A stretch of 64,000 nt of DNA from Syntrophaceae bacterium. GTDB taxonomy: Bacteria; Desulfobacterota; Syntrophia; Syntrophales; Smithellaceae. The notes beneath the pieces are model-generated. The model was not told the DNA's origin, ran no database searches, and saw nothing but the letters and a program-made list of their open reading frames with translations. The DNA lies in NCBI GenBank assembly GCA_009773315.1, contig WRPE01000005.1, forward strand, positions 26,767-90,766, in the 5' to 3' direction. Made by a program: the position numbers and the translations under genes. Below are positions 1 through 64,000 of this stretch, in pieces (positions within the stretch are counted from its first letter, which is position 1; each line of letters starts with the position of its first letter).

Positions 1-447
1 GATTACGGCAAACATATCCTCCGATGTCATTTCCGCAATCGCTTTTTTCTCGCCCAGAATTTTAACCGCCGCCTGATAAATCGGCACCGTCCCGATAGCG
101 ACGGTGGCTTTTTCCATGACCGCCTTGCGAATTTGAGCCAGATCACCGCCGGTGGAAAGATCCATTACCGCATCGGCGCCCGCGTCTGTGGCGATTTTTA
201 ATTTTTCCAATTCCAAAGCCAAATCATTATTGTCTCTGGATGTGCCGATATTGGCGTTGACTTTCGTACGCAATCCAAGGCCTATGGCGAGCGGCTTGAT
301 TTTCTGATGGTTCACATTACGGCAAATTACGATAGTACCATCGACCATGCCCTGCTTGATAAATTCCGCCTCAACACCTTCCTGTACCGCGCAGATTTTC
401 ATCTCTTCCGAAATGATCCCTTTGCGGGCTTTTTCTAACTGTGTCAT
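1..447 (-). CDS. thiC: Phosphomethylpyrimidine synthase ThiC (N-terminal part, runs off window start)
   Basis: Minus-strand reading from ATG at 447: MTQLEKARKGIISEEMKICAVQEGVEAEFIKQGMVDGTIVICRNVNH...NANIGTSRDN..., typical ThiC N-terminus; in thiamine operon. Confidence 0.93.
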   Translation of the reverse strand, partial: MTQLEKARKGIISEEMKICAVQEGVEAEFIKQGMVDGTIVICRNVNHQKIKPLAIGLGLRTKVNANIGTSRDNNDLALELEKLKIATDAGADAVMDLSTGGDLAQIRKAVMEKATVAIGTVPIYQAAVKILGEKKAIAEMTSEDMFAVI

Positions 448-471
448 TATTGCCTCCAAACTTTTTTAATA

Positions 472-1269
472 TCATTTACCCAAAATGTTCACCGGCCCAT
501 GACCTTTTCCCAGGAACAGTGAATTTTTAATTGCTTCAGTTACCATCCTTTTCGCCTGCTCGACAGCCGGATACATCCTTTTACCTTGCGCAAGATTTGC
601 TGCCAGCACCGAGGCAAATGTGCAGCCGGTGCCATGTGTGTTTTTTGTTTTGATCCAATCTTCTGAAAACTCGTAATACTGATTCCCGTCATAGAGGATA
701 TCAATGCTGCCGGAGTTCCTTCTGCCGGGCAAATGCCCCCCTTTGATAACAATATTTTCCACACCCAGATCGACAATGACGGCAGCAGCTTTCTTCATCC
801 CCGCAGCCGAACGGATTTTCATCTGAGCCAGAGATTCCGCTTCCGGAATATTCGGTGTGAGAACCCGGGTCAGCGGCAGAAGCCTTTTGACCAGCGCCTG
901 TCGGGCCTGCTCCTGCATCATCGTCCAGCCTCCCTTGGCAATCATCACCGGATCGACAACGACATTTTTTATTCTGTATTGTTCAATCTTCCTGACCACT
1001 GTATTGACCGCACCCGCCGTCAGCATCATGCCGGTTTTTAAAGCATCCGCGCCAATATCGCTCAAGACGGCATCCAGTTGCGCTGCAATGAATCTTTGCG
1101 GCACAGGAAAAATATCCTGAACCCCGCGGGTATTCTGAGCCGTGAGCGCTGTAATCACCGTCAGGCCATAGCAGCCGCAGGCGTGAACGGCTTTCAGGTC
1201 CGCCTGAACGCCTGCTCCGCCACCGGAGTCGGAACCACCAATACATAATATTTTGAACAGCCTATTCAC
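472..1269 (-). CDS. thiD: Bifunctional hydroxymethylpyrimidine kinase/phosphomethylpyrimidine kinase
   Basis: 265 aa; GGSDSGGGAGVQADLKA, KGGHLPG, THGTGCTFASVLAANLAQG motifs of ThiD. Confidence 0.95.
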   Translation of the reverse strand: MNRLFKILCIGGSDSGGGAGVQADLKAVHACGCYGLTVITALTAQNTRGVQDIFPVPQRFIAAQLDAVLSDIGADALKTGMMLTAGAVNTVVRKIEQYRIKNVVVDPVMIAKGGWTMMQEQARQALVKRLLPLTRVLTPNIPEAESLAQMKIRSAAGMKKAAAVIVDLGVENIVIKGGHLPGRRNSGSIDILYDGNQYYEFSEDWIKTKNTHGTGCTFASVLAANLAQGKRMYPAVEQAKRMVTEAIKNSLFLGKGHGPVNILGK

Positions 1270-1953
1270 TCAGTTCGCCTCCGGAAAAACATCTTTTTGC
1301 CAGTACCGGATCACCAGCAGATTTCCCGACTGGATACGGATGACGGCTGGATTACCGGAAATAATATTACTGACACCCCGCGATTCAGACATCATCAACG
1401 CCTCGTCGCTGAGGGTATAGAGAAATCCCCGAAGGGTAACGCCCTCGACTCTGGGACAAAGCGCGATAAGAGAAACCAGACAACCGATGGCGTCTGCAAA
1501 TAGGACTTCGCCGTCCGGCACAAAAGCTTCGCAGTATTCATCCATCAGGCCGGTTTTAATTCCCGCTTCCTTGCCTTTAATCAGCAAAAATAGATTGGCC
1601 AGCGCGTGATCCATCCTTCCACCTTGCGCGCCCCAGATCTCAATGGTTTCCGGTTGCTGCGATAGCGCATAATCCAGGGCCAGAGCCGTATCGGTAAAAT
1701 CCTTCCTGGCCGGAAGCTTAATGATCTTTACTCCCGAACGTTCGTAATGCGCCAGTTGCGACGGCTCAATGGAGTCCATGTCACCCACCAGCATATCCGG
1801 CGTCAACGAGGCTGCTGCCAGGTGGCGCGTGCCGCCGTCACAGCCGATCAACACGCGGTTGCCCGTTTGAGCCATTCTTTTCTGGAAAAAATCCGGATTC
1901 CCCAGGCGACCGCCACTGACAATGATAATGTTTTGATGCATAATGAACCCCAA
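1270..1953 (-). CDS. thiN: Thiamine diphosphokinase
   Basis: GCDGGTRHL, DMLVGDMDSIEP, KDFTDTALALDYAL motifs; adjacent to thiD and TPP riboswitch. Start may be internal Met at 1941. Confidence 0.9.
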   Translation of the reverse strand: MGFIMHQNIIIVSGGRLGNPDFFQKRMAQTGNRVLIGCDGGTRHLAAASLTPDMLVGDMDSIEPSQLAHYERSGVKIIKLPARKDFTDTALALDYALSQQPETIEIWGAQGGRMDHALANLFLLIKGKEAGIKTGLMDEYCEAFVPDGEVLFADAIGCLVSLIALCPRVEGVTLRGFLYTLSDEALMMSESRGVSNIISGNPAVIRIQSGNLLVIRYWQKDVFPEAN

Positions 1954-1976
1954 ACCACGGGCATTCTGCCCTCCGC

Positions 1977-2060
1977 TTTGCGGGATAAGTGAAACGAATC
2001 AATTCCGACCTGTGACCATTAGGTTACGCGTTTCACTTTCGGAATTGAGGTTTCACTAAC
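1977..2060. repeat. Palindromic intergenic element with AGTGAAAC...GTTTCACT ends
   Basis: AAGTGAAACGAATCAATTCCGA ... TCGGAATTGAGGTTTCACTAA imperfect inverted repeat; related arms at ~10928 and ~33546. Confidence 0.6.
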
Positions 2061-2063
2061 AAA

Positions 2064-2100
2064 TAAGCCATACCCTTACACCTGAAAAGGATATGGCTTA
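2064..2100 (-). terminator. Hairpin in riboswitch leader (probable expression platform)
   Basis: AAGCCATATCC / GGGTATGGCTT stem-loop followed by ATTTGTT, between the TPP aptamer and thiN. Confidence 0.65.
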
Positions 2101-2109
2101 GATTGGTTT

Positions 2110-2206
2110 AGAATGATCGCCACTCCCTACGCCGGCATTACCCGGGTCAGGTTCAAAGGGTATAATCTCAGCCGTCCGTTCCACGGATTAAACGGCACCC
2201 CGCGAA
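2110..2206 (-). promoter_or_regulatory. TPP riboswitch (THI element)
   Basis: Minus strand GCGGGGTGCC...GGCTGAGATTATACCCTTTGAACCTGACCCGGGTAATGCCGGCGTAGGGAGTGGC matches TPP aptamer consensus; upstream of thiN. Confidence 0.95.
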
Positions 2207-2335
2207 CAAAAATTAATACATTAACTTTCAAAAAGCAATCTCAATTTCACAACCGTTCGGATCTCCGGCAATACTGCATATGCCGTTACCCGGCTGCTGA
2301 ATAACTTCAAATTTTCCTGCTTCATTGCAGAAGAT

Positions 2336-3676
2336 TTATTTCATCTCGGCCAATTTTCGTTGCAACTGGCGAAGTGTAATGCCAAGAATCCGGGCGGTCT
2401 CGCGGCGGTTGCCGCCGGTGGAATTTAAAACAAACATCATGTGGGCCGTGTCATTTTCTTTGAGTGTGCAAAGACTGCGGCTCGATAAGGAAGGCGGAAC
2501 CTCGGGCGCTCCATTCCCGCCTAAATGCGCAGGCAGGATGACCGGTCCGTAGGCCAGTAAAACGGCATTCTCGACCATCTGTGACAATTCACGGATGTTT
2601 CCGGGGTAATCTTTATGCGTAAGCAGTTGCATGGCTTCGGGGCTGATGCCATCAATGCTTTTTTTATGACGCAGACAAGCCTTCTGCAAAAAGTGGGCGG
2701 CCAGAAGCGCGATATCCCCTCTTCTCTCTCTGAGCGGCGGCAGGCAGACATAAGCGGACTTGAGCCGGTACATCAGATCGATACGAAATTTTCCTTCCTG
2801 ACAGGCCGCTTCCAGATTGGTATTGGTCGCTGAAATAAGCCGGATGTCCACACGCACGGGACTTTTCGCGCCGAGTGGCGTGAAGGTCTTGTCTTCCAGA
2901 ACGCGCAGGAGCTTGGATTGTAATCCAATCGGCAGTTCGCCGATTTCATCCAGAAAAAGTGTACCCCTGTCCGCCTGTTCAAAAAAACCCGCGTGGGCGC
3001 TCTCGGCACCGGTGAATGCCCCTCTGGCGTGCCCGAAAAACTGGCTCTCAAACATCGTCGCAGGTATGGCGGATACATTGACGGCCACAAAAGGGCCGGC
3101 AGGCCCCGGTCCCGCCCGGTGAATTCCCCGCGCCATCAATTCCTTTCCTGTTCCCGACTCGCCGGTGATCAGAATCGGATTGCCGCTGCGCGCCATCACC
3201 TGAGCGTAGGATATCAGGGCCTTCACCTGTTTATCCTGCGTAATCGTGTCGGCAAACGCCGTCGGAATGTCAACCGCCTCACGACTGGCGTTGATGGAAA
3301 GACCGGCCAGCAGCCCTTTTCTTTCATAGGCTCTTTCGATGGATAAAAAAAGCAATTCATTGTCCACGGGTTTGACCAGATAATCATAAGCACCTTGGCG
3401 CATGGCCCGCACGGTGGTCTGAATATCATCAACGGCGGTCAGAATGATAAATTCCGTCCCCGAACAAAAAGGCTTGGTGGATTCGAGCACCTGCATCCCG
3501 TCAATATCAGGCATCAGCAGGTCCAGAAGAACAATGTCAAAGTTTTCCTGTCGAATCCTCTTAATCGCTTCCCTGCCGTTATCGCAGGCCTCGGCGTTCT
3601 TAATGCCGCGCCACTTGAGAATTCTCTTTACCGAAGAAAGAGACACCTCTTCATCATCGACAATCAATATTTTCAT
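2336..3676 (-). CDS. Sigma54-dependent NtrC-family response regulator (REC-AAA-HTH)
   Basis: REC domain, GESGTGKE Walker A, GAFTGA motif, C-terminal Fis-type HTH. Confidence 0.95.
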   Translation of the reverse strand: MKILIVDDEEVSLSSVKRILKWRGIKNAEACDNGREAIKRIRQENFDIVLLDLLMPDIDGMQVLESTKPFCSGTEFIILTAVDDIQTTVRAMRQGAYDYLVKPVDNELLFLSIERAYERKGLLAGLSINASREAVDIPTAFADTITQDKQVKALISYAQVMARSGNPILITGESGTGKELMARGIHRAGPGPAGPFVAVNVSAIPATMFESQFFGHARGAFTGAESAHAGFFEQADRGTLFLDEIGELPIGLQSKLLRVLEDKTFTPLGAKSPVRVDIRLISATNTNLEAACQEGKFRIDLMYRLKSAYVCLPPLRERRGDIALLAAHFLQKACLRHKKSIDGISPEAMQLLTHKDYPGNIRELSQMVENAVLLAYGPVILPAHLGGNGAPEVPPSLSSRSLCTLKENDTAHMMFVLNSTGGNRRETARILGITLRQLQRKLAEMK

Positions 3677-5895
3677 AGCTGTTGTCTCCCCAAGTCATGG
3701 ATGATCTTTTGAAGCTGATCGATGTTAAACGGTTTATGCAGCGTGTGGTCAGGCACTATCTTGATCTGAGCAGGCGGCTTGAGCGCTTTGCGGTCGGTCG
3801 CGTACAGAATGACCGGAAGGAGCGGAAATTTCGCGCGGATTTTTTCCAGCAGATACCAGCCGTCAAACCCCTTGAGGCGTATTTCCGATACGACGATATC
3901 CACCTCCGGATTCTCCGCCAGGAAGTTGAGAACGTCCTCTGGTTTGTCCTCGGCTTCCGAACGCCAGATCACGGCATCCACGAAATTGGCCTTGAGTTCT
4001 TTGAGATATTTAACATTGTGGTCCACGCATAAAATAGCCGGATAAAAGCTGATGTCGGTCTCGCCGTCCACAGGGAGATAAATGGAAAAACGGCTGCCCT
4101 TGCCCGGACGCGATAAAACGCTGATCAGCCCATGGTGTTCCTTGATCAGACCATAGGAAATGGAAAGCCCCAGCCCCGTCCCTTCACGCTCCCGTCTGGT
4201 TGTAAAAAAGGGGTCGAAAATCTGCTCCATAATTTTGCGTTCAATCCCCTTCCCGTTGTCTTCAATATCTACCACAACGGCTTTTAAACGTTCGATATGA
4301 CGGCAGCGGATCCGAATCAAGCCTTTTTGCCCCGCTGGAATCGCCTGATGGGCGTTAATGAGCAGATTGGCAATCACCTGCTCGATTTTCTGAAAATGCC
4401 CGGAGATGGGAGGAATATTTTCGGAAATTTCCTGATCGATTTTGGATACGGTTCTTCTGACCTGCGCGCCCACAATCATCAGGGCGCCCGCGATCACCTC
4501 CGGCACGGCGACCAGTTTCTTCTGAGCGGTCTCATCGGAACGTGAAAACTCCTTCAAGCTGGTAATGACCCGGCTGATCCGGTTGGCTCCGATTTTAAAC
4601 GCCTGGATAATCTCCTGCATGTTATGGCAGACTTCTTCATAGGACAAGCCGCGTTTTTCCCAATCGGGATGATGGGCGCTCGAGCGGGAGAGAATGGTCT
4701 CCACCGTGTTCCAGATTTCTTCCAGAATCGGAACATTATAGGCAATAAAGCTGACGGGGTTATTGATTTCGTGCGCAACACCGGCTACCACCTCGCCCAG
4801 TGCGGTCAGCTTGTGCGTTTGAATCATCTGCTGGAGCCGCAGCTCTCCTTCCTGACGGATTCTCTTGTCTTCCGTCACATCCTGCCATGCGCCGACAATG
4901 TAACTGGTGGAACCGGCCGGATGCTGAACAATCCGCCAGTAATCGGAAAACCAGCGGTAGGAATCATCCATTACCCGGAAACGGTAACTATAACGGTGAA
5001 ACCCCTTGGCGCGTTCGTTTTGCAAATCGGCAAGGATGCGTTCCTGATCGTCCGGATGAATATGCTCTCTCCAGAAGCTCTCGTCATCGACAAAACACGG
5101 CGCGGGATAGCCGGTAATCTCCTCAATCGTGTTACTGACAAAAGTCAGCGCGCAATTCCCATCGGCCTTGCGGGTATAGGACACAATCGGCAGGGATTCC
5201 AGAAGCAGGGAAAGATGATCGGTGGTCTGTTTGAGGGCTTTTTGCGTGCGGTGACGCTCCATCAGTTCATTGAGCAGCGCCTCGTTGACCTGGGCCAGTT
5301 CCGCCGTTCTGGTCTGAACGCGTTCTTCCAGCTCTTCTTGCGCCTTCAGTAACGCTTCCTTCGCTTTCTTCCGTCGGGTAATATCTTCCAGCGTTTCGAT
5401 CGCGCCGATCAGTTCACCAGCCGCGTTGCGAACAATGGCTGCCGTAAATCGCAGCCATTTGCCCTGATTGCCCAACTCCGGAAAAAAATCTATGGCTTCA
5501 TAGGCTTCATCCAGCAGTTTGGACTTGGTATACTTGCCGGCATACCATCTGGAAAGATTGTCCTGTTCACGGCTCACCAGAAGATCCGCCATGCAGGGGC
5601 GCTTCTTGCTGTAAAATGCCCGCCATTGCTGGGACGTACCGATGACGTCTTCGGCCTTGATTTTGGTGAGTTCCTCGAGGGCTTTATTCCAGTATAGGAT
5701 GTGGTGATCTTTGCCGATCACAAACGCGGGAATAGGTGAACCGCCAATGACGCTCTTCAGACGCTGCTCGTTTTCTTTCAGCTCCTCTTCCGCGCGTTTT
5801 CTTTTGATTTCCGATTGCCGGAGCTCTTTGAGTTGACGTCGTAATGTCTGAATTTCCTGGATAGGATAGTCGTCACTGTCTGGTCTGCCCGTCAT
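3673..5895 (-). CDS. PAS-domain sensor histidine kinase with C-terminal receiver domain
   Basis: Two PAS/PAC regions, HisKA (GEVVAGVAHEINNP), HATPase (GTGLGLSISYGLIKEHHG), C-terminal REC-like; overlaps the RR gene. Confidence 0.93.
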   Translation of the reverse strand: MTGRPDSDDYPIQEIQTLRRQLKELRQSEIKRKRAEEELKENEQRLKSVIGGSPIPAFVIGKDHHILYWNKALEELTKIKAEDVIGTSQQWRAFYSKKRPCMADLLVSREQDNLSRWYAGKYTKSKLLDEAYEAIDFFPELGNQGKWLRFTAAIVRNAAGELIGAIETLEDITRRKKAKEALLKAQEELEERVQTRTAELAQVNEALLNELMERHRTQKALKQTTDHLSLLLESLPIVSYTRKADGNCALTFVSNTIEEITGYPAPCFVDDESFWREHIHPDDQERILADLQNERAKGFHRYSYRFRVMDDSYRWFSDYWRIVQHPAGSTSYIVGAWQDVTEDKRIRQEGELRLQQMIQTHKLTALGEVVAGVAHEINNPVSFIAYNVPILEEIWNTVETILSRSSAHHPDWEKRGLSYEEVCHNMQEIIQAFKIGANRISRVITSLKEFSRSDETAQKKLVAVPEVIAGALMIVGAQVRRTVSKIDQEISENIPPISGHFQKIEQVIANLLINAHQAIPAGQKGLIRIRCRHIERLKAVVVDIEDNGKGIERKIMEQIFDPFFTTRREREGTGLGLSISYGLIKEHHGLISVLSRPGKGSRFSIYLPVDGETDISFYPAILCVDHNVKYLKELKANFVDAVIWRSEAEDKPEDVLNFLAENPEVDIVVSEIRLKGFDGWYLLEKIRAKFPLLPVILYATDRKALKPPAQIKIVPDHTLHKPFNIDQLQKIIHDLGRQQL

Positions 5896-5907
5896 GATTC
5901 CGCCCCT

Positions 5908-7590
5908 TTACCTGAAGTTGAGAGCTAATTCGATAGTCTCATCAACATAGATGGGAGGGAAATGTTCTCCGCGGTATTTCAGCAGGACATCCGCCATGCA
6001 GCCCAGGAACGCGGCTGCCACAGCAGGATCAAATTGATTTCCGGCGCCACTTTCTAGAATGCGGAGAACCTTGGGCAAAGGCATGGGGTCGTAACTCATC
6101 GTTTCCGTCTCCGTATATTTCGGGTAATCACGGGCCGATGTCAGGGCATCAAAAACATCCGCTACTGCAAGAATTCGGGCGCACAGGGGAATATCCTCCC
6201 CCTGGAGTTTATCGGGATAGCCACTACCGTCGAAACGTTCGTGGTGGTGAGACGCAATAAATGGTACTTGTGACAATGCTTTGGAGAAATGGAAGTTATC
6301 GAGGATTTCTTTTGTTCTTCCAGCGTGCATCTCCATTTCCATCCGTTCCGCCGTCGTAAACTGGCCGCTTTTGAGGAGCACGGCGTCTTTAGTGCCGATC
6401 TTGCCGATATCATGAAGAAGGCCTGCATATTTGATCAATTCCCTCTCTTCTGGTCCGATGCCCATACTGCGGGCAATCATCAGAGAATATTCCATTACCC
6501 GTTCCGAATGTCCGGCGGTCAGATGGTGTCTGGCGTCAACAGTCGCGGAAAGTGTGCGCATTGAACTTTCGAAAGAAAGCTTGAGCTCATCGATCAACTG
6601 AGCGTTTTCGATGGCAATCGCCATCTGGGAGGCCAACGACTTCAACAGGTTCTCATCCTCATCGTTAAATACCCCACCGCCCTGTTTATTTATTACCTGA
6701 ATGACGGCGATTCTCCCCCCTGAACGATTGTTAATCGGCATGCACAAAACGGTCTTTGTGCGGAAATTCTGTTGTAGATCAAACTCACGTTTGAAATAGG
6801 GCAGTTCCCAGGCATCTGCGGTGTTGACAATTTCTCCCGTTTTGGCCACAAACCCGCTGATTCCTTCCCCGATAGGCAGTGAGAAATACTCAATTTCTTC
6901 CGCAACGGTGGTCCAGATTTCATTTCGATCCCAGTCGATTAAATACAGGCTTGTTCGTTCGGCATTCATGATTTTGGTGACGCGGCTGATAATCAGGGGA
7001 AAGAGGTTTGCAAACTCCACTTCTGCCGTCAGGTCAAGGGCAATCTCCAGAAGATTAGATATTTTTTTATTTGACGAGATTTGCTTCGCTAGAAGTTGAC
7101 TGTTATCAAAGGCCAGGCGCCGTTCTTTCAGGATACGATACAGCTTGCTATTGAGCTCTGTCGCTGTAAAAGGTTCTTTGATAAAATCATTGGCGCCGGC
7201 GGTAACAATTGATTCGTATGTAAAGTCATCATCATAACCTGTAACGACTACGAAAGGAATATCAGATTGAATCTTGCGAACATCGGAAATTAAATGGAGA
7301 CCCTCCATTGTTTCGATATCGGCAATCACTATATCGAAGTGCCGCTTTTCGATAATATCCATGGCCGCATCCTTGCAATTCACCGCCATGCATTGAAATC
7401 CGCAGGAGATCACAAGCTCCGTCATCATCAAACTGGCTTGGGGATCATTATCCACAACAAGAACTGCTTCGTGATTCGTCATGCTGTCCATTGCTATCAC
7501 CAATTGTTGTTTGAATAGAATATTAAAAAGATTATAATGGATTGTATGGACCGTGTCAATGCCGGAGACAATAGGCATATGCCTGCGCAT
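5908..7590 (-). CDS. Response regulator with GAF and HD-GYP domains (c-di-GMP phosphodiesterase-like)
   Basis: REC (VLVVDNDPQASL), GAF, HD-GYP (LLHDIGKIGTKD, ASHHHERFDGSGYPDKLQGEDIP). Start may be internal Met at 7491. Confidence 0.92.
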   Translation of the reverse strand: MRRHMPIVSGIDTVHTIHYNLFNILFKQQLVIAMDSMTNHEAVLVVDNDPQASLMMTELVISCGFQCMAVNCKDAAMDIIEKRHFDIVIADIETMEGLHLISDVRKIQSDIPFVVVTGYDDDFTYESIVTAGANDFIKEPFTATELNSKLYRILKERRLAFDNSQLLAKQISSNKKISNLLEIALDLTAEVEFANLFPLIISRVTKIMNAERTSLYLIDWDRNEIWTTVAEEIEYFSLPIGEGISGFVAKTGEIVNTADAWELPYFKREFDLQQNFRTKTVLCMPINNRSGGRIAVIQVINKQGGGVFNDEDENLLKSLASQMAIAIENAQLIDELKLSFESSMRTLSATVDARHHLTAGHSERVMEYSLMIARSMGIGPEERELIKYAGLLHDIGKIGTKDAVLLKSGQFTTAERMEMEMHAGRTKEILDNFHFSKALSQVPFIASHHHERFDGSGYPDKLQGEDIPLCARILAVADVFDALTSARDYPKYTETETMSYDPMPLPKVLRILESGAGNQFDPAVAAAFLGCMADVLLKYRGEHFPPIYVDETIELALNFR

Positions 7591-7637
7591 CTATTTCATC
7601 AAGGCGTGCGGCAAAAATGGTTTTTCCCTGACCGGTA

Positions 7638-8291
7638 CTAATATTTAATCATGTCAATCTTTGTCAGCACCGACTGATTCGAGACACGCGGGGCATTCAC
7701 CATATTCCATGCAACATACTGCTCAGCGTAGGTACTTTCAGCAGACATCCCATCCACGGGCACGATGACCTGCATCCCCCGGAATGCCGCCCCGCTGGCC
7801 GTATACAGAACTGCCCCGTGCGCTGCCGTCCCTGTTACAATGACAGTTTTTATACCCTTTTCCTTAAGGATTTTCTCCAGATCCGTCCCAAGGAATTTAT
7901 CGGGCCCCGATGTCACCACAGGCTCCTTCCCGAGAGGCGCCAACTCCTTGGCAATATCGGCAACAGTTGCCCCGGGGGAAAGGCTGTACACCACGAAGAT
8001 CCCTTTCGAGCGCGCCTCCGTAAGAAGCTTTTGAACCTTCGGAATAGAAGCAATACAGCGGGGGCGTCTTTCTGTATTACAGGTCTGCTTGTTAAAATCG
8101 AGCAGCAGGAGCGCTGTCACCTTCGGATCTACCGTCACAGATTTTAATTCCGGCGCAGAAGGAACCTTCACTGTGCTCCATTCTTCAATGATATTCTGTG
8201 CTGATACGGGGTAGCAAAGTAGAACCATTGCACAAAGGCAACAAATTAAAAGCGCAGCTTGCCGACATGCCGTTTTTTGTATCGTCTTCAT
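7638..8291 (-). CDS. Isochorismatase-family cysteine hydrolase with signal peptide
   Basis: ALLLLDFNKQTCN, VIVTGTAAHGAVLYTASGAAFRGMQVIVPVDGMSA; start chosen at MKTIQKTACRQAALLICC, giving a signal peptide. Confidence 0.85.
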   Translation of the reverse strand: MKTIQKTACRQAALLICCLCAMVLLCYPVSAQNIIEEWSTVKVPSAPELKSVTVDPKVTALLLLDFNKQTCNTERRPRCIASIPKVQKLLTEARSKGIFVVYSLSPGATVADIAKELAPLGKEPVVTSGPDKFLGTDLEKILKEKGIKTVIVTGTAAHGAVLYTASGAAFRGMQVIVPVDGMSAESTYAEQYVAWNMVNAPRVSNQSVLTKIDMIKY

Positions 8292-8469
8292 TTTACTCTC
8301 CTTTCCAATTAGCATTACTACAAAAATCATATCTGATGCCGTCAACAACCATCGTGCAAGATAAATGAAGCTGAAAACTTTGGAAGAACCGGTGTGATAA
8401 AAACACACCTCTCTATTAACTGTCAATCTTTTATACTGAGTTCGGCTTTACACGAGCCATCGCATCATC

Positions 8470-8572
8470 AATCAACCACCTCGCGAGCTCGCTTTCGAGT
8501 ATGAAATGAACGTCATTATATCGTGAGCAAGCTCACGGAGAATTAACGCTCGTCCCGCAAAAGCGGGATTAA
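8470..8572 (+). repeat. Dispersed ~100-bp intergenic repeat, copy 1
   Basis: AATCAACCACCTCGCGAGCTCGCTTTCGAGTATGAAATGAACGTCATTATATCG...CGCTCGTCCCGCAAAAGCGGGATTAA; near-identical inverted copy at 43181..43281. Confidence 0.9.
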
Positions 8573-8812
8573 AAGGCTTGAAATATCTGGCGATATTTTA
8601 TTCAACGATTACATCTTGACACGCCTGCCCCGTTACCTTATAAAACCCATCGTCCGGTAAACGGAAACAAAGCTCGTTTTCCTGCGATTCTTTCTGGCGT
8701 TGCGCATTCAGGATGATACCACGCGGCAAGGAGAAAGGCGGCAATATTTCGCCCATGCAGGCTTATGACACGGGATATCAAATCAGGACTGCCGGGCGAA
8801 AGGAGTAATCTG

Positions 8813-10900
8813 ATGTTGGAAAAATTCTTCAACCCCCGCAGTATTGTCGTCTTCGGCGCTTCCGCCACCAAAATGAATCTGGGACAAATCGTTCTACTTA
8901 ACAACAAACAAGTCGGTTATGAGGGAAATCTCTACGGCGTCGGCTCTCAGGAAGGAGACGTGAGCGGCGTTCATATCTATACAAGCGTTGCCGATCTGCC
9001 CGAAACGCCGGATGTGGCCATTTTTCTGACACCCGCCAAAACCGTGCCCGGTCTGATGGAGGAATGCGGTAAAAAAGGCATCACCCATATTGTGATCGAA
9101 TCGGGTGGTTTCAGCGAATATTCGCACGGCGACCACACACTGGAAGAAGACGTGCTGGTCGTTGCTGATCAATACGGCATGAAAGTCATCGGCCCGAATT
9201 GCGTGGGCACCGTCAATTTTGATTTAAAAATGATGATGCCGTTTGCCTTCTTCAAGGATATTCCCATCGGCGGCAGGCTGGGACTCATTTCTCAAAGTGG
9301 CGGCGTGGGTGGTTCCTATCTGCGCGCGATGTCAGGCTACGGAATCAAACCCGGAAAATTCGTGGCCATAGGCAATAAACTCCAGCTCGATGAAGTGGAC
9401 TTTCTGGATTACTTCATGCAGGACGGCAAAACCGATATCATTGCTCTGTATCTGGAAGGTTTTAAAAAAGGCAGGGTATTTTTCGACCTGGCCCGCAAAT
9501 CGCAAAAGCCGATTGTCATCCAAAAGTCGAACCGCTCGCCGATCAGTGCGAAAATCGCGCAGTCCCATACGACGGCGCTGTCCAGCGACGATACCGTTGT
9601 CGATGGCGCGCTCAAGCAGGCCGCGGCCATTCGTGTGGATGACGAACTGGAGTTCATCAACGCCATCAAGATCGTTCGCCTGCCGCTCATGAAAGGGCGG
9701 CGTATTGCAGTCCTTTCGCGCTCGGGAGGCCATGCGGTGTTGTCCGCCGACGCCTGCGCGAAATTCGGCTTTGAGATGGTTCCCTTTCCCCCGTCTTATA
9801 TCGAACAGCTCAAAACGATTTACCACACGCGTGTCATCGCACATCAGAACCCCCTGGATCTGGGTGAAATCTTCGATTACACAATATTTACCAAGATTCT
9901 GGAAGAAGCGCTGAAACTGGACACCTACGACGGCGTACTCTTCAATCATCTGTATTCATCGGATTTTGAGGGAGCGATGTCGCGAACATTTCTGGCGGGC
10001 GTGGAAAAGCTGGTTGCCAAATATGCCAAACCGGTTTCTCTCACCATGATCTCTGACCGGGAAGAAATTCTAAAAGTGCAGCAGAGTCAACCCTTTCCCA
10101 TTTTCACTTCCCCGCTGGAGGCTGCCGCCGCGTTGAATGTCTCTCTGACCTATTATGAACAAAAAGCGGCGCGGGACAACCGGGGCAAAACGCCAAACCA
10201 TAAAATGGATCTGCGCACCGTGGCAGCCATCCGGGAGCGTTGCGCACGTGAAGAAAGAATCCCTTTAACGGATGAGGCTCTCACCATCTGCGCCGCAGCC
10301 GGTTTGACACCAATCCCCCATCTGGTCATCCGCAATGAACAAGAGTTAAAAAAAATGCCCCTGCATTACCCCTTGGCCGTGAAACTGATTTCGCGCGACG
10401 CGTCGCATAAATCCGACGTGGGCGGCGTGCTCTTGAATATCGGTTCGAAAAAGGAATTGTTATCCGCTATCTCCGGCATTCAAAAGGCGGTGCGTCAGGC
10501 AAAATCGCGTCCCGCCATCGACGGTTTCCTGCTTCAGGAAATGTCGCCCGAAGGCGTCGAATGCTTTGTCGGCGGACGGCAAGACCCGGCCTTTGGCCCG
10601 GTTATCATGGTCGGACTGGGGGGCGTATTTATTGAAATATTCAAAGACACGGCGCTGAGGCTCGCGCCTGTTACAAAAAATGAAGCTGAAGGCATGCTCA
10701 AAGAGTTGAGGGCGTATCCGCTGCTCACCGGCGCCAGAGGCAGAAAACCGGCGGACGTTAAATCCCTTGTGGATGTCGTTTGCCGGGTGTCCGCTCTGCT
10801 TGCCGCCTGCCCGGCAATCAGCGAGATTGACCTTAATCCGGTTATTGTTCATCCCAAAGGACAAGGTGTGTCGCTGGTCGATGCGCGCGTCTTTTTCTGA
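8813..10900 (+). CDS. Acetate--CoA ligase family protein (ADP-forming acyl-CoA synthetase, alpha-beta fusion)
   Basis: MLEKFFNPRSIVVFGAS CoA-binding domain, GLISQSGGVGGS, ATP-grasp C-terminus (PLAVKLISRDASHKSDVGGV); RBS AAAGGAG upstream of 8813. Confidence 0.93.
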   Translation: MLEKFFNPRSIVVFGASATKMNLGQIVLLNNKQVGYEGNLYGVGSQEGDVSGVHIYTSVADLPETPDVAIFLTPAKTVPGLMEECGKKGITHIVIESGGFSEYSHGDHTLEEDVLVVADQYGMKVIGPNCVGTVNFDLKMMMPFAFFKDIPIGGRLGLISQSGGVGGSYLRAMSGYGIKPGKFVAIGNKLQLDEVDFLDYFMQDGKTDIIALYLEGFKKGRVFFDLARKSQKPIVIQKSNRSPISAKIAQSHTTALSSDDTVVDGALKQAAAIRVDDELEFINAIKIVRLPLMKGRRIAVLSRSGGHAVLSADACAKFGFEMVPFPPSYIEQLKTIYHTRVIAHQNPLDLGEIFDYTIFTKILEEALKLDTYDGVLFNHLYSSDFEGAMSRTFLAGVEKLVAKYAKPVSLTMISDREEILKVQQSQPFPIFTSPLEAAAALNVSLTYYEQKAARDNRGKTPNHKMDLRTVAAIRERCAREERIPLTDEALTICAAAGLTPIPHLVIRNEQELKKMPLHYPLAVKLISRDASHKSDVGGVLLNIGSKKELLSAISGIQKAVRQAKSRPAIDGFLLQEMSPEGVECFVGGRQDPAFGPVIMVGLGGVFIEIFKDTALRLAPVTKNEAEGMLKELRAYPLLTGARGRKPADVKSLVDVVCRVSALLAACPAISEIDLNPVIVHPKGQGVSLVDARVFF

Positions 10901-10927
10901 AAAGAATCACGGGCGTGAATCCCCCTT

Positions 10928-10965
10928 TGCGGGATAAGTGAAATTAATCAATTCCCGCTTGTAGC
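10928..10965 (+). repeat. Single arm related to the 1977..2060 palindromic element
   Basis: TTTGCGGGATAAGTGAAATTAATCAATTCCCGCTTGT vs TTTGCGGGATAAGTGAAACGAATCAATTCCGACCTGT at 1977. Confidence 0.65.
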
Positions 10966-11341
10966 TTTCAGGTGTCCCGACCTATACTTGACTTAACAGA
11001 CAGTGCCCAATTAAGTTTTGCCTTGACACTCATAACACCTACGAGTCCTTAACCGCGGTAGCTGTCGCTATTTGATGGTTATTTATTGAAGTCGGTATTT
11101 TGGGGAAATGAGTTCGTGTAGTAGAGTACTTTTGGTAATGCTCAATTACAGTCCGCAAAAGCTGATATCATTATGATCATTTTTCTTGACGATTCGCAAG
11201 AAGTGTCTATGAAAGCCCGTCACCCAGCCCTTAATAAACCTGATGCTATGGAATATCCTCGTTCCAAGCGGTCAATGATGATTTATTTCCCTGGGTTTAC
11301 GGTTCTATGTACGTTCTGGCTCTATTCCCAAACTAAGAATG

Positions 11342-12043
11342 TCATGCCAATTCAAGAAGTCCTTTCCGAAAATCATACAGCACTCCGTCTGCTTGAAGAC
11401 AACCCGTCATAAGCCATTGCACCCATTCGTCTAGAATTTTCAAGGCGTCACTTCCCAAGCAGAACGGTGTGCATTCATATGCTTTTTGATCCGTACCAAT
11501 GGGTTGAATGTGGTCCAAACGCAAAATGGAGGAATTAGTTTTCTCCGGTAATTTATCCCACATGTACTGGGGATATTCGCACTCTTGGACTCGTTTTACA
11601 AAATCCGGATTCCAGCCGCCCGTTTTTCCGGAGAACTCTGCGCCATAATAGGGCGCAACTAAAATGTATGGAAGAAACTGCCATGCCGCACCACCAGCCC
11701 GCTGGCGCTTCGGGACTTCAGGAGGTTCAGAACCAACAACCAGAACGGGATGTTTTTTCATGCGATACACAGCACGAACTTCGCCGGCATAAGAGGGTAA
11801 TGCGGCAATAGGAAGTTTGGGGTATTCATGCAGCTTCTTTATCTGTAGGGGCTCAATTTTGTAGTTGGCCTTGGAATGATCCATCGGAGAGGATCGCCCC
11901 TCAGGCACCAGGATCATGGGTTGTTGATCCATATGAGGAATGAAGGCCCATAAGAGTCTTCCCCTGCGCAGATCGCAGGTATTGTCATTAATCCACCAAT
12001 CGTCAATGAAATATTGAATCGAATGTTCAGAATATTCCTTCAT
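11342..12043 (-). CDS. Putative toxin partner of Panacea protein (possible PemK/MazF-like fold)
   Basis: Overlaps the 3' end of the Panacea-like gene; RRGRLLWAFIPHMDQQPM...KKHPVLVVGSE resembles an SH3-like MazF core. ORF track start 12160; start at 12043 gives a modest overlap. Confidence 0.5.
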   Translation of the reverse strand: MKEYSEHSIQYFIDDWWINDNTCDLRRGRLLWAFIPHMDQQPMILVPEGRSSPMDHSKANYKIEPLQIKKLHEYPKLPIAALPSYAGEVRAVYRMKKHPVLVVGSEPPEVPKRQRAGGAAWQFLPYILVAPYYGAEFSGKTGGWNPDFVKRVQECEYPQYMWDKLPEKTNSSILRLDHIQPIGTDQKAYECTPFCLGSDALKILDEWVQWLMTGCLQADGVLYDFRKGLLELA

Positions 12044-12830
12044 CGGATCTCGCCCGGGATTTCCATATTTCATCCGAAAAAATGATTTCGCCGGTACTCG
12101 GCAGGATAGGTGCGCCCGCCAGTTCATCAAGCCAGGCAACTCCATCAAAAAAGATGTCATCGTATCTCGGAGCGGGTTCCGGTCTTACCATTTTTTGATT
12201 CCGCTCCTTTTCCGCCAAACGGCTTTTAATTCTTTCTTTTAATATCGCCAATTGTTCTTTCCTTTGCTTCATTTCCTTTTTCGAAAGTGCAGCTGTCTGC
12301 GGTGCCTCTACACTCTTCTCTTTTTTTGAATCCATCGTACCTTGGTCTTGCGGGCGCGTGAAGGAAAGTCGCTCAAGGGGTGCTGCGTGCAGCATCGGCC
12401 AGGTGGTATAGACATGGTGCAAGAGGCCCGTTGTATCATCGCCAAATTCATGGACTGCATCCCTTATGGCGTGACGCACCTCAAAGGGCAACAAAGATTG
12501 TAATGATTCATACAATTCGTCATCCTGTAATCTCCACCGCACAAAGTCCGACTTGTATTTATAGGACGTTATTGTTCGTTCCGTTGCGTTGACATCCTGA
12601 ACAACTGTTTTTATTCGTGAATAAACATCTGGTGACCAAGGACCATAGTGATAGAATTGCCATTCTGCGCCGGTTAAAGTCTCACCCTCATGAGCTTCCG
12701 CGAAAGCTAAGTCCGCCAGATAGACGTATTTCACTATATGGATGGGACCAAGCTCCTGGTTCCCAAAATCATCTTGGCCAGCTGCGGCAAGGATATACTT
12801 CACTATGAGATCAATTTTTGCTGTATCCAT
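12027..12830 (-). CDS. Panacea-domain (DUF4065/SocA-like) protein
   Basis: IDLIVKYILAAAGQDD...LGPIHIVKYVYLADLAFAEAHEGETLTGAEWQFYHYGPWSPDVY is Panacea/SocA-like. Confidence 0.8.
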   Translation of the reverse strand: MDTAKIDLIVKYILAAAGQDDFGNQELGPIHIVKYVYLADLAFAEAHEGETLTGAEWQFYHYGPWSPDVYSRIKTVVQDVNATERTITSYKYKSDFVRWRLQDDELYESLQSLLPFEVRHAIRDAVHEFGDDTTGLLHHVYTTWPMLHAAPLERLSFTRPQDQGTMDSKKEKSVEAPQTAALSKKEMKQRKEQLAILKERIKSRLAEKERNQKMVRPEPAPRYDDIFFDGVAWLDELAGAPILPSTGEIIFSDEIWKSRARSDEGIF

Positions 12831-12885
12831 TACGCCACTCAGTATATAGGTTTTGCTCTCGTGTCAATATTTCCTTCTTAATCGG

Positions 12886-14865
12886 TCAACCATTTTTCAC
12901 ATAGGTTATCATCGTCGCCTTGCAGCGGCGCTTGGTCTGATCGACGAAGCCAAGCGTGAATTTTCCTTCCGGTTTTTGGAAGATATCCAATCCGCGGCCA
13001 AGGATGATTTTCCATCCCGTGTCGGCTTCAATCGAGCGGTCGTGTAAGCCTGTTTCAAAACGATAGGTAAGGCTGATGCGATCTTGGGCAAGGCTTTCTT
13101 TGAGTTCCTCCAGCTTTGCCGAGGCATCTTCTTCCTGTCTTTTGGCATCTGATCCCGTCACGAGTTCAATCGCTAATCCTGTCTCTGAAGAACTTAAGCC
13201 CTCACAGAAATTAAGAAAATTGTGAATTTGATAGTCATAACGGATAAAGGGGTCAACCAATCTGATAATTCTTGCCCCTTTCAAGTAGGGGTTGAACAGC
13301 CGGACGTATGAAACCCCGCGCTGTCCTTCGTTAATGTTTAATGTGGTCTCAATAGGTTTTCTGTCTGTTGACAAGCTGTCAGCCGGTTCAGCTACTTTTT
13401 CCGGCTCAGGTTTTTCTTCGGGATGAGACATCTGAAAATCATCCGGCTGTTCGCTCTTTATCGTGACCCATTGATATTCTTGATCCAACCTGGCCAATTC
13501 ATCCCGAATTTGTTGCCGCATCCGAACAGCTGGATTGACGCAATACTCGACAAATTCTTCATCTGTAACCTGCAAATCGGGGAACAATAGTTTAAGAAAG
13601 CCCTCGGCAATCCGAGCGACAGCCTTGTGATCGCGCATATCATCACAGGAGGGAAGACGCATGCTATGGGAGACATAGTCGGCATATTGCAGATCGCTTC
13701 GCAACTCATGGAGGACTTCGCTGAAAAAGTCTCCTTTGAATCCCAGGCTTTTTGAAGGCGTATTCTTCGTGATGCGCGGCATAAACCACCCCTCAAGCAG
13801 ACCATGCAAGCGATCCACAAAAGCCGATTCCTGAAGGGATGAAGGCAGTTCCTTGAAAATGCCATTTGTTTCATAGAGGGGCCGTCTATCGGGGCCAATG
13901 GTAATATTGCCCAGAATGGCGAAGCCGCATTCGGCTGTACCCATATCGCCGGTGGCCCTGCGATAACGGCCGCTTTCCAAATACATCTTAAGCGCCGCCA
14001 TTGCCTCTCCGGCCGCATCCGTGTGGATCTTCTGAACCTCATCAATAACGACCACGTCATATCTGGGTATCAGTCCGAGCTGTTTGCTCTGACTGTTAAA
14101 GAACAAGGTAGGTGCGGACAGTTTACCTCCCGGGATAACAGCGGCATACCGACTAATATTGTCAAAAACAAAGGATTTTCCTGTGCCTTTAGGGGCGAGC
14201 TCGGCAAGGTTGATCCGCGGCTGAACCAAGGGAATGATACGGCTAAGCAAAAGCATCTTCTGGGGGAGGGTGTGCGTATCTGGATTAAATTGACAGCTCG
14301 ATATCAACAAATCGATCCACTCCGGGAGAGTGAAATGTTTTCGACAGTCCCGGAAATATTTCAGATCCACCCCGGGACTCTGAAACGGTTTAAAATCTAC
14401 CATCCAGATCTGTCCCTTTTTGACTTCTTCCCCGTCGGGCGGGACATAGCGCAGGGTGCCAAGTCCCCACATGCCTGTCTTGAGTAGCATCTGATTTTCA
14501 TCAATGATGCCCTTTTGAACCATAGCGCTATTTGTATCCAGCACAGGAATACTCAATTCATGGGTATTCCTGGCGAGGTTGACGTTGACCCGAAAGTCGT
14601 CAATAATCTTCACTTCTTCCTGTTCCTTCAAGCGATTGAGGAGGATGTTTTTATCTGCCTTCTGCGGCAGATAAGAGGATACAATCTTGATAATTTCCTC
14701 ACGTCCGCCTTCTGTCAATACATCTTCTGCGAGGAATTGGCTGATGATCCATTCACCCACATACACAGGGATAGCTCGTGCCCCGAAACCGGCTTTTGAC
14801 ATCAGTCCCTTATTGATGACCACCTCTCCGTAGTAGTCTCTCGCTTTTGTTTCAAATGATTTCAT
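12886..14865 (-). CDS. brxL: BREX system Lon protease-like protein BrxL
   Basis: 659 aa; ELAPKGTGKSFVFDNISRY Walker A, YDVVVIDEVQKIHTDAAGEAMAALKMYLESGRY; adjacent to pglZ/brxC. Confidence 0.9.
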   Translation of the reverse strand: MKSFETKARDYYGEVVINKGLMSKAGFGARAIPVYVGEWIISQFLAEDVLTEGGREEIIKIVSSYLPQKADKNILLNRLKEQEEVKIIDDFRVNVNLARNTHELSIPVLDTNSAMVQKGIIDENQMLLKTGMWGLGTLRYVPPDGEEVKKGQIWMVDFKPFQSPGVDLKYFRDCRKHFTLPEWIDLLISSCQFNPDTHTLPQKMLLLSRIIPLVQPRINLAELAPKGTGKSFVFDNISRYAAVIPGGKLSAPTLFFNSQSKQLGLIPRYDVVVIDEVQKIHTDAAGEAMAALKMYLESGRYRRATGDMGTAECGFAILGNITIGPDRRPLYETNGIFKELPSSLQESAFVDRLHGLLEGWFMPRITKNTPSKSLGFKGDFFSEVLHELRSDLQYADYVSHSMRLPSCDDMRDHKAVARIAEGFLKLLFPDLQVTDEEFVEYCVNPAVRMRQQIRDELARLDQEYQWVTIKSEQPDDFQMSHPEEKPEPEKVAEPADSLSTDRKPIETTLNINEGQRGVSYVRLFNPYLKGARIIRLVDPFIRYDYQIHNFLNFCEGLSSSETGLAIELVTGSDAKRQEEDASAKLEELKESLAQDRISLTYRFETGLHDRSIEADTGWKIILGRGLDIFQKPEGKFTLGFVDQTKRRCKATMITYVKNG

Positions 14866-14881
14866 TGCCTTGCCTTTCTTA

Positions 14882-17272
14882 TTATAGATCCGTCAAACTG
14901 AACCCGCCCGTTAGAGCTGATCGGAATTCCGCTGCTGTTTCTATTTTCATAACCCTCTCTTCTCCGGCTATTTCATAGGCGCATTGCACTATCAGCGATT
15001 CCTGACTAATGGCGGATTTGTTGAAATAGCAATCCAATTGAATGGTCGTGGTTTTCTCTTTTATCAAGACGGGAATTACCTGCCCTTTAATCTCCGCGAT
15101 AGGTTTCACGACCGTCATGCGCAGGATTCGGATATCTTCCGGATTAGGGTTCAACATCTCTATCCTTAAAGGAGTGATCCGCTGAATGTGAAAAACCGCT
15201 TTACCCGATGCAGTATCCACTCTTAAGTCCAAGAAACGTGCTTTCGGCGCATTCCAGGCAGCCTTCACAGCTTTAAAGAAAGCCGCCGGGACGATCACCT
15301 CCTCCGGTGTGGCGCCCCCGTGCGTATATCCCTTCCCCCTCTTACCGGCGCGAACGGTATGGTGGCCTCGTGGAATAAAGAAGACATTGTCGCCGATCGT
15401 AAAGGGTGGGATAAAACGGTATCCTAAATCCCAAAGATTCGCCGGCACTGCATCGGCAATGCCTTTTTCGATCACGGCAAAGCGGCGGCGTTCATCAGGA
15501 AATAGTTTATTCAGCGTCTTTGACTCGAATGCCTGAGCTTCACTATCCAAGATGAAACAGGCGCCATGGTCTGTCAAGACATAGAGACCGAAGGATTCTC
15601 TTTGGCCAGGGCAACGGTCCAGGAGCGCGGCGACCGTGTCACTCACCCGCATGAACAATCGATGGAGTTCTCCCTCATGGGTCTCACCTTTCGCTTCCGG
15701 ATCGCCATGAAGTATCTCATCGCCGGCAAGTAAATTGAGGTAAAGAACCGTCGGCTCGGTGGGCGCTGAGAAATCAGCAAGCTTTTTTAGATCCGACAAG
15801 TAGATGACTTTCTTGCCATCCCAGTCATTCGCTGCTCGTTCATGGAGGAGCGCGTCATAAGACTTTGGCGGAGAGTTCCAGGCCCCACTGAACAGAGCCG
15901 GTTTCACAAACTCCGTATCCGTTGGCAGGGGCGCAAAGCGATACGCCAGGGCATGGCGATTTAAACCCGTTTTCCGCAAGGCATCTTCAAATATCGGCCA
16001 GAATGTTACCGGAAGCCCATCTGCCAAGATGATCAACGAAAGCGATTCACTGCGGATAGAATCGCGAAAAGAATGGAGGGTATGAATCGAGCTTATTTCA
16101 GCGTTCTGATGAACAGCCGCATAGTCTCGGATATACCAATCCGTAAATAATCGCACGGCCTCCTCCACATCTTCATCATAGTGGCTATTTTTCGTCTGCC
16201 AATACCGATACGGCAAGTAGGAATCCACTGCCCAGGCTGCCCACGCCGATGGACTATTCAGCGAATCCTTATCCGGTAGAGCCGGTTTGGGTGGCACCAC
16301 CAGGTAATCAAGGGTTGTCAACTCGGTAGTTTCTAACCCAGTACATTGTCGGAATTTTTCCTTCACGGTGGCAATATCTTGCGCTACCGGGGCAAACCGG
16401 CCGGCTTTCAAAAGGCTTTTTACCAGCTTGAATTCCAAAATCAGTAGTCCAGAGGCAACCTTAACTACTTTTTGAAAGGCATTGCTGGAATCAACTTCCT
16501 GAACGATGTCCTTAAAGAATAATGCTATTTGTATCGCCGCTTCTTCAATGGCTAAAAGCTCCAGGGGAAGATCCTTCAATAACGCCAGAGGGATGCTCCG
16601 TAAAATGTTTGCCTGCTGCAATGATATGACATATTCAAGAAGTTTAGGAGGGTATGCTCCGAGCAGTACATAAAGGCTCATGTCCCGCCATAGATTTTCC
16701 GCCCGACTGATAAGCACGGGTAACAATACCTTTTCCCAATCCTGATCGGCATGCGAAAGCCAGATTTCCCCTTGCTCAAGCAAACAACGGGAAAGAAGAG
16801 GATAACGATCAAATACACTTTTCGCTTCCTCGCGGTAAAGAGCGGGCACTATTTCGGCAATACGGCTTCGATCGAATTGATTCCCGCGAAATGAAGGCCC
16901 TAAGAGATGGACCAGGAGCGCTTCTGCAAAAGGGCAGAGCTTTTCATTCTTTACATCCAAATCGAGAAGCTTTTGCGATACAACGTCCTCATCCGTTAAC
17001 CATTCCGGCAAGGTAACATTCCACGTCTCAGAAAGGATGAGCCGCGCCGTTTTCTCAACACAATCAAAGGGCAATTGGATCTGCTCGCAAAAATGCTGCA
17101 GCCAGGCAAAGAGATAACGCTTCCGTACCCAGATTTTCAGAGATTTATTCTTGGATACTTGAGCGATAAGGGCGTGACAGGCTTTCACGTAACCCGCCTC
17201 CCCCTCTGCCAGAAAAACGCCCTCAGGCAAGACATGGCTATAGTCGCCAATGTAGCTGATTTCAAATTTCAT
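14882..17272 (-). CDS. pglZ: BREX system alkaline-phosphatase-like PglZ
   Basis: 796 aa; LSLIILADGLPVTFWPIFEDAL, FGLYVLTDHGACFILDSEA, HGGATPEEVIVPAAFF; 4-nt overlap with brxC. Confidence 0.9.
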   Translation of the reverse strand: MKFEISYIGDYSHVLPEGVFLAEGEAGYVKACHALIAQVSKNKSLKIWVRKRYLFAWLQHFCEQIQLPFDCVEKTARLILSETWNVTLPEWLTDEDVVSQKLLDLDVKNEKLCPFAEALLVHLLGPSFRGNQFDRSRIAEIVPALYREEAKSVFDRYPLLSRCLLEQGEIWLSHADQDWEKVLLPVLISRAENLWRDMSLYVLLGAYPPKLLEYVISLQQANILRSIPLALLKDLPLELLAIEEAAIQIALFFKDIVQEVDSSNAFQKVVKVASGLLILEFKLVKSLLKAGRFAPVAQDIATVKEKFRQCTGLETTELTTLDYLVVPPKPALPDKDSLNSPSAWAAWAVDSYLPYRYWQTKNSHYDEDVEEAVRLFTDWYIRDYAAVHQNAEISSIHTLHSFRDSIRSESLSLIILADGLPVTFWPIFEDALRKTGLNRHALAYRFAPLPTDTEFVKPALFSGAWNSPPKSYDALLHERAANDWDGKKVIYLSDLKKLADFSAPTEPTVLYLNLLAGDEILHGDPEAKGETHEGELHRLFMRVSDTVAALLDRCPGQRESFGLYVLTDHGACFILDSEAQAFESKTLNKLFPDERRRFAVIEKGIADAVPANLWDLGYRFIPPFTIGDNVFFIPRGHHTVRAGKRGKGYTHGGATPEEVIVPAAFFKAVKAAWNAPKARFLDLRVDTASGKAVFHIQRITPLRIEMLNPNPEDIRILRMTVVKPIAEIKGQVIPVLIKEKTTTIQLDCYFNKSAISQESLIVQCAYEIAGEERVMKIETAAEFRSALTGGFSLTDL

Positions 17273-20200
17273 GAATCACTCTTCCCTACCAGATTTTCAT
17301 GAATGGCCTTTACCAGCTTTTCCCTGGCTTCTATTGATAGTAGGCCCTGTGCAACGCCCTGTTGCAAAAGTGACTTCAGGACGGCAACTAAACCCTCGCG
17401 ACTATCGGGAAACTTAAATGAAGCTTTTTTGTTTCCAAAAAGATCCCTATCCACGGCAACTTCATATTTTTTTGCTTTGTTGACCACCTCAATGGCAACC
17501 ACATCGCTTAAGTTGCCATGCTCGTCCCGAGCGCGCATTTTGACAATGACACTTGCCTTTTCTTTTACAAAATCGGAAAGATCCATTTCTTCCTTGACGC
17601 GTAAGGCAGTTTCTGAATTTTTAGGATCATCCCCTGTGATGGTGTAGATCATTTCTGCGGCGCCCTTAGGTACGAAAATAACCGGCTTTTCGCCTTCGCC
17701 GATTTCATAAGTTTTTTTGGCTATTTTAGGAATGGGAACATCGGGTTTGGCCTCGTCTATTAAGACCTTGGCCTGCTTAATTTTTGCCACATAATCCGCT
17801 GTTTGGACAGTCGTCCAGTCTACCACTGGTGTAAATCCATACGCCTCGGGCAGTTTTTTGTAGAGTCGCGTCTTCATGTCATCAGATTTGGCCAGTTGTG
17901 AAAGCAACCCGTAAGCTTCACCTTCATCATATTTCGATGGGTCACGCTGGTTTGGGTTCAACCCTTTGTACCACTTATCAAGAGCGGCCTCGCATTCCAC
18001 AACATCACCCGTTGCATCAAAGACTTTACAAACTGCCTGGGCAATGGAATTTTGAAGACTCTGAAGCCCGGCATCAAAAAGTTTGACGTCGGAAGCGAAC
18101 GCCTCACCAATGGCCTGAACATTCTTTTCCAAAAGATTATCTCCGGCTGGCTCATTGCTATACAGGGATGGCAGTCCATGCAAAATAAGATCAAAGCGTT
18201 CAATGTGCCCAGCATCATCAAGCAATGCTTTCAACTGCTTCAATCTCGGCTGTTCTTTCTTTTCATAGAGATCCACAATCCTGGCTGCCTTGGGAAGTTC
18301 TCGCCACCATGTCTTTACCAGTTCTACCGTTTTTTCAACGGAGCGGACTTCACCGTGCTTCAGAGCCGGCGCATGAACCGCCTTGGCAACGACATCCACC
18401 AATTTGCGCTGAGCTTCTGAAATCTGGAAAACCTCCACAACGACCTTTGTGGCCGGGTCCGCCACAATTTGAATGACGTCTTCATAAGTCCTGATATTCT
18501 TTTCCACAGTTTTTGTCGTGTCGGTATATATTCGCAAGCTCTCACCAAAAGCGCGGAGCACATGCGCAAGAGCAAGAGTCTGAGCTGTCCCGCCGGCACC
18601 ATAAGGCGGTTTCCCGACATCGCAAAGGAAATTGCCCAATGCCAGCATTTTGCCTGCCGGCAGGCTTTTAAGTTCCGTGCACAATGCCTTCAGCACAGGG
18701 TAGTTATCTGAAATCTTACCGGGGTCACTTTCACAATCAAAATACGTTACTGTTCCTTCCTTTCCAATCATTCTTAGTGCGCCCGCGCCCTTTAGAAGAA
18801 CTTTCTCTAAGTAGCGCTTTTCTCCGTGATTATCAGGGTTCCCATTGTCAATCATCACCCGATCCGATTCGAGCAATACCTTGACTGCCTGCTTCAATGC
18901 ATTGTTCTTGCCTGTTCGCCATTTATCATCATGGCAGGTATTCAAGTCGGGGTGACTTATGCGACAGCGTTTCTTATATAGATTTTCGCAGAGCTGGTCT
19001 GCCGGGCGGTGTGGCTGAGGAGGCTGGTCCACTAGAACCTGCTCATCCTTCCCATACCAGCATGCCTTTTCGCCGCTTGAGATGTCCCGGAGTATCCGTT
19101 GCAACTGGACACGGTAACCGTCCTCGCCGTTTTCAAAAATATCGCGCAATCTTGACTCCGTCTGTGCACTAATCTTGACAGCCTCATTCGGAGGCAAGTA
19201 ATAACGGCAGGCTTTAACACGCAGCAGTGTATCGATGAAGGGTTGCGGAGCGTGAGGAATCGCGACGGCTATGTTCTCATTGGGAACGTCCTTGACAGCG
19301 TTTCTGGCAATTTGAATATCCGTCTCGTTCTCACAAAGGGCATAAATAACCGTTCCTTCGCTTCTATTCTTATCCTTGGCCAAGTCCTGCTCACATTCCT
19401 GCTGGATATCTTTCCAAAGCTTTTTTCCAATGTCCTTCGGACGAACAAAACGCCTCTGAAACCTTTTGTCTTCACTGAATGCCAGGTTAAACTGCTTGGC
19501 ATAGAGGAATTCAAGTTCCTGGGGATCACCAGCCTCCGCAAGCAAGGCTTCGATCTCGTCTTTGGGATGGAGAGACTCATCAGTCAAAAAGCGGTCAATG
19601 AGGTCGTAGGGGTCTTCTCCTGTGCCTGCGGCAAGCTCGTATGTTTTGGATTGCTGCCGGAAAAATATCGCCCCAGTCTTCACGAGGACCTTCAGATGAC
19701 TCTCCATCTTTTTCTTTTCAACTGCGGAAAGACAGTAGATGCCAAACTGTAGATTCTCCAGGTTGGTAGGAATTTGACAGAGCTCATAGATGAGGATGGT
19801 TCGTAGAATTACGAGGCGCTCATCCATCAGATCACCGAACATATCACCCTCGTCGACCTTCCTAAGCGCTTCAATGCTGGCGTAGTAACCATTTACGAGC
19901 TGGCGCTGCCGTTCACGCAATTCTGTATTTTTCAGGGATAGCTCCTTCTGAAAGAAGCCAAATAATTGATCCACAACATAGAGATTAAGTTTGCCGCCGC
20001 TAATAGTGATATCCGACTTGGCAATGAAATCGGCAAACGACCCTTCCGCACCGCCGACATCCCCGGAAAAGAAGGTGAACGTGCTGCGAGCGTCTGATCC
20101 TATCTCGGAAGAGAGTTTCAAAAGACAGGCCAGAGCCATGGGATGCATACCGTAGATATCTTCCAGAACCTTTTCTCGGATTTTCTTCATGTCCTCAAGC

Positions 20201-21324
20201 CAGGGGAAAAGTTTCAGAGAAGTGCAAACCGGCAGGAATGAGTCAAACAGGGTTGTTTTCGGTTGTATCTCCTGCTTCCATATCGCGGAGTCCTTTTCCA
20301 CTTCCACAATAGCGCCGATGATCTCCTCAACCCCTTCGTTTAATAGATCCACCTGGGTTATACGCGCGCTCATCACAGCCGCATCGTCCTTGCTGTAACG
20401 ATCCGCATAGGCCTTAAAATCCTTATGAATGCAGCCGACGAACATGATATTGGGCTCATTCTTACAAAGGGTTTCCATGAAGCCCTGGAGAATGTCTTTC
20501 GAATATGTCGCCTTTTCGAGCGTGAAGCCAAATTCGTCATAGAGAATGGCAACCCCTTTAAATCGTTCCTTGAACTCTTTATTTTTAATCAAATTCCTGA
20601 TGATGGGGATGATATTGCCGGACTGGGCTTGAAAGACCAATCCCCCCATGATCTCCTGGAAAGCTGTGTGAAAGAGGTTTAACGTATCCGTATCGAATTC
20701 CTTTAGGCGCGACCTCAATTGCTTCACCGATATGCCGGGGGCCGTTTTTGCCAAGGCTTTCTCAAAATCCTCGTAAAAATTCCGAACTCCTTTGCCGCCT
20801 TTTTTCTCCCATTCATCGAGAATGCGCAGGACTTCATCGAATTCCGTCTGCAACTGCGCGTCAAGCCCCATCGCACGGCAGGCATCGAATATCGCCTTTA
20901 AGACAACTTCTTCAAAGCGTTTTCCTGAATGATAATCACAAATGACTACCAGATACTGGCCGTCCTTTCGGACATTTCTGAGCATCTTGGCCTTATTGGG
21001 ATCGAGTTTTTCATAATTGCTGTAAAATCCTTTCACCCCCGGATCACCGCTGGAACGGCTGAGGGCATTGGCCAGCATAAGGGAGAGATGGGACTTCCCT
21101 GTTCCATAAGAGCCGCTGAGCAGGTAAAATTTTCGGTCGTTCGGCTGGTACAACCCTTGGCAGATGCGCTCGAAAGCAGCCCGATGCGACTTAGTTGGAC
21201 GATACATGGCCATACGATCGTCATTTTCCTTCGCCTCTTCGTAGGCGCTTTTTAGGTTCACAAAGTTGGCGTACCCAGTCTTTAGCTTTACGACATCCGC
21301 AATTTTCCCCATTTGATTCCTCAT
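17269..21324 (-). CDS. brxC: BREX system P-loop ATPase BrxC
   Basis: 1351 aa; FYLLSGSYGTGKSHLSLMLANALS Walker A, VAILYDEFGFTLE Walker B-like; N-terminal IADVVKLKTGYANFVNLKSAYEEA; adjacent pglZ. Confidence 0.88.
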   Translation of the reverse strand: MRNQMGKIADVVKLKTGYANFVNLKSAYEEAKENDDRMAMYRPTKSHRAAFERICQGLYQPNDRKFYLLSGSYGTGKSHLSLMLANALSRSSGDPGVKGFYSNYEKLDPNKAKMLRNVRKDGQYLVVICDYHSGKRFEEVVLKAIFDACRAMGLDAQLQTEFDEVLRILDEWEKKGGKGVRNFYEDFEKALAKTAPGISVKQLRSRLKEFDTDTLNLFHTAFQEIMGGLVFQAQSGNIIPIIRNLIKNKEFKERFKGVAILYDEFGFTLEKATYSKDILQGFMETLCKNEPNIMFVGCIHKDFKAYADRYSKDDAAVMSARITQVDLLNEGVEEIIGAIVEVEKDSAIWKQEIQPKTTLFDSFLPVCTSLKLFPWLEDMKKIREKVLEDIYGMHPMALACLLKLSSEIGSDARSTFTFFSGDVGGAEGSFADFIAKSDITISGGKLNLYVVDQLFGFFQKELSLKNTELRERQRQLVNGYYASIEALRKVDEGDMFGDLMDERLVILRTILIYELCQIPTNLENLQFGIYCLSAVEKKKMESHLKVLVKTGAIFFRQQSKTYELAAGTGEDPYDLIDRFLTDESLHPKDEIEALLAEAGDPQELEFLYAKQFNLAFSEDKRFQRRFVRPKDIGKKLWKDIQQECEQDLAKDKNRSEGTVIYALCENETDIQIARNAVKDVPNENIAVAIPHAPQPFIDTLLRVKACRYYLPPNEAVKISAQTESRLRDIFENGEDGYRVQLQRILRDISSGEKACWYGKDEQVLVDQPPQPHRPADQLCENLYKKRCRISHPDLNTCHDDKWRTGKNNALKQAVKVLLESDRVMIDNGNPDNHGEKRYLEKVLLKGAGALRMIGKEGTVTYFDCESDPGKISDNYPVLKALCTELKSLPAGKMLALGNFLCDVGKPPYGAGGTAQTLALAHVLRAFGESLRIYTDTTKTVEKNIRTYEDVIQIVADPATKVVVEVFQISEAQRKLVDVVAKAVHAPALKHGEVRSVEKTVELVKTWWRELPKAARIVDLYEKKEQPRLKQLKALLDDAGHIERFDLILHGLPSLYSNEPAGDNLLEKNVQAIGEAFASDVKLFDAGLQSLQNSIAQAVCKVFDATGDVVECEAALDKWYKGLNPNQRDPSKYDEGEAYGLLSQLAKSDDMKTRLYKKLPEAYGFTPVVDWTTVQTADYVAKIKQAKVLIDEAKPDVPIPKIAKKTYEIGEGEKPVIFVPKGAAEMIYTITGDDPKNSETALRVKEEMDLSDFVKEKASVIVKMRARDEHGNLSDVVAIEVVNKAKKYEVAVDRDLFGNKKASFKFPDSREGLVAVLKSLLQQGVAQGLLSIEAREKLVKAIHENLVGKSDS

Positions 21325-21458
21325 AATGTGGCGTTATTAATGACCGTCTTATCCGCGGCGCAATTGGCATTAAATAACACGATATAATATCGAGTACTTA
21401 AAAAATTGCATTACGCCGAACTTACGCCGTAATTGCGCCAATCCCATGCAAAAAACTA

Positions 21459-22262
21459 TTACGGCGATGTCTTGTCTATTCTTGATACAATCTCCCGCAC
21501 AACATAATCGAACGCTGCATCAAGGTCATAACTTGCGCCGTCCGGCAGCAGCGATTCGATATCGCTCGCAAAGCCCGGATGCTTCATTTTCTCCCGGAGG
21601 TTCTTTTCATAGGTCTTGCCATCGACGGTATTGCCTTCAAAATCCATGTAGCGCCGGAAGATTTCCACAACACGTTCAGCGCTTGCTTTCCCTTCCGTAA
21701 GACCCAACCACAAATCTATGAGGTCGCGCCCTTTTCTTCGCTGGTACAAGGCGCGCGTTTTCGTCCCGAGCAACTCCTCAATCGTGTATGTCGTGATCTC
21801 GCAGTTTCCCTGAAACCAGCGGGAATCGACTGAGAAAGGAATCTTCCGGAATCCCTCCACGGAAAAATGCTCCCGCGTATTGATTTCCACTTTCAAGCGC
21901 ATGGAAACCACCGGAGATCCCTCAGATTCCATTCTATAAATCAAAGTCACGGTCCCTTCCGCCTGATTGCGACGGGGTTTCCCCAGGAATTCGCCCAGTA
22001 TGCCTTGAATCTTGTCAATGACCGGTCCGATACCGCCAGGTTCGATCTGAACAAGGTCGATATCCTCCGAGTAACGGCGCGGCGGATTGAAGTGCAGCTT
22101 GTTCAAGGCCGTCCCTCCCCGAAAGGCCAACTTTCCGGCCAGGAATGGCTCCTGAAAGATGGCCACCAGCGCCCTGCTCATGATCAAGTCCTGTTCCACC
22201 TGGGCATGTGAGATCCAGGGCGCCAAACTGCGCCAGCCAACAATGTGCGCCGACGGAATCAT
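21459..22262 (-). CDS. AbiEii/AbiGii nucleotidyltransferase toxin
   Basis: LAFRGGTALNKLHFNPPRRYSEDIDLVQIEPG is diagnostic; start at MIPSAHIVGW gives ATGA overlap with AbiEi stop. Confidence 0.92.
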   Translation of the reverse strand: MIPSAHIVGWRSLAPWISHAQVEQDLIMSRALVAIFQEPFLAGKLAFRGGTALNKLHFNPPRRYSEDIDLVQIEPGGIGPVIDKIQGILGEFLGKPRRNQAEGTVTLIYRMESEGSPVVSMRLKVEINTREHFSVEGFRKIPFSVDSRWFQGNCEITTYTIEELLGTKTRALYQRRKGRDLIDLWLGLTEGKASAERVVEIFRRYMDFEGNTVDGKTYEKNLREKMKHPGFASDIESLLPDGASYDLDAAFDYVVREIVSRIDKTSP

Positions 22263-23074
22263 ATATCCGCCTCCACTTCCGTATTGATCAGCAGTTGCCA
22301 GCGCGGATCTTTTTCTGCGCCCCGAATCGGCAACGAAGGTTCCAGCTTGGCCGGCAGTGGGTTGCGTTCTCTGATCCATTCCCTCAGACCCTCTACCAAT
22401 TCAGAATGACCGGCTCTTTCCAGCAACCATCCCAGCCGCTGTCCATACGCTAGATTGCCGTCGACTTTGACGGCATTTACCAGCTTTAACCGATCCATAC
22501 TTTCCCCAAGTTCCTGCAGGACGGTCAATACACGGTCCAGGCCGCCGATCGCTCTGGCGTAGCGGATCAGATCGATTGCAGTTCCTTCTGGAGTTGAAAC
22601 AGGAATAAAACCGGTTTGAACCTTGGTGGAGACAACAGGGGTCGCCTTAAAGTTGGTCTTGGAAAAAAAGCGGACGGACAGGCTCCTGACTTGAAGCCTG
22701 CGCAGGGGACCGGTCGTGACAACTTGAAATTGCTGCGGCTGTTGATGGGCGGCACCGTGTAAAGCTGCGGCGCTTAGCAAACCGACGTAATAGGGCCGTC
22801 CCATATGGGTCATCAAATCAGAAATGAACCAGTCGGCGGGCAAAACGCGGGTAGAACTGAATTCAAGAGGGATTATAATGTAGAAACCGCTGAGAACTCG
22901 AAGTATTCTTTCTTTCTTCTGCAATCTGGAAACTGCCATCTTGAAGGCAATGTCACTCATTTGCAGGTTCTTGACAGCCTCCTCGCGGGAGAAGAAATAG
23001 AGCCCCTGGGCCTGACGGGCATCGACCCACTCGGCCAACTTGGCAGGAACCGGAGCATCCATCTTTTCGGCCAA
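22259..23074 (-). CDS. AbiEi antitoxin (type IV TA transcriptional regulator)
   Basis: N-terminal wHTH and AbiEi-like domain (FYIIIPLEFSSTRVLPADWFISDLMTHMGRPYYVGLLSAAALHGAAHQQPQ). Confidence 0.9.
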   Translation of the reverse strand: MAEKMDAPVPAKLAEWVDARQAQGLYFFSREEAVKNLQMSDIAFKMAVSRLQKKERILRVLSGFYIIIPLEFSSTRVLPADWFISDLMTHMGRPYYVGLLSAAALHGAAHQQPQQFQVVTTGPLRRLQVRSLSVRFFSKTNFKATPVVSTKVQTGFIPVSTPEGTAIDLIRYARAIGGLDRVLTVLQELGESMDRLKLVNAVKVDGNLAYGQRLGWLLERAGHSELVEGLREWIRERNPLPAKLEPSLPIRGAEKDPRWQLLINTEVEADI

Positions 23075-23192
23075 GGCAAACCTCCATTAAAGTTAATTTT
23101 CGCAGATAGTAGCGGAAGTCGCTACTTTTTGCAAACGATAACTTTGCCATTGAGGCGATTCGGGGATCATTGTTTGCAGCGGGTATTTACTC

Positions 23193-23696
23193 TTATGTCA
23201 GCTTCTTGAACAGTATCCTTAATGCTTTCCCTTCTCGAATGTATTCCGTAAATGTTTTCTCCCAATGCCTGGGATAGAGGTTTTTCTTATGATAACCAGT
23301 GGTCCGGATAGTCTTTTCAATGCTGACTGCCCTTGCTTCAAGATTCATGAAAGCAAGCAGCTTAATGGCGGCCTGATCGCAGGTGCAGAAGATAAGCTCC
23401 TCATCATTCTGAATCAGACAGGCAATGGCTTCCAACTCCCCGGGATCAATACCCAGCCGGGCTTCTTTGGCTTCGTCTCGTACCGTTTGCAAATGCTCCA
23501 CAGCAACATTTTCAATAATGGTGACGCGATCGCTGATAGCGATTTTGGTCCTCGCGCCGTCTCTTTTAAAGTATGATGCCTCAGAAAGGACGGTCTTGGT
23601 TACATGGATTTCATAACCCTTGATGATCCTATCGAACAAGTCGAGGGTATGAAGGTCGATGATGACATCGGCGTCAAGCAGCAGCAATTTTTTCAT
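23193..23696 (-). CDS. PIN-like domain protein (putative toxin)
   Basis: LLLLDADVIIDLHTLDLFD, D/E-rich core (GIDPGELEAIACL), FCTCDQAAIKLL; overlaps upstream XRE/ImmA gene. Confidence 0.72.
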   Translation of the reverse strand: MKKLLLLDADVIIDLHTLDLFDRIIKGYEIHVTKTVLSEASYFKRDGARTKIAISDRVTIIENVAVEHLQTVRDEAKEARLGIDPGELEAIACLIQNDEELIFCTCDQAAIKLLAFMNLEARAVSIEKTIRTTGYHKKNLYPRHWEKTFTEYIREGKALRILFKKLT

Positions 23697-24825
23697 AGTT
23701 TTTTACCGCATACCCGGCAGCAGACAGATAATCATCGATTGCGGACCGATCGATCTCCATATACTCGGCAAACAACCCTCGTGAAATTTTCCCCTCCATC
23801 AGGCAACGGCAAGCAAGAGAAACGTACCGTTGCGGGAACTTCTCCGGCTGATGCTCTTCATACAGCCCCCGGCGCAGGCCTCGATCCATGTTCCGAAATT
23901 CGGCATCACCGAGAATTTTTTCGACCTGGCCTTTCTTAAGTTTTTTGAGATTGACAAGCCTCCACAGAACGGCTTCCGAAGAAACGCCGAACTCTTTCGC
24001 CAGTTCGATGATGTCAACCAACTTCAGTTCCTGATTCACCGCGATTTCCTTTAGAGCAGCAAGCAGATGTTCCTTCGGCAGGAGCAAACTCGCCGCAAAG
24101 CTATCGGCAAATTGCTCCGGCTTCGTTTTACGTGTCCCGTCTCCGATTTCCTCATGCGAGAATATTTTCCACGTGACGATGTGGAAGAGCTCATGGGCGA
24201 GATCGAAATTCCGCCGCCATGGCGCATCATGGAGATTGATGAGGATGCCCACGCCAAGGGCGCTGTCCACGATGCTGGCGCCGGACAAACCTTCTCCCAG
24301 GTCCAGATGAATAACTTTGAAACGAAGCGTGTTCTCCAGGATGTTCAGAAGATTGCAGGCTGGGCGTGATCCCAGGTCAAAGCGCTTATGAATGTCGGCG
24401 CCAAGCTTGTCGGCCGCCGAAAATCCGTTTTCAATGAAGTCATCACTGTCCAGACTGGTGAGGATTTCTTTCCAGCGCCGCTTCAAGCCGAGGAGATTTT
24501 CCAGGCGGCTGTAATTTTCGAGAAAGTTGAGAAATTGACGCTGCTCCTTTTGAACATCGCTGCCTGCAGTTCGCCGCCAGAGGGGAACTGGGTCCGATGG
24601 GATATTGGCTTCGAAGAAATAATCCAGGGGCCTGCTGTAAAGACGGGCCATCAAGATGAGCTCGCCGGCGCTGACGTTCCGAGTTCCCTTTTCGACGGCG
24701 GAGAGGATCTGGTAATGCTTGAAACCGAGTTTCCGCGTTGCTTCCACCAGAGAAAAACCAGCATTTTCGCGCGCCTGAGCAAGCCTTTCGTGAAGATTTT
24801 TACCCTCGGTATTTGAAGAGTTCAT
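23674..24825 (-). CDS. XRE-family HTH + ImmA/IrrE metallopeptidase-domain protein
   Basis: N-terminal HTH (RLAQARENAGFSLVEATRKLGFKHYQILSAVEKGTRNVSAGEL), DLAHELFHIVTW HExxH. Confidence 0.9.
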   Translation of the reverse strand: MNSSNTEGKNLHERLAQARENAGFSLVEATRKLGFKHYQILSAVEKGTRNVSAGELILMARLYSRPLDYFFEANIPSDPVPLWRRTAGSDVQKEQRQFLNFLENYSRLENLLGLKRRWKEILTSLDSDDFIENGFSAADKLGADIHKRFDLGSRPACNLLNILENTLRFKVIHLDLGEGLSGASIVDSALGVGILINLHDAPWRRNFDLAHELFHIVTWKIFSHEEIGDGTRKTKPEQFADSFAASLLLPKEHLLAALKEIAVNQELKLVDIIELAKEFGVSSEAVLWRLVNLKKLKKGQVEKILGDAEFRNMDRGLRRGLYEEHQPEKFPQRYVSLACRCLMEGKISRGLFAEYMEIDRSAIDDYLSAAGYAVKNYEKIAAA

Positions 24826-25160
24826 AACCGCCTCCCGATAAGATTATCTTATGTTTAGTTTTAAATTATTTTCATATTGCATAAGATATTCTCATGGAGA
24901 TGTCAATATCAAATATCACTCTGGGCTTTTGTCGCGGTTGTTTGTCAATTGGATTTCACTCTCGTCCTGATACGAATTGTTTCCATGATCATGCCCTACA
25001 TAGAAAATAACGACTGTCTCCCCATAAATCTTTTCGGTCTTTAGATGAACGATTGGATGAAAAAGAGGCATCACAAATCCTTTGTGTTGTAACTCATGCA
25101 GAGGAGTAATCTTATGCATAAGGCTGCTATGAAGTAATGAAGCTAATTACCCTTCTCATT

Positions 25161-27299
25161 TCATGGTGTTTTGGCTGGCCCACCTAAGATTTGTAGAATC
25201 ACGAACAAGATACCGAAAGCCCCAACACCCCAGAGTGATTTTCTCCAAGGCTTTACAACAAGCCCTACAATACCGAATGAAACCATAAAGCTTAAACATC
25301 CCTGTAAACCATAGCTGTTGGGATGGCGCAATAGCCAATCCCATCGCCAGGCACTATTAATCACGACTAAAAAGATCAGACTCGTAAGTAATGCAATAAT
25401 GATACTGGAAAATTGCCGAATGCGAAGTGCTTTTAGCTCTGCTGTTCGGGCTTTTTCCTGTGCATTATCCTTGGCGATAGTGAGTTCTTCTGCTTCCTTC
25501 TTTTTTGCATTCAATAATTCATATGCTTTGGCGATTTCTATAGAAGTCTCCTGTTTCTGTTGTTCCAGATCTTTTTCAACCCGCCCTTTATCAGTTGTTA
25601 ACAAATCTATTTGTTTTGCCAAAGCTGCGCGTTCTTCAATTAGTGTTTGATTCTCTGCCGAGATGGCTGAATCCACCAGTTCTTGAAACTGTTCATCATT
25701 ATCAACCGCACGTAATCGGTCGATAAGTAAATCATTGGAAAGCAATTTAGCAGCCGTTTCTTCTGGGAAATCCTTGTAGCATGCAAGAAGATTAAGCATT
25801 TTTGAGCAAGCTTTAACAGCACCGCTTCCAATAGTTCTGAATTCCGGTATTGCGAATGTTTCAGCGAATGACTTGTCAAAATCCTGACTTGCAGGGATAA
25901 ATGGACGGAGTATTTGCCACAAGACATTAGGTAAAACAACTGATCCATATGATTTGGATCTTCGGCTTTCATTGCTATCGAAACGATATAACGTATAGTC
26001 ACATGTTAGAAGCAGGGCACCAGCATTAATGGTCGATTTGGTGCTTTTTCTTATTGACCGGACGCAATCAAGGACGGCCACATCATGGATTATAGATCCA
26101 TCAGGTTTTTTCTTATAAATGCTTTCCAAAAACTTGATATAATTCTCCTGAAGTGTGCCTCGCTCAATTAGCCTATCCTCTAAAGGTTTATATTCATCGA
26201 TCCCTTTTCCTTTCAGTAGGAGATCAATATGCTGGTACGGCCGCAAGAAAGAATCGACATCAATACCAGTTTCAACATTTTTCTGATGGTACTTTAGTGC
26301 AATACCTGAGATGTAGGGAGATTTCATGGCTGCTCTGCTTAGTGATTGTGGCCAGTGGTTTTTTTTCAATTCACCAGCATAATAGTTAATCGTATCAATC
26401 GCTTCCTCTAGAGTTCTTTCGTGGTATTTCAAGTAAAATGGAAGCTTATTGTCAGAAATTACTTTAAGTAAATTATGGGAAACTTCCACTTGCGAGTTGA
26501 CATGAATATCAAGGATACCAAAAAGGAAGTTGGTGTCACAGAATATTACGAGTGGACTCAAATTCTCACGATAATTATTGGCAACATCTGGTGAAACCAT
26601 CAAAGAGAAGTAGTTGAAAGCACCATCCGCACACTCCGCAATATATTGTGTCCGATCCGGTTTATTACCTGCTGCAGATAGAAACTCCACAATTGCCGCC
26701 TTCGCAGTAGGCCAGTGCTTGCTATCAAAATGCGACTTCACGGCATCTTTAAGCATAAGCGATAGGCTTTTAGAGTATTCCTCCGGGAGTTCTACTGAAG
26801 AATCGAGAAAAGCTACGGCCTGAATCCCATGGCGCAGAAATGCTTTTGCCAGGTACGCCTGTAAGGCATCCCACGCCGCATCACTAGGAAAATCAACATA
26901 CTTTTTGGAGATCTCCATCATCCATTCACCACGAATCCGTTTTTGTAAACATGACGCCTGTTCAATTTGGGCTTGAACGTTCATTCGCGATTCATCTGTG
27001 AGAACATAATTGGTTCCCAAAGGCTTGTGTATTCGACCATCTTGAATCAACCGATCCAGCGCCTCCTGGATTTGATGATTCGGAGCATCAATCCCAAACA
27101 TCGTTGAGAGGACACCTGCTATATCATTTGCACTGCACAGGCTATCTCCTTCAAATGCAAGGATAGTATGGACAATTAATTCTCTGAGGCTCTCTTCAGG
27201 TGAACGAATATTTGAAATGGCCGCAAAACTACACATCTGTTGGAAATTCGTACTTGCTACCGAGATGCGAATAGTTTCTACATTAGGTTGCGTCATCAA
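25161..27299 (-). CDS. Membrane-anchored PIN-like nuclease with coiled coil
   Basis: 712 aa; VIFCDTNFLFGILD, YHERTLEEAIDTI, SIIHDVAVLDCVRSI, LLLTCDYTLYRFD acidic residues of a PIN fold; coiled coil and C-terminal TM segments. Confidence 0.72.
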   Translation of the reverse strand: MMTQPNVETIRISVASTNFQQMCSFAAISNIRSPEESLRELIVHTILAFEGDSLCSANDIAGVLSTMFGIDAPNHQIQEALDRLIQDGRIHKPLGTNYVLTDESRMNVQAQIEQASCLQKRIRGEWMMEISKKYVDFPSDAAWDALQAYLAKAFLRHGIQAVAFLDSSVELPEEYSKSLSLMLKDAVKSHFDSKHWPTAKAAIVEFLSAAGNKPDRTQYIAECADGAFNYFSLMVSPDVANNYRENLSPLVIFCDTNFLFGILDIHVNSQVEVSHNLLKVISDNKLPFYLKYHERTLEEAIDTINYYAGELKKNHWPQSLSRAAMKSPYISGIALKYHQKNVETGIDVDSFLRPYQHIDLLLKGKGIDEYKPLEDRLIERGTLQENYIKFLESIYKKKPDGSIIHDVAVLDCVRSIRKSTKSTINAGALLLTCDYTLYRFDSNESRRSKSYGSVVLPNVLWQILRPFIPASQDFDKSFAETFAIPEFRTIGSGAVKACSKMLNLLACYKDFPEETAAKLLSNDLLIDRLRAVDNDEQFQELVDSAISAENQTLIEERAALAKQIDLLTTDKGRVEKDLEQQKQETSIEIAKAYELLNAKKKEAEELTIAKDNAQEKARTAELKALRIRQFSSIIIALLTSLIFLVVINSAWRWDWLLRHPNSYGLQGCLSFMVSFGIVGLVVKPWRKSLWGVGAFGILFVILQILGGPAKTP

Positions 27300-27323
27300 G
27301 CGATCCCTCCTTATTCGAAATGT

Positions 27324-30300
27324 TTACAATAATAATGTGGCTATGCGGTCGTATTCCTCCAGGCATTTGCGTTTGGACATGAATTCGCCGAAGGCTTGTT
27401 CTTCTTTGCGTTTCAGGACGGGGAAGGTGTCGAGAATGTAGGCAAATTCGTCACGAGACAGACCATAGAGATGGGCGACGCAGGCGTCAATTTCGGCCCG
27501 TAACTGGGCACGGTCTCCCGTGTCCCTCCGGTCGGGAGTGCGCTCATGGACACCGCAGGCGGTTGACCATTCCGGGGTCAGATTGGCGGCTTCCTCGTAA
27601 AGGCGACGACGGGTTTCCTGTTCGTGCTGGGGGCCATAGGTAAATTTTGCTTTTCCATCTGATGGGTACCAGAAGGCTGCATCCTTCCATCTATCTATTT
27701 GAATTTCCTTCCACAATTCTGAAAAGCGCTCATCTATACAGGTGAGGCGAGCAGTGCGTGCGGTAATTTCTGGATGGACGGGGCTGTTTTGCAGTTGTGG
27801 AAGCGGTAAATCCATATAAGTCGTGCTCAAATGACTGGTCGTTTTGATCCGCGTGAGAAAATCGAATACGAAAGAGTTAACGACACCGCCCCAAAAGCAG
27901 ATCTGTGACAAAGGATAGACGTTTTGAATGATTATATTGTGGCCAGACAACCTCGGACAGTAATGTTCAAACGTCCTAATAGTATATGAATGAGGGGATG
28001 GTTTTGGCAATATAGCGGCAATAAAAGTACGTTCATTCGTATCGGCAGCAACCTCTCTGAAGGCCAATCTGTATCGCTCAGGTGCCAGATCAATCTGGCC
28101 GTCTTTCGTTATTTTGAGAATGTCAATCTTTGACTTCTTTTCAAGCTCCGCAACTCGATTAACGGAATCTTTTGAATAAAAAAGCCGATAGGCTGTTGGT
28201 TTTAAATAATGACTGGGCGCAGCAAAGTCACAATCAAAATGCCAGATCATTTTCCCTTCAAACAGTTGTGGTCCACCTGTTTCACATGGCGAAAGACTTT
28301 CGGTGTGAGAAGTCAAGTCAATTTCCCGTGCCACTGTTAAATTCAAATCTGGACCGATAAGGGGGAACGTTTTGTAGATATTGAGTGAAATTTTTAAGTC
28401 CTGCTGGCTTTTGAATTCCATGACGCTCAGGGTTTCGGGCGAGAATTTGCGGACGTGATCTAACTGCATCTCCAGCGCCCCGGCGTCGATGACGGGCAGG
28501 CGTTCCGGGTCGTGTTCCATGAAGGCGCAGCGGAAGGCCTCTGTTTTACCTCCCTTTTCCGTGCAGAAAAGGATGAACTTGAAGCGCCCGTCCACGGCAG
28601 TGAAAACCGTCGGCCAGCGGTTCTCAAAACCATAGAGGCAACAGATGCGGCTCTCGTTGAAAAAAAGCTCTCGCAACGGCTGACATCCCTGGTCTGTATA
28701 GAGTCCACTGGGCGTTACGATCCCCAGGCAGCCGCCCGGCCTGAGAAGAACGAAGAACCGCTCCAGAAAGAGCTTATAGGTGTTGATGTCCCCTTTGCCC
28801 AGGGCGCGGTAGGCGGCCGGCTGCCGAACATATTCGCTTTGCTGTTCAAAGTCCAGGCAACAGGTCTCCCACTTCCTGCGGATGGGCGGGTGTTCCGCCA
28901 TGAGGTGTTCGGCTACCCGGTTGGCCTCCTGTTTCGTGTAACTGCGGAAGGCACTATCATAGGCGGAGAAGAACTCCTGAGAATTCGGTTTAAGGATATC
29001 CCAGGGCGGATTGCCGACGTCGGCGTCGAAACCACCGTTTTCCTCGTTGAAGACCTCTGGAAACTCCAGCGGCCAATGGAAAAAGTGATGCCTACCCGCA
29101 AGGACTTTCGCCTTATCATCCAGTTCCATTTCGGCGATCGATGCCGGGGCTTCACCCTGTGCCAAACGCAGGAAGAGTCCATGATAATCATCTGGGTTTA
29201 CTGCGCTGTCCATGAGATAGGCTGTGAAGAGATCCGCCAAGGGCAACAACGGGTTGATTCTTTCGCGCCGGGTCTCTTCATGGATCTCCTTCTGGCGATC
29301 CGTATCGTCCTCTGCAATCTGTGTGATGGACATCATGTCTCGGGCGGCTTTTTGAAAGGCCTCCGTCAGTGTTTCAGGAAAAGGTAAGTCCTGCAGTTTC
29401 TTATCTTTCTGAAGCTTCTTTTTGGCATCCTTGCTACGTTCCGGGATTCTCTGCAATTGGGCAAGGTGTCGGATACCGATAAGGCTGTTGCCGCATCGCA
29501 GATGATGATCGAGAAAAGTCAATTTGTGTTCCCGGGCGAAGCAATTGAGCCACAGAGAAAGCTTGGCCAGGTGGACGGCAAGGGGATTCAAATCCACACC
29601 GTAGAGGCAATGTCGGGTTATGAGCCGCCGCCAGTGATTCGGGGCACAGGTCGTCGGCGAGGACATTCCCTCAACATCAGGGATTTCAGCAAGAAGGCTG
29701 ACAATCAGATCGGTAATTTGGTCTGCGGCGTTGACAAGAAAATGGCCGCTTCCCATACCGGGATCGCAGAGTCTGAAGATAAGGACGACTTCCTTGACGA
29801 AGCGTTCCACCAGGGCAATTGCCGACTGGGCTGCCCCACGCCGGACAGCCACATCATGCCCTTCTTGGGTTTCCCGGATAAAGAGATCGAAGCGCTCCCG
29901 GTAGTCCTGGGCGAAACGATCCTGCAGTGGCTGAATGACCGTTTTTCCGTTGAGAAATCGGACCAGACTCTCCGGCGTGTAGTAAGATCCAGTCTGCTTG
30001 CGCTCCAAAGCGGACTCACCAAAATAAACATCGCCTTTTTTAATGAGACTGTCGCTCGTTTGGCGGGCAGTTTCCGAAGCCAGCAGGTTTTCTATGCCTT
30101 TCTTTGTCCGGCGACGAATACGATCCGCATCGGCTAAAGTGACATTAAATTCGAGAATATTCTCGTACATTTCACCTAAGTGACGCACCTCCAGATTGCG
30201 GTAGGGGATGGGGTATTCCTTATCCGGATCTGAATCATAAGGATCTACATAGGCCATCAGATAGAGGGCGCGAGCAAGAAAGTCATTTCTCAGTTGCTGT

Positions 30301-31349
30301 TTCCCCAGAAATTTCTCTTGCTCATCATCAAACAGACCGCCATTATATCCCATGATTCCATACTCCGGATCGCCGTCGTTGACTGCATGGATCAGCCCTT
30401 TGAGGTGTTTCCAGAGATCATATCCTTCATGGTCTGTCCGGATTCCCCACCGGAAACGATGGGCCTCACGGCAGAGGGCCTGAATGGAATGCTTGGCATA
30501 AATCTCCTGCTTTTCCACCTGGGACGGCAGAAGGCTGCGGGACTCGGCGTAGAAGAGGAAAAGGCAACGATAGAGCAACTTGACGGCGCTTGCGAATATT
30601 TCCCCTCTCTCCTCCTCAGTGTATTCTTCACCTTTGCGGGGAGTATCCGCGATGAAACCATTACAAATATACTGGAGGGCTTCGTCAATCTGCTGGAGAA
30701 GCGGGGATTTCACTTTATCCTCGAGGAGCTTCTCAGATGCCGCCATGTCCTTGTCCAGAGGGCAAGTATAAACGCCGAGGTTGCGGGCGTCTTCCTTCCG
30801 TCCATCTTCTTTGTCCCCCGCTTCCGGCGTGAAGGAGTCCATATGGAAGAATGTCTCAAACAGGGCGTACTCTCCTTCATCATTCTGCGCCAAAGCCTCG
30901 GCAAGATTGAGTTCCACATATTCCTCAAATGGCTTGCCGGTGCGGTTTGTATAGAGGCGCCACCTTTCCCCATTCGTCAGGAGCCCCCAAGTCAGCTTGC
31001 GATGCCGCAGTTGCATGATCAATCTCGCCGGCCAGAAACGCCCGACCGAAGTATCATCCATATCCGCCCCCGGTTCTATGAGATAGAGAACTGCGACGCA
31101 GTTGGAATAATTGTAGTCCTCATACAGGGGATAAACGCCGGGATTATCTGTACTGACCGGAGGGACAAAGGAAAGATAACTGAGAGCCTGTTTGATATAG
31201 GTATTCCAGAGAGACTTTAGATTGGTCCTGTCGCAATTCTTCCAGGTATGAGCAAGGGTCGCCATGCGGCCCTGACCGGCGTCGTCCAGTTTTGCTTCGG
31301 AACGGATTTTATCGATAAAAAGTGTGCTGAATAATCCGTGGTTTCTCAT
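27324..31349 (-). CDS. pglX: BREX-type adenine-specific DNA methyltransferase PglX (Eco57I-like)
   Basis: FRLCDPGMGSGHFLVNAADQ motif I, GNPPWDILKPN motif IV, KQTGSYYTPESLVRFL; start MRNHGLFSTLFIDKIRSEA with RBS GAGGAG. Confidence 0.9.
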   Translation of the reverse strand: MRNHGLFSTLFIDKIRSEAKLDDAGQGRMATLAHTWKNCDRTNLKSLWNTYIKQALSYLSFVPPVSTDNPGVYPLYEDYNYSNCVAVLYLIEPGADMDDTSVGRFWPARLIMQLRHRKLTWGLLTNGERWRLYTNRTGKPFEEYVELNLAEALAQNDEGEYALFETFFHMDSFTPEAGDKEDGRKEDARNLGVYTCPLDKDMAASEKLLEDKVKSPLLQQIDEALQYICNGFIADTPRKGEEYTEEERGEIFASAVKLLYRCLFLFYAESRSLLPSQVEKQEIYAKHSIQALCREAHRFRWGIRTDHEGYDLWKHLKGLIHAVNDGDPEYGIMGYNGGLFDDEQEKFLGKQQLRNDFLARALYLMAYVDPYDSDPDKEYPIPYRNLEVRHLGEMYENILEFNVTLADADRIRRRTKKGIENLLASETARQTSDSLIKKGDVYFGESALERKQTGSYYTPESLVRFLNGKTVIQPLQDRFAQDYRERFDLFIRETQEGHDVAVRRGAAQSAIALVERFVKEVVLIFRLCDPGMGSGHFLVNAADQITDLIVSLLAEIPDVEGMSSPTTCAPNHWRRLITRHCLYGVDLNPLAVHLAKLSLWLNCFAREHKLTFLDHHLRCGNSLIGIRHLAQLQRIPERSKDAKKKLQKDKKLQDLPFPETLTEAFQKAARDMMSITQIAEDDTDRQKEIHEETRRERINPLLPLADLFTAYLMDSAVNPDDYHGLFLRLAQGEAPASIAEMELDDKAKVLAGRHHFFHWPLEFPEVFNEENGGFDADVGNPPWDILKPNSQEFFSAYDSAFRSYTKQEANRVAEHLMAEHPPIRRKWETCCLDFEQQSEYVRQPAAYRALGKGDINTYKLFLERFFVLLRPGGCLGIVTPSGLYTDQGCQPLRELFFNESRICCLYGFENRWPTVFTAVDGRFKFILFCTEKGGKTEAFRCAFMEHDPERLPVIDAGALEMQLDHVRKFSPETLSVMEFKSQQDLKISLNIYKTFPLIGPDLNLTVAREIDLTSHTESLSPCETGGPQLFEGKMIWHFDCDFAAPSHYLKPTAYRLFYSKDSVNRVAELEKKSKIDILKITKDGQIDLAPERYRLAFREVAADTNERTFIAAILPKPSPHSYTIRTFEHYCPRLSGHNIIIQNVYPLSQICFWGGVVNSFVFDFLTRIKTTSHLSTTYMDLPLPQLQNSPVHPEITARTARLTCIDERFSELWKEIQIDRWKDAAFWYPSDGKAKFTYGPQHEQETRRRLYEEAANLTPEWSTACGVHERTPDRRDTGDRAQLRAEIDACVAHLYGLSRDEFAYILDTFPVLKRKEEQAFGEFMSKRKCLEEYDRIATLLL

Positions 31350-31356
31350 AATCTCC

Positions 31357-31827
31357 TCAAGTGAGTGCGAGGGTGTCCCGCTGGTCAATGACAAACTGGT
31401 ATTGCTTGAATCGGTCAAACTTCTGCGCTGCAAGGGATCGGTCAAACTGCATGGCGAAAAGCAGGGCGGGCTTTTTGTCCCACGTCTCGATTTGCTGGGC
31501 AAACTGCTCCAGGACACCAGCTTGACCCGTCCAGGTTGCCTTCAAAAATTCCATGCCGGATATGATGAGTATTTTTTTATTATCGCCGCGCTCTGCAAGA
31601 AAACGAAAAAGGTCGTTGATAGAAAAGGTTCCAACATTTTCAGAAAGCGTCTCATCTTCCGCAAAAACATCTAAAACATGCAGATGGGCGGCGACGGCTT
31701 GCCGCGCGAGTTCGGCGGCCCAGGATTCTTGTGATAGATAATCGTGAGTGAAAACGATGCAGGCTCTGCCACGAGGGCGCTTGGGAAGAGATTTTGTCAG
31801 TTCAACAATGTCCACGACTTTATCCAA
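31357..31827 (-). CDS. Small BrxF-like protein of BREX locus
   Basis: 156 aa between DUF4007-like gene and pglX; NKKILIISGMEFLKATW Walker B-like strand; no canonical Walker A seen. Confidence 0.55.
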   Translation of the reverse strand: MDKVVDIVELTKSLPKRPRGRACIVFTHDYLSQESWAAELARQAVAAHLHVLDVFAEDETLSENVGTFSINDLFRFLAERGDNKKILIISGMEFLKATWTGQAGVLEQFAQQIETWDKKPALLFAMQFDRSLAAQKFDRFKQYQFVIDQRDTLALT

Positions 31828-32775
31828 TTAGCCGACCTCCTTTTGCCTGGATTCAGGGCTGGCGCCTTCGTAATACCACTTTAGAAAGGTAAAAGCGGAT
31901 AAGCCGTCCAAGAGACGAACCTGGTCAAGATGGTGTGTACTTTCATATCGCACCCATCCGTTTTGATGCAGCGGCTCTACAGCTTGGCGAAAGGTGGATT
32001 CATCAAAGCCGAATAAAAGGGAAGGCGACCCCTCTGCCTCTGCGATTTCCCGAACCTGCAGAAGGCTCTCCCCGCGCGTGGCGGCATAATCATATATCAT
32101 GGCACTGAGGATGAGAGGCTCTACGCGCAGATGGCGCGTCCGGTATAACCGTCCATCGCTATGCTGGTGAAGGATTTCCAGCTTCTTAAGGTTTCTATTC
32201 AGGTAGGCATCTATGACGAAACGAACCTCCTGCTGTAGGTGCTTGCCGATGGTTCTATCGGTATATTGACCGGAAAGGGTAGTTCTTAAATTAGCCAACC
32301 AGCCGCTTTCGGTTATAGCCTGCTCTGCGGGAAGGATCGAGTTAAAGATTTCGTACCAGACGAGATTCTTGGAGCTACCTGCGCCCCGGTAATGGCACCA
32401 TTGGAGGGTGCCGATCCTTTCCAGAAAGATATCGTGTGCGGCAATCAGTTCACCTGTCTGTGTCAGGGTTTGCATCCCTGGCTTAATCAGTCCCAGCGCA
32501 CAACCGATACTCACGACACTTTCTATCTGGCGGTTAGACAATCCTGTGCTTTCTTGGATTGCCTCACGATAGATCCGCTTCATTGATGGGTTGGACAACA
32601 AAAAGTGCAAAACGCGGGACAACTGATCGAACGCGAAGAGATAACCATTGCTGAGCTGGAGTTTGCGGATTGGTTGAACCATTGAATGCCTTTTGTCGTA
32701 GAGAATGGTTTCTGCCGATAACGAAATTATTGCTTGTTTTTTCCTTGGCTGTCCATGTCCTCCCATAAATCTCAT
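31828..32775 (-). CDS. DUF4007-like protein at head of BREX operon
   Basis: ETILYDKRHSMVQ..., GCALGLIKPGMQTLTQTGELIAAHDIFLERIGTLQWCHYRGAGSSKNLVWYEIFN resembles DUF4007 proteins near DNA modification/defence systems. Confidence 0.65.
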   Translation of the reverse strand: MRFMGGHGQPRKKQAIISLSAETILYDKRHSMVQPIRKLQLSNGYLFAFDQLSRVLHFLLSNPSMKRIYREAIQESTGLSNRQIESVVSIGCALGLIKPGMQTLTQTGELIAAHDIFLERIGTLQWCHYRGAGSSKNLVWYEIFNSILPAEQAITESGWLANLRTTLSGQYTDRTIGKHLQQEVRFVIDAYLNRNLKKLEILHQHSDGRLYRTRHLRVEPLILSAMIYDYAATRGESLLQVREIAEAEGSPSLLFGFDESTFRQAVEPLHQNGWVRYESTHHLDQVRLLDGLSAFTFLKWYYEGASPESRQKEVG

Positions 32776-32988
32776 TTATTATGCGTTGTTAGATTGCATA
32801 TTTATCACAATACGTCAATCATAGACTTAACAAATTATTAGTTTGATAAATTGAAAGAAAATAGTGCCTCACAACTCTGCACCTTTCAAACCGAAGTCAA
32901 TGAATGTAGCCGATGAGCGAAAGTGTTGAGTTGTATTTGTACCCTTCAATGGTTATCGAAATCGGTCGGCCAGCGGACACGGATAATA

Positions 32989-33312
32989 TCAGGATTCGAC
33001 ATACTGAACCTCCGCTGCTACCATGACCTCATCCCGAAAGTAACGGCTTAGCTCCGCCGGTGTCCGCAAGTCCGCTTTGCGTCCCAGGATGTCGGAAAGC
33101 ACCAGTTCCATCTCGGCCAGTCGGATGTAGCCGACCCGTTGACCGGGTTGAAACTCTACTAGCACATCCACATCGCTTTCCGGCCGGAAGTCCTGCCGGA
33201 GAACCGATCCGAAAAAGGATAGTCGCCCGATATGATATTTGATGCAGAATTGTTCGATCTGGTTTTTCTGAAATTGTATATTGGCGATCGTACCCATATT
33301 CATCAACCCCAT
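32989..33312 (-). CDS. MNT-type minimal nucleotidyltransferase (MntA-like)
   Basis: LSFFGSVLRQDFRPESDVDVLVEF signature. Confidence 0.88.
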   Translation of the reverse strand: MGLMNMGTIANIQFQKNQIEQFCIKYHIGRLSFFGSVLRQDFRPESDVDVLVEFQPGQRVGYIRLAEMELVLSDILGRKADLRTPAELSRYFRDEVMVAAEVQYVES

Positions 33313-33545
33313 TCAACATCCTGTTCCGTCGCTCAACGCGTGTAAGCAAGGTTGGTCGGATTTATTAACTCTCCGATTCCAGTCAAAATCCGCATCACCT
33401 GTCGTTCATTACCACAGAATAACCTATAACCAGTTGTAATCTTGCATAATCGATCATATTTATCAAGCAAACAGTTCAGCAGAAAGAAAGTCATATTTCT
33501 TTACACCTTATGTAAAGAAAAATTCGTCCTAGGGCAAACCGGGTT

Positions 33546-33582
33546 ATGCGCTTTGATCTTGGAATCGAAGTTTCACTAACCA
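33546..33582. repeat. Single arm related to the 1977..2060 palindromic element
   Basis: GCGCTTTGATCTTGGAATCGAAGTTTCACTAAC vs GCGTTTCACTTTCGGAATTGAGGTTTCACTAAC at 2028. Confidence 0.5.
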
Positions 33583-33794
33583 CTCTTTTTAATTGATTCT
33601 CACCCTGAAATGAACTAATAATTTCCCCTGACTAATTATCATGCAAAGGCGGCCTATGGACGATTGATGATTAATTTTTTATCAGCTTATTTTGCAGTCA
33701 ACAAACCCCTGTCACCGAAGAAAAATGCCGTCTTAAGGCTTGACGGGGGCTTTTCCCTTTTGTCGCTAAAAGTCAATAAAAGGAGCTGACCGAC

Positions 33795-36743
33795 ATGAAT
33801 ATTTTAAAAAAAATCCTGATTGTCATCATCGCTTTAGCGGTCTTTATCAGCATTGCCGGCTTCCTTGTTCTTCCCGCCGTTCTTAAACCTGTCCTGACCA
33901 AGAAGATTTCCGAGGCCTTACACCGGGAAACATCTATTGCTCAAATAAAAATTAATCCCTTTGCTCTTTCGGCAACGATTAAGGGATTTAAACTGGCTGA
34001 CCCCGGAAAGAGTTCGCCGTTTGTCACATTTGATGAGCTCTACGTCAACGTCAATGTCATGACGTCCATCTTCAGGCGGGCTTTACTCCTGGAAGAAATA
34101 CGTCTTCATAAACCTTACGTTGGCGTTACACGAAAGAAAGACGGGTCCTATAATTTTTCCGATCTGATTCCGAAAACGGAAACCAAAAAAGAAGAGCCGG
34201 CCAAACCTTTTCTTTTTTCAGTCAACAATATTCAGATTGTAGGCGGAAATATTGATTTCCGCGACATGCCCAATAATACCGATCATGCAATACGGGAGCT
34301 TAATATCTCGGTTCCTTTTGTTTCCAATATCGATTATTACATGAAAAATTATGTCGAACCTAAATTTTCGGCCATTGTGAATGGCCATACCTTTGCTGTA
34401 GCCGGAAAAACTCAGCCCTTCCTGACGTCGCGGGAAACCCTTTTTGATATTGAGATAAAGGATATTGATGTCCCCTTTTATTTGCAATATGTGCCGGTGA
34501 AGATGAACTTTAAACTCACTGAGGCGCGGCTGGACACCAAGATTCAACTGAACTTCATCATGCACAAGGACAAATCGCCCGAATTGAAACTGACCGGTCA
34601 GGCCGCCTTAAGAAAAGTGACTCTGGACGATTTGCAGGGAAACAAGATCCTGCGACTTCCCGCTCTCACGGTGAATCTCGCCTCCGTCGAACCGTTTGTT
34701 CCCAAAGTTCATCTGACCCAAATTGCGCTCGATGCCCCTCAACTGGTGATCCGGCGAGATAAAAAGGGCAATATCAATCTGCTTAATCTTGTCGGGCCTG
34801 ACAAAAAAGATGCACAAACCAAACCGCCGGACACGCCGGGCAAGCCCGATGATGGGGCTAAAAAGAAAAAAGAACTGATCCTTCTCGTCGACAGTTTCTT
34901 GATCGACAAAGCCGATATAACGTTTATTGACGCACAACCAACAAAGCCGGTGAAAATCGAGATCAACCCCTTGCACCTGAGCGTGTCCAAGATTTCCCTG
35001 AAGAAAGGTGACTTAGCCGATGTTGACCTGGCTTTGTTTATTGATAAAAAAAGCAACATAACGGCGAAAGGCCCGGTCGGCATCGATCCGCTTGCCGCCA
35101 ATCTGGCGCTGGAAGTAAAGAACCTGGCCATCCGCCCGTTCCAGCCTTATTTTACCGAATCCGTTCAACTGGATGTCACACACGGCTCCATTTCGACTGC
35201 CGGGAATATTGCGCTGAATCTGGATGCGAAAAACAAACCCAGCGTCAAATATACAGGCAACCTTTCCGTTTCCAATCTGGCAACCATTGACAAGGCACAC
35301 TCGCTTGATTTTCTGAAATGGAAGCAACTGAATTTTCAGTCTCTCGCAGCAGGCTACAATCCACTCTTTGTGAACATCAAGGAAATCTCGCTTAAAGATT
35401 TCTTTACTAAAATCGTCATCAATCAGGGCGGCAGCACCAATATTCAGGATATCACCGGCGCGCCAAAGACAGAAACAGACAAGCCAAAAACACCTGAGGG
35501 GGCGCAGCCTCCTCCAGAAGCCAAGATCGCCAAACCGGTCGAGAAGCCGCCGGATATCAAGATTGGCAAAGTGAACTTTCTGGGCGGCACGGTTGATTTT
35601 GCAGATTACAATATCAAACCGAACTACAGGGTAAATATGCTCAACCTCAAGGGCAGCGTCACAGGATTGTCCTCGCAGGAAATCTCCCGAGCCAGGGTGG
35701 ATTTGACAGGAAATGTCGGTTACGGGTCTTCCCTCGCAATCGCCGGCACGGTGAACCCGCTGAAAAAAGACCTTTTCGCCGATATTAAAATAAGCATTAA
35801 AGACCTTGAAATGAGTCCCGTCACACCCTATACCAGCAAATTCCTGGGCTATCCCATCATCAAGGGCAAGCTCAATTTCGAAGTATCCTACCTGATCGAT
35901 CAGAGAAAACTCACCGCTGAAAACAAAGTTTTCTTTGACCAGTTGACCTTCGGCGATAAAGTGGACAGCCCCGACGCCATTAAAGCCCCTGTGACGCTGG
36001 CGGTCTCCCTTTTAACCGACCGCAAAGGACAGATCAATCTGGATATTCCGCTCTCCGGAAGCCTTGATGACCCGAAATTTAAAATCTGGCCGATTGTCTG
36101 GCAGATCCTGGTTAACCTGATTACCAAAGCCGTCACGGCCCCCTTCTCGCTTTTGTCCTCTCTAACCGGAGGGGGAGAGGAAATGAGTTTTGTCGAATTT
36201 GATTACGGCAGCGCCAGACTGCCAGAGGCGGGACTTAAAAAAATCGACGCCCTGGCCAAAGCGCTTAACGACCGGCCCAATATCAAGCTGGAGATTGAAG
36301 CCTATGTTGATCCCGCGCAGGATAAAGAAGCTCTGAAAAAAGCCGAGTTCGACCGTCAGATCAAAACGCAAAAGCTCAAAGAAATGATCGATCGCGGCCA
36401 GGCACCTGTGCCGCTTGCGGAACTTACGATTGCTCAGGCTGAATATGAAAAATATCTGACCCTGGCCTATAAAGCGGCTAAGTTTTCGAAACCACGCTCA
36501 GCGCTGGGTATCGCCAAAGCCTTACCGCCGCCGGAAATGGAAAAACTGATCAATGACAACATTGCCATCACGGAGGGTGATTTGACGGAGCTTTCGGCCA
36601 AACGCGCCCAGACCGTTCGCGAGCAGCTGCTGGAGAAGGGTAAAGTCGAGCCGGCGCGGATATTTTTAGTCAAAGCTCCATCGCTTGCCCCAGAGAAAAA
36701 AGAAAAGGTGAAGGACAGTCGGGTAGGTTTTAAATTGAAATAA
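33795..36743 (+). CDS. DUF748 (AsmA-like) domain-containing envelope protein
   Basis: 982 aa; N-terminal TM, repeated AsmA-like beta segments, C-terminal OmpA-like FVEFDYGSARLPEAGLKKIDALAKALNDRP. Confidence 0.9.
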   Translation: MNILKKILIVIIALAVFISIAGFLVLPAVLKPVLTKKISEALHRETSIAQIKINPFALSATIKGFKLADPGKSSPFVTFDELYVNVNVMTSIFRRALLLEEIRLHKPYVGVTRKKDGSYNFSDLIPKTETKKEEPAKPFLFSVNNIQIVGGNIDFRDMPNNTDHAIRELNISVPFVSNIDYYMKNYVEPKFSAIVNGHTFAVAGKTQPFLTSRETLFDIEIKDIDVPFYLQYVPVKMNFKLTEARLDTKIQLNFIMHKDKSPELKLTGQAALRKVTLDDLQGNKILRLPALTVNLASVEPFVPKVHLTQIALDAPQLVIRRDKKGNINLLNLVGPDKKDAQTKPPDTPGKPDDGAKKKKELILLVDSFLIDKADITFIDAQPTKPVKIEINPLHLSVSKISLKKGDLADVDLALFIDKKSNITAKGPVGIDPLAANLALEVKNLAIRPFQPYFTESVQLDVTHGSISTAGNIALNLDAKNKPSVKYTGNLSVSNLATIDKAHSLDFLKWKQLNFQSLAAGYNPLFVNIKEISLKDFFTKIVINQGGSTNIQDITGAPKTETDKPKTPEGAQPPPEAKIAKPVEKPPDIKIGKVNFLGGTVDFADYNIKPNYRVNMLNLKGSVTGLSSQEISRARVDLTGNVGYGSSLAIAGTVNPLKKDLFADIKISIKDLEMSPVTPYTSKFLGYPIIKGKLNFEVSYLIDQRKLTAENKVFFDQLTFGDKVDSPDAIKAPVTLAVSLLTDRKGQINLDIPLSGSLDDPKFKIWPIVWQILVNLITKAVTAPFSLLSSLTGGGEEMSFVEFDYGSARLPEAGLKKIDALAKALNDRPNIKLEIEAYVDPAQDKEALKKAEFDRQIKTQKLKEMIDRGQAPVPLAELTIAQAEYEKYLTLAYKAAKFSKPRSALGIAKALPPPEMEKLINDNIAITEGDLTELSAKRAQTVREQLLEKGKVEPARIFLVKAPSLAPEKKEKVKDSRVGFKLK

Positions 36744-36750
36744 GAAATGC

Positions 36751-36858
36751 TAGTGTCTCGTCAATCAAGAAATGTCATTTCGACCGCAGGGAGAAATCTA
36801 AGATTTCTCAGTCGTTATGACTCCTTCGAAATGACAGCGTATCGTTGACAGGACACTA
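36751..36858. mobile_element. MITE-like repeat with terminal inverted repeats
   Basis: TAGTGTCTCGTCAATCAA ... TCGTTGACAGGACACTA TIRs; internal GTCATTTCGACCGCAGGGAGAAATCTAAGATTTCTC...CGAAATGAC palindrome. Confidence 0.7.
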
Positions 36859-36882
36859 GGGGCACGCCGCGGCGTGCCCCTA
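36857..36882. repeat. 26-bp perfect palindrome TAGGGGCACGCCGCGGCGTGCCCCTA
   Basis: Direct reading; abuts the TIR element. Confidence 0.9.
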
Positions 36883-36910
36883 CCAATCCAATAACCAGAA
36901 TATGGTGGCC

Positions 36911-38047
36911 ATGAAAAATATTCGATCAGCATTCAACCTATTTTGCCTGAGCATCCTGCTTGTCTCCTGTTCAACGTTTATACCGCTCCATCAAGGACAA
37001 TGTCTTCCCGATTTCCCCTATCAAGACGGATGGTATGGTGGGGATGGCGCCTATTCCATCGCTCTGGATAAACGGCGCACCCTTTGGATCTTCGGCGACA
37101 CGTTTGTCTCAGAAGACAAGGGCAGAAAAGATCGGATCGGCATGGATGTCGTCCTGGGAACCACGCTGGCCGTCTCCACCTGCTCCACTAATCAGAAATT
37201 TTCCATTCAGTACTTTCTGAAAAAGAAAAACGGCCAATTTGTATCTTCATTTGGCCAGGACGAATGGCTCTGGCCGCAGGACCCGTTTATCGCCAGGGAC
37301 ACCCTGTATATTCCCCTGCTTGTTGTTCAGGGCTTGCCGGACGCTCCGCCGCCCTTCAATTTCAAAGTCGCCGGGCATAAAATCGCCCGGATAAAAGATT
37401 TCAAGGCGGATGATCCCCATCAATGGCCGGTTGACTATCTGGATTGGACTCACACGCTGGCCTCCGGCGTTGAGGCGCTGGCCACAACATCCGTCATTCA
37501 TCACAATTACGTTTATTTTTATCCCCTCTACCGTTATGCGAAAGATAATGTCAGTATCTCCGGCAACATTCTGGCGCGGATTTCCACTGATCATTTAGAC
37601 AACCCGGCAAACTATTGGGAGTATTGGACTCGCGATGGTGCATGGCAAAAGAATTTTAAACCAAACGAGGTGAAAATTATTTTTCCCGTCGGCGTTTCCG
37701 AATTGAGCGTTCGTTATCACATGCAGGATCAGCAATGGATGGTTGTTTATTTGTCTCCGGAAAAAAAGGGGCATCAGCTTTTGTATTCAACCGCCGCAAA
37801 CCCCGAAGGTCCATGGAGTCCTCCTTCGGCTCTTATTGAAGCCGTTGCCGAAGTAGATCCCCGAAGTCCTCTTTACGATCAACATACATTTTGCTACGCC
37901 GGCAAGGAACATCGCCAATTCGCAAAACCCGGAAGCCTCGTCGTCACCTATGTCTGCAACTCCTCGGAGGATATCAGCAATCCAAATAGCTTCCTTCGCA
38001 AAAATCTTTTCCTTTATCGACCGGTGGTTAAGAACATCAAGCGCTGA
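36911..38047 (+). CDS. Lipoprotein, DUF4185/DUF5005-like beta-propeller
   Basis: MKNIRSAFNLFCLSILLVSCSTF lipobox; DGAYSIALDKRRTLWIFGDTFVSE, ATTSVIHHNYVYFYPLYR. Confidence 0.65.
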   Translation: MKNIRSAFNLFCLSILLVSCSTFIPLHQGQCLPDFPYQDGWYGGDGAYSIALDKRRTLWIFGDTFVSEDKGRKDRIGMDVVLGTTLAVSTCSTNQKFSIQYFLKKKNGQFVSSFGQDEWLWPQDPFIARDTLYIPLLVVQGLPDAPPPFNFKVAGHKIARIKDFKADDPHQWPVDYLDWTHTLASGVEALATTSVIHHNYVYFYPLYRYAKDNVSISGNILARISTDHLDNPANYWEYWTRDGAWQKNFKPNEVKIIFPVGVSELSVRYHMQDQQWMVVYLSPEKKGHQLLYSTAANPEGPWSPPSALIEAVAEVDPRSPLYDQHTFCYAGKEHRQFAKPGSLVVTYVCNSSEDISNPNSFLRKNLFLYRPVVKNIKR

Positions 38048-38052
38048 TAACG

Positions 38053-39198
38053 CTAGACAACGGTGAGCAGCATATAGGCAATCGAAAAGCGACCACTCTC
38101 CGGGATGTAGCAGAGAATCTTGTCGCCCTCCTGCAATTTATCGGAATGGAAAAGCTCTTCCATCATGACGTAGATGGAAGCCGCGCCGGTGTTGCCTTTA
38201 TAGGTGAGATTGGTAAACCATTTTTCGTAGGGAACATGGAAGCCGATGCCGACCATCGCGTCATGAATTTTGTCGCGGAAATACTCGGAGGAATAGTGAG
38301 GCAAAAACCAGTCTATCTCTTCGGCTTTGATTTCTCTTCTTTCGATGGCACGCGCCAGGGCCATATCAATGCTGACTTTCACAATTTCTTCATTGAGGAT
38401 TCCGGTATCCTGCTTCAACGCCAGGAAATTTTTGGCCAAAACTTCTTCCATCGAATCCAGCTGACGCCAACCGGTAACTGTTTTTGTGTCATCGTCTTTG
38501 ACCCCGCCGGCAAACATGCAGACTTCCATTTGTCCCGCATAGGAGACGTGTTCAATCCAGTCCACGCGTAATGACTTCTTACCGTTGTTTTTCCGGGGTG
38601 ACATAAAGACGGCTCCGGCGGCATCGGAGAGCATCCAGCGCAGAAAATCCGATTCAAAGTTTAAAATGGGATGCCTTTTAAAATCAGGATCGCCTTTTAA
38701 ATGTTCAAAGAAATTGGATTTAATGAGCGATGAAGCCAGATCTGAACCGGTCGCCACGGCATTATCGCTCAACTGCAGGGCTACATTTGCATAAGCGGCT
38801 TTAAAGGACGTCATGCCGGAGAGGCAAATCCCCAAAGTGGTGATGACTTCACAGGGCGGCGTTTTCAACTCTCCATGCACCATCAGACCGTGACCGGGCA
38901 AGATCAGATCCGGCGTGGATGTGCCGCAACAAAGACATTGAATGTCATTGATTGAAAAATTATCATACGGTTTCAAACACCGCACGGCCTCAGCCGTTAA
39001 TTGCGCGTTGGTGTAATTTATTTTGCCGGTTTTGCGGTCAATGGCATAGTAGCGGGTATTAATCCCGTTACTTTTAAGGACACGATTCTTGATCCGGGAA
39101 GGAATATTGTGGATATTGCCCAGCACTTCTTCCAGCTGTTCATTGGCGACCGGTTCATTGGGCAAGAAAGCGGCGATATCGTTGATGTAAACTTCCAT
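38053..39198 (-). CDS. 3-oxoacyl-ACP synthase III (FabH-like) family protein
   Basis: IQCLCCGTSTPDLILPGHG, ITTLGICLSGMTSFKAAYANVAL, NLTYKGNTGAASIYVMMEEL thiolase-fold motifs. Confidence 0.85.
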   Translation of the reverse strand: MEVYINDIAAFLPNEPVANEQLEEVLGNIHNIPSRIKNRVLKSNGINTRYYAIDRKTGKINYTNAQLTAEAVRCLKPYDNFSINDIQCLCCGTSTPDLILPGHGLMVHGELKTPPCEVITTLGICLSGMTSFKAAYANVALQLSDNAVATGSDLASSLIKSNFFEHLKGDPDFKRHPILNFESDFLRWMLSDAAGAVFMSPRKNNGKKSLRVDWIEHVSYAGQMEVCMFAGGVKDDDTKTVTGWRQLDSMEEVLAKNFLALKQDTGILNEEIVKVSIDMALARAIERREIKAEEIDWFLPHYSSEYFRDKIHDAMVGIGFHVPYEKWFTNLTYKGNTGAASIYVMMEELFHSDKLQEGDKILCYIPESGRFSIAYMLLTVV

Positions 39199-39211
39199 AA
39201 TTCTCCTTCAA

Positions 39212-40534
39212 TTATTGTGGCCTGTGCGGTTTTTCATGCAGTCTTTTGACTAAATCGGCATACGCCTTGTAAAATAAAGCCTCCGGCATTTTTGTTTTCG
39301 TCACGGCATTGGTGAATGTATAATAATCCAAATCGAAAATGACAATCTCTTTTTTTATCTCATCATAGAGCGTCGTCCCCGGGATCGGCGTGAGAATGGA
39401 TAGGACGGGAATTTCAATTTTATGGGTTACAATGAAATTCTCCAATTTTTCAAAATCATTCTCCGAATACTGGGGCGCCACGATAAAATCACCAACGATG
39501 ACAATGCCCAGATCGTGCAGAATCTCAATGGCCTGACGGATAACGTGACCCTGGTATTTCTTGTTGTAGGCTTGCAGGCGCTCATCTTGAACATCCTCAA
39601 AGCCCACCACCACGGCATAGAGGCCCGCCTCTTTCCATTTTGCAAGCAGATCGGGATGTTTGACGATGGTGTCGGCGCGGACGTCGGCAAAGAATTTTTT
39701 ACGGATACCGGCTTTCAGAATTTTCCCGCAAAGTTCGGATGCCTGCGCCGCATTGCCAAATGTGTTGGCATCCACCATCCGGATGAAAGGAATATCGCCG
39801 AGCGTCTGGATATCGCGAAGGACGGCATCGGGCCCATGCGTCAGATATTTTCCGCCGGTGATCCCCGGAATGGTGCAGAAAGAGCAGTTATGCGTGCAGC
39901 CGTATGCCGTGATGACAAAGCCCATCGCCAGCCCCAACTGTTCCAGATAATACTGGCTGCGGTATTTGGCAACCAGATCATAACGGGGCGCGACATCTTC
40001 CATTAAATCGGTCTTACTGAATTGCCGCGGTTTATATGACAAGTGTTTTCCCGGCGACGTACGGGCGACTCCGGCAATGCCGCAGCCGTTCTCACCTGCG
40101 GCCAGACGGTCGATCAATTCCGAAAAACTCTTTTTGCCCAAACCCACAACGATGTAATCAAACTCGGCGCTGTTGAAATCATGCGGATTATACGTCGCAT
40201 GGTTGCCGCCGACAACAATGAACGCCTTGCATTGCTTACGGATCTTCGCCGCATAACGGATAACGGTGTTGGCCTCACACGTCAGCGAGGTAAACCCGAC
40301 AACATCCGGCTGGAATTGATCGAAGGTTTTCCAGAAAGCGTCCTCATTTTCACACTTCCCATCAAATATCTGAACATCATGCTCGGATAGAGGTCCAGCC
40401 AGAACTTCCAGATTAAATGGCTCGCCTTTGAATATCTGTTTGAGAGACGTAATGCCGTATTCTTCTTCCGGGATGCTGCGGCCGCAGTTAGGAGGATTCA
40501 TTAGCATGATTTTCATTTTTTGCTTCTTCGGCAT
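39212..40534 (-). CDS. B12-binding-domain radical SAM protein
   Basis: N-terminal cobalamin-binding-like domain, TAYGCTHNCSFCTIPG (CxxxCxxC); ORF-track start overlaps tRNA, so internal start chosen (MPKKQKMKIML). Confidence 0.9.
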   Translation of the reverse strand: MPKKQKMKIMLMNPPNCGRSIPEEEYGITSLKQIFKGEPFNLEVLAGPLSEHDVQIFDGKCENEDAFWKTFDQFQPDVVGFTSLTCEANTVIRYAAKIRKQCKAFIVVGGNHATYNPHDFNSAEFDYIVVGLGKKSFSELIDRLAAGENGCGIAGVARTSPGKHLSYKPRQFSKTDLMEDVAPRYDLVAKYRSQYYLEQLGLAMGFVITAYGCTHNCSFCTIPGITGGKYLTHGPDAVLRDIQTLGDIPFIRMVDANTFGNAAQASELCGKILKAGIRKKFFADVRADTIVKHPDLLAKWKEAGLYAVVVGFEDVQDERLQAYNKKYQGHVIRQAIEILHDLGIVIVGDFIVAPQYSENDFEKLENFIVTHKIEIPVLSILTPIPGTTLYDEIKKEIVIFDLDYYTFTNAVTKTKMPEALFYKAYADLVKRLHEKPHRPQ

Positions 40535-40591
40535 AACTGAAAATTTTAAAATAATTCCTTTTTTGTGGACAAATGTGGACAAAACAAAAAT

Positions 40592-40611
40592 GGGCTCCAT
40601 CTCTGGAGCCC
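40592..40611 (-). terminator. Rho-independent terminator after tRNA-Phe
   Basis: GGGCTCCAGAGATGGAGCCC followed by ATTTTTGTTTT on the minus strand. Confidence 0.85.
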
Positions 40612-40618
40612 TTATTCC

Positions 40619-40694
40619 TGGTGGGCCAGGGCAGAATTGAACTGCCGACACTCGGATTTTCAGTCCGATGCTCTACCGACTGAGCTACCGGCCC
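40619..40694 (-). tRNA. tRNA-Phe (GAA)
   Basis: GGGCCGGTAGCTCAGTCGGTAGAGCATCGGACTGAAAATCCGAGTGTCGGCAGTTCAATTCTGCCCTGGCCCACCA cloverleaf; anticodon GAA; encoded CCA. Confidence 0.97.
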
Positions 40695-40752
40695 GCCTTG
40701 TTGATTAAACCTGTGAAAGGCAGGAAACGTCTATAAAATAAGGTTTCTTTTG

Positions 40753-41391
40753 TCAAGGTATTTTTTGGCCGTCCGCCCCCGTTGCCTCTTCAGGGGACGG
40801 CGTTTCCGGCTTTTTCACTTCCGGACGTGAAAAGTTCCCGGATGTGTCGCCAAACTGAATGGGGCTTTCCGCCACAGGTTTGGAATCGGGAATGGTAATT
40901 CCGGGAGCACTCCCCTGCGGATCGCGAATAATAACCACTGTGCCGGCGATTTTGTCATGCCATCCCTGCTTCTTTTTGTCAAAAGCAGCCCAGATATAAC
41001 CAAGAGGCACTGTAAATAATAAGCTGGAAAACAGATAGCCCACCGATCTTAAAAAAGCGATGCCGAAAGAAATCGGACTACCGTCGGCGGATACAACCTG
41101 CAGGCCTAGTAACTTTTTGCCAGGCGTCCGGCCATTCAGGCCATGAAAATATGTAAAATAAGCGATAAAGGGCAAAACGTATAATGCCGAGATGACAATT
41201 CCAATTGAACCAAAACGGTCAAGGTTAGTCAGTTTGTCAATCCAGATCTGACTGTCACTGGACATCACTCCGGAAAAATAAGCAAGACCGGCCACAATTG
41301 CCAGAACAATAAAAACAGCACCGATGATGACTCCGTCAATGGAATAGGCCACCAAGCGCCGCCAGAAACCCGCGAATTGGTATGTCGTCAT
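40753..41391 (-). CDS. RDD-family membrane protein
   Basis: GFWRRLVAYSIDGVIIGAVF, NGRTPGKKLLGLQVVSADG motifs. Confidence 0.9.
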   Translation of the reverse strand: MTTYQFAGFWRRLVAYSIDGVIIGAVFIVLAIVAGLAYFSGVMSSDSQIWIDKLTNLDRFGSIGIVISALYVLPFIAYFTYFHGLNGRTPGKKLLGLQVVSADGSPISFGIAFLRSVGYLFSSLLFTVPLGYIWAAFDKKKQGWHDKIAGTVVIIRDPQGSAPGITIPDSKPVAESPIQFGDTSGNFSRPEVKKPETPSPEEATGADGQKIP

Positions 41392-42203
41392 TTTTCTTCC
41401 TCTCCTGCTCCTTGGCTGAATATGCCTTTTTCATACTGGATAATGGACAAAATCGCCGCTGCCGCTGTTTCCACCTTTAAGATTCGCTTGCCGAGACTCA
41501 CCGAAATAAAATCTGACTCCTTGGCCTTGGCGACTTCATCCCGGGACAACCCGCCTTCGGGGCCCACGACGATAAAATAACGCACAACCATTTCAAACCT
41601 TTGATTATTTAACACATCCCTGATGTTTTGTTGATCTTCTTCTTCCCAAAAAATCAATTTCCGGGCGTCGGCTGTTGCCCTCAGGAGCATATCGGCAAAA
41701 GATAAAACCGGCTCTATGGCGGCCACATGAGGACTGCGCGAGCAGCGAGCCGCTTCCTGGACAATTTTTTGCCAGCGGGTGACTTTTGCTCCCGCTTTCT
41801 CTCCTTCGATCCGGCTGACCGAGCGGGCGGCTGTAAAAGGGATAATGACATCCGCACCCAATTCAGCGGCCGTTTTGACGATCAGATCCATTTTCCCCGC
41901 TTTCGGAATCGCCTGGGCCAGCGTAATGCTGATTTTTTTATCCGCCTGCGGAATTTGCGCTCCCAGACAAACATTCACGCCGGAAGCGCTGAAATCTTCA
42001 ATTCGCGCTTCAAACTCATGTCCAAAGCCGTCGAAGATAATGATCTTGTCGCCGGATTTGAGGCGCAGAACCGTTTTTAAATACCGGAGATTATCCGTGC
42101 CCGGCAGGCAGGTTGTCGCATTTTGCAGCGTTTCGGAACTGTATATTCGGGGCAGAGTCAAAGCCAAACACTTCCCTTGAAAGATTTTACTGCCTGCAAA
42201 CAA
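41388..42203 (-). CDS. rsmE: 16S rRNA (uracil(1498)-N(3))-methyltransferase
   Basis: QAIPKAGKMDLIVKTAAELGADVIIPF, RWQKIVQEAARCSRS, VVGPEGGLSRDEV, SLGKRILKVETAAAAIL. Confidence 0.95.
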   Translation of the reverse strand: MFAGSKIFQGKCLALTLPRIYSSETLQNATTCLPGTDNLRYLKTVLRLKSGDKIIIFDGFGHEFEARIEDFSASGVNVCLGAQIPQADKKISITLAQAIPKAGKMDLIVKTAAELGADVIIPFTAARSVSRIEGEKAGAKVTRWQKIVQEAARCSRSPHVAAIEPVLSFADMLLRATADARKLIFWEEEDQQNIRDVLNNQRFEMVVRYFIVVGPEGGLSRDEVAKAKESDFISVSLGKRILKVETAAAAILSIIQYEKGIFSQGAGEEEK

Positions 42204-43157
42204 TCAGGATGTCACCTCTGCTCGATTCCTTTTCAGCACGAAACAGACCCATTCTTTTTCAGTGAGTTTATTGTGCACCACCAGCGGCGCGACGATGAAA
42301 TACTCCTCGATTGCGGGGATATCAGGCTCGATGATCCCGGAAATAATCAGATAGCCGCCAGGCATTAACAGCTGAACCAGATGCGCATGCAGTTTCAACA
42401 GCATTTTAGCTGTCAGATTGGCAATGATCAGATTGCGCGGTTGGCTGATTTGCGCCGCGTCTTCATTCAATATTCGCAAACGGTCGGACACCGCGTTGAT
42501 GACAGCGTTTTCGGCCGCAATTTCCGTCGCCTTGGAATCGTTGTCCACGCAAACCACATCCCCAGCGCCCATCTTAGCGGCGGTAATGCCCAGGATGCCC
42601 GTGCCGCAGCCGACATCGAGCACTTTCCATTCCGTAATGGAACGATCCTTCAAAATAACATCTTCAATGGCTTCCATACACATGCGTGTGGAAGCATGCT
42701 GGCCGGTGCCGAAAGCCATGCCCGGATCAATTTCCACCACAATATCGCGACTGTCAGGCGTATATCTTTCCCAGGTTGGTTTGACAACGATATTCTTACA
42801 GACGCGAATCGGTTTGAAATATTTTTTCCACTGTTCGCCCCAGTCCGGATCGGCAATGATCTCGGTCGAAAGGGAAGGCGCGCTGACATCAGGGAAAATC
42901 TCTTCAAGACTTTTCAAATATTTGCGCACATTGTAAATCCGCTTTTCGCTGCGGATATCAGCGGGAAAAAAGGCTTGAATCACTTCAACGCCCTCCGGCT
43001 CTGGAAAATCAGTCGCACCGGGCGGCAATAGCGATTCGGAGAACACACCCTGCGCGCCGGTTTCCTCCAAAAAATTGCTTAGAGCATCGACCAGATCCGC
43101 AGGCGCTGTTATTTCAATTTTCAGCCATTTTTCCGGTTCTTTGGGAGTCATGTTCAA
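42204..43157 (-). CDS. prmA: 50S ribosomal protein L11 methyltransferase
   Basis: DWGEQWKKYFKPI, DPGMAFGTGQHASTRMCMEAIE, VLDVGCGTGILGITAAKMGA; adjacent rsmE. Confidence 0.95.
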   Translation of the reverse strand: MNMTPKEPEKWLKIEITAPADLVDALSNFLEETGAQGVFSESLLPPGATDFPEPEGVEVIQAFFPADIRSEKRIYNVRKYLKSLEEIFPDVSAPSLSTEIIADPDWGEQWKKYFKPIRVCKNIVVKPTWERYTPDSRDIVVEIDPGMAFGTGQHASTRMCMEAIEDVILKDRSITEWKVLDVGCGTGILGITAAKMGAGDVVCVDNDSKATEIAAENAVINAVSDRLRILNEDAAQISQPRNLIIANLTAKMLLKLHAHLVQLLMPGGYLIISGIIEPDIPAIEEYFIVAPLVVHNKLTEKEWVCFVLKRNRAEVTS

Positions 43158-43180
43158 CCTTAATTGCCCTTGGAAATTAT

Positions 43181-43281
43181 TAATTCCGCTGTTGCGGGAC
43201 GAGCGTCAATTCTCCGCAACTTGCTGCGATATAATGACGTTCATTTCATACCTCGACAGCGAGCTCGCGAGGTGGTTGATT
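43181..43281 (-). repeat. Dispersed ~100-bp intergenic repeat, copy 2 (inverted)
   Basis: Reverse complement closely matches 8470..8572. Confidence 0.9.
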
Positions 43282-43566
43282 AATTGGTCATTCCTATAAC
43301 CTGTTTTTGTTAATATATCAAGCCGCGTCCCAGAAAAGGCACGGATTGATATCTTGACAAATTTTTTTTGAAAGCTTATGCTGCAACTGGTAATACCATC
43401 AGCCACCTGAGCAAAAGATGGATCTATTAAGAGCTTTGCACAACCACATAAAACTAACAATTTTGTCATTCCCGCGTAGTTTGTCAAAGGAGAAAAATAT
43501 CTCCACAACATGATCAATCAGGAAGGATAGCCGGTTTACGGCGCCGTCCTCACAGGAGAGGTCTCT

Positions 43567-43818
43567 ATGCTAAACCCTTTAAAATCCGAACATGCCATCA
43601 AAGAACCCTCAGGATTATCCGACCGCATCCAATGGTTGAGGGATTATTATTTCCGTGGAACCGAACGGGCCTGGAATTGAGGCGTCTTTAACAGCTATGA
43701 CCGTTATCGGGGCGTCAAGTTGGGCACGCTGGATATTGACTGGGTCTACAATTCCATCTCGCCCAATCACGGACAGATTTACCCGCCGGTGCCTCTGGAA
43801 GCAGTCGCCAATTTCTAA
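43567..43818 (+). pseudogene. Short remnant with in-frame TGA, possibly of a glycyl-radical (PFL-like) enzyme
   Basis: MLNPLKSEHAIKEPSGLSDRIQWLRDYYFRGTERAWN-TGA-GVFNSYDRYRGVKLGTLDIDWVYNSISPNHGQIYPPVPLEAVANF*; too short and interrupted. Confidence 0.4.
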
Positions 43819-43847
43819 AAAGTGTGTTTATGGCGCTGTCTTAGGTT

Positions 43848-44501
43848 TTAAAAATAGAACTGAACACCCGCCTGAACAGCATGGGTTTGAATGGGATCCC
43901 CATGGAGGGGTACCCCGCCTGTTTCAAAATCCGGGCCGCTCATTCCCATGAAACGGTATCCCAGAAGCAGTCGCCATGCGTCAGAAAGGGCGTAGGAAAC
44001 GCCGGTCATGAGTTTGTATGTAAAGAGCTTATTGCTGCCATTGGTCGGAGGGAAACCGGCCAGAGTGATATCATGGGCCTCGAAAAGGACGACGCCCAGT
44101 CCTGCTCCCACATACGGCCTGAGTTTGACACCGGTGGGGATGTCATAAAATAAATTCATCGTCGCTCCCCACAGGTCATAGTAACCCGACATATCGCCGC
44201 CACCTCCGGCGAAACGGATGTCTTTCACATCATTCCGGCCGTACATGACCTCTCCTTCAACCCGGAAATCACTGTATCGATACCCCAGGCCTCCGCCGAT
44301 TCCAACGCCCCATTTTGTCTTGGTCTCAGCAGGTGAAAGGCCCGGCGAGGTGGTTTCTACAGAAAAAGGGTAAACGGCGGACGGGGTAAACGAGAGGTAA
44401 AACCCGGTTGGCGGGGCATCCCCCTTTCCCTGACCAGCCCACAACACCCCTGTCGTCAACAAGACAAGAAGCCCCGACATGACAATCACATAGATTCTCA
44501 A
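43848..44501 (-). CDS. Outer-membrane beta-barrel protein
   Basis: Signal peptide; VGIGGGLGYRYSDFRVEGEVMYGRND, LRPYVGAGLGVVLFE, YRFMGM, C-terminal aromatic VQFYF. Confidence 0.85.
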   Translation of the reverse strand: MRIYVIVMSGLLVLLTTGVLWAGQGKGDAPPTGFYLSFTPSAVYPFSVETTSPGLSPAETKTKWGVGIGGGLGYRYSDFRVEGEVMYGRNDVKDIRFAGGGGDMSGYYDLWGATMNLFYDIPTGVKLRPYVGAGLGVVLFEAHDITLAGFPPTNGSNKLFTYKLMTGVSYALSDAWRLLLGYRFMGMSGPDFETGGVPLHGDPIQTHAVQAGVQFYF

Positions 44502-44597
44502 AACTTTCTTCTCGCTTTCTTTATATAAAAAACGTTCGCCTTCGCTTCACCCGGTGGAGACAATGCGATGCATTACTTGTCTTCAGAGATTGTGATC

Positions 44598-45182
44598 CTA
44601 ACCTGTCTTGAATATTCCTTCCATGGCAATTTCAACAATGCTTTTTCTCGATGAAGGAAATTCCCGTTCCTGGAGATATCCGGGCAAATCTTCTTTTTTG
44701 CCTTTTTTGCCCACTGCGATCATGGCCTCAACCTGATATTCATCCGATATGCGCAAGACTTCTTTTGCCTTGTCATAATCAAAACCCTGCATACCATGAA
44801 CCACTAAGCCTTTCAACGATCCCTGCAAGGCAAGACTGACCCAGGCAGCGCCTGTATCATATGTATGAGTGCGGGCGGGTTTACCGGAATCAAAAGTGGT
44901 TTTGGAAATCACAACGATCAGCGCGGCAGCGTTTTTTGCCCAGACTTGATTTCCTTCGTTCATCAGGTTAAAAAATGTATCCCAGTGCGGAGTATTTCTG
45001 CGTGCATAGATAAAACGCCAGGGCTGATTATTGTTGGCTGATGGCGCCCAGCGCGCCGCTTCAAAGAGCGACAGGAGCGTTGCCTCATCGATTTCCTCGC
45101 CGGACATCGCCCGGGGAGACCAACGGCTGAGAAAGAGTTCATCAACATCATTTTCCCGTTTTCTAAAATCATGAATGTTCAT
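44598..45182 (-). CDS. Nitroreductase-family protein
   Basis: RWSPRAMSGEEIDEATLLSLFEAARWAPSANNNQPWRFIYARR motif. Confidence 0.93.
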   Translation of the reverse strand: MNIHDFRKRENDVDELFLSRWSPRAMSGEEIDEATLLSLFEAARWAPSANNNQPWRFIYARRNTPHWDTFFNLMNEGNQVWAKNAAALIVVISKTTFDSGKPARTHTYDTGAAWVSLALQGSLKGLVVHGMQGFDYDKAKEVLRISDEYQVEAMIAVGKKGKKEDLPGYLQEREFPSSRKSIVEIAMEGIFKTG

Positions 45183-45407
45183 AAATCACCTCTTTTTTTC
45201 ATGGGTTTCTGTTATCTAAATATTTTTTTATAGCTGCTTGATTTTAAATGGATTTCATCCAGCCGGTTCCAGCAGCGCGGCAATACCTTTGAGCATTCTG
45301 ACGACTTTTTCTTTCATGATCATGGACTTTTAAAAATAATTGAGGCGGTGCTTGACATTCTGGTTTGAAAACTATATAAAGCTCAACTTACTTAAACGGC
45401 CAACGAC

Positions 45408-45483
45408 GTCCCCATCGTCTAGTGGCCTAGGACACGGGCCTTTCACGCCTGTAACCGGGGTTCGACTCCCCGTGGGGACGCCA
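45408..45483 (+). tRNA. tRNA-Glu (TTC)
   Basis: GTCCCCATCGTCTAGTGGCCTAGGACACGGGCCTTTCACGCCTGTAACCGGGGTTCGACTCCCCGTGGGGACGCCA; anticodon TTC. Confidence 0.97.
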
Positions 45484-45490
45484 AGATAAT

Positions 45491-45527
45491 AAAAAAGGCA
45501 AACTGAATTTTTCAGTTTGCCTTTTTT
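45491..45527. terminator. Bidirectional terminator between tRNA-Glu and the convergent CDS
   Basis: AAAAAAGGCAAACTGAA-TTT-TTCAGTTTGCCTTTTTT. Confidence 0.9.
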
Positions 45528-45536
45528 ATTGGGAGA

Positions 45537-45941
45537 TTATTCCGCCGGGGCTTCTTCTTTCTTTTTGCGAGGCTTCTTCGGAGCATCCCCTGCGGCTGCT
45601 TCAGCGGATTTCTTTTTGGGATCTTTTTCACCACCCGCTGCTTTCTTCTTCGGCTTGGATTCTTTTTCCGGCGCGACCTTGGCTTCCTTCGGCGCGGATT
45701 TTTCCGCCAGTTTCTTTTCTTTGGCCTGCTTCAATTCTTCGATCTTTACCGTTTTCTTATCAAAAGCGGCGATACGAATATTCGTTTCCCTGATTTGCGA
45801 TTTCAGATTTTTCACAAGAGGATCACTCTTTGTTTTTTCGCTCGCGACCCCTTGTCCGGCTAGTTTCGAGAGCCGCAGTTCCAGTTTCTTTTCTAATACT
45901 CGGCGTTGCTCGAGTCGCACGTCCTTATTTTTTGATGCCAT
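45537..45941 (-). CDS. Small charged Lys/Ala-rich protein of unknown function
   Basis: 134 aa; coiled-coil N-terminus and K/A/P-rich C-terminal tail (KKPRKKKEEAPAE). Confidence 0.7.
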   Translation of the reverse strand: MASKNKDVRLEQRRVLEKKLELRLSKLAGQGVASEKTKSDPLVKNLKSQIRETNIRIAAFDKKTVKIEELKQAKEKKLAEKSAPKEAKVAPEKESKPKKKAAGGEKDPKKKSAEAAAGDAPKKPRKKKEEAPAE

Positions 45942-46212
45942 TTTATCCTCCCTGAAATTTTAAAAATAAAATTGAATTGCACGGGAAAATAGCAATATTT
46001 TCATTGGAAAGCCATAAATATTTTCAGAAATCGTACTTGGAGAATCTAAAACTTCCCTGATTTTGGCAGACAGGGCTTTCAACAGAAACGGGTTGGGCAT
46101 AAATTCCCGGTAACCCTGCTCCAAGATGATGGAGCCCTTTATGTTAATACCTTTGTAAACAAAGAAACGACCGCCAATCATTGCCGCGATTGCCGTCCTT
46201 GCGCCTGGTAAT

Positions 46213-47376
46213 TCATCTTAGCCGCAACAAACCAATTGTCTCAATATGCTCAGTTTGTGCAAACATATCAAAAGATTGAAGGATTTGCAGATCGTAGCCA
46301 TGCTCGTTCAAAAACTTTACATCCCGCGCCTGCGTGGCCGGATTACAGGAAACATAAATAATATCCTTTGATTCCAAGCTGGAAATTGCGGTAAGCGTCT
46401 CCGGGCTCAAACCGGTGCGCGGCGGATCAAGAATGATTAAATCGACTGCATCCTTTTTACCGATCTGGTCTTTCAGCACCTCTTCAATATCACCGCAGAT
46501 AAACTCCGCGTTCAGTATCGCGTGTCTTTTGGCATTTATCCGCGCAAACTTGACAGATTTTTCATTGATTTCGACGCCAACCATACGCTGGGCATAAGGC
46601 GCCAGAAAAATCGAGAAAAGACCGGAACCACAGCAGGCGTCAATAATGGTCCCTCTTTTTTTTTCGCCGGCGAGACTGCAAACCTCTGCCACCATCCGGT
46701 CTGTCAAATACAAATTAGCTTGAAAAAAACCCGTACGGGGGACAAGAAATTCCCGGCCCTTTACCACACGCACGATGGCCTCATCGGTATAGCCCGCCGG
46801 TCCAGACCAAAATATCAAATCATCGTTATCGAATGAAATATCGCCTTTTCTCCTTGTATGTTGAATCTGTTCATTGATGGTTTCATCCATAATATCGCAG
46901 CGTTCAATATCCACGATTCTGCCGCCGGAAACATCCATAAAACCAAACTGGAAACCTCCGGCCGTTTTTGCGGCATGAAGCTGAGCCTTACCCCGATAGC
47001 CATAAATCCGAGGGGAATGAATGACCGCACTGCCCTGCGGCTGTAACATCCCACCGATTCTTGAAAAGGCTTCCGCAACCTGCTTTTGTTTGATTTTCAG
47101 CTGATATTCATAATCGATATGCTGATAGGAACAGCCGCCACACCGGCCATAATAACGGCAAAGCGGCTCCGTCCTTTGCGGTGACGGCTCGATGATTTTC
47201 AGCAACCGTCCCCGGGCAAATTTTTTCTTGCGCTCAACGATTTCAACCTCCACGATATCCTCAGGCGCAGCGAAAGGCACAAAAATAACAAACCCGTCCA
47301 GGCGCCCGACACCGTGACCGCCAAAAGCAACGGATTCAATTTCCAGAGTGAAACGATCTTTAATCTGCATAATCAT
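46213..47376 (-). CDS. Class I SAM-dependent RNA methyltransferase (RlmD/RumA/TrmA family)
   Basis: TRAM domain, CRYYGRCGGCSYQHIDYEYQLKIKQKQV cluster, DACCGSGLFSIFLA, LDPPRTGLS, YVSCNPATQARD. Confidence 0.93.
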   Translation of the reverse strand: MIMQIKDRFTLEIESVAFGGHGVGRLDGFVIFVPFAAPEDIVEVEIVERKKKFARGRLLKIIEPSPQRTEPLCRYYGRCGGCSYQHIDYEYQLKIKQKQVAEAFSRIGGMLQPQGSAVIHSPRIYGYRGKAQLHAAKTAGGFQFGFMDVSGGRIVDIERCDIMDETINEQIQHTRRKGDISFDNDDLIFWSGPAGYTDEAIVRVVKGREFLVPRTGFFQANLYLTDRMVAEVCSLAGEKKRGTIIDACCGSGLFSIFLAPYAQRMVGVEINEKSVKFARINAKRHAILNAEFICGDIEEVLKDQIGKKDAVDLIILDPPRTGLSPETLTAISSLESKDIIYVSCNPATQARDVKFLNEHGYDLQILQSFDMFAQTEHIETIGLLRLR

Positions 47377-47396
47377 CCTGTCTCATCCCATATCGT

Positions 47397-47519
47397 ATAC
47401 CATTTCGATTTCAAAGGATAACGCGGCGGCAAGGAGAAGGCTCCGCAAGCGTATTATTAATACGCTGAGGAAGCCGACGACGCGGCCAACAAAGTTAGCC
47501 AAAGAAAGCGAATTGGTAT
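47397..47519. mobile_element. MITE-like repeat with TIR ATACCATTTCG/CGAATTGGTAT
   Basis: Outer inverted repeat plus internal palindrome GCGTATTATTAATACGC at 47449..47465; intergenic. Confidence 0.5.
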
Positions 47520-47615
47520 TATATTCAAACGCCGGAGTCAAGAAAGGTCGTATTTTTCTTTACAACGCGATCTATTGTTGTTAATTAAATCCCACTAAAA
47601 AATCATAAGGAATTC

Positions 47616-48458
47616 ATGATGTGCGCTCAAAGAAACTCCATTTTGTGCCCCAACTGCCGCAAACTGATCAGTCTGGACGAACCGGCCTGCCCCTATTGCG
47701 GGCTCGTCCGTCCCGGCTTGCATGAAACCGCGGGGAAGCTTCGCAATATCCTTTTCGCCTTTGAACCGGTTAAAACAATCATCACTGTCAATATCGCTTT
47801 TTTTGTCCTGTCTTTGCTTCTGGATCTGGGCGGAATTTTTGCAGGAGGCAGTCCTTTTAGTTTCCTGTCCCCGTCCAATCAAAGCCTTTTGAGTTTAGGG
47901 GCAAGCGGCGCCATCCCTTTCTTTCTATATCATAATTACTGGAGCCTCTTTGCTGCTTCGTTTCTGCACGGCGGGATTTTACATATCGTTTTTAATATGA
48001 TGGCGCTTTATCAGCTCGGACCGTTTGTTCTGCGCGAATTCGGCCTCCATCGCTTCATGAACATCTACATTCTAACCGGCGTTGTCGGTTTTGCCGTTTC
48101 CGTGCTGGTCGGCGTCCGCTTTACGATCGGCGCGTCAGCCTCCATTTGCGGGCTGATCGGCGCAATTATTTATTTTGGGAAAAGCCGCGGCGGATCTTAC
48201 GGAGAAGCCATCTTCAAACAAGCGCTGGGCTGGGTGGTCGGCCTGATCATCTTCGGATTCATCTTCAGCGGCATCAATAACTGGGCACATGGCGGCGGGC
48301 TTCTGTCGGGGCTGCTTATGGCATATCTGATGGGTTACAACGACCGGAAGCCGGAAAGCGCCTGGAGTAAAATTCTGGCTTACGCCTGCGCCTTCATCAC
48401 CGCCGGCGTTTTAATCTGGGCGATTGGCTCTTCGATCTACACTAAATTCATGGCGTAA
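47616..48458 (+). CDS. Rhomboid family intramembrane serine protease with N-terminal zinc ribbon
   Basis: CPNCRKLISLDEPACPYCG; SFLHGGILHIVFNMMALYQLG, TIGASASICGLIGA (GxSx), INNWAHGGGLLSG. Confidence 0.92.
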   Translation: MMCAQRNSILCPNCRKLISLDEPACPYCGLVRPGLHETAGKLRNILFAFEPVKTIITVNIAFFVLSLLLDLGGIFAGGSPFSFLSPSNQSLLSLGASGAIPFFLYHNYWSLFAASFLHGGILHIVFNMMALYQLGPFVLREFGLHRFMNIYILTGVVGFAVSVLVGVRFTIGASASICGLIGAIIYFGKSRGGSYGEAIFKQALGWVVGLIIFGFIFSGINNWAHGGGLLSGLLMAYLMGYNDRKPESAWSKILAYACAFITAGVLIWAIGSSIYTKFMA

Positions 48459-48482
48459 ATATTGACAGATCAAAAACCCTGA

Positions 48483-49676
48483 TTATGATAATTTTCGCAC
48501 CAGCAATCCTTTAAGGTAGCGGCCTTCGGGATGTCCCAGACCCAACGGATGATCCGGCCCGGCTGTAAGTGTTGCCAGTAACTGCAAGTCGGCTTGCGCA
48601 TCGCGCGCCGCCCCCTGCACAATTTTGTAAAATAAATCTTCTTCGATAAAATTGGAGCAGGAAAATGTCGCCAGCATCCCGCCTCGGACCAGATGCTTCA
48701 TCGCCTGCATGTTGATTTCCTTATAGCCGCGGGAAGCTTTAGTCACATCGCGTTTGGTTTTCGCAAATGCAGGTGGATCAAGGATGATCAGATCAAACCT
48801 TTCCTGCATATCTCTTAAATATTGAAACACATCCGCCTCGACCACCGGATGATCCCCTGTTGGAAAGCCATTGAGGCGCAGATGTTCCGAAGCGGCGGCA
48901 CAGGCGGATTTGGAAATATCCAGAGAAACAACTTTTTTTGCCCCTCCCGCCGCCGAGTAAACTGAAAACGCGCCGGTATAGCAAAAACAGTTTAAAACGG
49001 TTGCGTCCTGAGACAGCGCGCCCAGCTTTTCTCTATTGCCGCGCTGATCCAAAAAGAAACCCGTTTTCTGCCCGCCGATAAAGTCCACGTCAAACAAATA
49101 ACCATTTTCCAGCACCCGCACGGCGCCTCTCTGATCTTCGCCGTAAATAAACCCTTTGCGCTCTTCGATCCCTTCCAGCCCGCGCGAACGCCCGGCGCTC
49201 TGCTCGTAAATTCTCGCCGGCTTCAAATGGGAAATCAAGGCATCCATAATATTTTGTTTTTGCTTTTCCATGCCGGCAGTGGTGATGGAGACGGCCAGTG
49301 TATCCTTATAAACATCCACAATCAGGCCGGGACATCCGTCGCCTTCGGCATTGATGAGGCGATAGGCGTTGGTCTTTGCGTTGATGAGCCTCTGACGCAG
49401 CCGGAACGCAGCATGCACGCGCTCATCCCAGAAAGTCGCGTCAACAGCCTTGTCGCAATCCCGGCTTAAAACACGAAAGGATATGTCCGTCCGGCTATTG
49501 AAAAATCCCAACGCCAACATCTGGCCTCTGGAATCTTTTGCCAACACGACATCGCCATCAGACGGTTGACCCTGAATCCCGGCAATCGCGCCGGAAAACA
49601 CCCACGGATGCCCGCGCAGTAGCGCCGCTTCCCTGCCGCTTTTCAACATTATTTCAGGATAATTTATTTTTGCCAT
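48483..49676 (-). CDS. Class I SAM-dependent rRNA methyltransferase (RlmI-like, PUA domain)
   Basis: GREAALLRGHPWVFSGAIAGI PUA, GQKTGFFLDQRGNR, VLNCFCYTGAFSVYSAAGGA, LDPPAFAK. Confidence 0.93.
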   Translation of the reverse strand: MAKINYPEIMLKSGREAALLRGHPWVFSGAIAGIQGQPSDGDVVLAKDSRGQMLALGFFNSRTDISFRVLSRDCDKAVDATFWDERVHAAFRLRQRLINAKTNAYRLINAEGDGCPGLIVDVYKDTLAVSITTAGMEKQKQNIMDALISHLKPARIYEQSAGRSRGLEGIEERKGFIYGEDQRGAVRVLENGYLFDVDFIGGQKTGFFLDQRGNREKLGALSQDATVLNCFCYTGAFSVYSAAGGAKKVVSLDISKSACAAASEHLRLNGFPTGDHPVVEADVFQYLRDMQERFDLIILDPPAFAKTKRDVTKASRGYKEINMQAMKHLVRGGMLATFSCSNFIEEDLFYKIVQGAARDAQADLQLLATLTAGPDHPLGLGHPEGRYLKGLLVRKLS

Positions 49677-49743
49677 GACGGCCTATCTAGCTTTTCGTGC
49701 TTGAATTTGCAAGCCGGAATGTACTATATGTATGTTCAACCTT

Positions 49744-49792
49744 GTAGGGGCGAATAACCTAAAAAAGTTACACGGTAATTATTCGCCCCTAC
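49744..49792. repeat. Inverted repeat GTAGGGGCGAATAACC...GGTAATTATTCGCCCCTAC
   Basis: Direct reading; upstream of manC. Confidence 0.85.
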
Positions 49793-49812
49793 TCATCATA
49801 TGGAGAAAACAC

Positions 49813-50889
49813 ATGCATGCAGTCATCATGGCCGGCGGAAGAGGAACAAGATTCTGGCCCAGGAGTCGGGAGAAAAAACCAAAACACCTGCTGGATATTG
49901 TCAGCGACCGGACTATTATTCAAGAGACGGTTGACCGGATCAGAGAGTTGATCAAACCCAAAAATATCCTGATCGTCACGGGTAAAAAACATGCGCGTGA
50001 ACTGATGAAACAAATGCCGGAAATCCCCGTGAAAAATATCATCATTGAACCCGTCGGCCGCAATACAGCTGCCTGCATCGGCCTGGCAGCGCTGCATATT
50101 CAAAAGAAAATGAAAGATGATATCATGGTCGTGCTGCCTTCCGATCACGCCATCGGCAACCCTGATAAATATCGATCTGTGATCGCCACGGCGGCCCGGG
50201 CGGCCGAAAGTGAAGACGCGCTGGTCACCATCGGCATTCAACCCACCGGACCACACACCGGCTTCGGCTATCTCGAAGGGGGCAAAGCGGTCGGAAGCGT
50301 TGGAGGCGATGAAGTGCTGCACGTAAAGTCAATCCGGGAAAAGCCGGATCTTGCCCTAGCCCGCAAATTCGTCAAAAGCGGTAGATTTTACTGGAACAGC
50401 GGCATGTTTGTCTGGAAAGCGTCAACCATTCTGCGGGCAATCGAACAGTATTTACCGGATCTGCATTCAGGCTTGATGACGATCAAAGGTTCACTGGGTA
50501 CAGATTCCGAAGCTAAAACCGTATCCAGGGTTTATCTGCGGCAGAAATCCATCTCCATCGATTATGGCGTGATGGAAAAGGCTAAAAACGTCTTCGTCAT
50601 TCCGGCCGAGTTCGGCTGGAGCGATGTGGGCAGTTGGGATGCGCTTTGGGATATCTCGAATAAAGACAATAAGAAGAACGCGCGAACCGGAAGCGGCATG
50701 GTCTTATTTGAAGACACGGAAGGCTCCCTGGTTTACAGTCCGGGCAAACTGGTGGCGTTGGTGGGCATGAAAGACGTCATCGTGGTCGAAACGAAGGACG
50801 CACTTTTGGTCTGCAAGAGAGGACAATCTCAGAATGTCAAGAAAATCGTGGACGTGCTGGAAGCCCTCGGGCAAACTCAGCTTCTCTGA
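49813..50889 (+). CDS. manC: Mannose-1-phosphate guanylyltransferase
   Basis: MHAVIMAGGRGTRFWPRSREKKPKHLLDI, IIEPVGRNTAACIGLAA, FYWNSGMFVWKA, FGWSDVGSWDALW. Confidence 0.93.
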   Translation: MHAVIMAGGRGTRFWPRSREKKPKHLLDIVSDRTIIQETVDRIRELIKPKNILIVTGKKHARELMKQMPEIPVKNIIIEPVGRNTAACIGLAALHIQKKMKDDIMVVLPSDHAIGNPDKYRSVIATAARAAESEDALVTIGIQPTGPHTGFGYLEGGKAVGSVGGDEVLHVKSIREKPDLALARKFVKSGRFYWNSGMFVWKASTILRAIEQYLPDLHSGLMTIKGSLGTDSEAKTVSRVYLRQKSISIDYGVMEKAKNVFVIPAEFGWSDVGSWDALWDISNKDNKKNARTGSGMVLFEDTEGSLVYSPGKLVALVGMKDVIVVETKDALLVCKRGQSQNVKKIVDVLEALGQTQLL

Positions 50890-51200
50890 TCTTCACCCGG
50901 AAAGACTTTCAGATAAACCGGCTTGCCCTTCACAGCAAAAGTTCCTTCCTGTAACGCTTTAATGATGACGTCAAGGCTCGTTCGTTCATCATCAAAAGCG
51001 ATAATCAGAAGGTTCGGCTGTCTGGTTTGATGTTTTCTGACACCATCGATTTTTTTCAGGATAGAACCTATCCTCTCGCTTGCCCCTCAAGAAAAGCACT
51101 CAGGCACGGCCAATTGCACGACGCTTTCCGCCGCTTGGACGCCACTGGCCAAAAACACCAGAGAAATAAACACCAGGAAGGTACTCGATATTTTTTTCAT
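50877..51200 (-). CDS. Candidate selenoprotein: secreted HMA-like domain protein with CxxU (in-frame TGA at codon 38)
   Basis: Manual translation: MKKISSTFLVFISLVFLASGVQAAESVVQLAVPECFS[TGA]GASERIGSILKKIDGVRKHQTRQPNLLIIAFDDERTSLDVIIKALQEGTFAVKGKPVYLKVFPGEDQRS*; RBS GTGGAGAG; HMA-like pattern; SECIS-like hairpin after TGA. Absent from ORF track. Confidence 0.7.
51058..51089 (-). promoter_or_regulatory. Candidate bacterial SECIS element including the TGA codon (51087..51089)
   Basis: Minus strand TGA-GGGGCAAGCGAG-AGGATA-GGTTC-TATCCT: perfect stem, G at loop start, loop ~19 nt from TGA. Confidence 0.6.
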
Positions 51201-51341
51201 AATCTCTCCACTTGGAACCGTTGTCTCGTCGCTATTCGCTTTTTAATTACGCCAAGTCGCCATAAGTTGCAACGGTAATTTACAATTGACAGGGTATCTT
51301 TTATCTGGAATAAAAACCTCAACAAAAAGAGAAAGAAAAAA

Positions 51342-51935
51342 ATGACTATTGCCTTATCGTTCCCCTTTATTTTGGCTTCTGCCTCGCCGCGCCGCAAAGA
51401 ACTTTTACGTTCCGTGGGATTAAAGTTGAAAATTATTCCGGCTCATGTTGACGAAACACATCTTGACGGCGAAAGCCCGCAAACTCACGTTCGAAGGCTT
51501 TCGATTGACAAAGCGACGGTCATCGCCGATCAACATCCGAAAGCCCTGGTGCTGGGCGCGGATACGATCGTTGTGATCGACAGCCTGATTTTGGGCAAAC
51601 CCAAAAACAAAAGCCAGGCGCGGGCAATGCTGGAGCGATTAAGCAACCGTCAGCATATCGTCTTCACCGGCTTTACAATTGTTTCAGCCGGTTCCGGGAT
51701 ATCAAAAACCAAAGTTGTCCGATCAGCCGTGCGATTTAAAAAAATAAGTCCAGAGGAAATGGACTGGTATGTCAACTGCGATGAGCCCTACGACAAGGCC
51801 GGTGGTTACGCCGTTCAAGGTAAGGGCGCGTGTTTCATCAAGGCGATCCGCGGCTCCTATACCAATGTCATCGGTTTGCCGCTTTGTGAAGTTTTGGAAG
51901 AATTAAAACGAATTGATGCGGTTCATTTCAGGTAA
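51342..51935 (+). CDS. maf: Maf family nucleotide pyrophosphatase
   Basis: FILASASPRRKELLRSVGLKLKIIPAHVDET, VLGADTIVVID, KAGGYAVQGKGACFIKAIRGSYTNVIGLPL. Confidence 0.95.
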   Translation: MTIALSFPFILASASPRRKELLRSVGLKLKIIPAHVDETHLDGESPQTHVRRLSIDKATVIADQHPKALVLGADTIVVIDSLILGKPKNKSQARAMLERLSNRQHIVFTGFTIVSAGSGISKTKVVRSAVRFKKISPEEMDWYVNCDEPYDKAGGYAVQGKGACFIKAIRGSYTNVIGLPLCEVLEELKRIDAVHFR

Positions 51936-51941
51936 GTCATC

Positions 51942-52634
51942 ATGGAAACAGACATCAGATCCAATATCAGTTTAATCCGGCAAAGAATTGAAGCCGCCTC
52001 AGCGCGCTCGGGACGCGATCCTCGAAGCGTCAGGCTGATGGCGGTGAGCAAAACCGTTGCCCTGGAGCGGATCCGAGAGGCTCTGGAAGCGGGCATCACA
52101 TTACTGGGTGAAAATTACGTTCAGGAAGCCCGGGAAAAGATTCCCGCCATCGGTCACGCTGCCGAATGGCATATGATCGGCCACTTACAAACCAACAAGG
52201 TTAAATACGTCGTCAACTTGTTTGACTGGATTCATTCCGTTGACCGCTTGGAACTGGCCCGTGAGCTGGACAAAAGAGCTGGGCAAAACAACCGTAGACT
52301 AAACGTTCTGATTGAAGTTAATGTCAGCGGAGAGGAATCCAAAAACGGCATGGAGCCCGACGCTGCGTTAGAACTTGTCAGGCAAGTTTCCCTTTTACCC
52401 AATATAAGCGTGCGCGGATTGATGACCATGCCGCCCTATTCCGATAACCCGGAAAATTCCCGCCCTTATTTTCAAGCGCTGCGCAAGCTGCGCGACGAAA
52501 TCAGCGCCGCTGCTATTCCCAACATTCGCATGGACGAACTTTCCATGGGCATGACTGACGATTTTGAAGTCGCCATTGAAGAAGGCACAACTATCATCCG
52601 CGTCGGCCGCGCCATCTTTGGAACAAGGTTATGA
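51942..52634 (+). CDS. YggS family PLP homeostasis protein
   Basis: LMAVSKTV, LLGENYVQEAREK, WHMIGHLQTNKVKYVV, LSMGMTDDFEVAIEEGTTIIRVGRAIFG. Confidence 0.95.
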   Translation: METDIRSNISLIRQRIEAASARSGRDPRSVRLMAVSKTVALERIREALEAGITLLGENYVQEAREKIPAIGHAAEWHMIGHLQTNKVKYVVNLFDWIHSVDRLELARELDKRAGQNNRRLNVLIEVNVSGEESKNGMEPDAALELVRQVSLLPNISVRGLMTMPPYSDNPENSRPYFQALRKLRDEISAAAIPNIRMDELSMGMTDDFEVAIEEGTTIIRVGRAIFGTRL

Positions 52635-52651
52635 AAACCATGTAGATGATT

Positions 52652-53599
52652 TTAATATACCACATTTTCCTGCTGCTTTACCCACGTCTTCACGTCTTTT
52701 AATAAAGCTTTTCTGAATTCATCCGGCTCCAAAATCACGATATGCGGAATCCAGGACTTGAGGATGTCGCGGATAGACTCGTAGTTGCCTACTCGGAAGA
52801 TGACGACAAGTGATCCATCAGGCTTGACTTCCCTGATCTCCTGAGTCGGGTACATCTTCCGCCGTCGAAAATAATCACTGACGGCTCTGCCCACGAGAAC
52901 GACAACTTCCAGATTACTCTCCTCTTCAAACCAGATATTAGCGCTTGACCGTAGTGCAGCATCAAGATTTTCCGGGAAAGCTTTGAAGCCCGCCTTTAAT
53001 GATCTCAAATCACCGATCTTGTCCATGGCATAGCGCTTGTGTTTCCCGGAATCCGGCTCATTGCCGATGAGATACCAGAAGCCGCTGAAGTAAACAACGC
53101 GGTAAGGCTCAAGATTGACGGAATGTGCGCCTTGCTTTGCAGCATACTGGAAGCTGACCTGTCTTTTCTCCCTGATGGCCTTCACAATCCGGTTCAGCAG
53201 GGCACTGTCCAAGTGGACAGCATCATTAATCTTTACGAAAACCGGCATATTGGTGACACAGTCATACAGACTGTTCAGGACAGAATCGGCAGCATTCTGG
53301 AAAGGTTGCCCCAACTGCCCGACAATGTTCTTCAAGGCTACCACCAGGGCCAGCTCCGTGTCGTCAAAGACCTCAAGGTTCTTTACCAGGTCTTTACTCA
53401 ACAGATAGTTGCCTTTCTGAATTTCATAGATAGGAAAACCGGATTCTTTAAGCAGCAAGAGATCACGCTGGATAGTCCGTGGGGTAGTCTGGAAGTATTC
53501 ACTTAGCCAAGTGCTGGAGACCTTCTCCTTTTCCATGAAGATCCGAAGAATTTGTCCCAGACGGATCAGTTTTGTCTGCGCGTTGCGGTCACGGGTCAT
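52652..53599 (-). CDS. WYL-domain transcriptional regulator (HTH-WYL), divergent from defence operon
   Basis: N-terminal HTH (STWLSEYFQTTPRTIQRDLLLLKESGFPIYEIQKGNYLL), WYL core (YRVVYFSGFWYLIGNEPDSGKHKRYAMDKIGDL). Confidence 0.9.
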   Translation of the reverse strand: MTRDRNAQTKLIRLGQILRIFMEKEKVSSTWLSEYFQTTPRTIQRDLLLLKESGFPIYEIQKGNYLLSKDLVKNLEVFDDTELALVVALKNIVGQLGQPFQNAADSVLNSLYDCVTNMPVFVKINDAVHLDSALLNRIVKAIREKRQVSFQYAAKQGAHSVNLEPYRVVYFSGFWYLIGNEPDSGKHKRYAMDKIGDLRSLKAGFKAFPENLDAALRSSANIWFEEESNLEVVVLVGRAVSDYFRRRKMYPTQEIREVKPDGSLVVIFRVGNYESIRDILKSWIPHIVILEPDEFRKALLKDVKTWVKQQENVVY

Positions 53600-53841
53600 G
53601 GTTTTTCTCCCTTCCCTTAAAGAAATAATATTATTCTGACAATAATAATGCGACGTACGGTTGTCGTTGTGACATTGAACTATCAGAGATTATCGATTAT
53701 GGTCAACTTAAAAAAGAAGAATTATTGACAAATCGTTAGTGAAATTTTATAGATAAAAGCCACTTGCCAAACACCAGACGAAACATTGAGTTTAAGTTTG
53801 CCAGAAAGCAGTTAATCGGCAGAAACAAATTGGAGTCGCGC

Positions 53842-54105
53842 ATGAGTAAACTCATATTTATTTGGAATATCGATCATAATAAAAAAGTGAAAATCAAGGA
53901 AATCAGAGAATATAATATTGTCAGAGAAAGCAGCGATGAAAAATCTGAATATTGCGTTGACGCTTTTGGATTTTTCCATGGTGCCGTCCGTGTATTCAAA
54001 GGAAGCAAGATGGATTGCATTGACTTCGTAGATTCTCTTACGGAAAGAACCGGAAACAAGCAGGAAGAGATGAATGAAAACTGTTTAGAAAAAAGGGGTG
54101 AATAA
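53842..54105 (+). CDS. Small hypothetical protein at start of defence operon
   Basis: ORF MSKLIFIWNIDHNKKVKIKEIREYNIVRESS...; co-directional, followed immediately by 54107 gene. Confidence 0.5.
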   Translation: MSKLIFIWNIDHNKKVKIKEIREYNIVRESSDEKSEYCVDAFGFFHGAVRVFKGSKMDCIDFVDSLTERTGNKQEEMNENCLEKRGE

Positions 54106-54106
54106 T

Positions 54107-54772
54107 ATGGCAAACGCAACAGATAATCTTGAACAAGCAGAGAAAATAGTTAATGGGATTGTATATGGACACATTGAAAAAGACCGTGCGTTAAATATAT
54201 GTCGTTGGCTCATGTCTTTTAACTCACAAGAAAAAGGCTTCAGCGTCAAATGCTACCAAACAAATGTCCCAGACATCAGGTTTTGTGTTGACAGAGGAAG
54301 CGACTGTGAAGGAAAAAAAATTCGAACCGTTTTTGTAACAATAAGATCAAATCTTCAAATATTATTTCATACAAAAAACACTGATTTCACATACCTTAAA
54401 CAAGATCAAAATGATATTTATTATATAATTCCTGAAGCTGGCAAAAAACTTGATATGGCAAGAATAAAATTTCATATTCTTGAAGCATATTGCCAAAAGA
54501 TTGACCAGCTTAAATTAAATTCCTCTATGTGCATTGGAACCAAAATCACCGAGACTATTGAAACAAATGACACTGCTATTAACTATTATACTTTTCAGAA
54601 AGAAGATTTTGAAAAAGCATACCGAACGATCGCCAAAAAAAACCAGAGTGTTTTCATAGATGCCGTTCTAGATCAGCTCGAACTTGGCGCGAAAACATTG
54701 GGGCATAAGCTGAAAAATAACTGGAGACTTGAAACTGAAAGAAACATCGCAATCTGGTCGAAGATGAAATGA
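54107..54772 (+). CDS. Hypothetical protein of defence operon
   Basis: MANATDNLEQAEKIVNGIVYGHIEKDRALNICRWLMSF...; co-directional, AT-rich. Confidence 0.6.
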   Translation: MANATDNLEQAEKIVNGIVYGHIEKDRALNICRWLMSFNSQEKGFSVKCYQTNVPDIRFCVDRGSDCEGKKIRTVFVTIRSNLQILFHTKNTDFTYLKQDQNDIYYIIPEAGKKLDMARIKFHILEAYCQKIDQLKLNSSMCIGTKITETIETNDTAINYYTFQKEDFEKAYRTIAKKNQSVFIDAVLDQLELGAKTLGHKLKNNWRLETERNIAIWSKMK

Positions 54773-55083
54773 TTCTCATCATCATTTTCCGGTGAGATGC
54801 AGTAATAAATCGAAAGAAATTGATATGAATTATAAATTTGATGAATATTATAAAACGTGGGATAAACATGGTGTTAAATTAACCTCCCGGATTGAAATAA
54901 CAAAAGATCATTTGGATCAAGTGACCGAGAAACCTGATGTTTGTGACGTTCTCCCTTTTATTGCTGAGTGCCCTGGAAAATGGCAGTAAGTAAGGAGTGA
55001 TAGCCGTAGTGACAGAAAAACATGAATAAACTAAGAAGAGAGGGCATTTTTAGATAAATTAATTTCTAAAGGGGGGCCATAAT

Positions 55084-55647
55084 ATGGCCATTGTAAGCGA
55101 ACAAAACAGGAAAATACTAAAAAACATGAAAAAAGAAGATGTAAAAAATGCTATGGACCTTTTTGATCAAAAATTCAGAAAGGATTTCGAAAAGACAAGG
55201 TGGAAAAAATATAGCCTATTACATAATGGGCAGTCATATCCACCCAAAGACCTTCTTAGATGTGTCATTGCTGGAATGACGAACTCCTTATATGACCGCG
55301 ATTCTGTAATAGGTGGTGGTCCTAGTATTAATAAATACTTTATTAACCTTGGCTTTACTGTTGAGAATAATGAAAAGCCGTCTGTTAATGTAAGTAAACC
55401 GAACCTCTATGCACGGCAGGAACCAACAAGCACCCCTCCTGCAGGCGAAATCCCAACCAGGGAAGAAATCAAAAAAATCCTTGGAGAAATAGCGCCTGAA
55501 GGAAGAGAAGTTGATGAAGATTCATTAAAGAGTAGAATAGAAGTTACTTTTAAACTTAAAAATCGAATGCTCATGCCCGACTGGTGGGAAATCACGAAAA
55601 AAAATCTCTTAGATTGGTCGAATAAGGACAGAAAGGACAAAGAATGA
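55084..55647 (+). CDS. Protein with ScoMcrA N-terminal-head-like region plus shared C-terminal module
   Basis: WKKYSLLHNGQSYPPKDLLRCVIAGM...SVIGGGPSINKYFINLGFTV resembles the head domain of ScoMcrA-type restriction enzymes; C-terminal EIPTREEIKKILGEIAPE...LMPDWWEITKKNLLDWSNK. Confidence 0.65.
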   Translation: MAIVSEQNRKILKNMKKEDVKNAMDLFDQKFRKDFEKTRWKKYSLLHNGQSYPPKDLLRCVIAGMTNSLYDRDSVIGGGPSINKYFINLGFTVENNEKPSVNVSKPNLYARQEPTSTPPAGEIPTREEIKKILGEIAPEGREVDEDSLKSRIEVTFKLKNRMLMPDWWEITKKNLLDWSNKDRKDKE

Positions 55648-56240
55648 CATACAGTAAGTATGCTGAAATGGCATTACGCTATGGGATAAAGCCGAATATT
55701 CCTATTACAGCAGAAGTATTAGACAAACTGAAAGAACAGTCAGAAATATTTGATTTAATATGGGGATCACAAGCTGCAATAAGCAACAATTCTTCACCGG
55801 CCATATTAAGTATAAGCACTATGGCTGAAATTCGAAGATTAAATGACCTGCTGCTCACACATCCGGCATTCAATAAAGAAAAATACAAAAATAGCAGGAA
55901 TGAAATAGAGAAACGTGCAGATAAACATTACTCTGTTGATGTGCGACATTCTCTCAAGCGTTTTACAGAACGACAAGAAAAAATCAGAATTAAGCTGGGC
56001 CTTAGCAATACAGGCAACACTAAAATGACAAAAGAGCATAAGGAATCTGAGTCTCCAGACAGTGAAATTCCTTCTAGGAATGAGGTTGAAGCGGCAATGC
56101 GCAATATCGGCAAACAAGTTCACGAAGATATTCTAAAAGAAACTTTGAATGCCGTCTTTACGAATCAGGGACGAAAACTCCGCAAGGATTGGTGGGAAGT
56201 AACCAAGAAAAATCTTGAAGAATGGTCTAAGAAAGGATGA
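55644..56240 (+). CDS. Hypothetical protein sharing the C-terminal DWWE(I/V)TKKNL module
   Basis: 4-nt overlap with upstream gene; EIPSRNEVEAAMRNIGKQVHEDILKETLNAVFTNQGRKLRKDWWEVTKKNLEEWSKK. Confidence 0.65.
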   Translation: MTYSKYAEMALRYGIKPNIPITAEVLDKLKEQSEIFDLIWGSQAAISNNSSPAILSISTMAEIRRLNDLLLTHPAFNKEKYKNSRNEIEKRADKHYSVDVRHSLKRFTERQEKIRIKLGLSNTGNTKMTKEHKESESPDSEIPSRNEVEAAMRNIGKQVHEDILKETLNAVFTNQGRKLRKDWWEVTKKNLEEWSKKG

Positions 56241-56243
56241 TTC

Positions 56244-57413
56244 ATGTCGCAAATAGATTATAACCCGTTGAAAAGGACCGTGAGAATGTGGGGAACTATG
56301 GAACATATCTATGACTATTATGAAGACAAAGATTATTTCTTCTCCCAGGAAATACTGACGCGCTATTTCCTGTCCCTTAAAACAAAGCCATTTGTTATCC
56401 TGACAGGGATCTCCGGCACGGGAAAGACGAAGATTGCCCAAGTCTTCGCGGAATACATGTGCCAAGGGCTTTCTTCTGAGGAAAAAGCAAAGCGCATCGC
56501 CTTTGTACCAGTGCGGCCTGACTGGATGGATAACAAGGGACTTCTGGGATATTATAATCTTCTTGATGAAAAATATCATGCCACACCAGTCTTGCAAATT
56601 CTACTGGAGGCATCAGAACATCAGGACAAGCCATATTTCATTATTCTCGATGAAATGAATCTGGCCAAGGTGGAACAGTATTTCTCCGATTTCCTGAGCA
56701 TCATGGAGAGCCGGACAACTGGAAATCTTTCCGGTGAACCGCTCTGTCTGCATTCGGCTACAAAGGCCGAAACGCCTGACGGGTGGGTCATTCCACAACG
56801 GATCATAATCCCGTCAAATGTCTATTTTACCGGGACCGTCAACGTGGATGAATCCACCTACATGTTCAGCCCGAAGGTTCTGGACCGGGCGAATGTTATC
56901 GAGTTCAACGAAGTGGATCTGGCAAGCTATGAAAAGGGGATTACTTCGGCTGATGGATGCATCCTGAAGGAACAGGATGTCAGAGAAAAACTGCTGCCGA
57001 TGGCGGGGGAAACGCCTTTCTGCAACAAGGCCGATTATACCAGAGCCCAGGAAATGGATAGCGATACCGGTGTGTATCTTTCAAAAATCCTGGAAATTCT
57101 CCATCCCCATCACCTCCATTTCGGCTTTCGCGTCGTCAATGAAATTTCCCGGTTTATCCTGCATGCCAGTGACATGCTCCAGGATTTTAAACTCGAAGAA
57201 ACGCTGGATATCCAGATCCTTCAGAAGATCCTACCCAAGTTTCACGGCACCCAGGCGAAACTGGAAGAACCGCTGGGAAAACTGCTGGCCTTTTGCAGCG
57301 GTGTAGAGTCTGAAGAAATTCCGGAAGATGCCCCGTTTCCCAGATCAGCGCAGAAACTGGCCAGGATGATCCAGAACCTGAAAATTCAAGGCTATGCGAG
57401 CTTTATCGAGTAA
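56244..57413 (+). CDS. McrB-like AAA+ ATPase
   Basis: FVILTGISGTGKTKIAQVFAEYM Walker A, YFIILDEMNLAKVEQYFSDFLSIMESR Walker B, NVDESTYMFSPKVLDRANVIEF. Confidence 0.88.
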   Translation: MSQIDYNPLKRTVRMWGTMEHIYDYYEDKDYFFSQEILTRYFLSLKTKPFVILTGISGTGKTKIAQVFAEYMCQGLSSEEKAKRIAFVPVRPDWMDNKGLLGYYNLLDEKYHATPVLQILLEASEHQDKPYFIILDEMNLAKVEQYFSDFLSIMESRTTGNLSGEPLCLHSATKAETPDGWVIPQRIIIPSNVYFTGTVNVDESTYMFSPKVLDRANVIEFNEVDLASYEKGITSADGCILKEQDVREKLLPMAGETPFCNKADYTRAQEMDSDTGVYLSKILEILHPHHLHFGFRVVNEISRFILHASDMLQDFKLEETLDIQILQKILPKFHGTQAKLEEPLGKLLAFCSGVESEEIPEDAPFPRSAQKLARMIQNLKIQGYASFIE

Positions 57414-57414
57414 T

Positions 57415-59079
57415 ATGGCGATTCTCCTTTATTCATCAGAACTCCGCATGGCCATAGCCGATGATCCCCAGTTTCTGTCCGACGAATCGGCATTATCGTC
57501 AATGGATCATGACGGCACGCCCATCATCCTTCAGGACTGGGAAACCTATTTTGTCAAGTTTTATGGTGAAACCGAGCCCCCGTTCTTTCCGGAACCAGGG
57601 AGATATTACAATCAACGAAAATTTCCAGGTCGGCTGTTTGAGGTAAGTTTTCGCAACGCCGTGGGAATGACGCGCATCGGCCCCATCCCTATCCTTGTTG
57701 TCAGCAGAAAAATCACGGATACGGTTTACGCGGCGATGCTGGATTATATCGCCGGGAAGTACGCCAATCTGGTGTTCAGCTTTGAAAACCCGCTCGGTCA
57801 GCAATACTGTAAGGATAGGCCGGGGCAGGATATCGCCTATGTGGAATATCTTTTCCTCAAAAAATATCTCCTGGACGGATCGCCAAACATAGACAGTATT
57901 GCCGCACTAATCCTGGCCAATCCCCACCGCAGGCTCTATCGGGAATATCGCCGTAACAGCATTGATGCGATCACAAGTATTCCGCCAGCGATGCTAGTCA
58001 ACATGTTCAGTTCACCCGACCGCTTCGCTGTCCTGAAACCCGATCATCCTTTGGTGTCAACAGCCTGCGGACGGGCCATCTTCAACAGAACCGGTCGGAG
58101 GTTGTTTCCCGCCGAGGCCATGGAGGAACGGAAGCATTATACAGTGGATACGAATGAAAACCGGTTCATGAAGCATTTTCTGCAATCGGTTCAGCGCCGT
58201 CTGCAAGGTCTGGCGAAAGCCCTGAAGGGAAAAAGCGGTGGCTATCTCAATCCCGATATTGAAGCATCTCTGGAAAAAATGGACAGGGGACTTATGTTTT
58301 TTTTATCCGATCCCTTCTGGTCCGATGTGGGAACCATGCGCTTCATTCCGGCCGGGTCGCAGGTCTTGCAGCGTCGCGACGGCTACCGCCAGTTGTTCCG
58401 TCTTTATTCTTTGCTTCAGCTTGCCACCCATTGCCATTTCAATAACGATGATTTTCAAAATCTTCTGGAAACCAAAGATACTCCGACGCTTTTTGAATAC
58501 TGGTCCTTTTTCGTTGTTAAGGATGTTCTGGATAAAATAAACAAAATCCGGTCCTGCAGGACGGTTGTATCCACCGATCCTCTTGAACAAAAAATAATTC
58601 AGGGCATCTGCATCGAATATGAAGGCGGAATTTTCCTGTGGTTCAATAGAATCTCTCCAGGGTCTCCCGGGTTCATGCCTTTCGAAAATCCGCGTAATAC
58701 CGTTCCCAATGAAAGCTACTCCCATAACCTGCGACCAGATATCGTCATTTCGAGAGGCAACAACATACTCATATTCGATGCCAAATTCAAAGGCCAGCGG
58801 GACAGTTTTTACGGTGATGAGAGGGGTGACGGAACCATCGGTAAATGGAGGGAAGAGGACATCGACAAGATGCATACCTACCGGGAGGCAATCCGGAATG
58901 TCTCCGGCGCCTATATCCTCTATCCGGGGGAGGAAGCGGCCATTTATTCGGCGCACAATTCGACAGGAATATATGAAGGTGTTGGAGCCTTGCCATTAAA
59001 GCCGGAAGCGGGGGCGCGACCGGTTCAGCGGCACCTCGAAGGTATCGAAAAGATAGTCAAAGAGTTTATTGCTGTATGA
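57415..59079 (+). CDS. DUF2357-domain / McrC-like PD-(D/E)XK nuclease protein
   Basis: Follows McrB-like gene; C-terminal LRPDIVISRGNNILIFDAKFKGQRDSFYGDE...DIDKMHTYREAI nuclease-like motif. Start approximate. Confidence 0.8.
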   Translation: MAILLYSSELRMAIADDPQFLSDESALSSMDHDGTPIILQDWETYFVKFYGETEPPFFPEPGRYYNQRKFPGRLFEVSFRNAVGMTRIGPIPILVVSRKITDTVYAAMLDYIAGKYANLVFSFENPLGQQYCKDRPGQDIAYVEYLFLKKYLLDGSPNIDSIAALILANPHRRLYREYRRNSIDAITSIPPAMLVNMFSSPDRFAVLKPDHPLVSTACGRAIFNRTGRRLFPAEAMEERKHYTVDTNENRFMKHFLQSVQRRLQGLAKALKGKSGGYLNPDIEASLEKMDRGLMFFLSDPFWSDVGTMRFIPAGSQVLQRRDGYRQLFRLYSLLQLATHCHFNNDDFQNLLETKDTPTLFEYWSFFVVKDVLDKINKIRSCRTVVSTDPLEQKIIQGICIEYEGGIFLWFNRISPGSPGFMPFENPRNTVPNESYSHNLRPDIVISRGNNILIFDAKFKGQRDSFYGDERGDGTIGKWREEDIDKMHTYREAIRNVSGAYILYPGEEAAIYSAHNSTGIYEGVGALPLKPEAGARPVQRHLEGIEKIVKEFIAV

Positions 59080-59831
59080 TAGAAATAGCATACATGATCG
59101 AATTACTGAAAAAGCTCAATACGGATGTCACGTTCAGGCCAGATAACGGCGCGTTTCGCTCTAAACTGGTTGAAACGGTCATTGATAATGCTGATGAAGA
59201 ATACGTGGAGCTTTTTTCCGCAAATAGCTGCGATATACAGGTCATCATTTCGAATCGAACTATTGACGAAGGTGTAATACGGTTTGTGGTTGGCAGTGAT
59301 CTTGGTGAACAATCATTGGAATGCGACGTTTCCGTACTTAGTGAAAGGGCAATCCATGATCTTACCGGGCAGCTGACCCGATTAATTGCAGAACAGTCTC
59401 CACCTGAGACACATTGTCCACCAAAGGTCATTATCAGGAAAAATTATGAGGGTATGCTGAACATTCATCAGGCTGCGCAAAAACTCGGATGCTCGCAAAT
59501 ATTTCTGAAAAGCAGAATTCCCTGTACGTACTATACCTACAATGAGGTTAATGGTAAAAAAGAAATTAAGGAATATTACTGGTCAAAAAATCTGATTGAT
59601 CGACTATGCAACTCCAAGATGAATGGGATAAAAGAAGATGTGAAATATATTGCAGAGGAATGCTGTGAGGGTGATTACAAGTGGGCAGAGGAAATTTTGG
59701 GCTTGCTTGCACACCCTATGTCCATGCGCAAAGTTGATGCCGCATTACCGAAAAACATAACAAAACAGCCAGTAAAGTTCATTGCCAAGGGAACTACAAG
59801 CACCGAGCCTTCACGAAAGAAGATCCGATGA
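59076..59831 (+). CDS. Hypothetical protein with HTH-like C-terminal region
   Basis: 4-nt overlap with upstream gene; MLNIHQAAQKLGCSQIFLKSRIPCTYYTYNEVNGKKEIKEYYWSKNLIDRL. Confidence 0.65.
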   Translation: MIEIAYMIELLKKLNTDVTFRPDNGAFRSKLVETVIDNADEEYVELFSANSCDIQVIISNRTIDEGVIRFVVGSDLGEQSLECDVSVLSERAIHDLTGQLTRLIAEQSPPETHCPPKVIIRKNYEGMLNIHQAAQKLGCSQIFLKSRIPCTYYTYNEVNGKKEIKEYYWSKNLIDRLCNSKMNGIKEDVKYIAEECCEGDYKWAEEILGLLAHPMSMRKVDAALPKNITKQPVKFIAKGTTSTEPSRKKIR

Positions 59832-59881
59832 GTACTCCCCCTTTGAACATCTGTGAATTCATCAAGGAATCCTGAACGCTT

Positions 59882-62800
59882 ATGCAGAAAATTGAAGACA
59901 CAATTTATTACTCTGCTTCCGATGTCGTCAATTTTCTTGAATGCGAGCATCTGACGGCGTTGGGTCTAATCAACCTGGAAACCCCTCTTCCTCAAACTGA
60001 GGATGACGAGGAGGCCATTCTGTATCAGCAGAAGGGGGTTGCCCATGAAGGGGCGTATGTTGATCACCTTCGAAACAGTGTGTCATGTCTCGTGGATATT
60101 TCCGGACACAGGAATGATCTGGATATGGCGGTGTTGGCGACTCAGGACGCTATGCGTTCCGGGGCAGATATCATCTATCAGGCCGCTTTGCGAAATGGTT
60201 TCTTTATAGGCCATGCGGATTTCTTAAGACGGGTAGCCATGCCATCCAGCCTGGGCAACTTCAGCTATGAGGTTATCGACACCAAACTGGCCCGTTCTGC
60301 CAAGGCTTCATATCTCATTCAACTTTGTTTCTATTCCGAACTGGTTGCCCACATCCAGGGGCAGAATCCCCTCATGATGCACATCGTCCTTGGTGATCGC
60401 CGGGAGGTAAGTTATCGCCATGCCAACTATTCCCGGTACTATGGATTTCTTAAACAGCGATTTGTCAACCGGGTCCATTCACCAGCAAATGAAACCTACC
60501 CGGACCGCTGTGAACACTGTGATTATTGCCGGTGGCGAAATCTGTGTGAGGATCGCCGTCTCAAGGACGATCATCTGAGTCTGGTTGCCAATATCACTCG
60601 CCTTCAGATAAGGAAGTTGAATGCTCATGGCGTAACGACACTGGAATCACTAGCCAAACTTCCAGTGCATGAATATATCCCTAAAATGATTCCAGAAACG
60701 CTGGGAAAACTACGCCATCAGGCGGCGCTGCAACTTCGCAAACGGGAAACAGGAACAGACTGCTTCGATCTCCTGCCCCTGGATTTGGAAGAAAAAAGGG
60801 GATTCTTTAGACTGCCGAAATCTGATGCCGGGGATATTTTCTTCGATATGGAAGGAAACCCGCTTGCGGAAGATGGTTTGGAATACTTGTTCGGTGCTCT
60901 GATATTCAACGGGGGAAAACCTTCTTTCCAGAGCTATTGGGCACATAACCGGCATGAAGAACGACAGGCCTTTGAGCAGTTCTTGGATTTTGTCGCCGGT
61001 CATCTTCAAAAACATCCCCATGCCCACATCTACCACTATGCCCATTACGAAGAGACAGCCCTGAAACGGCTTATGTCCTTTCATGGGACGCGGGAAGCGG
61101 AGGTGGATAATCTGCTGCGCCTTGGCAAGCTCATTGATCTTTTCAAGGTTGTCCGGGAATGTATGATAATTTCAGAACCCCGTTATTCGATCAAGAATGT
61201 GGAGCATTTCTATCTCGAAAAACGGGTTGGGCAGGTCAAAGACGCCGGGGCAAGTATTGTCTATTACGAACGGTGGAAGGAGACGGGTAATCCTGAACTT
61301 CTCAACGCAATAGAAGACTACAATCGTGATGATCTCAAATCGACTCACGAACTTCGGCAATGGCTGCTGACATTGAGGCCGGATGGAATACCTTGGGCAA
61401 ATAGTGAATCTCATGCAACCATTGTTGAGATGGGCGAGTTGAATGAGGTTGAACAACGACTGGCCCATTACAGAGAATTGCTGGTCGATTCCCTTCCTGT
61501 GGACCGGAGTGTCTGGTCTTCACAGGAACACTTTCAGGAGCTGACCTGGCAGCTTCTCGATTTTCACCGACGTGCCGACAAGCCCGTCTGGTGGGCATAT
61601 TTCTCCCGGCAGGAGATGACCGATGAAGAACTCATGGAAGATGTGGAATCGATTGGCGGTATGACAAGAATTCCCGACGATTCCAAAAAATCAGACAGGG
61701 GTGCTTTAGAGTATGCGTATCGTTATCCTGAACAGGAAACGAAACTCAAAACAGGAGATAGTTGTATCCGCATTGATACGCTGGAGAAAATCAAGAATTT
61801 AGAAATTGATGAGGATAAGCGTTGTGTAAAACTTCTTTCCTTTCCCCGCAACAGCCCGTTACCTGACAAATTGAGCATTGGCCCGGGTGGGCCGATACCA
61901 ACGAAAACTCTTCGAGAAGCATTATACCGCTTTGCCGACAATGTCATCGCGGAGCAGCATGGTTATATGGCCATTGAGGCCCTGCTGAAGCAGGAACTTC
62001 CTCGAATCAAGGGCCATTCTCCGGGAACCTCCGTTATCATGGATATCGGTGATCCCCTTTCCCAAATTACAGAGGCCGTGGCAAACCTCGATCAAAGCTG
62101 CCTTTTCATCCAGGGACCTCCCGGTTCCGGGAAGACATGGACGGGCGCACATGTCATCGTAGAGCTTCTGAGCCGTGGGCTCCGTATCGGCATATCATCA
62201 AACAGCCATAAGGCCATCAACAATCTGCTGGCAAGTGTTGAAAGGATTGCCGAAGAAAAGGGCGTCACTTTCTGCGGGGCGAAGAAGTCTGTGTCTGACA
62301 GGGAAGACAGTTTGTTCAATGGCAAGATAATTGAGGATGTATTCAGCAATAAGGAGATGTGTGATGAATGCTGGCAGCTTGTTGCCGGGACAGCTTGGCT
62401 GTTTTCTACAGAACCAATGGATAAGGCTTTTGATTACCTATTTGTAGATGAGGCCGGACAAGTTGCTGTTGCGAATCTCGTCGCTATGGCAACCAGCACT
62501 AAAAATATCGTTCTTATCGGGGATCAGATGCAACTTGCGCAACCGATCCAAGGCATACACCCCGGTCGATCGGGAGAATCCTCTTTGGAATACCTTCTGA
62601 ACGGCATGGCGACCATTCCTCCGGAACGCGGTATCTTCCTCAAAACAACTTGGCGAATGCATCCAGATGTGTGCCGATTTATTTCCGATGCGGTGTATGA
62701 CAGTCGTCTGCTGCCGGAAATGGCGAACAGCGTGCAGCAACTTATCCTTGACAAGAATACACATCCTTTTCTCAAACCGGCGGGTATCCTTTTTGTCGCT

Positions 62801-63280
62801 GCCGATCATGATGCTTGCTCACAAAGGAGTGAAGAAGAGGCTGGGATAGTCTTAGAACTCTATCGGAGTCTCTTGAAACAAAGATTTGCCGATAAAAAAG
62901 GGAAGTCGCATCGGATAGCAGAAGACAACATTTTAGTAGTAGCACCCTACAACATGCAAGTGAATCTCCTCAAGCGTATTCTGCCAAAAGGTGCCCGCGT
63001 AGGCACAGTGGACAAATTTCAGGGACAGGAGGCCGAAGTGGTCATCATTTCTATGGCCACATCCAACGGTGATTATTTACCTCGAGTAATTGAATTTTTG
63101 TACAGCAGAAACAGACTGAACGTCGCCATTTCCAGGGCCAGATGTCTCGCTATCCTGATCGCCAATACAGCCCTGATGTCGATCCGCTGCACAACACCGG
63201 AGCAGATGGCTTTGGTTAACACCCTCTGCTGGGTTAAAAACTATTCCGAAACCACAATGATCACTTTACACTGCGAGTAG
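59882..63280 (+). CDS. TM0106-family RecB-like nuclease / RNase H-like / SF1 helicase fusion
   Basis: 1132 aa; N-terminal RecB-like with CEHCDYCRWRNLC, RNase H-like DIFFDMEGNPLAEDGLEYLFG, helicase Walker A FIQGPPGSGKTWTGA, VDEAGQ, GTVDKFQGQEAEVVIISM. Confidence 0.9.
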   Translation: MQKIEDTIYYSASDVVNFLECEHLTALGLINLETPLPQTEDDEEAILYQQKGVAHEGAYVDHLRNSVSCLVDISGHRNDLDMAVLATQDAMRSGADIIYQAALRNGFFIGHADFLRRVAMPSSLGNFSYEVIDTKLARSAKASYLIQLCFYSELVAHIQGQNPLMMHIVLGDRREVSYRHANYSRYYGFLKQRFVNRVHSPANETYPDRCEHCDYCRWRNLCEDRRLKDDHLSLVANITRLQIRKLNAHGVTTLESLAKLPVHEYIPKMIPETLGKLRHQAALQLRKRETGTDCFDLLPLDLEEKRGFFRLPKSDAGDIFFDMEGNPLAEDGLEYLFGALIFNGGKPSFQSYWAHNRHEERQAFEQFLDFVAGHLQKHPHAHIYHYAHYEETALKRLMSFHGTREAEVDNLLRLGKLIDLFKVVRECMIISEPRYSIKNVEHFYLEKRVGQVKDAGASIVYYERWKETGNPELLNAIEDYNRDDLKSTHELRQWLLTLRPDGIPWANSESHATIVEMGELNEVEQRLAHYRELLVDSLPVDRSVWSSQEHFQELTWQLLDFHRRADKPVWWAYFSRQEMTDEELMEDVESIGGMTRIPDDSKKSDRGALEYAYRYPEQETKLKTGDSCIRIDTLEKIKNLEIDEDKRCVKLLSFPRNSPLPDKLSIGPGGPIPTKTLREALYRFADNVIAEQHGYMAIEALLKQELPRIKGHSPGTSVIMDIGDPLSQITEAVANLDQSCLFIQGPPGSGKTWTGAHVIVELLSRGLRIGISSNSHKAINNLLASVERIAEEKGVTFCGAKKSVSDREDSLFNGKIIEDVFSNKEMCDECWQLVAGTAWLFSTEPMDKAFDYLFVDEAGQVAVANLVAMATSTKNIVLIGDQMQLAQPIQGIHPGRSGESSLEYLLNGMATIPPERGIFLKTTWRMHPDVCRFISDAVYDSRLLPEMANSVQQLILDKNTHPFLKPAGILFVAADHDACSQRSEEEAGIVLELYRSLLKQRFADKKGKSHRIAEDNILVVAPYNMQVNLLKRILPKGARVGTVDKFQGQEAEVVIISMATSNGDYLPRVIEFLYSRNRLNVAISRARCLAILIANTALMSIRCTTPEQMALVNTLCWVKNYSETTMITLHCE

Positions 63281-63291
63281 GTGAATCTGGC

Positions 63292-63335
63292 CCGAACGGA
63301 TTAATTTTTGTCTGCGTGTTGAGGTCACGGGACAT
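63292..63335 (-). pseudogene. 5' remnant of a second WYL-regulator gene
   Basis: Minus strand ATGTCCCGTGACCTCAACACGCAGACAAAAATTAATCCG = MSRDLNTQTKINP vs MTRDRNAQTKLIR at start of the 53599 WYL gene. Confidence 0.6.
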
Positions 63336-63487
63336 CGAAGGAAAAAATTTTAAATACTTTTTTTGTGAGAAAGCTGGCATTCTTTGAGGGTATACGAATC
63401 TTCAAACTCTTGCAAAAAATGATTCCTGTCCGCAGTTTGCTTGCGGTAGCGACTCCAATTACATGAATCGCTATGTTGTGTGCATAA

Positions 63488-63519
63488 AAAAAGCCCCTTT
63501 GAAAAATCAAAGGGGCTTT
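63488..63519 (-). terminator. rrn operon terminator
   Basis: AAAGCCCCTTTGATTTTTCAAAGGGGCTTTTTTT on the minus strand, immediately after 5S. Confidence 0.9.
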
Positions 63520-63530
63520 CTGTTTTAAAT

Positions 63531-63645
<115 letters not shown>

Positions 63646-63740
63646 TTTATCTCTTTATGAAATTGCATGACAATGCATATCGCTTTGTTGAAAATTGAGC
63701 ACGATTTAATAATGAGACCATATATATAAATAATTATTAT

Positions 63741-64000
<260 letters not shown>

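Follow-up and report, generated by a model that had tools for sequence, protein, structure and literature searches.

The window, a 64,000-nucleotide stretch of contig WRPE01000005.1 from a Syntrophaceae bacterium, carries on its minus strand a short gene (51200-50876) that almost certainly encodes an exported selenoprotein with a CxxU motif, its internal UGA predicted to be decoded through a SelB-bound hairpin lying immediately downstream. The features of the locus are as follows.

50876-51200, minus strand: predicted selenoprotein gene of 107 residues plus stop, from its translation with TGA read as U and from homologues L018, L019 and L020
51200-51198 and 50878-50876, minus strand: start codon ATG and stop codon TGA, respectively, of that gene
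51129-51200, minus strand: putative signal peptide, about residues 1-24 (MKKISSTFLVFISLVFLASGVQAA), with a positively charged start, a hydrophobic core and an AxA-like end
51087-51089, minus strand: in-frame TGA, the predicted selenocysteine codon at residue 38 (motif C-F-S-U), from the TGAs of homologues and the TGT in paralogues L065 and L066
51058-51074, minus strand: putative SECIS hairpin, with 5' arm AGGATA at 51074-51069 and 3' arm TATCCT at 51063-51058, from conservation of the core pairs and compensatory changes
51064-51068, minus strand: putative SECIS apical loop GGTTC (GGUUC in the RNA), from loop-base conservation in orthologues

The frame from 51200 to 50876 is otherwise open, the single internal TGA being that at 51089-51087. 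With this TGA at codon 38 the whole frame reads MKKISSTFLVFISLVFLASGVQAAESVVQLAVPECFS[TGA]GASERIGSILKKIDGVRKHQTRQPNLLIIAFDDERTSLDVIIKALQEGTFAVKGKPVYLKVFPGEDQRS, and the protein around it runs ...VPECFS[Sec]GASERIGSILKKIDGV..., so written for a selenocysteine whose actual insertion at residue 38 is predicted from the sequence. The signal peptide is followed by an HMA/MerP-like domain; in the signal-peptide region of alignment A1, residues M1, K2, K3 and A23 are invariant, cleavage would probably occur at about residue 24, and a periplasmic location is the likely one for the protein. L018, L019 and L020 are 85-88% identical to the window protein and carry the same TGA. A scan of the locus for terminators and promoters gave nothing convincing.

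The minus-strand sequence from 51089 down to 51058 is 5'-TGA GGGGCAAGCGAG AGGATA GGTTC TATCCT-3', exactly as given in the preliminary description, which had named no strand. The stem of 6-7 bp with a small, G-first loop reported there is present, either as 6 bp closed by the 5-nt loop GGTTC or, with a possible seventh pair between the outer G and C of that loop, as 7 bp with a 3-nt loop; the apical loop lies 18 nt past the TGA. The published bacterial SECIS model calls for a loop of 3-9 nt, an upper stem of 4-16 bp, a UGA-to-loop spacing of 16-37 nt, a G within loop positions 1-2 (mostly G followed by G or U) and a minimum free energy of at most -7.5 kcal/mol (PMC13188914, Fig. 2A). Both forms of the stem and loop, the spacing and the GGUUC loop of the window gene fall within these bounds, and the energy does so barely, at -7.6 against the limit of -7.5 kcal/mol. 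Like the E. coli fdhF-type element, the hairpin lies just 3' of the UGA and has an upper stem of 6-7 bp and a small G[G/U] loop, its AGGUUCU resembling the AGGUCU of fdhF; it differs from bacterial SECIS elements in having no clear bulged U and in sitting at the weak edge of the energy limit. Folding with ViennaRNA, as the preliminary description had proposed, does predict the hairpin (AGGAUAG/CUAUCCU), though with z = -0.02 it is ordinary in comparison with shuffled sequences. Among the 2534 TGA triplets of the window, counted on both strands and in every frame, 14% are followed by a hairpin of at least 6 bp that obeys the SECIS rules for spacing and loop, 5% by one of at least 7 bp, and 10.6% by one with at least 6 bp and an energy of -7.5 kcal/mol or lower. 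Taken alone, the hairpin is not above chance and is weak evidence; it is accepted as real because it is conserved across orthologues, not because of its fold energy.

That conservation is extensive, and hairpin loss in TGA orthologues, which the preliminary description had held would count against it, is not what the alignments contain. In 105 TGA orthologues from across the order, 626 of the 630 cells for the six core pairs are paired, compared with 454 +/- 8.5 (maximum 484) under a null in which each codon is redrawn from the synonymous codons used elsewhere in these genes; complete stems number 101 of 105, against a null mean of 9 and a maximum of 18. Within the family (48 TGA orthologues), pairing holds in 328 of the 336 cells of the 7-bp stem (null 254 +/- 6, maximum 276). 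Kinship of the sequences inflates the pair counts; neither the codon-redrawing control nor the recurrence of compensatory changes, however, rests on that kinship alone. These changes, the covariation that the preliminary description had asked for, occur at four pairs: pair 3 alternates between G-C and A-U, pair 4 between A-U and G-C, pair 5 between U-A and C-G, and pair 6 among A-U, C-G and G-C, with the tree showing 6, 12, 5 and 8 switches of pair type, respectively (31 in total). Selection at the RNA level is visible both in this covariation and in synonymous constraint, with a synonymous difference (pS) among 18 species of the genus of 0.18 in the stem versus 0.68 downstream. The hairpin overlaps a stretch, RIGSIL, that is also conserved as protein, its Arg, Ile and Leu being nearly invariant, yet the codons chosen there are accounted for only by the RNA structure: Ile +6 is ATA in 39 of 39, a codon making up only 21% in the rest of these genes; where codon +6 does vary (GTA, ATG, ATC and others) its partner still pairs; Ile +9 is mostly ATC; and Gly +7 is restricted to GGT and GGG, with GGC and GGA never used, though all four codons occur at Gly +1 of these genes. 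In all 105 orthologues, loop base 2 is G and base 3 is U or G. The stem is broken in all four homologues that lack the TGA; it is kept in L062, which has one extra codon between TGA and stem, and in members with a CxU motif, where the TGA lies one codon further upstream of the hairpin.

The TGA itself is persistent. Of 51 genomes searched from the same family, 50 have a homologue, all 50 with the in-frame TGA, and in a class sample of 156 genomes, all from one order, 106 had a homologue and 103 of these had one in-frame TGA in a match. Two of the three exceptions are matches that start past the Sec site, and the third, in G142, is truly without the TGA. A query with the single protein, with X at the Sec position, returned 13 named relatives from Smithellaceae, Syntrophaceae and Deltaproteobacteria metagenome-assembled genomes. 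Two TGT (Cys) paralogues also exist inside the family (L065 in G029 and L066 in G004), their hairpins decayed, so that the locus combines a TGA kept in orthologues with Cys homologues at the same site, the pattern looked for in a selenoprotein gene. Both paralogues fall within the Sec clade of a tree in which many forks are poorly resolved, and they therefore look like Sec-to-Cys losses. L148 is a further TGA homologue with the hairpin, and L135 (G056) a TGA homologue in which Tyr replaces the first Cys of CxxU (PGYDSU). A phylum sample of 396 genomes yields no more than scattered further members: some TGA forms, with a CxU or a Cys-less motif, and HMA proteins that are clearly CxxC. Among the TGA forms, L198 (G310), L200 (G276) and L201 (G303) are distant HMA-like TGA homologues from other families of the phylum in which Cys is absent before Sec (for example PSGGU and PGVVU).

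The source genome (2.98 Mb in 86 contigs) has the machinery expected for a selenoprotein gene: SelA (604 bits), SelB (363 bits, cut-off 242), SelD (371 bits, with a single in-frame TGA of its own) and a tRNA-Sec with anticodon TCA. Across the class sample, 144 of 156 genomes have SelB, as do 92 of the 93 good ones. The SelD gene (L068, on contig C50) is itself that of a selenoprotein, with a UACK motif, and its TGA is followed by a possible hairpin, GGTC-CGGGT-GACC. Within the genus, pN/pS after the TGA of the window gene and its relatives is about 0.32, with synonymous sites near saturation (pS 0.68), and the region past the TGA is therefore under purifying selection at the protein level. Conservation of TGA and hairpin, together with the Sec machinery, leads to the reading that the UGA encodes selenocysteine and the hairpin is its SECIS element. 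That reading, which the preliminary description had put forward from a single sequence, a weak basis for it, is now supported by conservation, compensatory pairs, codon choice and a Sec-competent genome, and the comparative data make it very probable that this is a genuine, canonical bacterial SECIS in a genuine selenoprotein gene. The element type, a bacterial SECIS, is already known.

In the mechanism we propose, the minus-strand gene would give rise to a small exported selenoprotein: SelB carrying Sec-tRNA(Sec) would bind the hairpin at 51074-51058 (loop GGUUC) just 3' of the UGA, and because of this binding the UGA at 51089-51087 would be decoded as selenocysteine. The product would be a periplasmic protein of the MerP/Atx1 ferredoxin-like fold whose metal/redox site, normally CxxC, is CxxU. 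This site would most likely serve either to trap a soft metal, namely Hg(II), Cu(I) or Ag(I), or as one half of a thiol/selenol redox relay, the other half being a thioredoxin-like protein.

An AF2 model (pLDDT 83) has the order beta-alpha-beta-beta-alpha-beta of HMA/MerP-like domains, with the metal site where helix 1 begins, and the TGA falls where a CxxC site would have its second Cys, giving CxxU. The best Foldseek match of the model is MerP 1osd (TM 0.80 by target); compared with solved structures, the family profile matches CopA with E = 1.8e-8 and MerP with E = 2.4e-5. Pfam gives no match in the window protein. The Atx1/CopZ copper chaperones and the N-terminal domains of CopA (PF00403, HMA) share the fold and the CxxC-type site, and the window protein differs from them in its signal peptide, its Sec and its position below Pfam detection. 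It also resembles the UxxU metal-binding (seleno)protein of NF041115 in that its small HMA-like domain carries Sec at the metal site, and is distinct from it in having CxxU in place of two Sec (UxxU); this model scores 13.4 bits against the window protein (cut-off 95) and matches 5 of 15 members weakly. In the source genome as a whole NF041115 has two weak matches, on one contig and neither above the cut-off, in frames of 759 and 71 aa that probably represent a copper ATPase and a chaperone. The family is a new selenoprotein family, no curated protein family or NCBIfam model tested covering the window protein.

Some distant members, from one family, carry a fused thioredoxin-like domain, and in these HMA scores above Pfam's own cut-off; the fusion suggests a redox link or partner for the window family. 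L149, L155, L166 and L167 (in G091, G092, G086 and G088) combine a C-x-U motif with a C-terminal thioredoxin-like domain, PF14595, and in some of the thioredoxin-fused homologues the thioredoxin site is CxxS- or SxxS-like.

Several other explanations of the hairpin and its TGA have to be weighed. Were the gene a pseudogene disrupted by a nonsense mutation, followed by a meaningless chance hairpin, the ordinary energy and the comparable hairpins after 5-14% of window TGAs would be just what one expects; many families of the order, however, share this TGA and stem, the pairs change in a compensatory manner, and purifying selection acts both before and after the TGA, so that this explanation is scarcely credible and the argument of the preliminary description against a simple nonsense mutation holds. 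The stem might instead be constrained only through encoding RIGSIL, whose Arg, Ile and Leu positions are indeed nearly invariant, but redrawing synonymous codons gives 454 pairs where 626 are observed, Ile +6 and Ile +9 keep to ATA and mostly ATC with pairing preserved in the +6 variants, and the Cys-form homologues are unpaired; a purely peptide-level cause is extremely improbable. A role as transcription terminator, or as a regulatory structure of another kind, is not at all probable either: the hairpin is a short perfect inverted repeat, but it has no U-run, no terminator-like site was found in the scan, and it sits within the coding frame at a near-fixed distance from the TGA, disappearing in homologues without that codon. 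Structures that promote readthrough occur in other systems, and the hairpin could be a general enhancer of this kind, the UGA being read as another amino acid (for example Trp, by a variant code or near-cognate decoding). TGA also serves as a stop here, including at the end of the same gene, homologues and paralogues have Cys at the site, the loop fits the G[G/U] rule for bacterial SECIS elements, and the Sec machinery with its tRNA-Sec is complete, all of which makes such a reading very unlikely.

Accepting selenocysteine at the site, the protein might be a true MerP that passes Hg(II) to MerT and MerA. MerP (TIGR02052; PDB 1osd, 1afi) is its best structural match and is alike in signal peptide, HMA fold, approximate length and a pair of chalcogen residues, spaced three positions apart, where helix 1 begins; TIGR02052 matches all 15 aligned members (best E 1e-12) and the window protein itself with E = 6e-8. 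Its 33.1 bits there are, however, far below the cut-off of 92.55, and the protein departs from MerP in having Sec as the second site residue, the family also having VPGC for the usual GMTC and an extra conserved GKPVYLK tail. MerT is absent from the source genome and from 154 of the 156 genomes of the class sample, and no recurring operon partner or mer-type neighbour was found among the relatives; in most of those examined the gene stands alone beside manC and/or maf-yggS, with a copper-ATPase-like gene within a few kb in two genomes only. A classical role in mercury resistance is therefore unlikely, and that the protein is a true MerP can be given only a small probability, somewhat above that of the alternatives concerning the hairpin.

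Elsewhere in the window, the region 12889-32775 (minus strand) is a defence island with BrxL (440 bits), a PglZ-like protein, an SspC/BrxC-like P-loop protein, a type IIG/DrmMI-like methyltransferase and an SspB/BrxP-like protein, an unusual combination of components resembling BREX, Ssp and DISARM. At 56244-59076 (plus strand), an AAA ATPase matching the candidate defence family PDC-M26A lies beside a gene of 561 aa for which the family search gave no match; the latter may be McrC-like, possibly making the two an McrBC-type restriction pair.

Selenoproteins of related description have been listed before. The GOS survey includes a predicted selenoprotein 'Mercuric transport protein MerP' with 2 sequences (PMC2398784), alike in that Sec is predicted in a mercury-transport-like protein; compared by description only, it may be a relative of the window family, which is order-wide with more than 100 members as against those 2 sequences. 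A 'Putative mercuric transport protein' with C/SxxU, assigned to PF02411, is among predicted selenoproteins, as is the UxxU family NF041115 (PMC13188914); PF02411 is MerT, a membrane protein with a fold other than that of the window protein. The 2006 list of 19 selenoproteins of Syntrophus aciditrophicus has no such protein (PMC1794560), and a search for literature joining Syntrophus, Smithella and selenoprotein found none.

We lean slightly toward the broader view that these genes form one family, order-wide and mostly Sec-based, of exported proteins with the HMA fold (CxxU, alongside CxU variants and fusions to thioredoxin), whose working residue is a selenol, not a second thiol. Such a family would be a metal trap or redox carrier based on selenium that today's curated selenoprotein models lack, and at least some of its Cys forms would be secondary losses. 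The work adds a well-supported selenoprotein family of more than 100 members, which annotation pipelines likely truncate at the UGA. The natural series of TGA with hairpin versus TGT without it is clean material for the study of SECIS evolution. Folds of the copper- and mercury-chaperone type have two cysteines as the norm; the tendency, found throughout the order, to have Sec in place of one of them makes the effect of a selenol on a metallochaperone-like site testable, and anaerobic syntrophic bacteria are the setting in which that question is posed.

Follow-up and report, generated by a model that had tools for sequence, protein, structure and literature searches.

What kind of system is encoded by an operon that joins an McrB-like ATPase and a DUF2357 nuclease to several small proteins and a large nuclease-helicase, and which of its products would choose the target? 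The operon lies in a 64,000-nucleotide stretch of DNA from a Syntrophaceae bacterium (hereafter the window), which is part of a 90.8-kb contig in a genome of 2.98 Mb; the contig terminates at the window end, within an rRNA operon. A preliminary description had proposed a candidate defence system matching no named one. All ORFs listed there were found where it had placed them, the 1132-aa helicase among them, and so were the overlaps at 55644/55647 and 59076/59079. The operon had been called tight, which is borne out by the 4-nt overlaps but not throughout, because spacing is uneven, with 311 bp between 54772 and 55084 that contain a degraded adaptor fragment. The interval from the WYL regulator gene to McrB holds a small ORF and the genes of three small proteins, all intact (p224, p187 and p198), besides this degraded p198-type fragment. 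As anticipated, no named system matched: PADLOC gives only an unnamed candidate, PDC-M26A, for McrB (E 3e-61), and the model of that candidate is 724 aa long, compared with the AAA-only McrB of the window. No window gene other than McrB matched PDC-M26 in PADLOC, and no description of PDC-M26 was found in the literature searched. We read the locus, with a probability of roughly 0.6, as an McrBC-type restriction machine that is inducible and whose recognition subunits can be exchanged; its presumed defence function is suggested by gene family, context and a shared operator.

The identity of the central pair can be stated with great confidence. The McrB-type gene (56244..57413, + strand) encodes a 389-aa AAA ATPase/GTPase (AAA_5) without a specificity domain, with Walker A GISGTGKT (55), LDEMN (135) and the NxD motif GTVNVDES (197), and the protein aligns to solved McrB with an E of 4e-6. 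It has 54 residues ahead of Walker A and is AAA-only, with no fused modified-base specificity domain. McrC (57394..59079, + strand), which probably starts at 57415, directly after the McrB stop, as in relatives, combines DUF2357 (PF09823, 1e-43) with a PD-(D/E)xK nuclease (PDDEXK_7, PF04411, 2e-14). Its nuclease residues D449, D462 and K464 do not vary in the nine sequences compared, in which the relatives have 41-86% identity to the window McrC. The McrBC-like module of the preliminary description is thereby upheld, with its motifs intact. The sensor motif of McrB is NxD, likewise in the relatives compared, and the core almost certainly is McrBC-type and of the NxD branch. This branch is defined in PMC11090510 (Bell et al. 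2024), which announces further work on NxD systems and states that none of their McrB proteins has been characterised. The E. coli type IV system shares with the window a tandem AAA protein and DUF2357-PD-(D/E)xK nuclease; in contrast, E. coli McrB has NxxD in place of NxD, and the window McrB lacks an N-terminal specificity domain, its readers apparently being separate proteins. Two distant McrB relatives (L095 and L096) have a long N-terminal part and an insertion within the AAA domain, which may be other routes to attach extra domains.

Membership in the NxD branch brings with it an alternative, namely that the operon acts in the manner of CoCoNuT systems, as an RNA-targeting abortive response with an NxD McrBC and a UPF1-like helicase. 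The NxD motif is that of the CoCoNuT branch, and UPF1/DNA2-like SF1 helicases occur in some of its types, as described in PMC11090510; the types concerned are II and III. However, the window operon encodes no coiled coils, and its McrB is too short upstream of Walker A to hold a long one; the McrC nuclease motif, often lost in CoCoNuT systems, is intact; the helicase is a TM0106-RNaseH-helicase and not CnuH or CnuE; and the operon is without a HEPN, CnuE or CnuA-like gene. We consider CoCoNuT-like action improbable.

What sets the locus apart from other type IV-like McrBC systems, in our reading as a restriction machine, is found upstream of McrB. The proteins p224 (54107..54772, + strand; docking domain about 54581-54757), p187 (55084..55647, + strand; about 55438-55617) and p198 (55644..56240, + strand; about 56055-56225) have unrelated N-terminal domains and a common C-terminal domain of about 60-70 aa, in agreement with the small adaptor-like proteins noted earlier, and the small proteins of genus-mates are alike only at their C-termini by BLAST comparison. 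Relatives too encode, immediately ahead of McrB, between one and three proteins with this domain (profile of ~60-70 residues) at their C-terminus: there are three copies in the window, L078 and L084, two in L079 and L081, and one each in L077, L048, L080, L082, L085 and L086. HMM E values for the domain reach 1e-30, and a rebuilt profile recovered all members. Recognisable versions in L089 and L076 were aligned by eye (alignment A3), and the A3 profile matches L076/G343 at 2e-13, the L076 sequence itself being part of A3. A divergent tail group (L072/L088, L090 and L074) is connected by a single profile-to-profile comparison, at 83% probability and an E of 8e-6. No Pfam family matched the docking domain, and four loci (L087, L092, L093 and L094), several of them incomplete, have no recognised adaptor beside McrC.

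The docking domain is closely tied to McrBC. Among 297 genomes of the phylum, tail matches with E<1e-10 occur only in G000, G221, G229, G277 and G343, each at an McrBC locus; three weaker matches (7e-4 to 9e-3) lie at unrelated places. AlphaFold2 models of p224 and p187 predict the tail as three helices, with pLDDT of 82-98 and mostly above 90, and give the N-domain portions of both proteins low confidence. The adaptors therefore probably act in trans, docking on the McrB/McrC complex, although it is possible that the partner of the tail is McrC instead of McrB. No description of docking adaptors for NxD systems was found in the accessible part of PMC11090510, and no plasmid relatives of p187 or p224 were found.

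The other end of these proteins is strikingly diverse, with 23 N-domains falling into 17 unrelated clusters by BLAST. Identity between the window and G007 is 94% for the helicase, 86% for McrC and 84% for McrB, compared with 37% for an adaptor. Because of this difference, and because the array includes a degraded adaptor (54825..54989, + strand; a p198-type N-domain fragment that is 56-59% identical to L077/L078 proteins across 39 aa), adaptors are judged from their sequences to turn over much faster than the core. No Pfam or NCBIfam family matched the N-domains above cut-off, and DNA-binding folds were not confidently assigned to them.

Two natural fusions bear most directly on what the N-domains do. 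L068 encodes an N-domain, the tail and an AAA domain in frame, and L081 encodes a p224-type N-domain (38% identity) fused directly to the McrB AAA domain, without the tail. The specificity domains of known McrB proteins sit N-terminal of the AAA domain (PMC11090510), and it is chiefly on the fusions that we base the view that the small proteins stand in for that N-terminal specificity domain. We accordingly lean towards the adaptors being target readers. Alternatively, the small proteins could be effectors, inhibitors or phage-protein sensors that dock on McrBC, rather than readers of nucleic acids. The high diversity of the N-domains, mostly without a recognised fold, fits this idea, as does the L086 N-domain, which looks enzyme-like from UDG-like motifs picked out by eye only. 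Yet L068 and L081 place such N-domains at the specificity-domain position, and one N-domain recurs, via an L048 fragment, in the HNH nuclease encoded ahead of the L068 McrB. A role other than target reading consequently seems rather unlikely to us.

Some individual N-domains gave hints of their own. The preliminary description had called the specificity proteins ScoMcrA-N-like, and of this there remains a weak resemblance of one adaptor, p187, through a shared motif (YPPK...GGG...GF) and a best but insignificant fold match. ScoMcrA takes Foldseek ranks 1-3 with an insignificant E of 0.36-1.4, and the comparison with the ScoMcrA head gives Z 2.6 and rmsd 3.8 over 49 residues only; a sequence profile search of the PDB with the p187 N-domain did not find ScoMcrA, and the motif also occurs in an unrelated protein (L164). 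The p187 N-domain may be weakly ScoMcrA-head-like. A fold search with p224 returned no meaningful match. The L086 adaptor (L086:7870-8805) has a 240-aa N-domain in which motifs resembling those of uracil-DNA glycosylase (GKCPG..., NPRSAS) were spotted by eye; we did not adopt this assignment, since a PDB sequence search gave no match and there was no profile support. The HNH endonuclease at L068:4423-5223 shares its N-terminal domain with the adaptor-like fragment L048:9539-9850 (33% identity, E 3e-9), and its HNH region gives a weak match to a phosphorothioate-dependent enzyme model.

The last gene of the operon (59882..63280, + strand) encodes a Dna2-like fusion of 1132 aa, in which domain matches identify an Fe-S RecB/TM0106 nuclease, RNase_H_2 and an SF1 helicase (AAA_11-AAA_12), as had been recognised beforehand. 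The protein scores 325 bits against TIGR03491 (TM0106; cut-off 97.45). Its RecB nuclease part is intact, with the Fe-S cysteines, GxD, DxK and Q present, the RNase_H_2 motif DxE...D is present, and every SF1 motif checked is intact. Solved relatives are SMUBP-2, DNA2 and UPF1. Dna2/Cas4-type nuclease-helicases and the TM0106 family likewise unite an Fe-S RecB nuclease with an SF1 helicase; the window protein differs from them in its extra RNase_H_2 domain and its McrBC linkage. PADLOC also reports Mokosh (MkoA) with an E of 2e-47, a match that we discarded, its best stretch being the helicase part (832-1114) and not the whole protein.

Coupling of this helicase to McrBC had been proposed as part of the system, and it does recur, adjoining this McrBC at eight loci: the window, G007, G015, G102, L082 (Bacteroidota), L084, L086 and L089, the last on the opposite strand and from a different helicase branch. 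Two gene orders are seen, with the helicase after McrC at some loci and ahead of the adaptors at others. The coupling is nonetheless not obligate. McrBC occurs without a full-length helicase in G221, G229, G277, G330, G487, G523 and G343, and among genomes picked at random from the phylum, other than the window's genus-mates, most of those with this McrBC lack the helicase; conversely, solo helicase copies exist (L045, L195 and L196). Because of both, the idea of an obligate part was rejected, and the helicase is treated here, from its distribution, as a recurrent accessory partner.

This pattern lends some weight to a different account, in which the helicase belongs to a defence module of its own, controlled by WYL, whose link with McrBC goes no further than a shared island. 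The plasmids pSA2 and pOM4 carry divergent WYL-helicase pairs without McrBC, and the solo copies and the many McrBC loci without a helicase agree with such a module. Against it, about 6-50 bp separate the helicase from its neighbour gene, and this in two opposite gene orders (window, L082, L084 and L086), and the McrBC-linked helicases, except that of L089, cluster together in a tree, along with one solo member (L045), although the helicase is rare in the rest of the phylum (at 1e-60 or better in 4 of 375 genomes). A separate module is a plausible account, to which we assign somewhat less than even odds; that the helicase works in the same pathway as McrBC is our tentative preference, held at just under even odds.

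Related arrangements were seen elsewhere. In L083:1830-6460 and L091, a split analogue of the fusion comes after McrBC: a DEDD exonuclease whose end looks WYL-like by eye, together with a RecB-like nuclease and an SF1 helicase. On a Caballeronia plasmid (L049:5104-13462), the same helicase family lies 1.6 kb past an operon ending in a 1104-aa DUF2357 protein.

Expression of the operon may be governed by the divergent WYL regulator (HTH_11-WYL-WCX; 52652..53599, - strand). Its best matches among solved structures are DriD chains, at 1e-7 to 1e-8; these are entries 8tp8 and 9pfq, which we take to be DriD and which the structure table names as DeoR-family or WYL proteins. No BrxR-annotated chain appears among the matches up to E<=5 in solved structures, and of the BrxR-like character once ascribed to this gene only the divergent placement is supported. 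Upstream of the operon lies a 44-bp promoter/operator element (53644..53687, + strand) that recurs in genus-mates, with half-sites ATGCGAC-N8-GTCGTTG (53648-53669) and, after them, a conserved TATCAGA, which may lie where the -10 would be. DriD, a Caulobacter WYL activator, binds ATACGAC-N7-GTCGTAT; its own promoter is bidirectional, and from there it activates an operon in the divergent direction (PMC12340889). The window half-sites agree with the DriD consensus at 6/7 and 5/7 positions, with a spacer of 8 compared with 7; taken together, all elements agree at 6-7 and 4-6 of 7 positions and mostly read ATGCGAC-N8-GTCGTnn. DriD thus shares with the window protein the HTH-WYL-WCX architecture, near-identical half-sites and a divergent promoter. 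Apart from the spacer, the two differ in that the window element fronts defence cassettes and DriD controls DNA-repair genes.

The operator pattern yields 12 sites in 7 of 20 genomes, compared with one site for a reversed control pattern, and every site read is upstream of a cassette and directed at it. The targets are McrBC adaptors (G000, G007 and G015), ARPP-1 (G008 and G013), a metallo-beta-lactamase cassette (G008), type I-E cas3-cse1 (G019), a WYL-ATPase pair (G024) and, further in G013, an Hsp70-like protein, an AlbA/Schlafen protein and type I-C cas3-cas5-cas7. From these sites and the regulator's relatives, a DriD-like regulon appears quite probable. By analogy with DriD alone, the WYL protein may sense ssDNA.

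In genus-mates with type I-C and I-E CRISPR-Cas, cas3 is preceded at a distance of about 570-660 bp by an operator-like element (L218:6536 and L219 (reverse complement):6516). The ~115 bp after the element are similar at both loci and may represent a leader or a small RNA. At L217:6346-6415, two facing operator copies (28-nt arms, 82% complementary) separate a metallo-beta-lactamase cassette from a divergent WYL gene (52% identical).

The WYL-to-helicase block is an island, because it is missing from G004, which is 94% identical upstream and in which the upstream gene and 5S rRNA nearly adjoin. Downstream of the helicase, a 53-bp partial copy of the start of the WYL gene (63283..63335, - strand) is found, as also in G007 and G015; this scar suggests that the island formed or moved via recombination between WYL copies. 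The operon is also present in a genus-mate, a Smithellaceae MAG (L077), and McrBC with adaptors occurs in relatives in several gene orders, so that the co-occurrence put forward for a neighbourhood check was confirmed. Two further genes complete the block. The small first ORF (53842..54105, + strand; 87 aa from the ATG at 53842, with a TTG start at 53764 possible) is 90% conserved in G007 and has no docking domain. The 251-aa accessory gene (p251; 59076..59831, + strand) had been listed as an HTH component; it is missing from the corresponding operon in three relatives, a family search gave no confident match and no HTH was detected, and we have dropped it as a component.

These elements can be assembled into a proposed course of action. 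Infection or DNA damage would produce ssDNA, which a DriD-like WYL activator would sense, firing the operon through the 44-bp element. The AAA-only McrB would assemble into an NTP-driven ring of the usual kind, and McrC would serve both as its activator and as the nuclease. Recognition domains would differ from adaptor to adaptor, and one of these proteins would dock via the common three-helix C-terminal domain and lead McrB/McrC to foreign nucleic acid, whereupon cleavage by the McrC PD-(D/E)xK nuclease would be driven by the ring. At loci that have it, the Dna2-like nuclease-helicase might unwind and degrade the cleavage products. HsdS of type I restriction offers an analogy in how such a machine would work, since there too separate, fast-evolving specificity subunits serve one motor-nuclease; no homology is claimed, and unlike type I systems the window has no methyltransferase and places several adaptors in one operon. 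It is conceivable, though we hold the full combination only tentatively, that tandem plug-in specificity subunits with a dedicated docking domain allow several target chemistries to be read at once and new ones to be acquired by small-gene swaps, with induction through a DriD-like regulon that senses ssDNA and, in related genomes, extends to CRISPR-Cas.

The new element of this type IV-like McrBC locus is its upstream adaptors with their shared docking domain. If our reading is true, the shared operator would define a coordinated, DNA-damage-linked defence regulon of McrBC, type I-C and I-E CRISPR-Cas, ARPP-1 and Hsp70-type cassettes, which is directly testable. The adaptors would provide a ready source of natural recognition domains, and the 17 unrelated N-domain groups, all marked by the same docking domain, a route to new nucleic-acid readers. 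For the McrBC family itself, it would mean that target reading can be uncoupled from the motor-nuclease in restriction, so that a single engine becomes plug-and-play and multi-specific.
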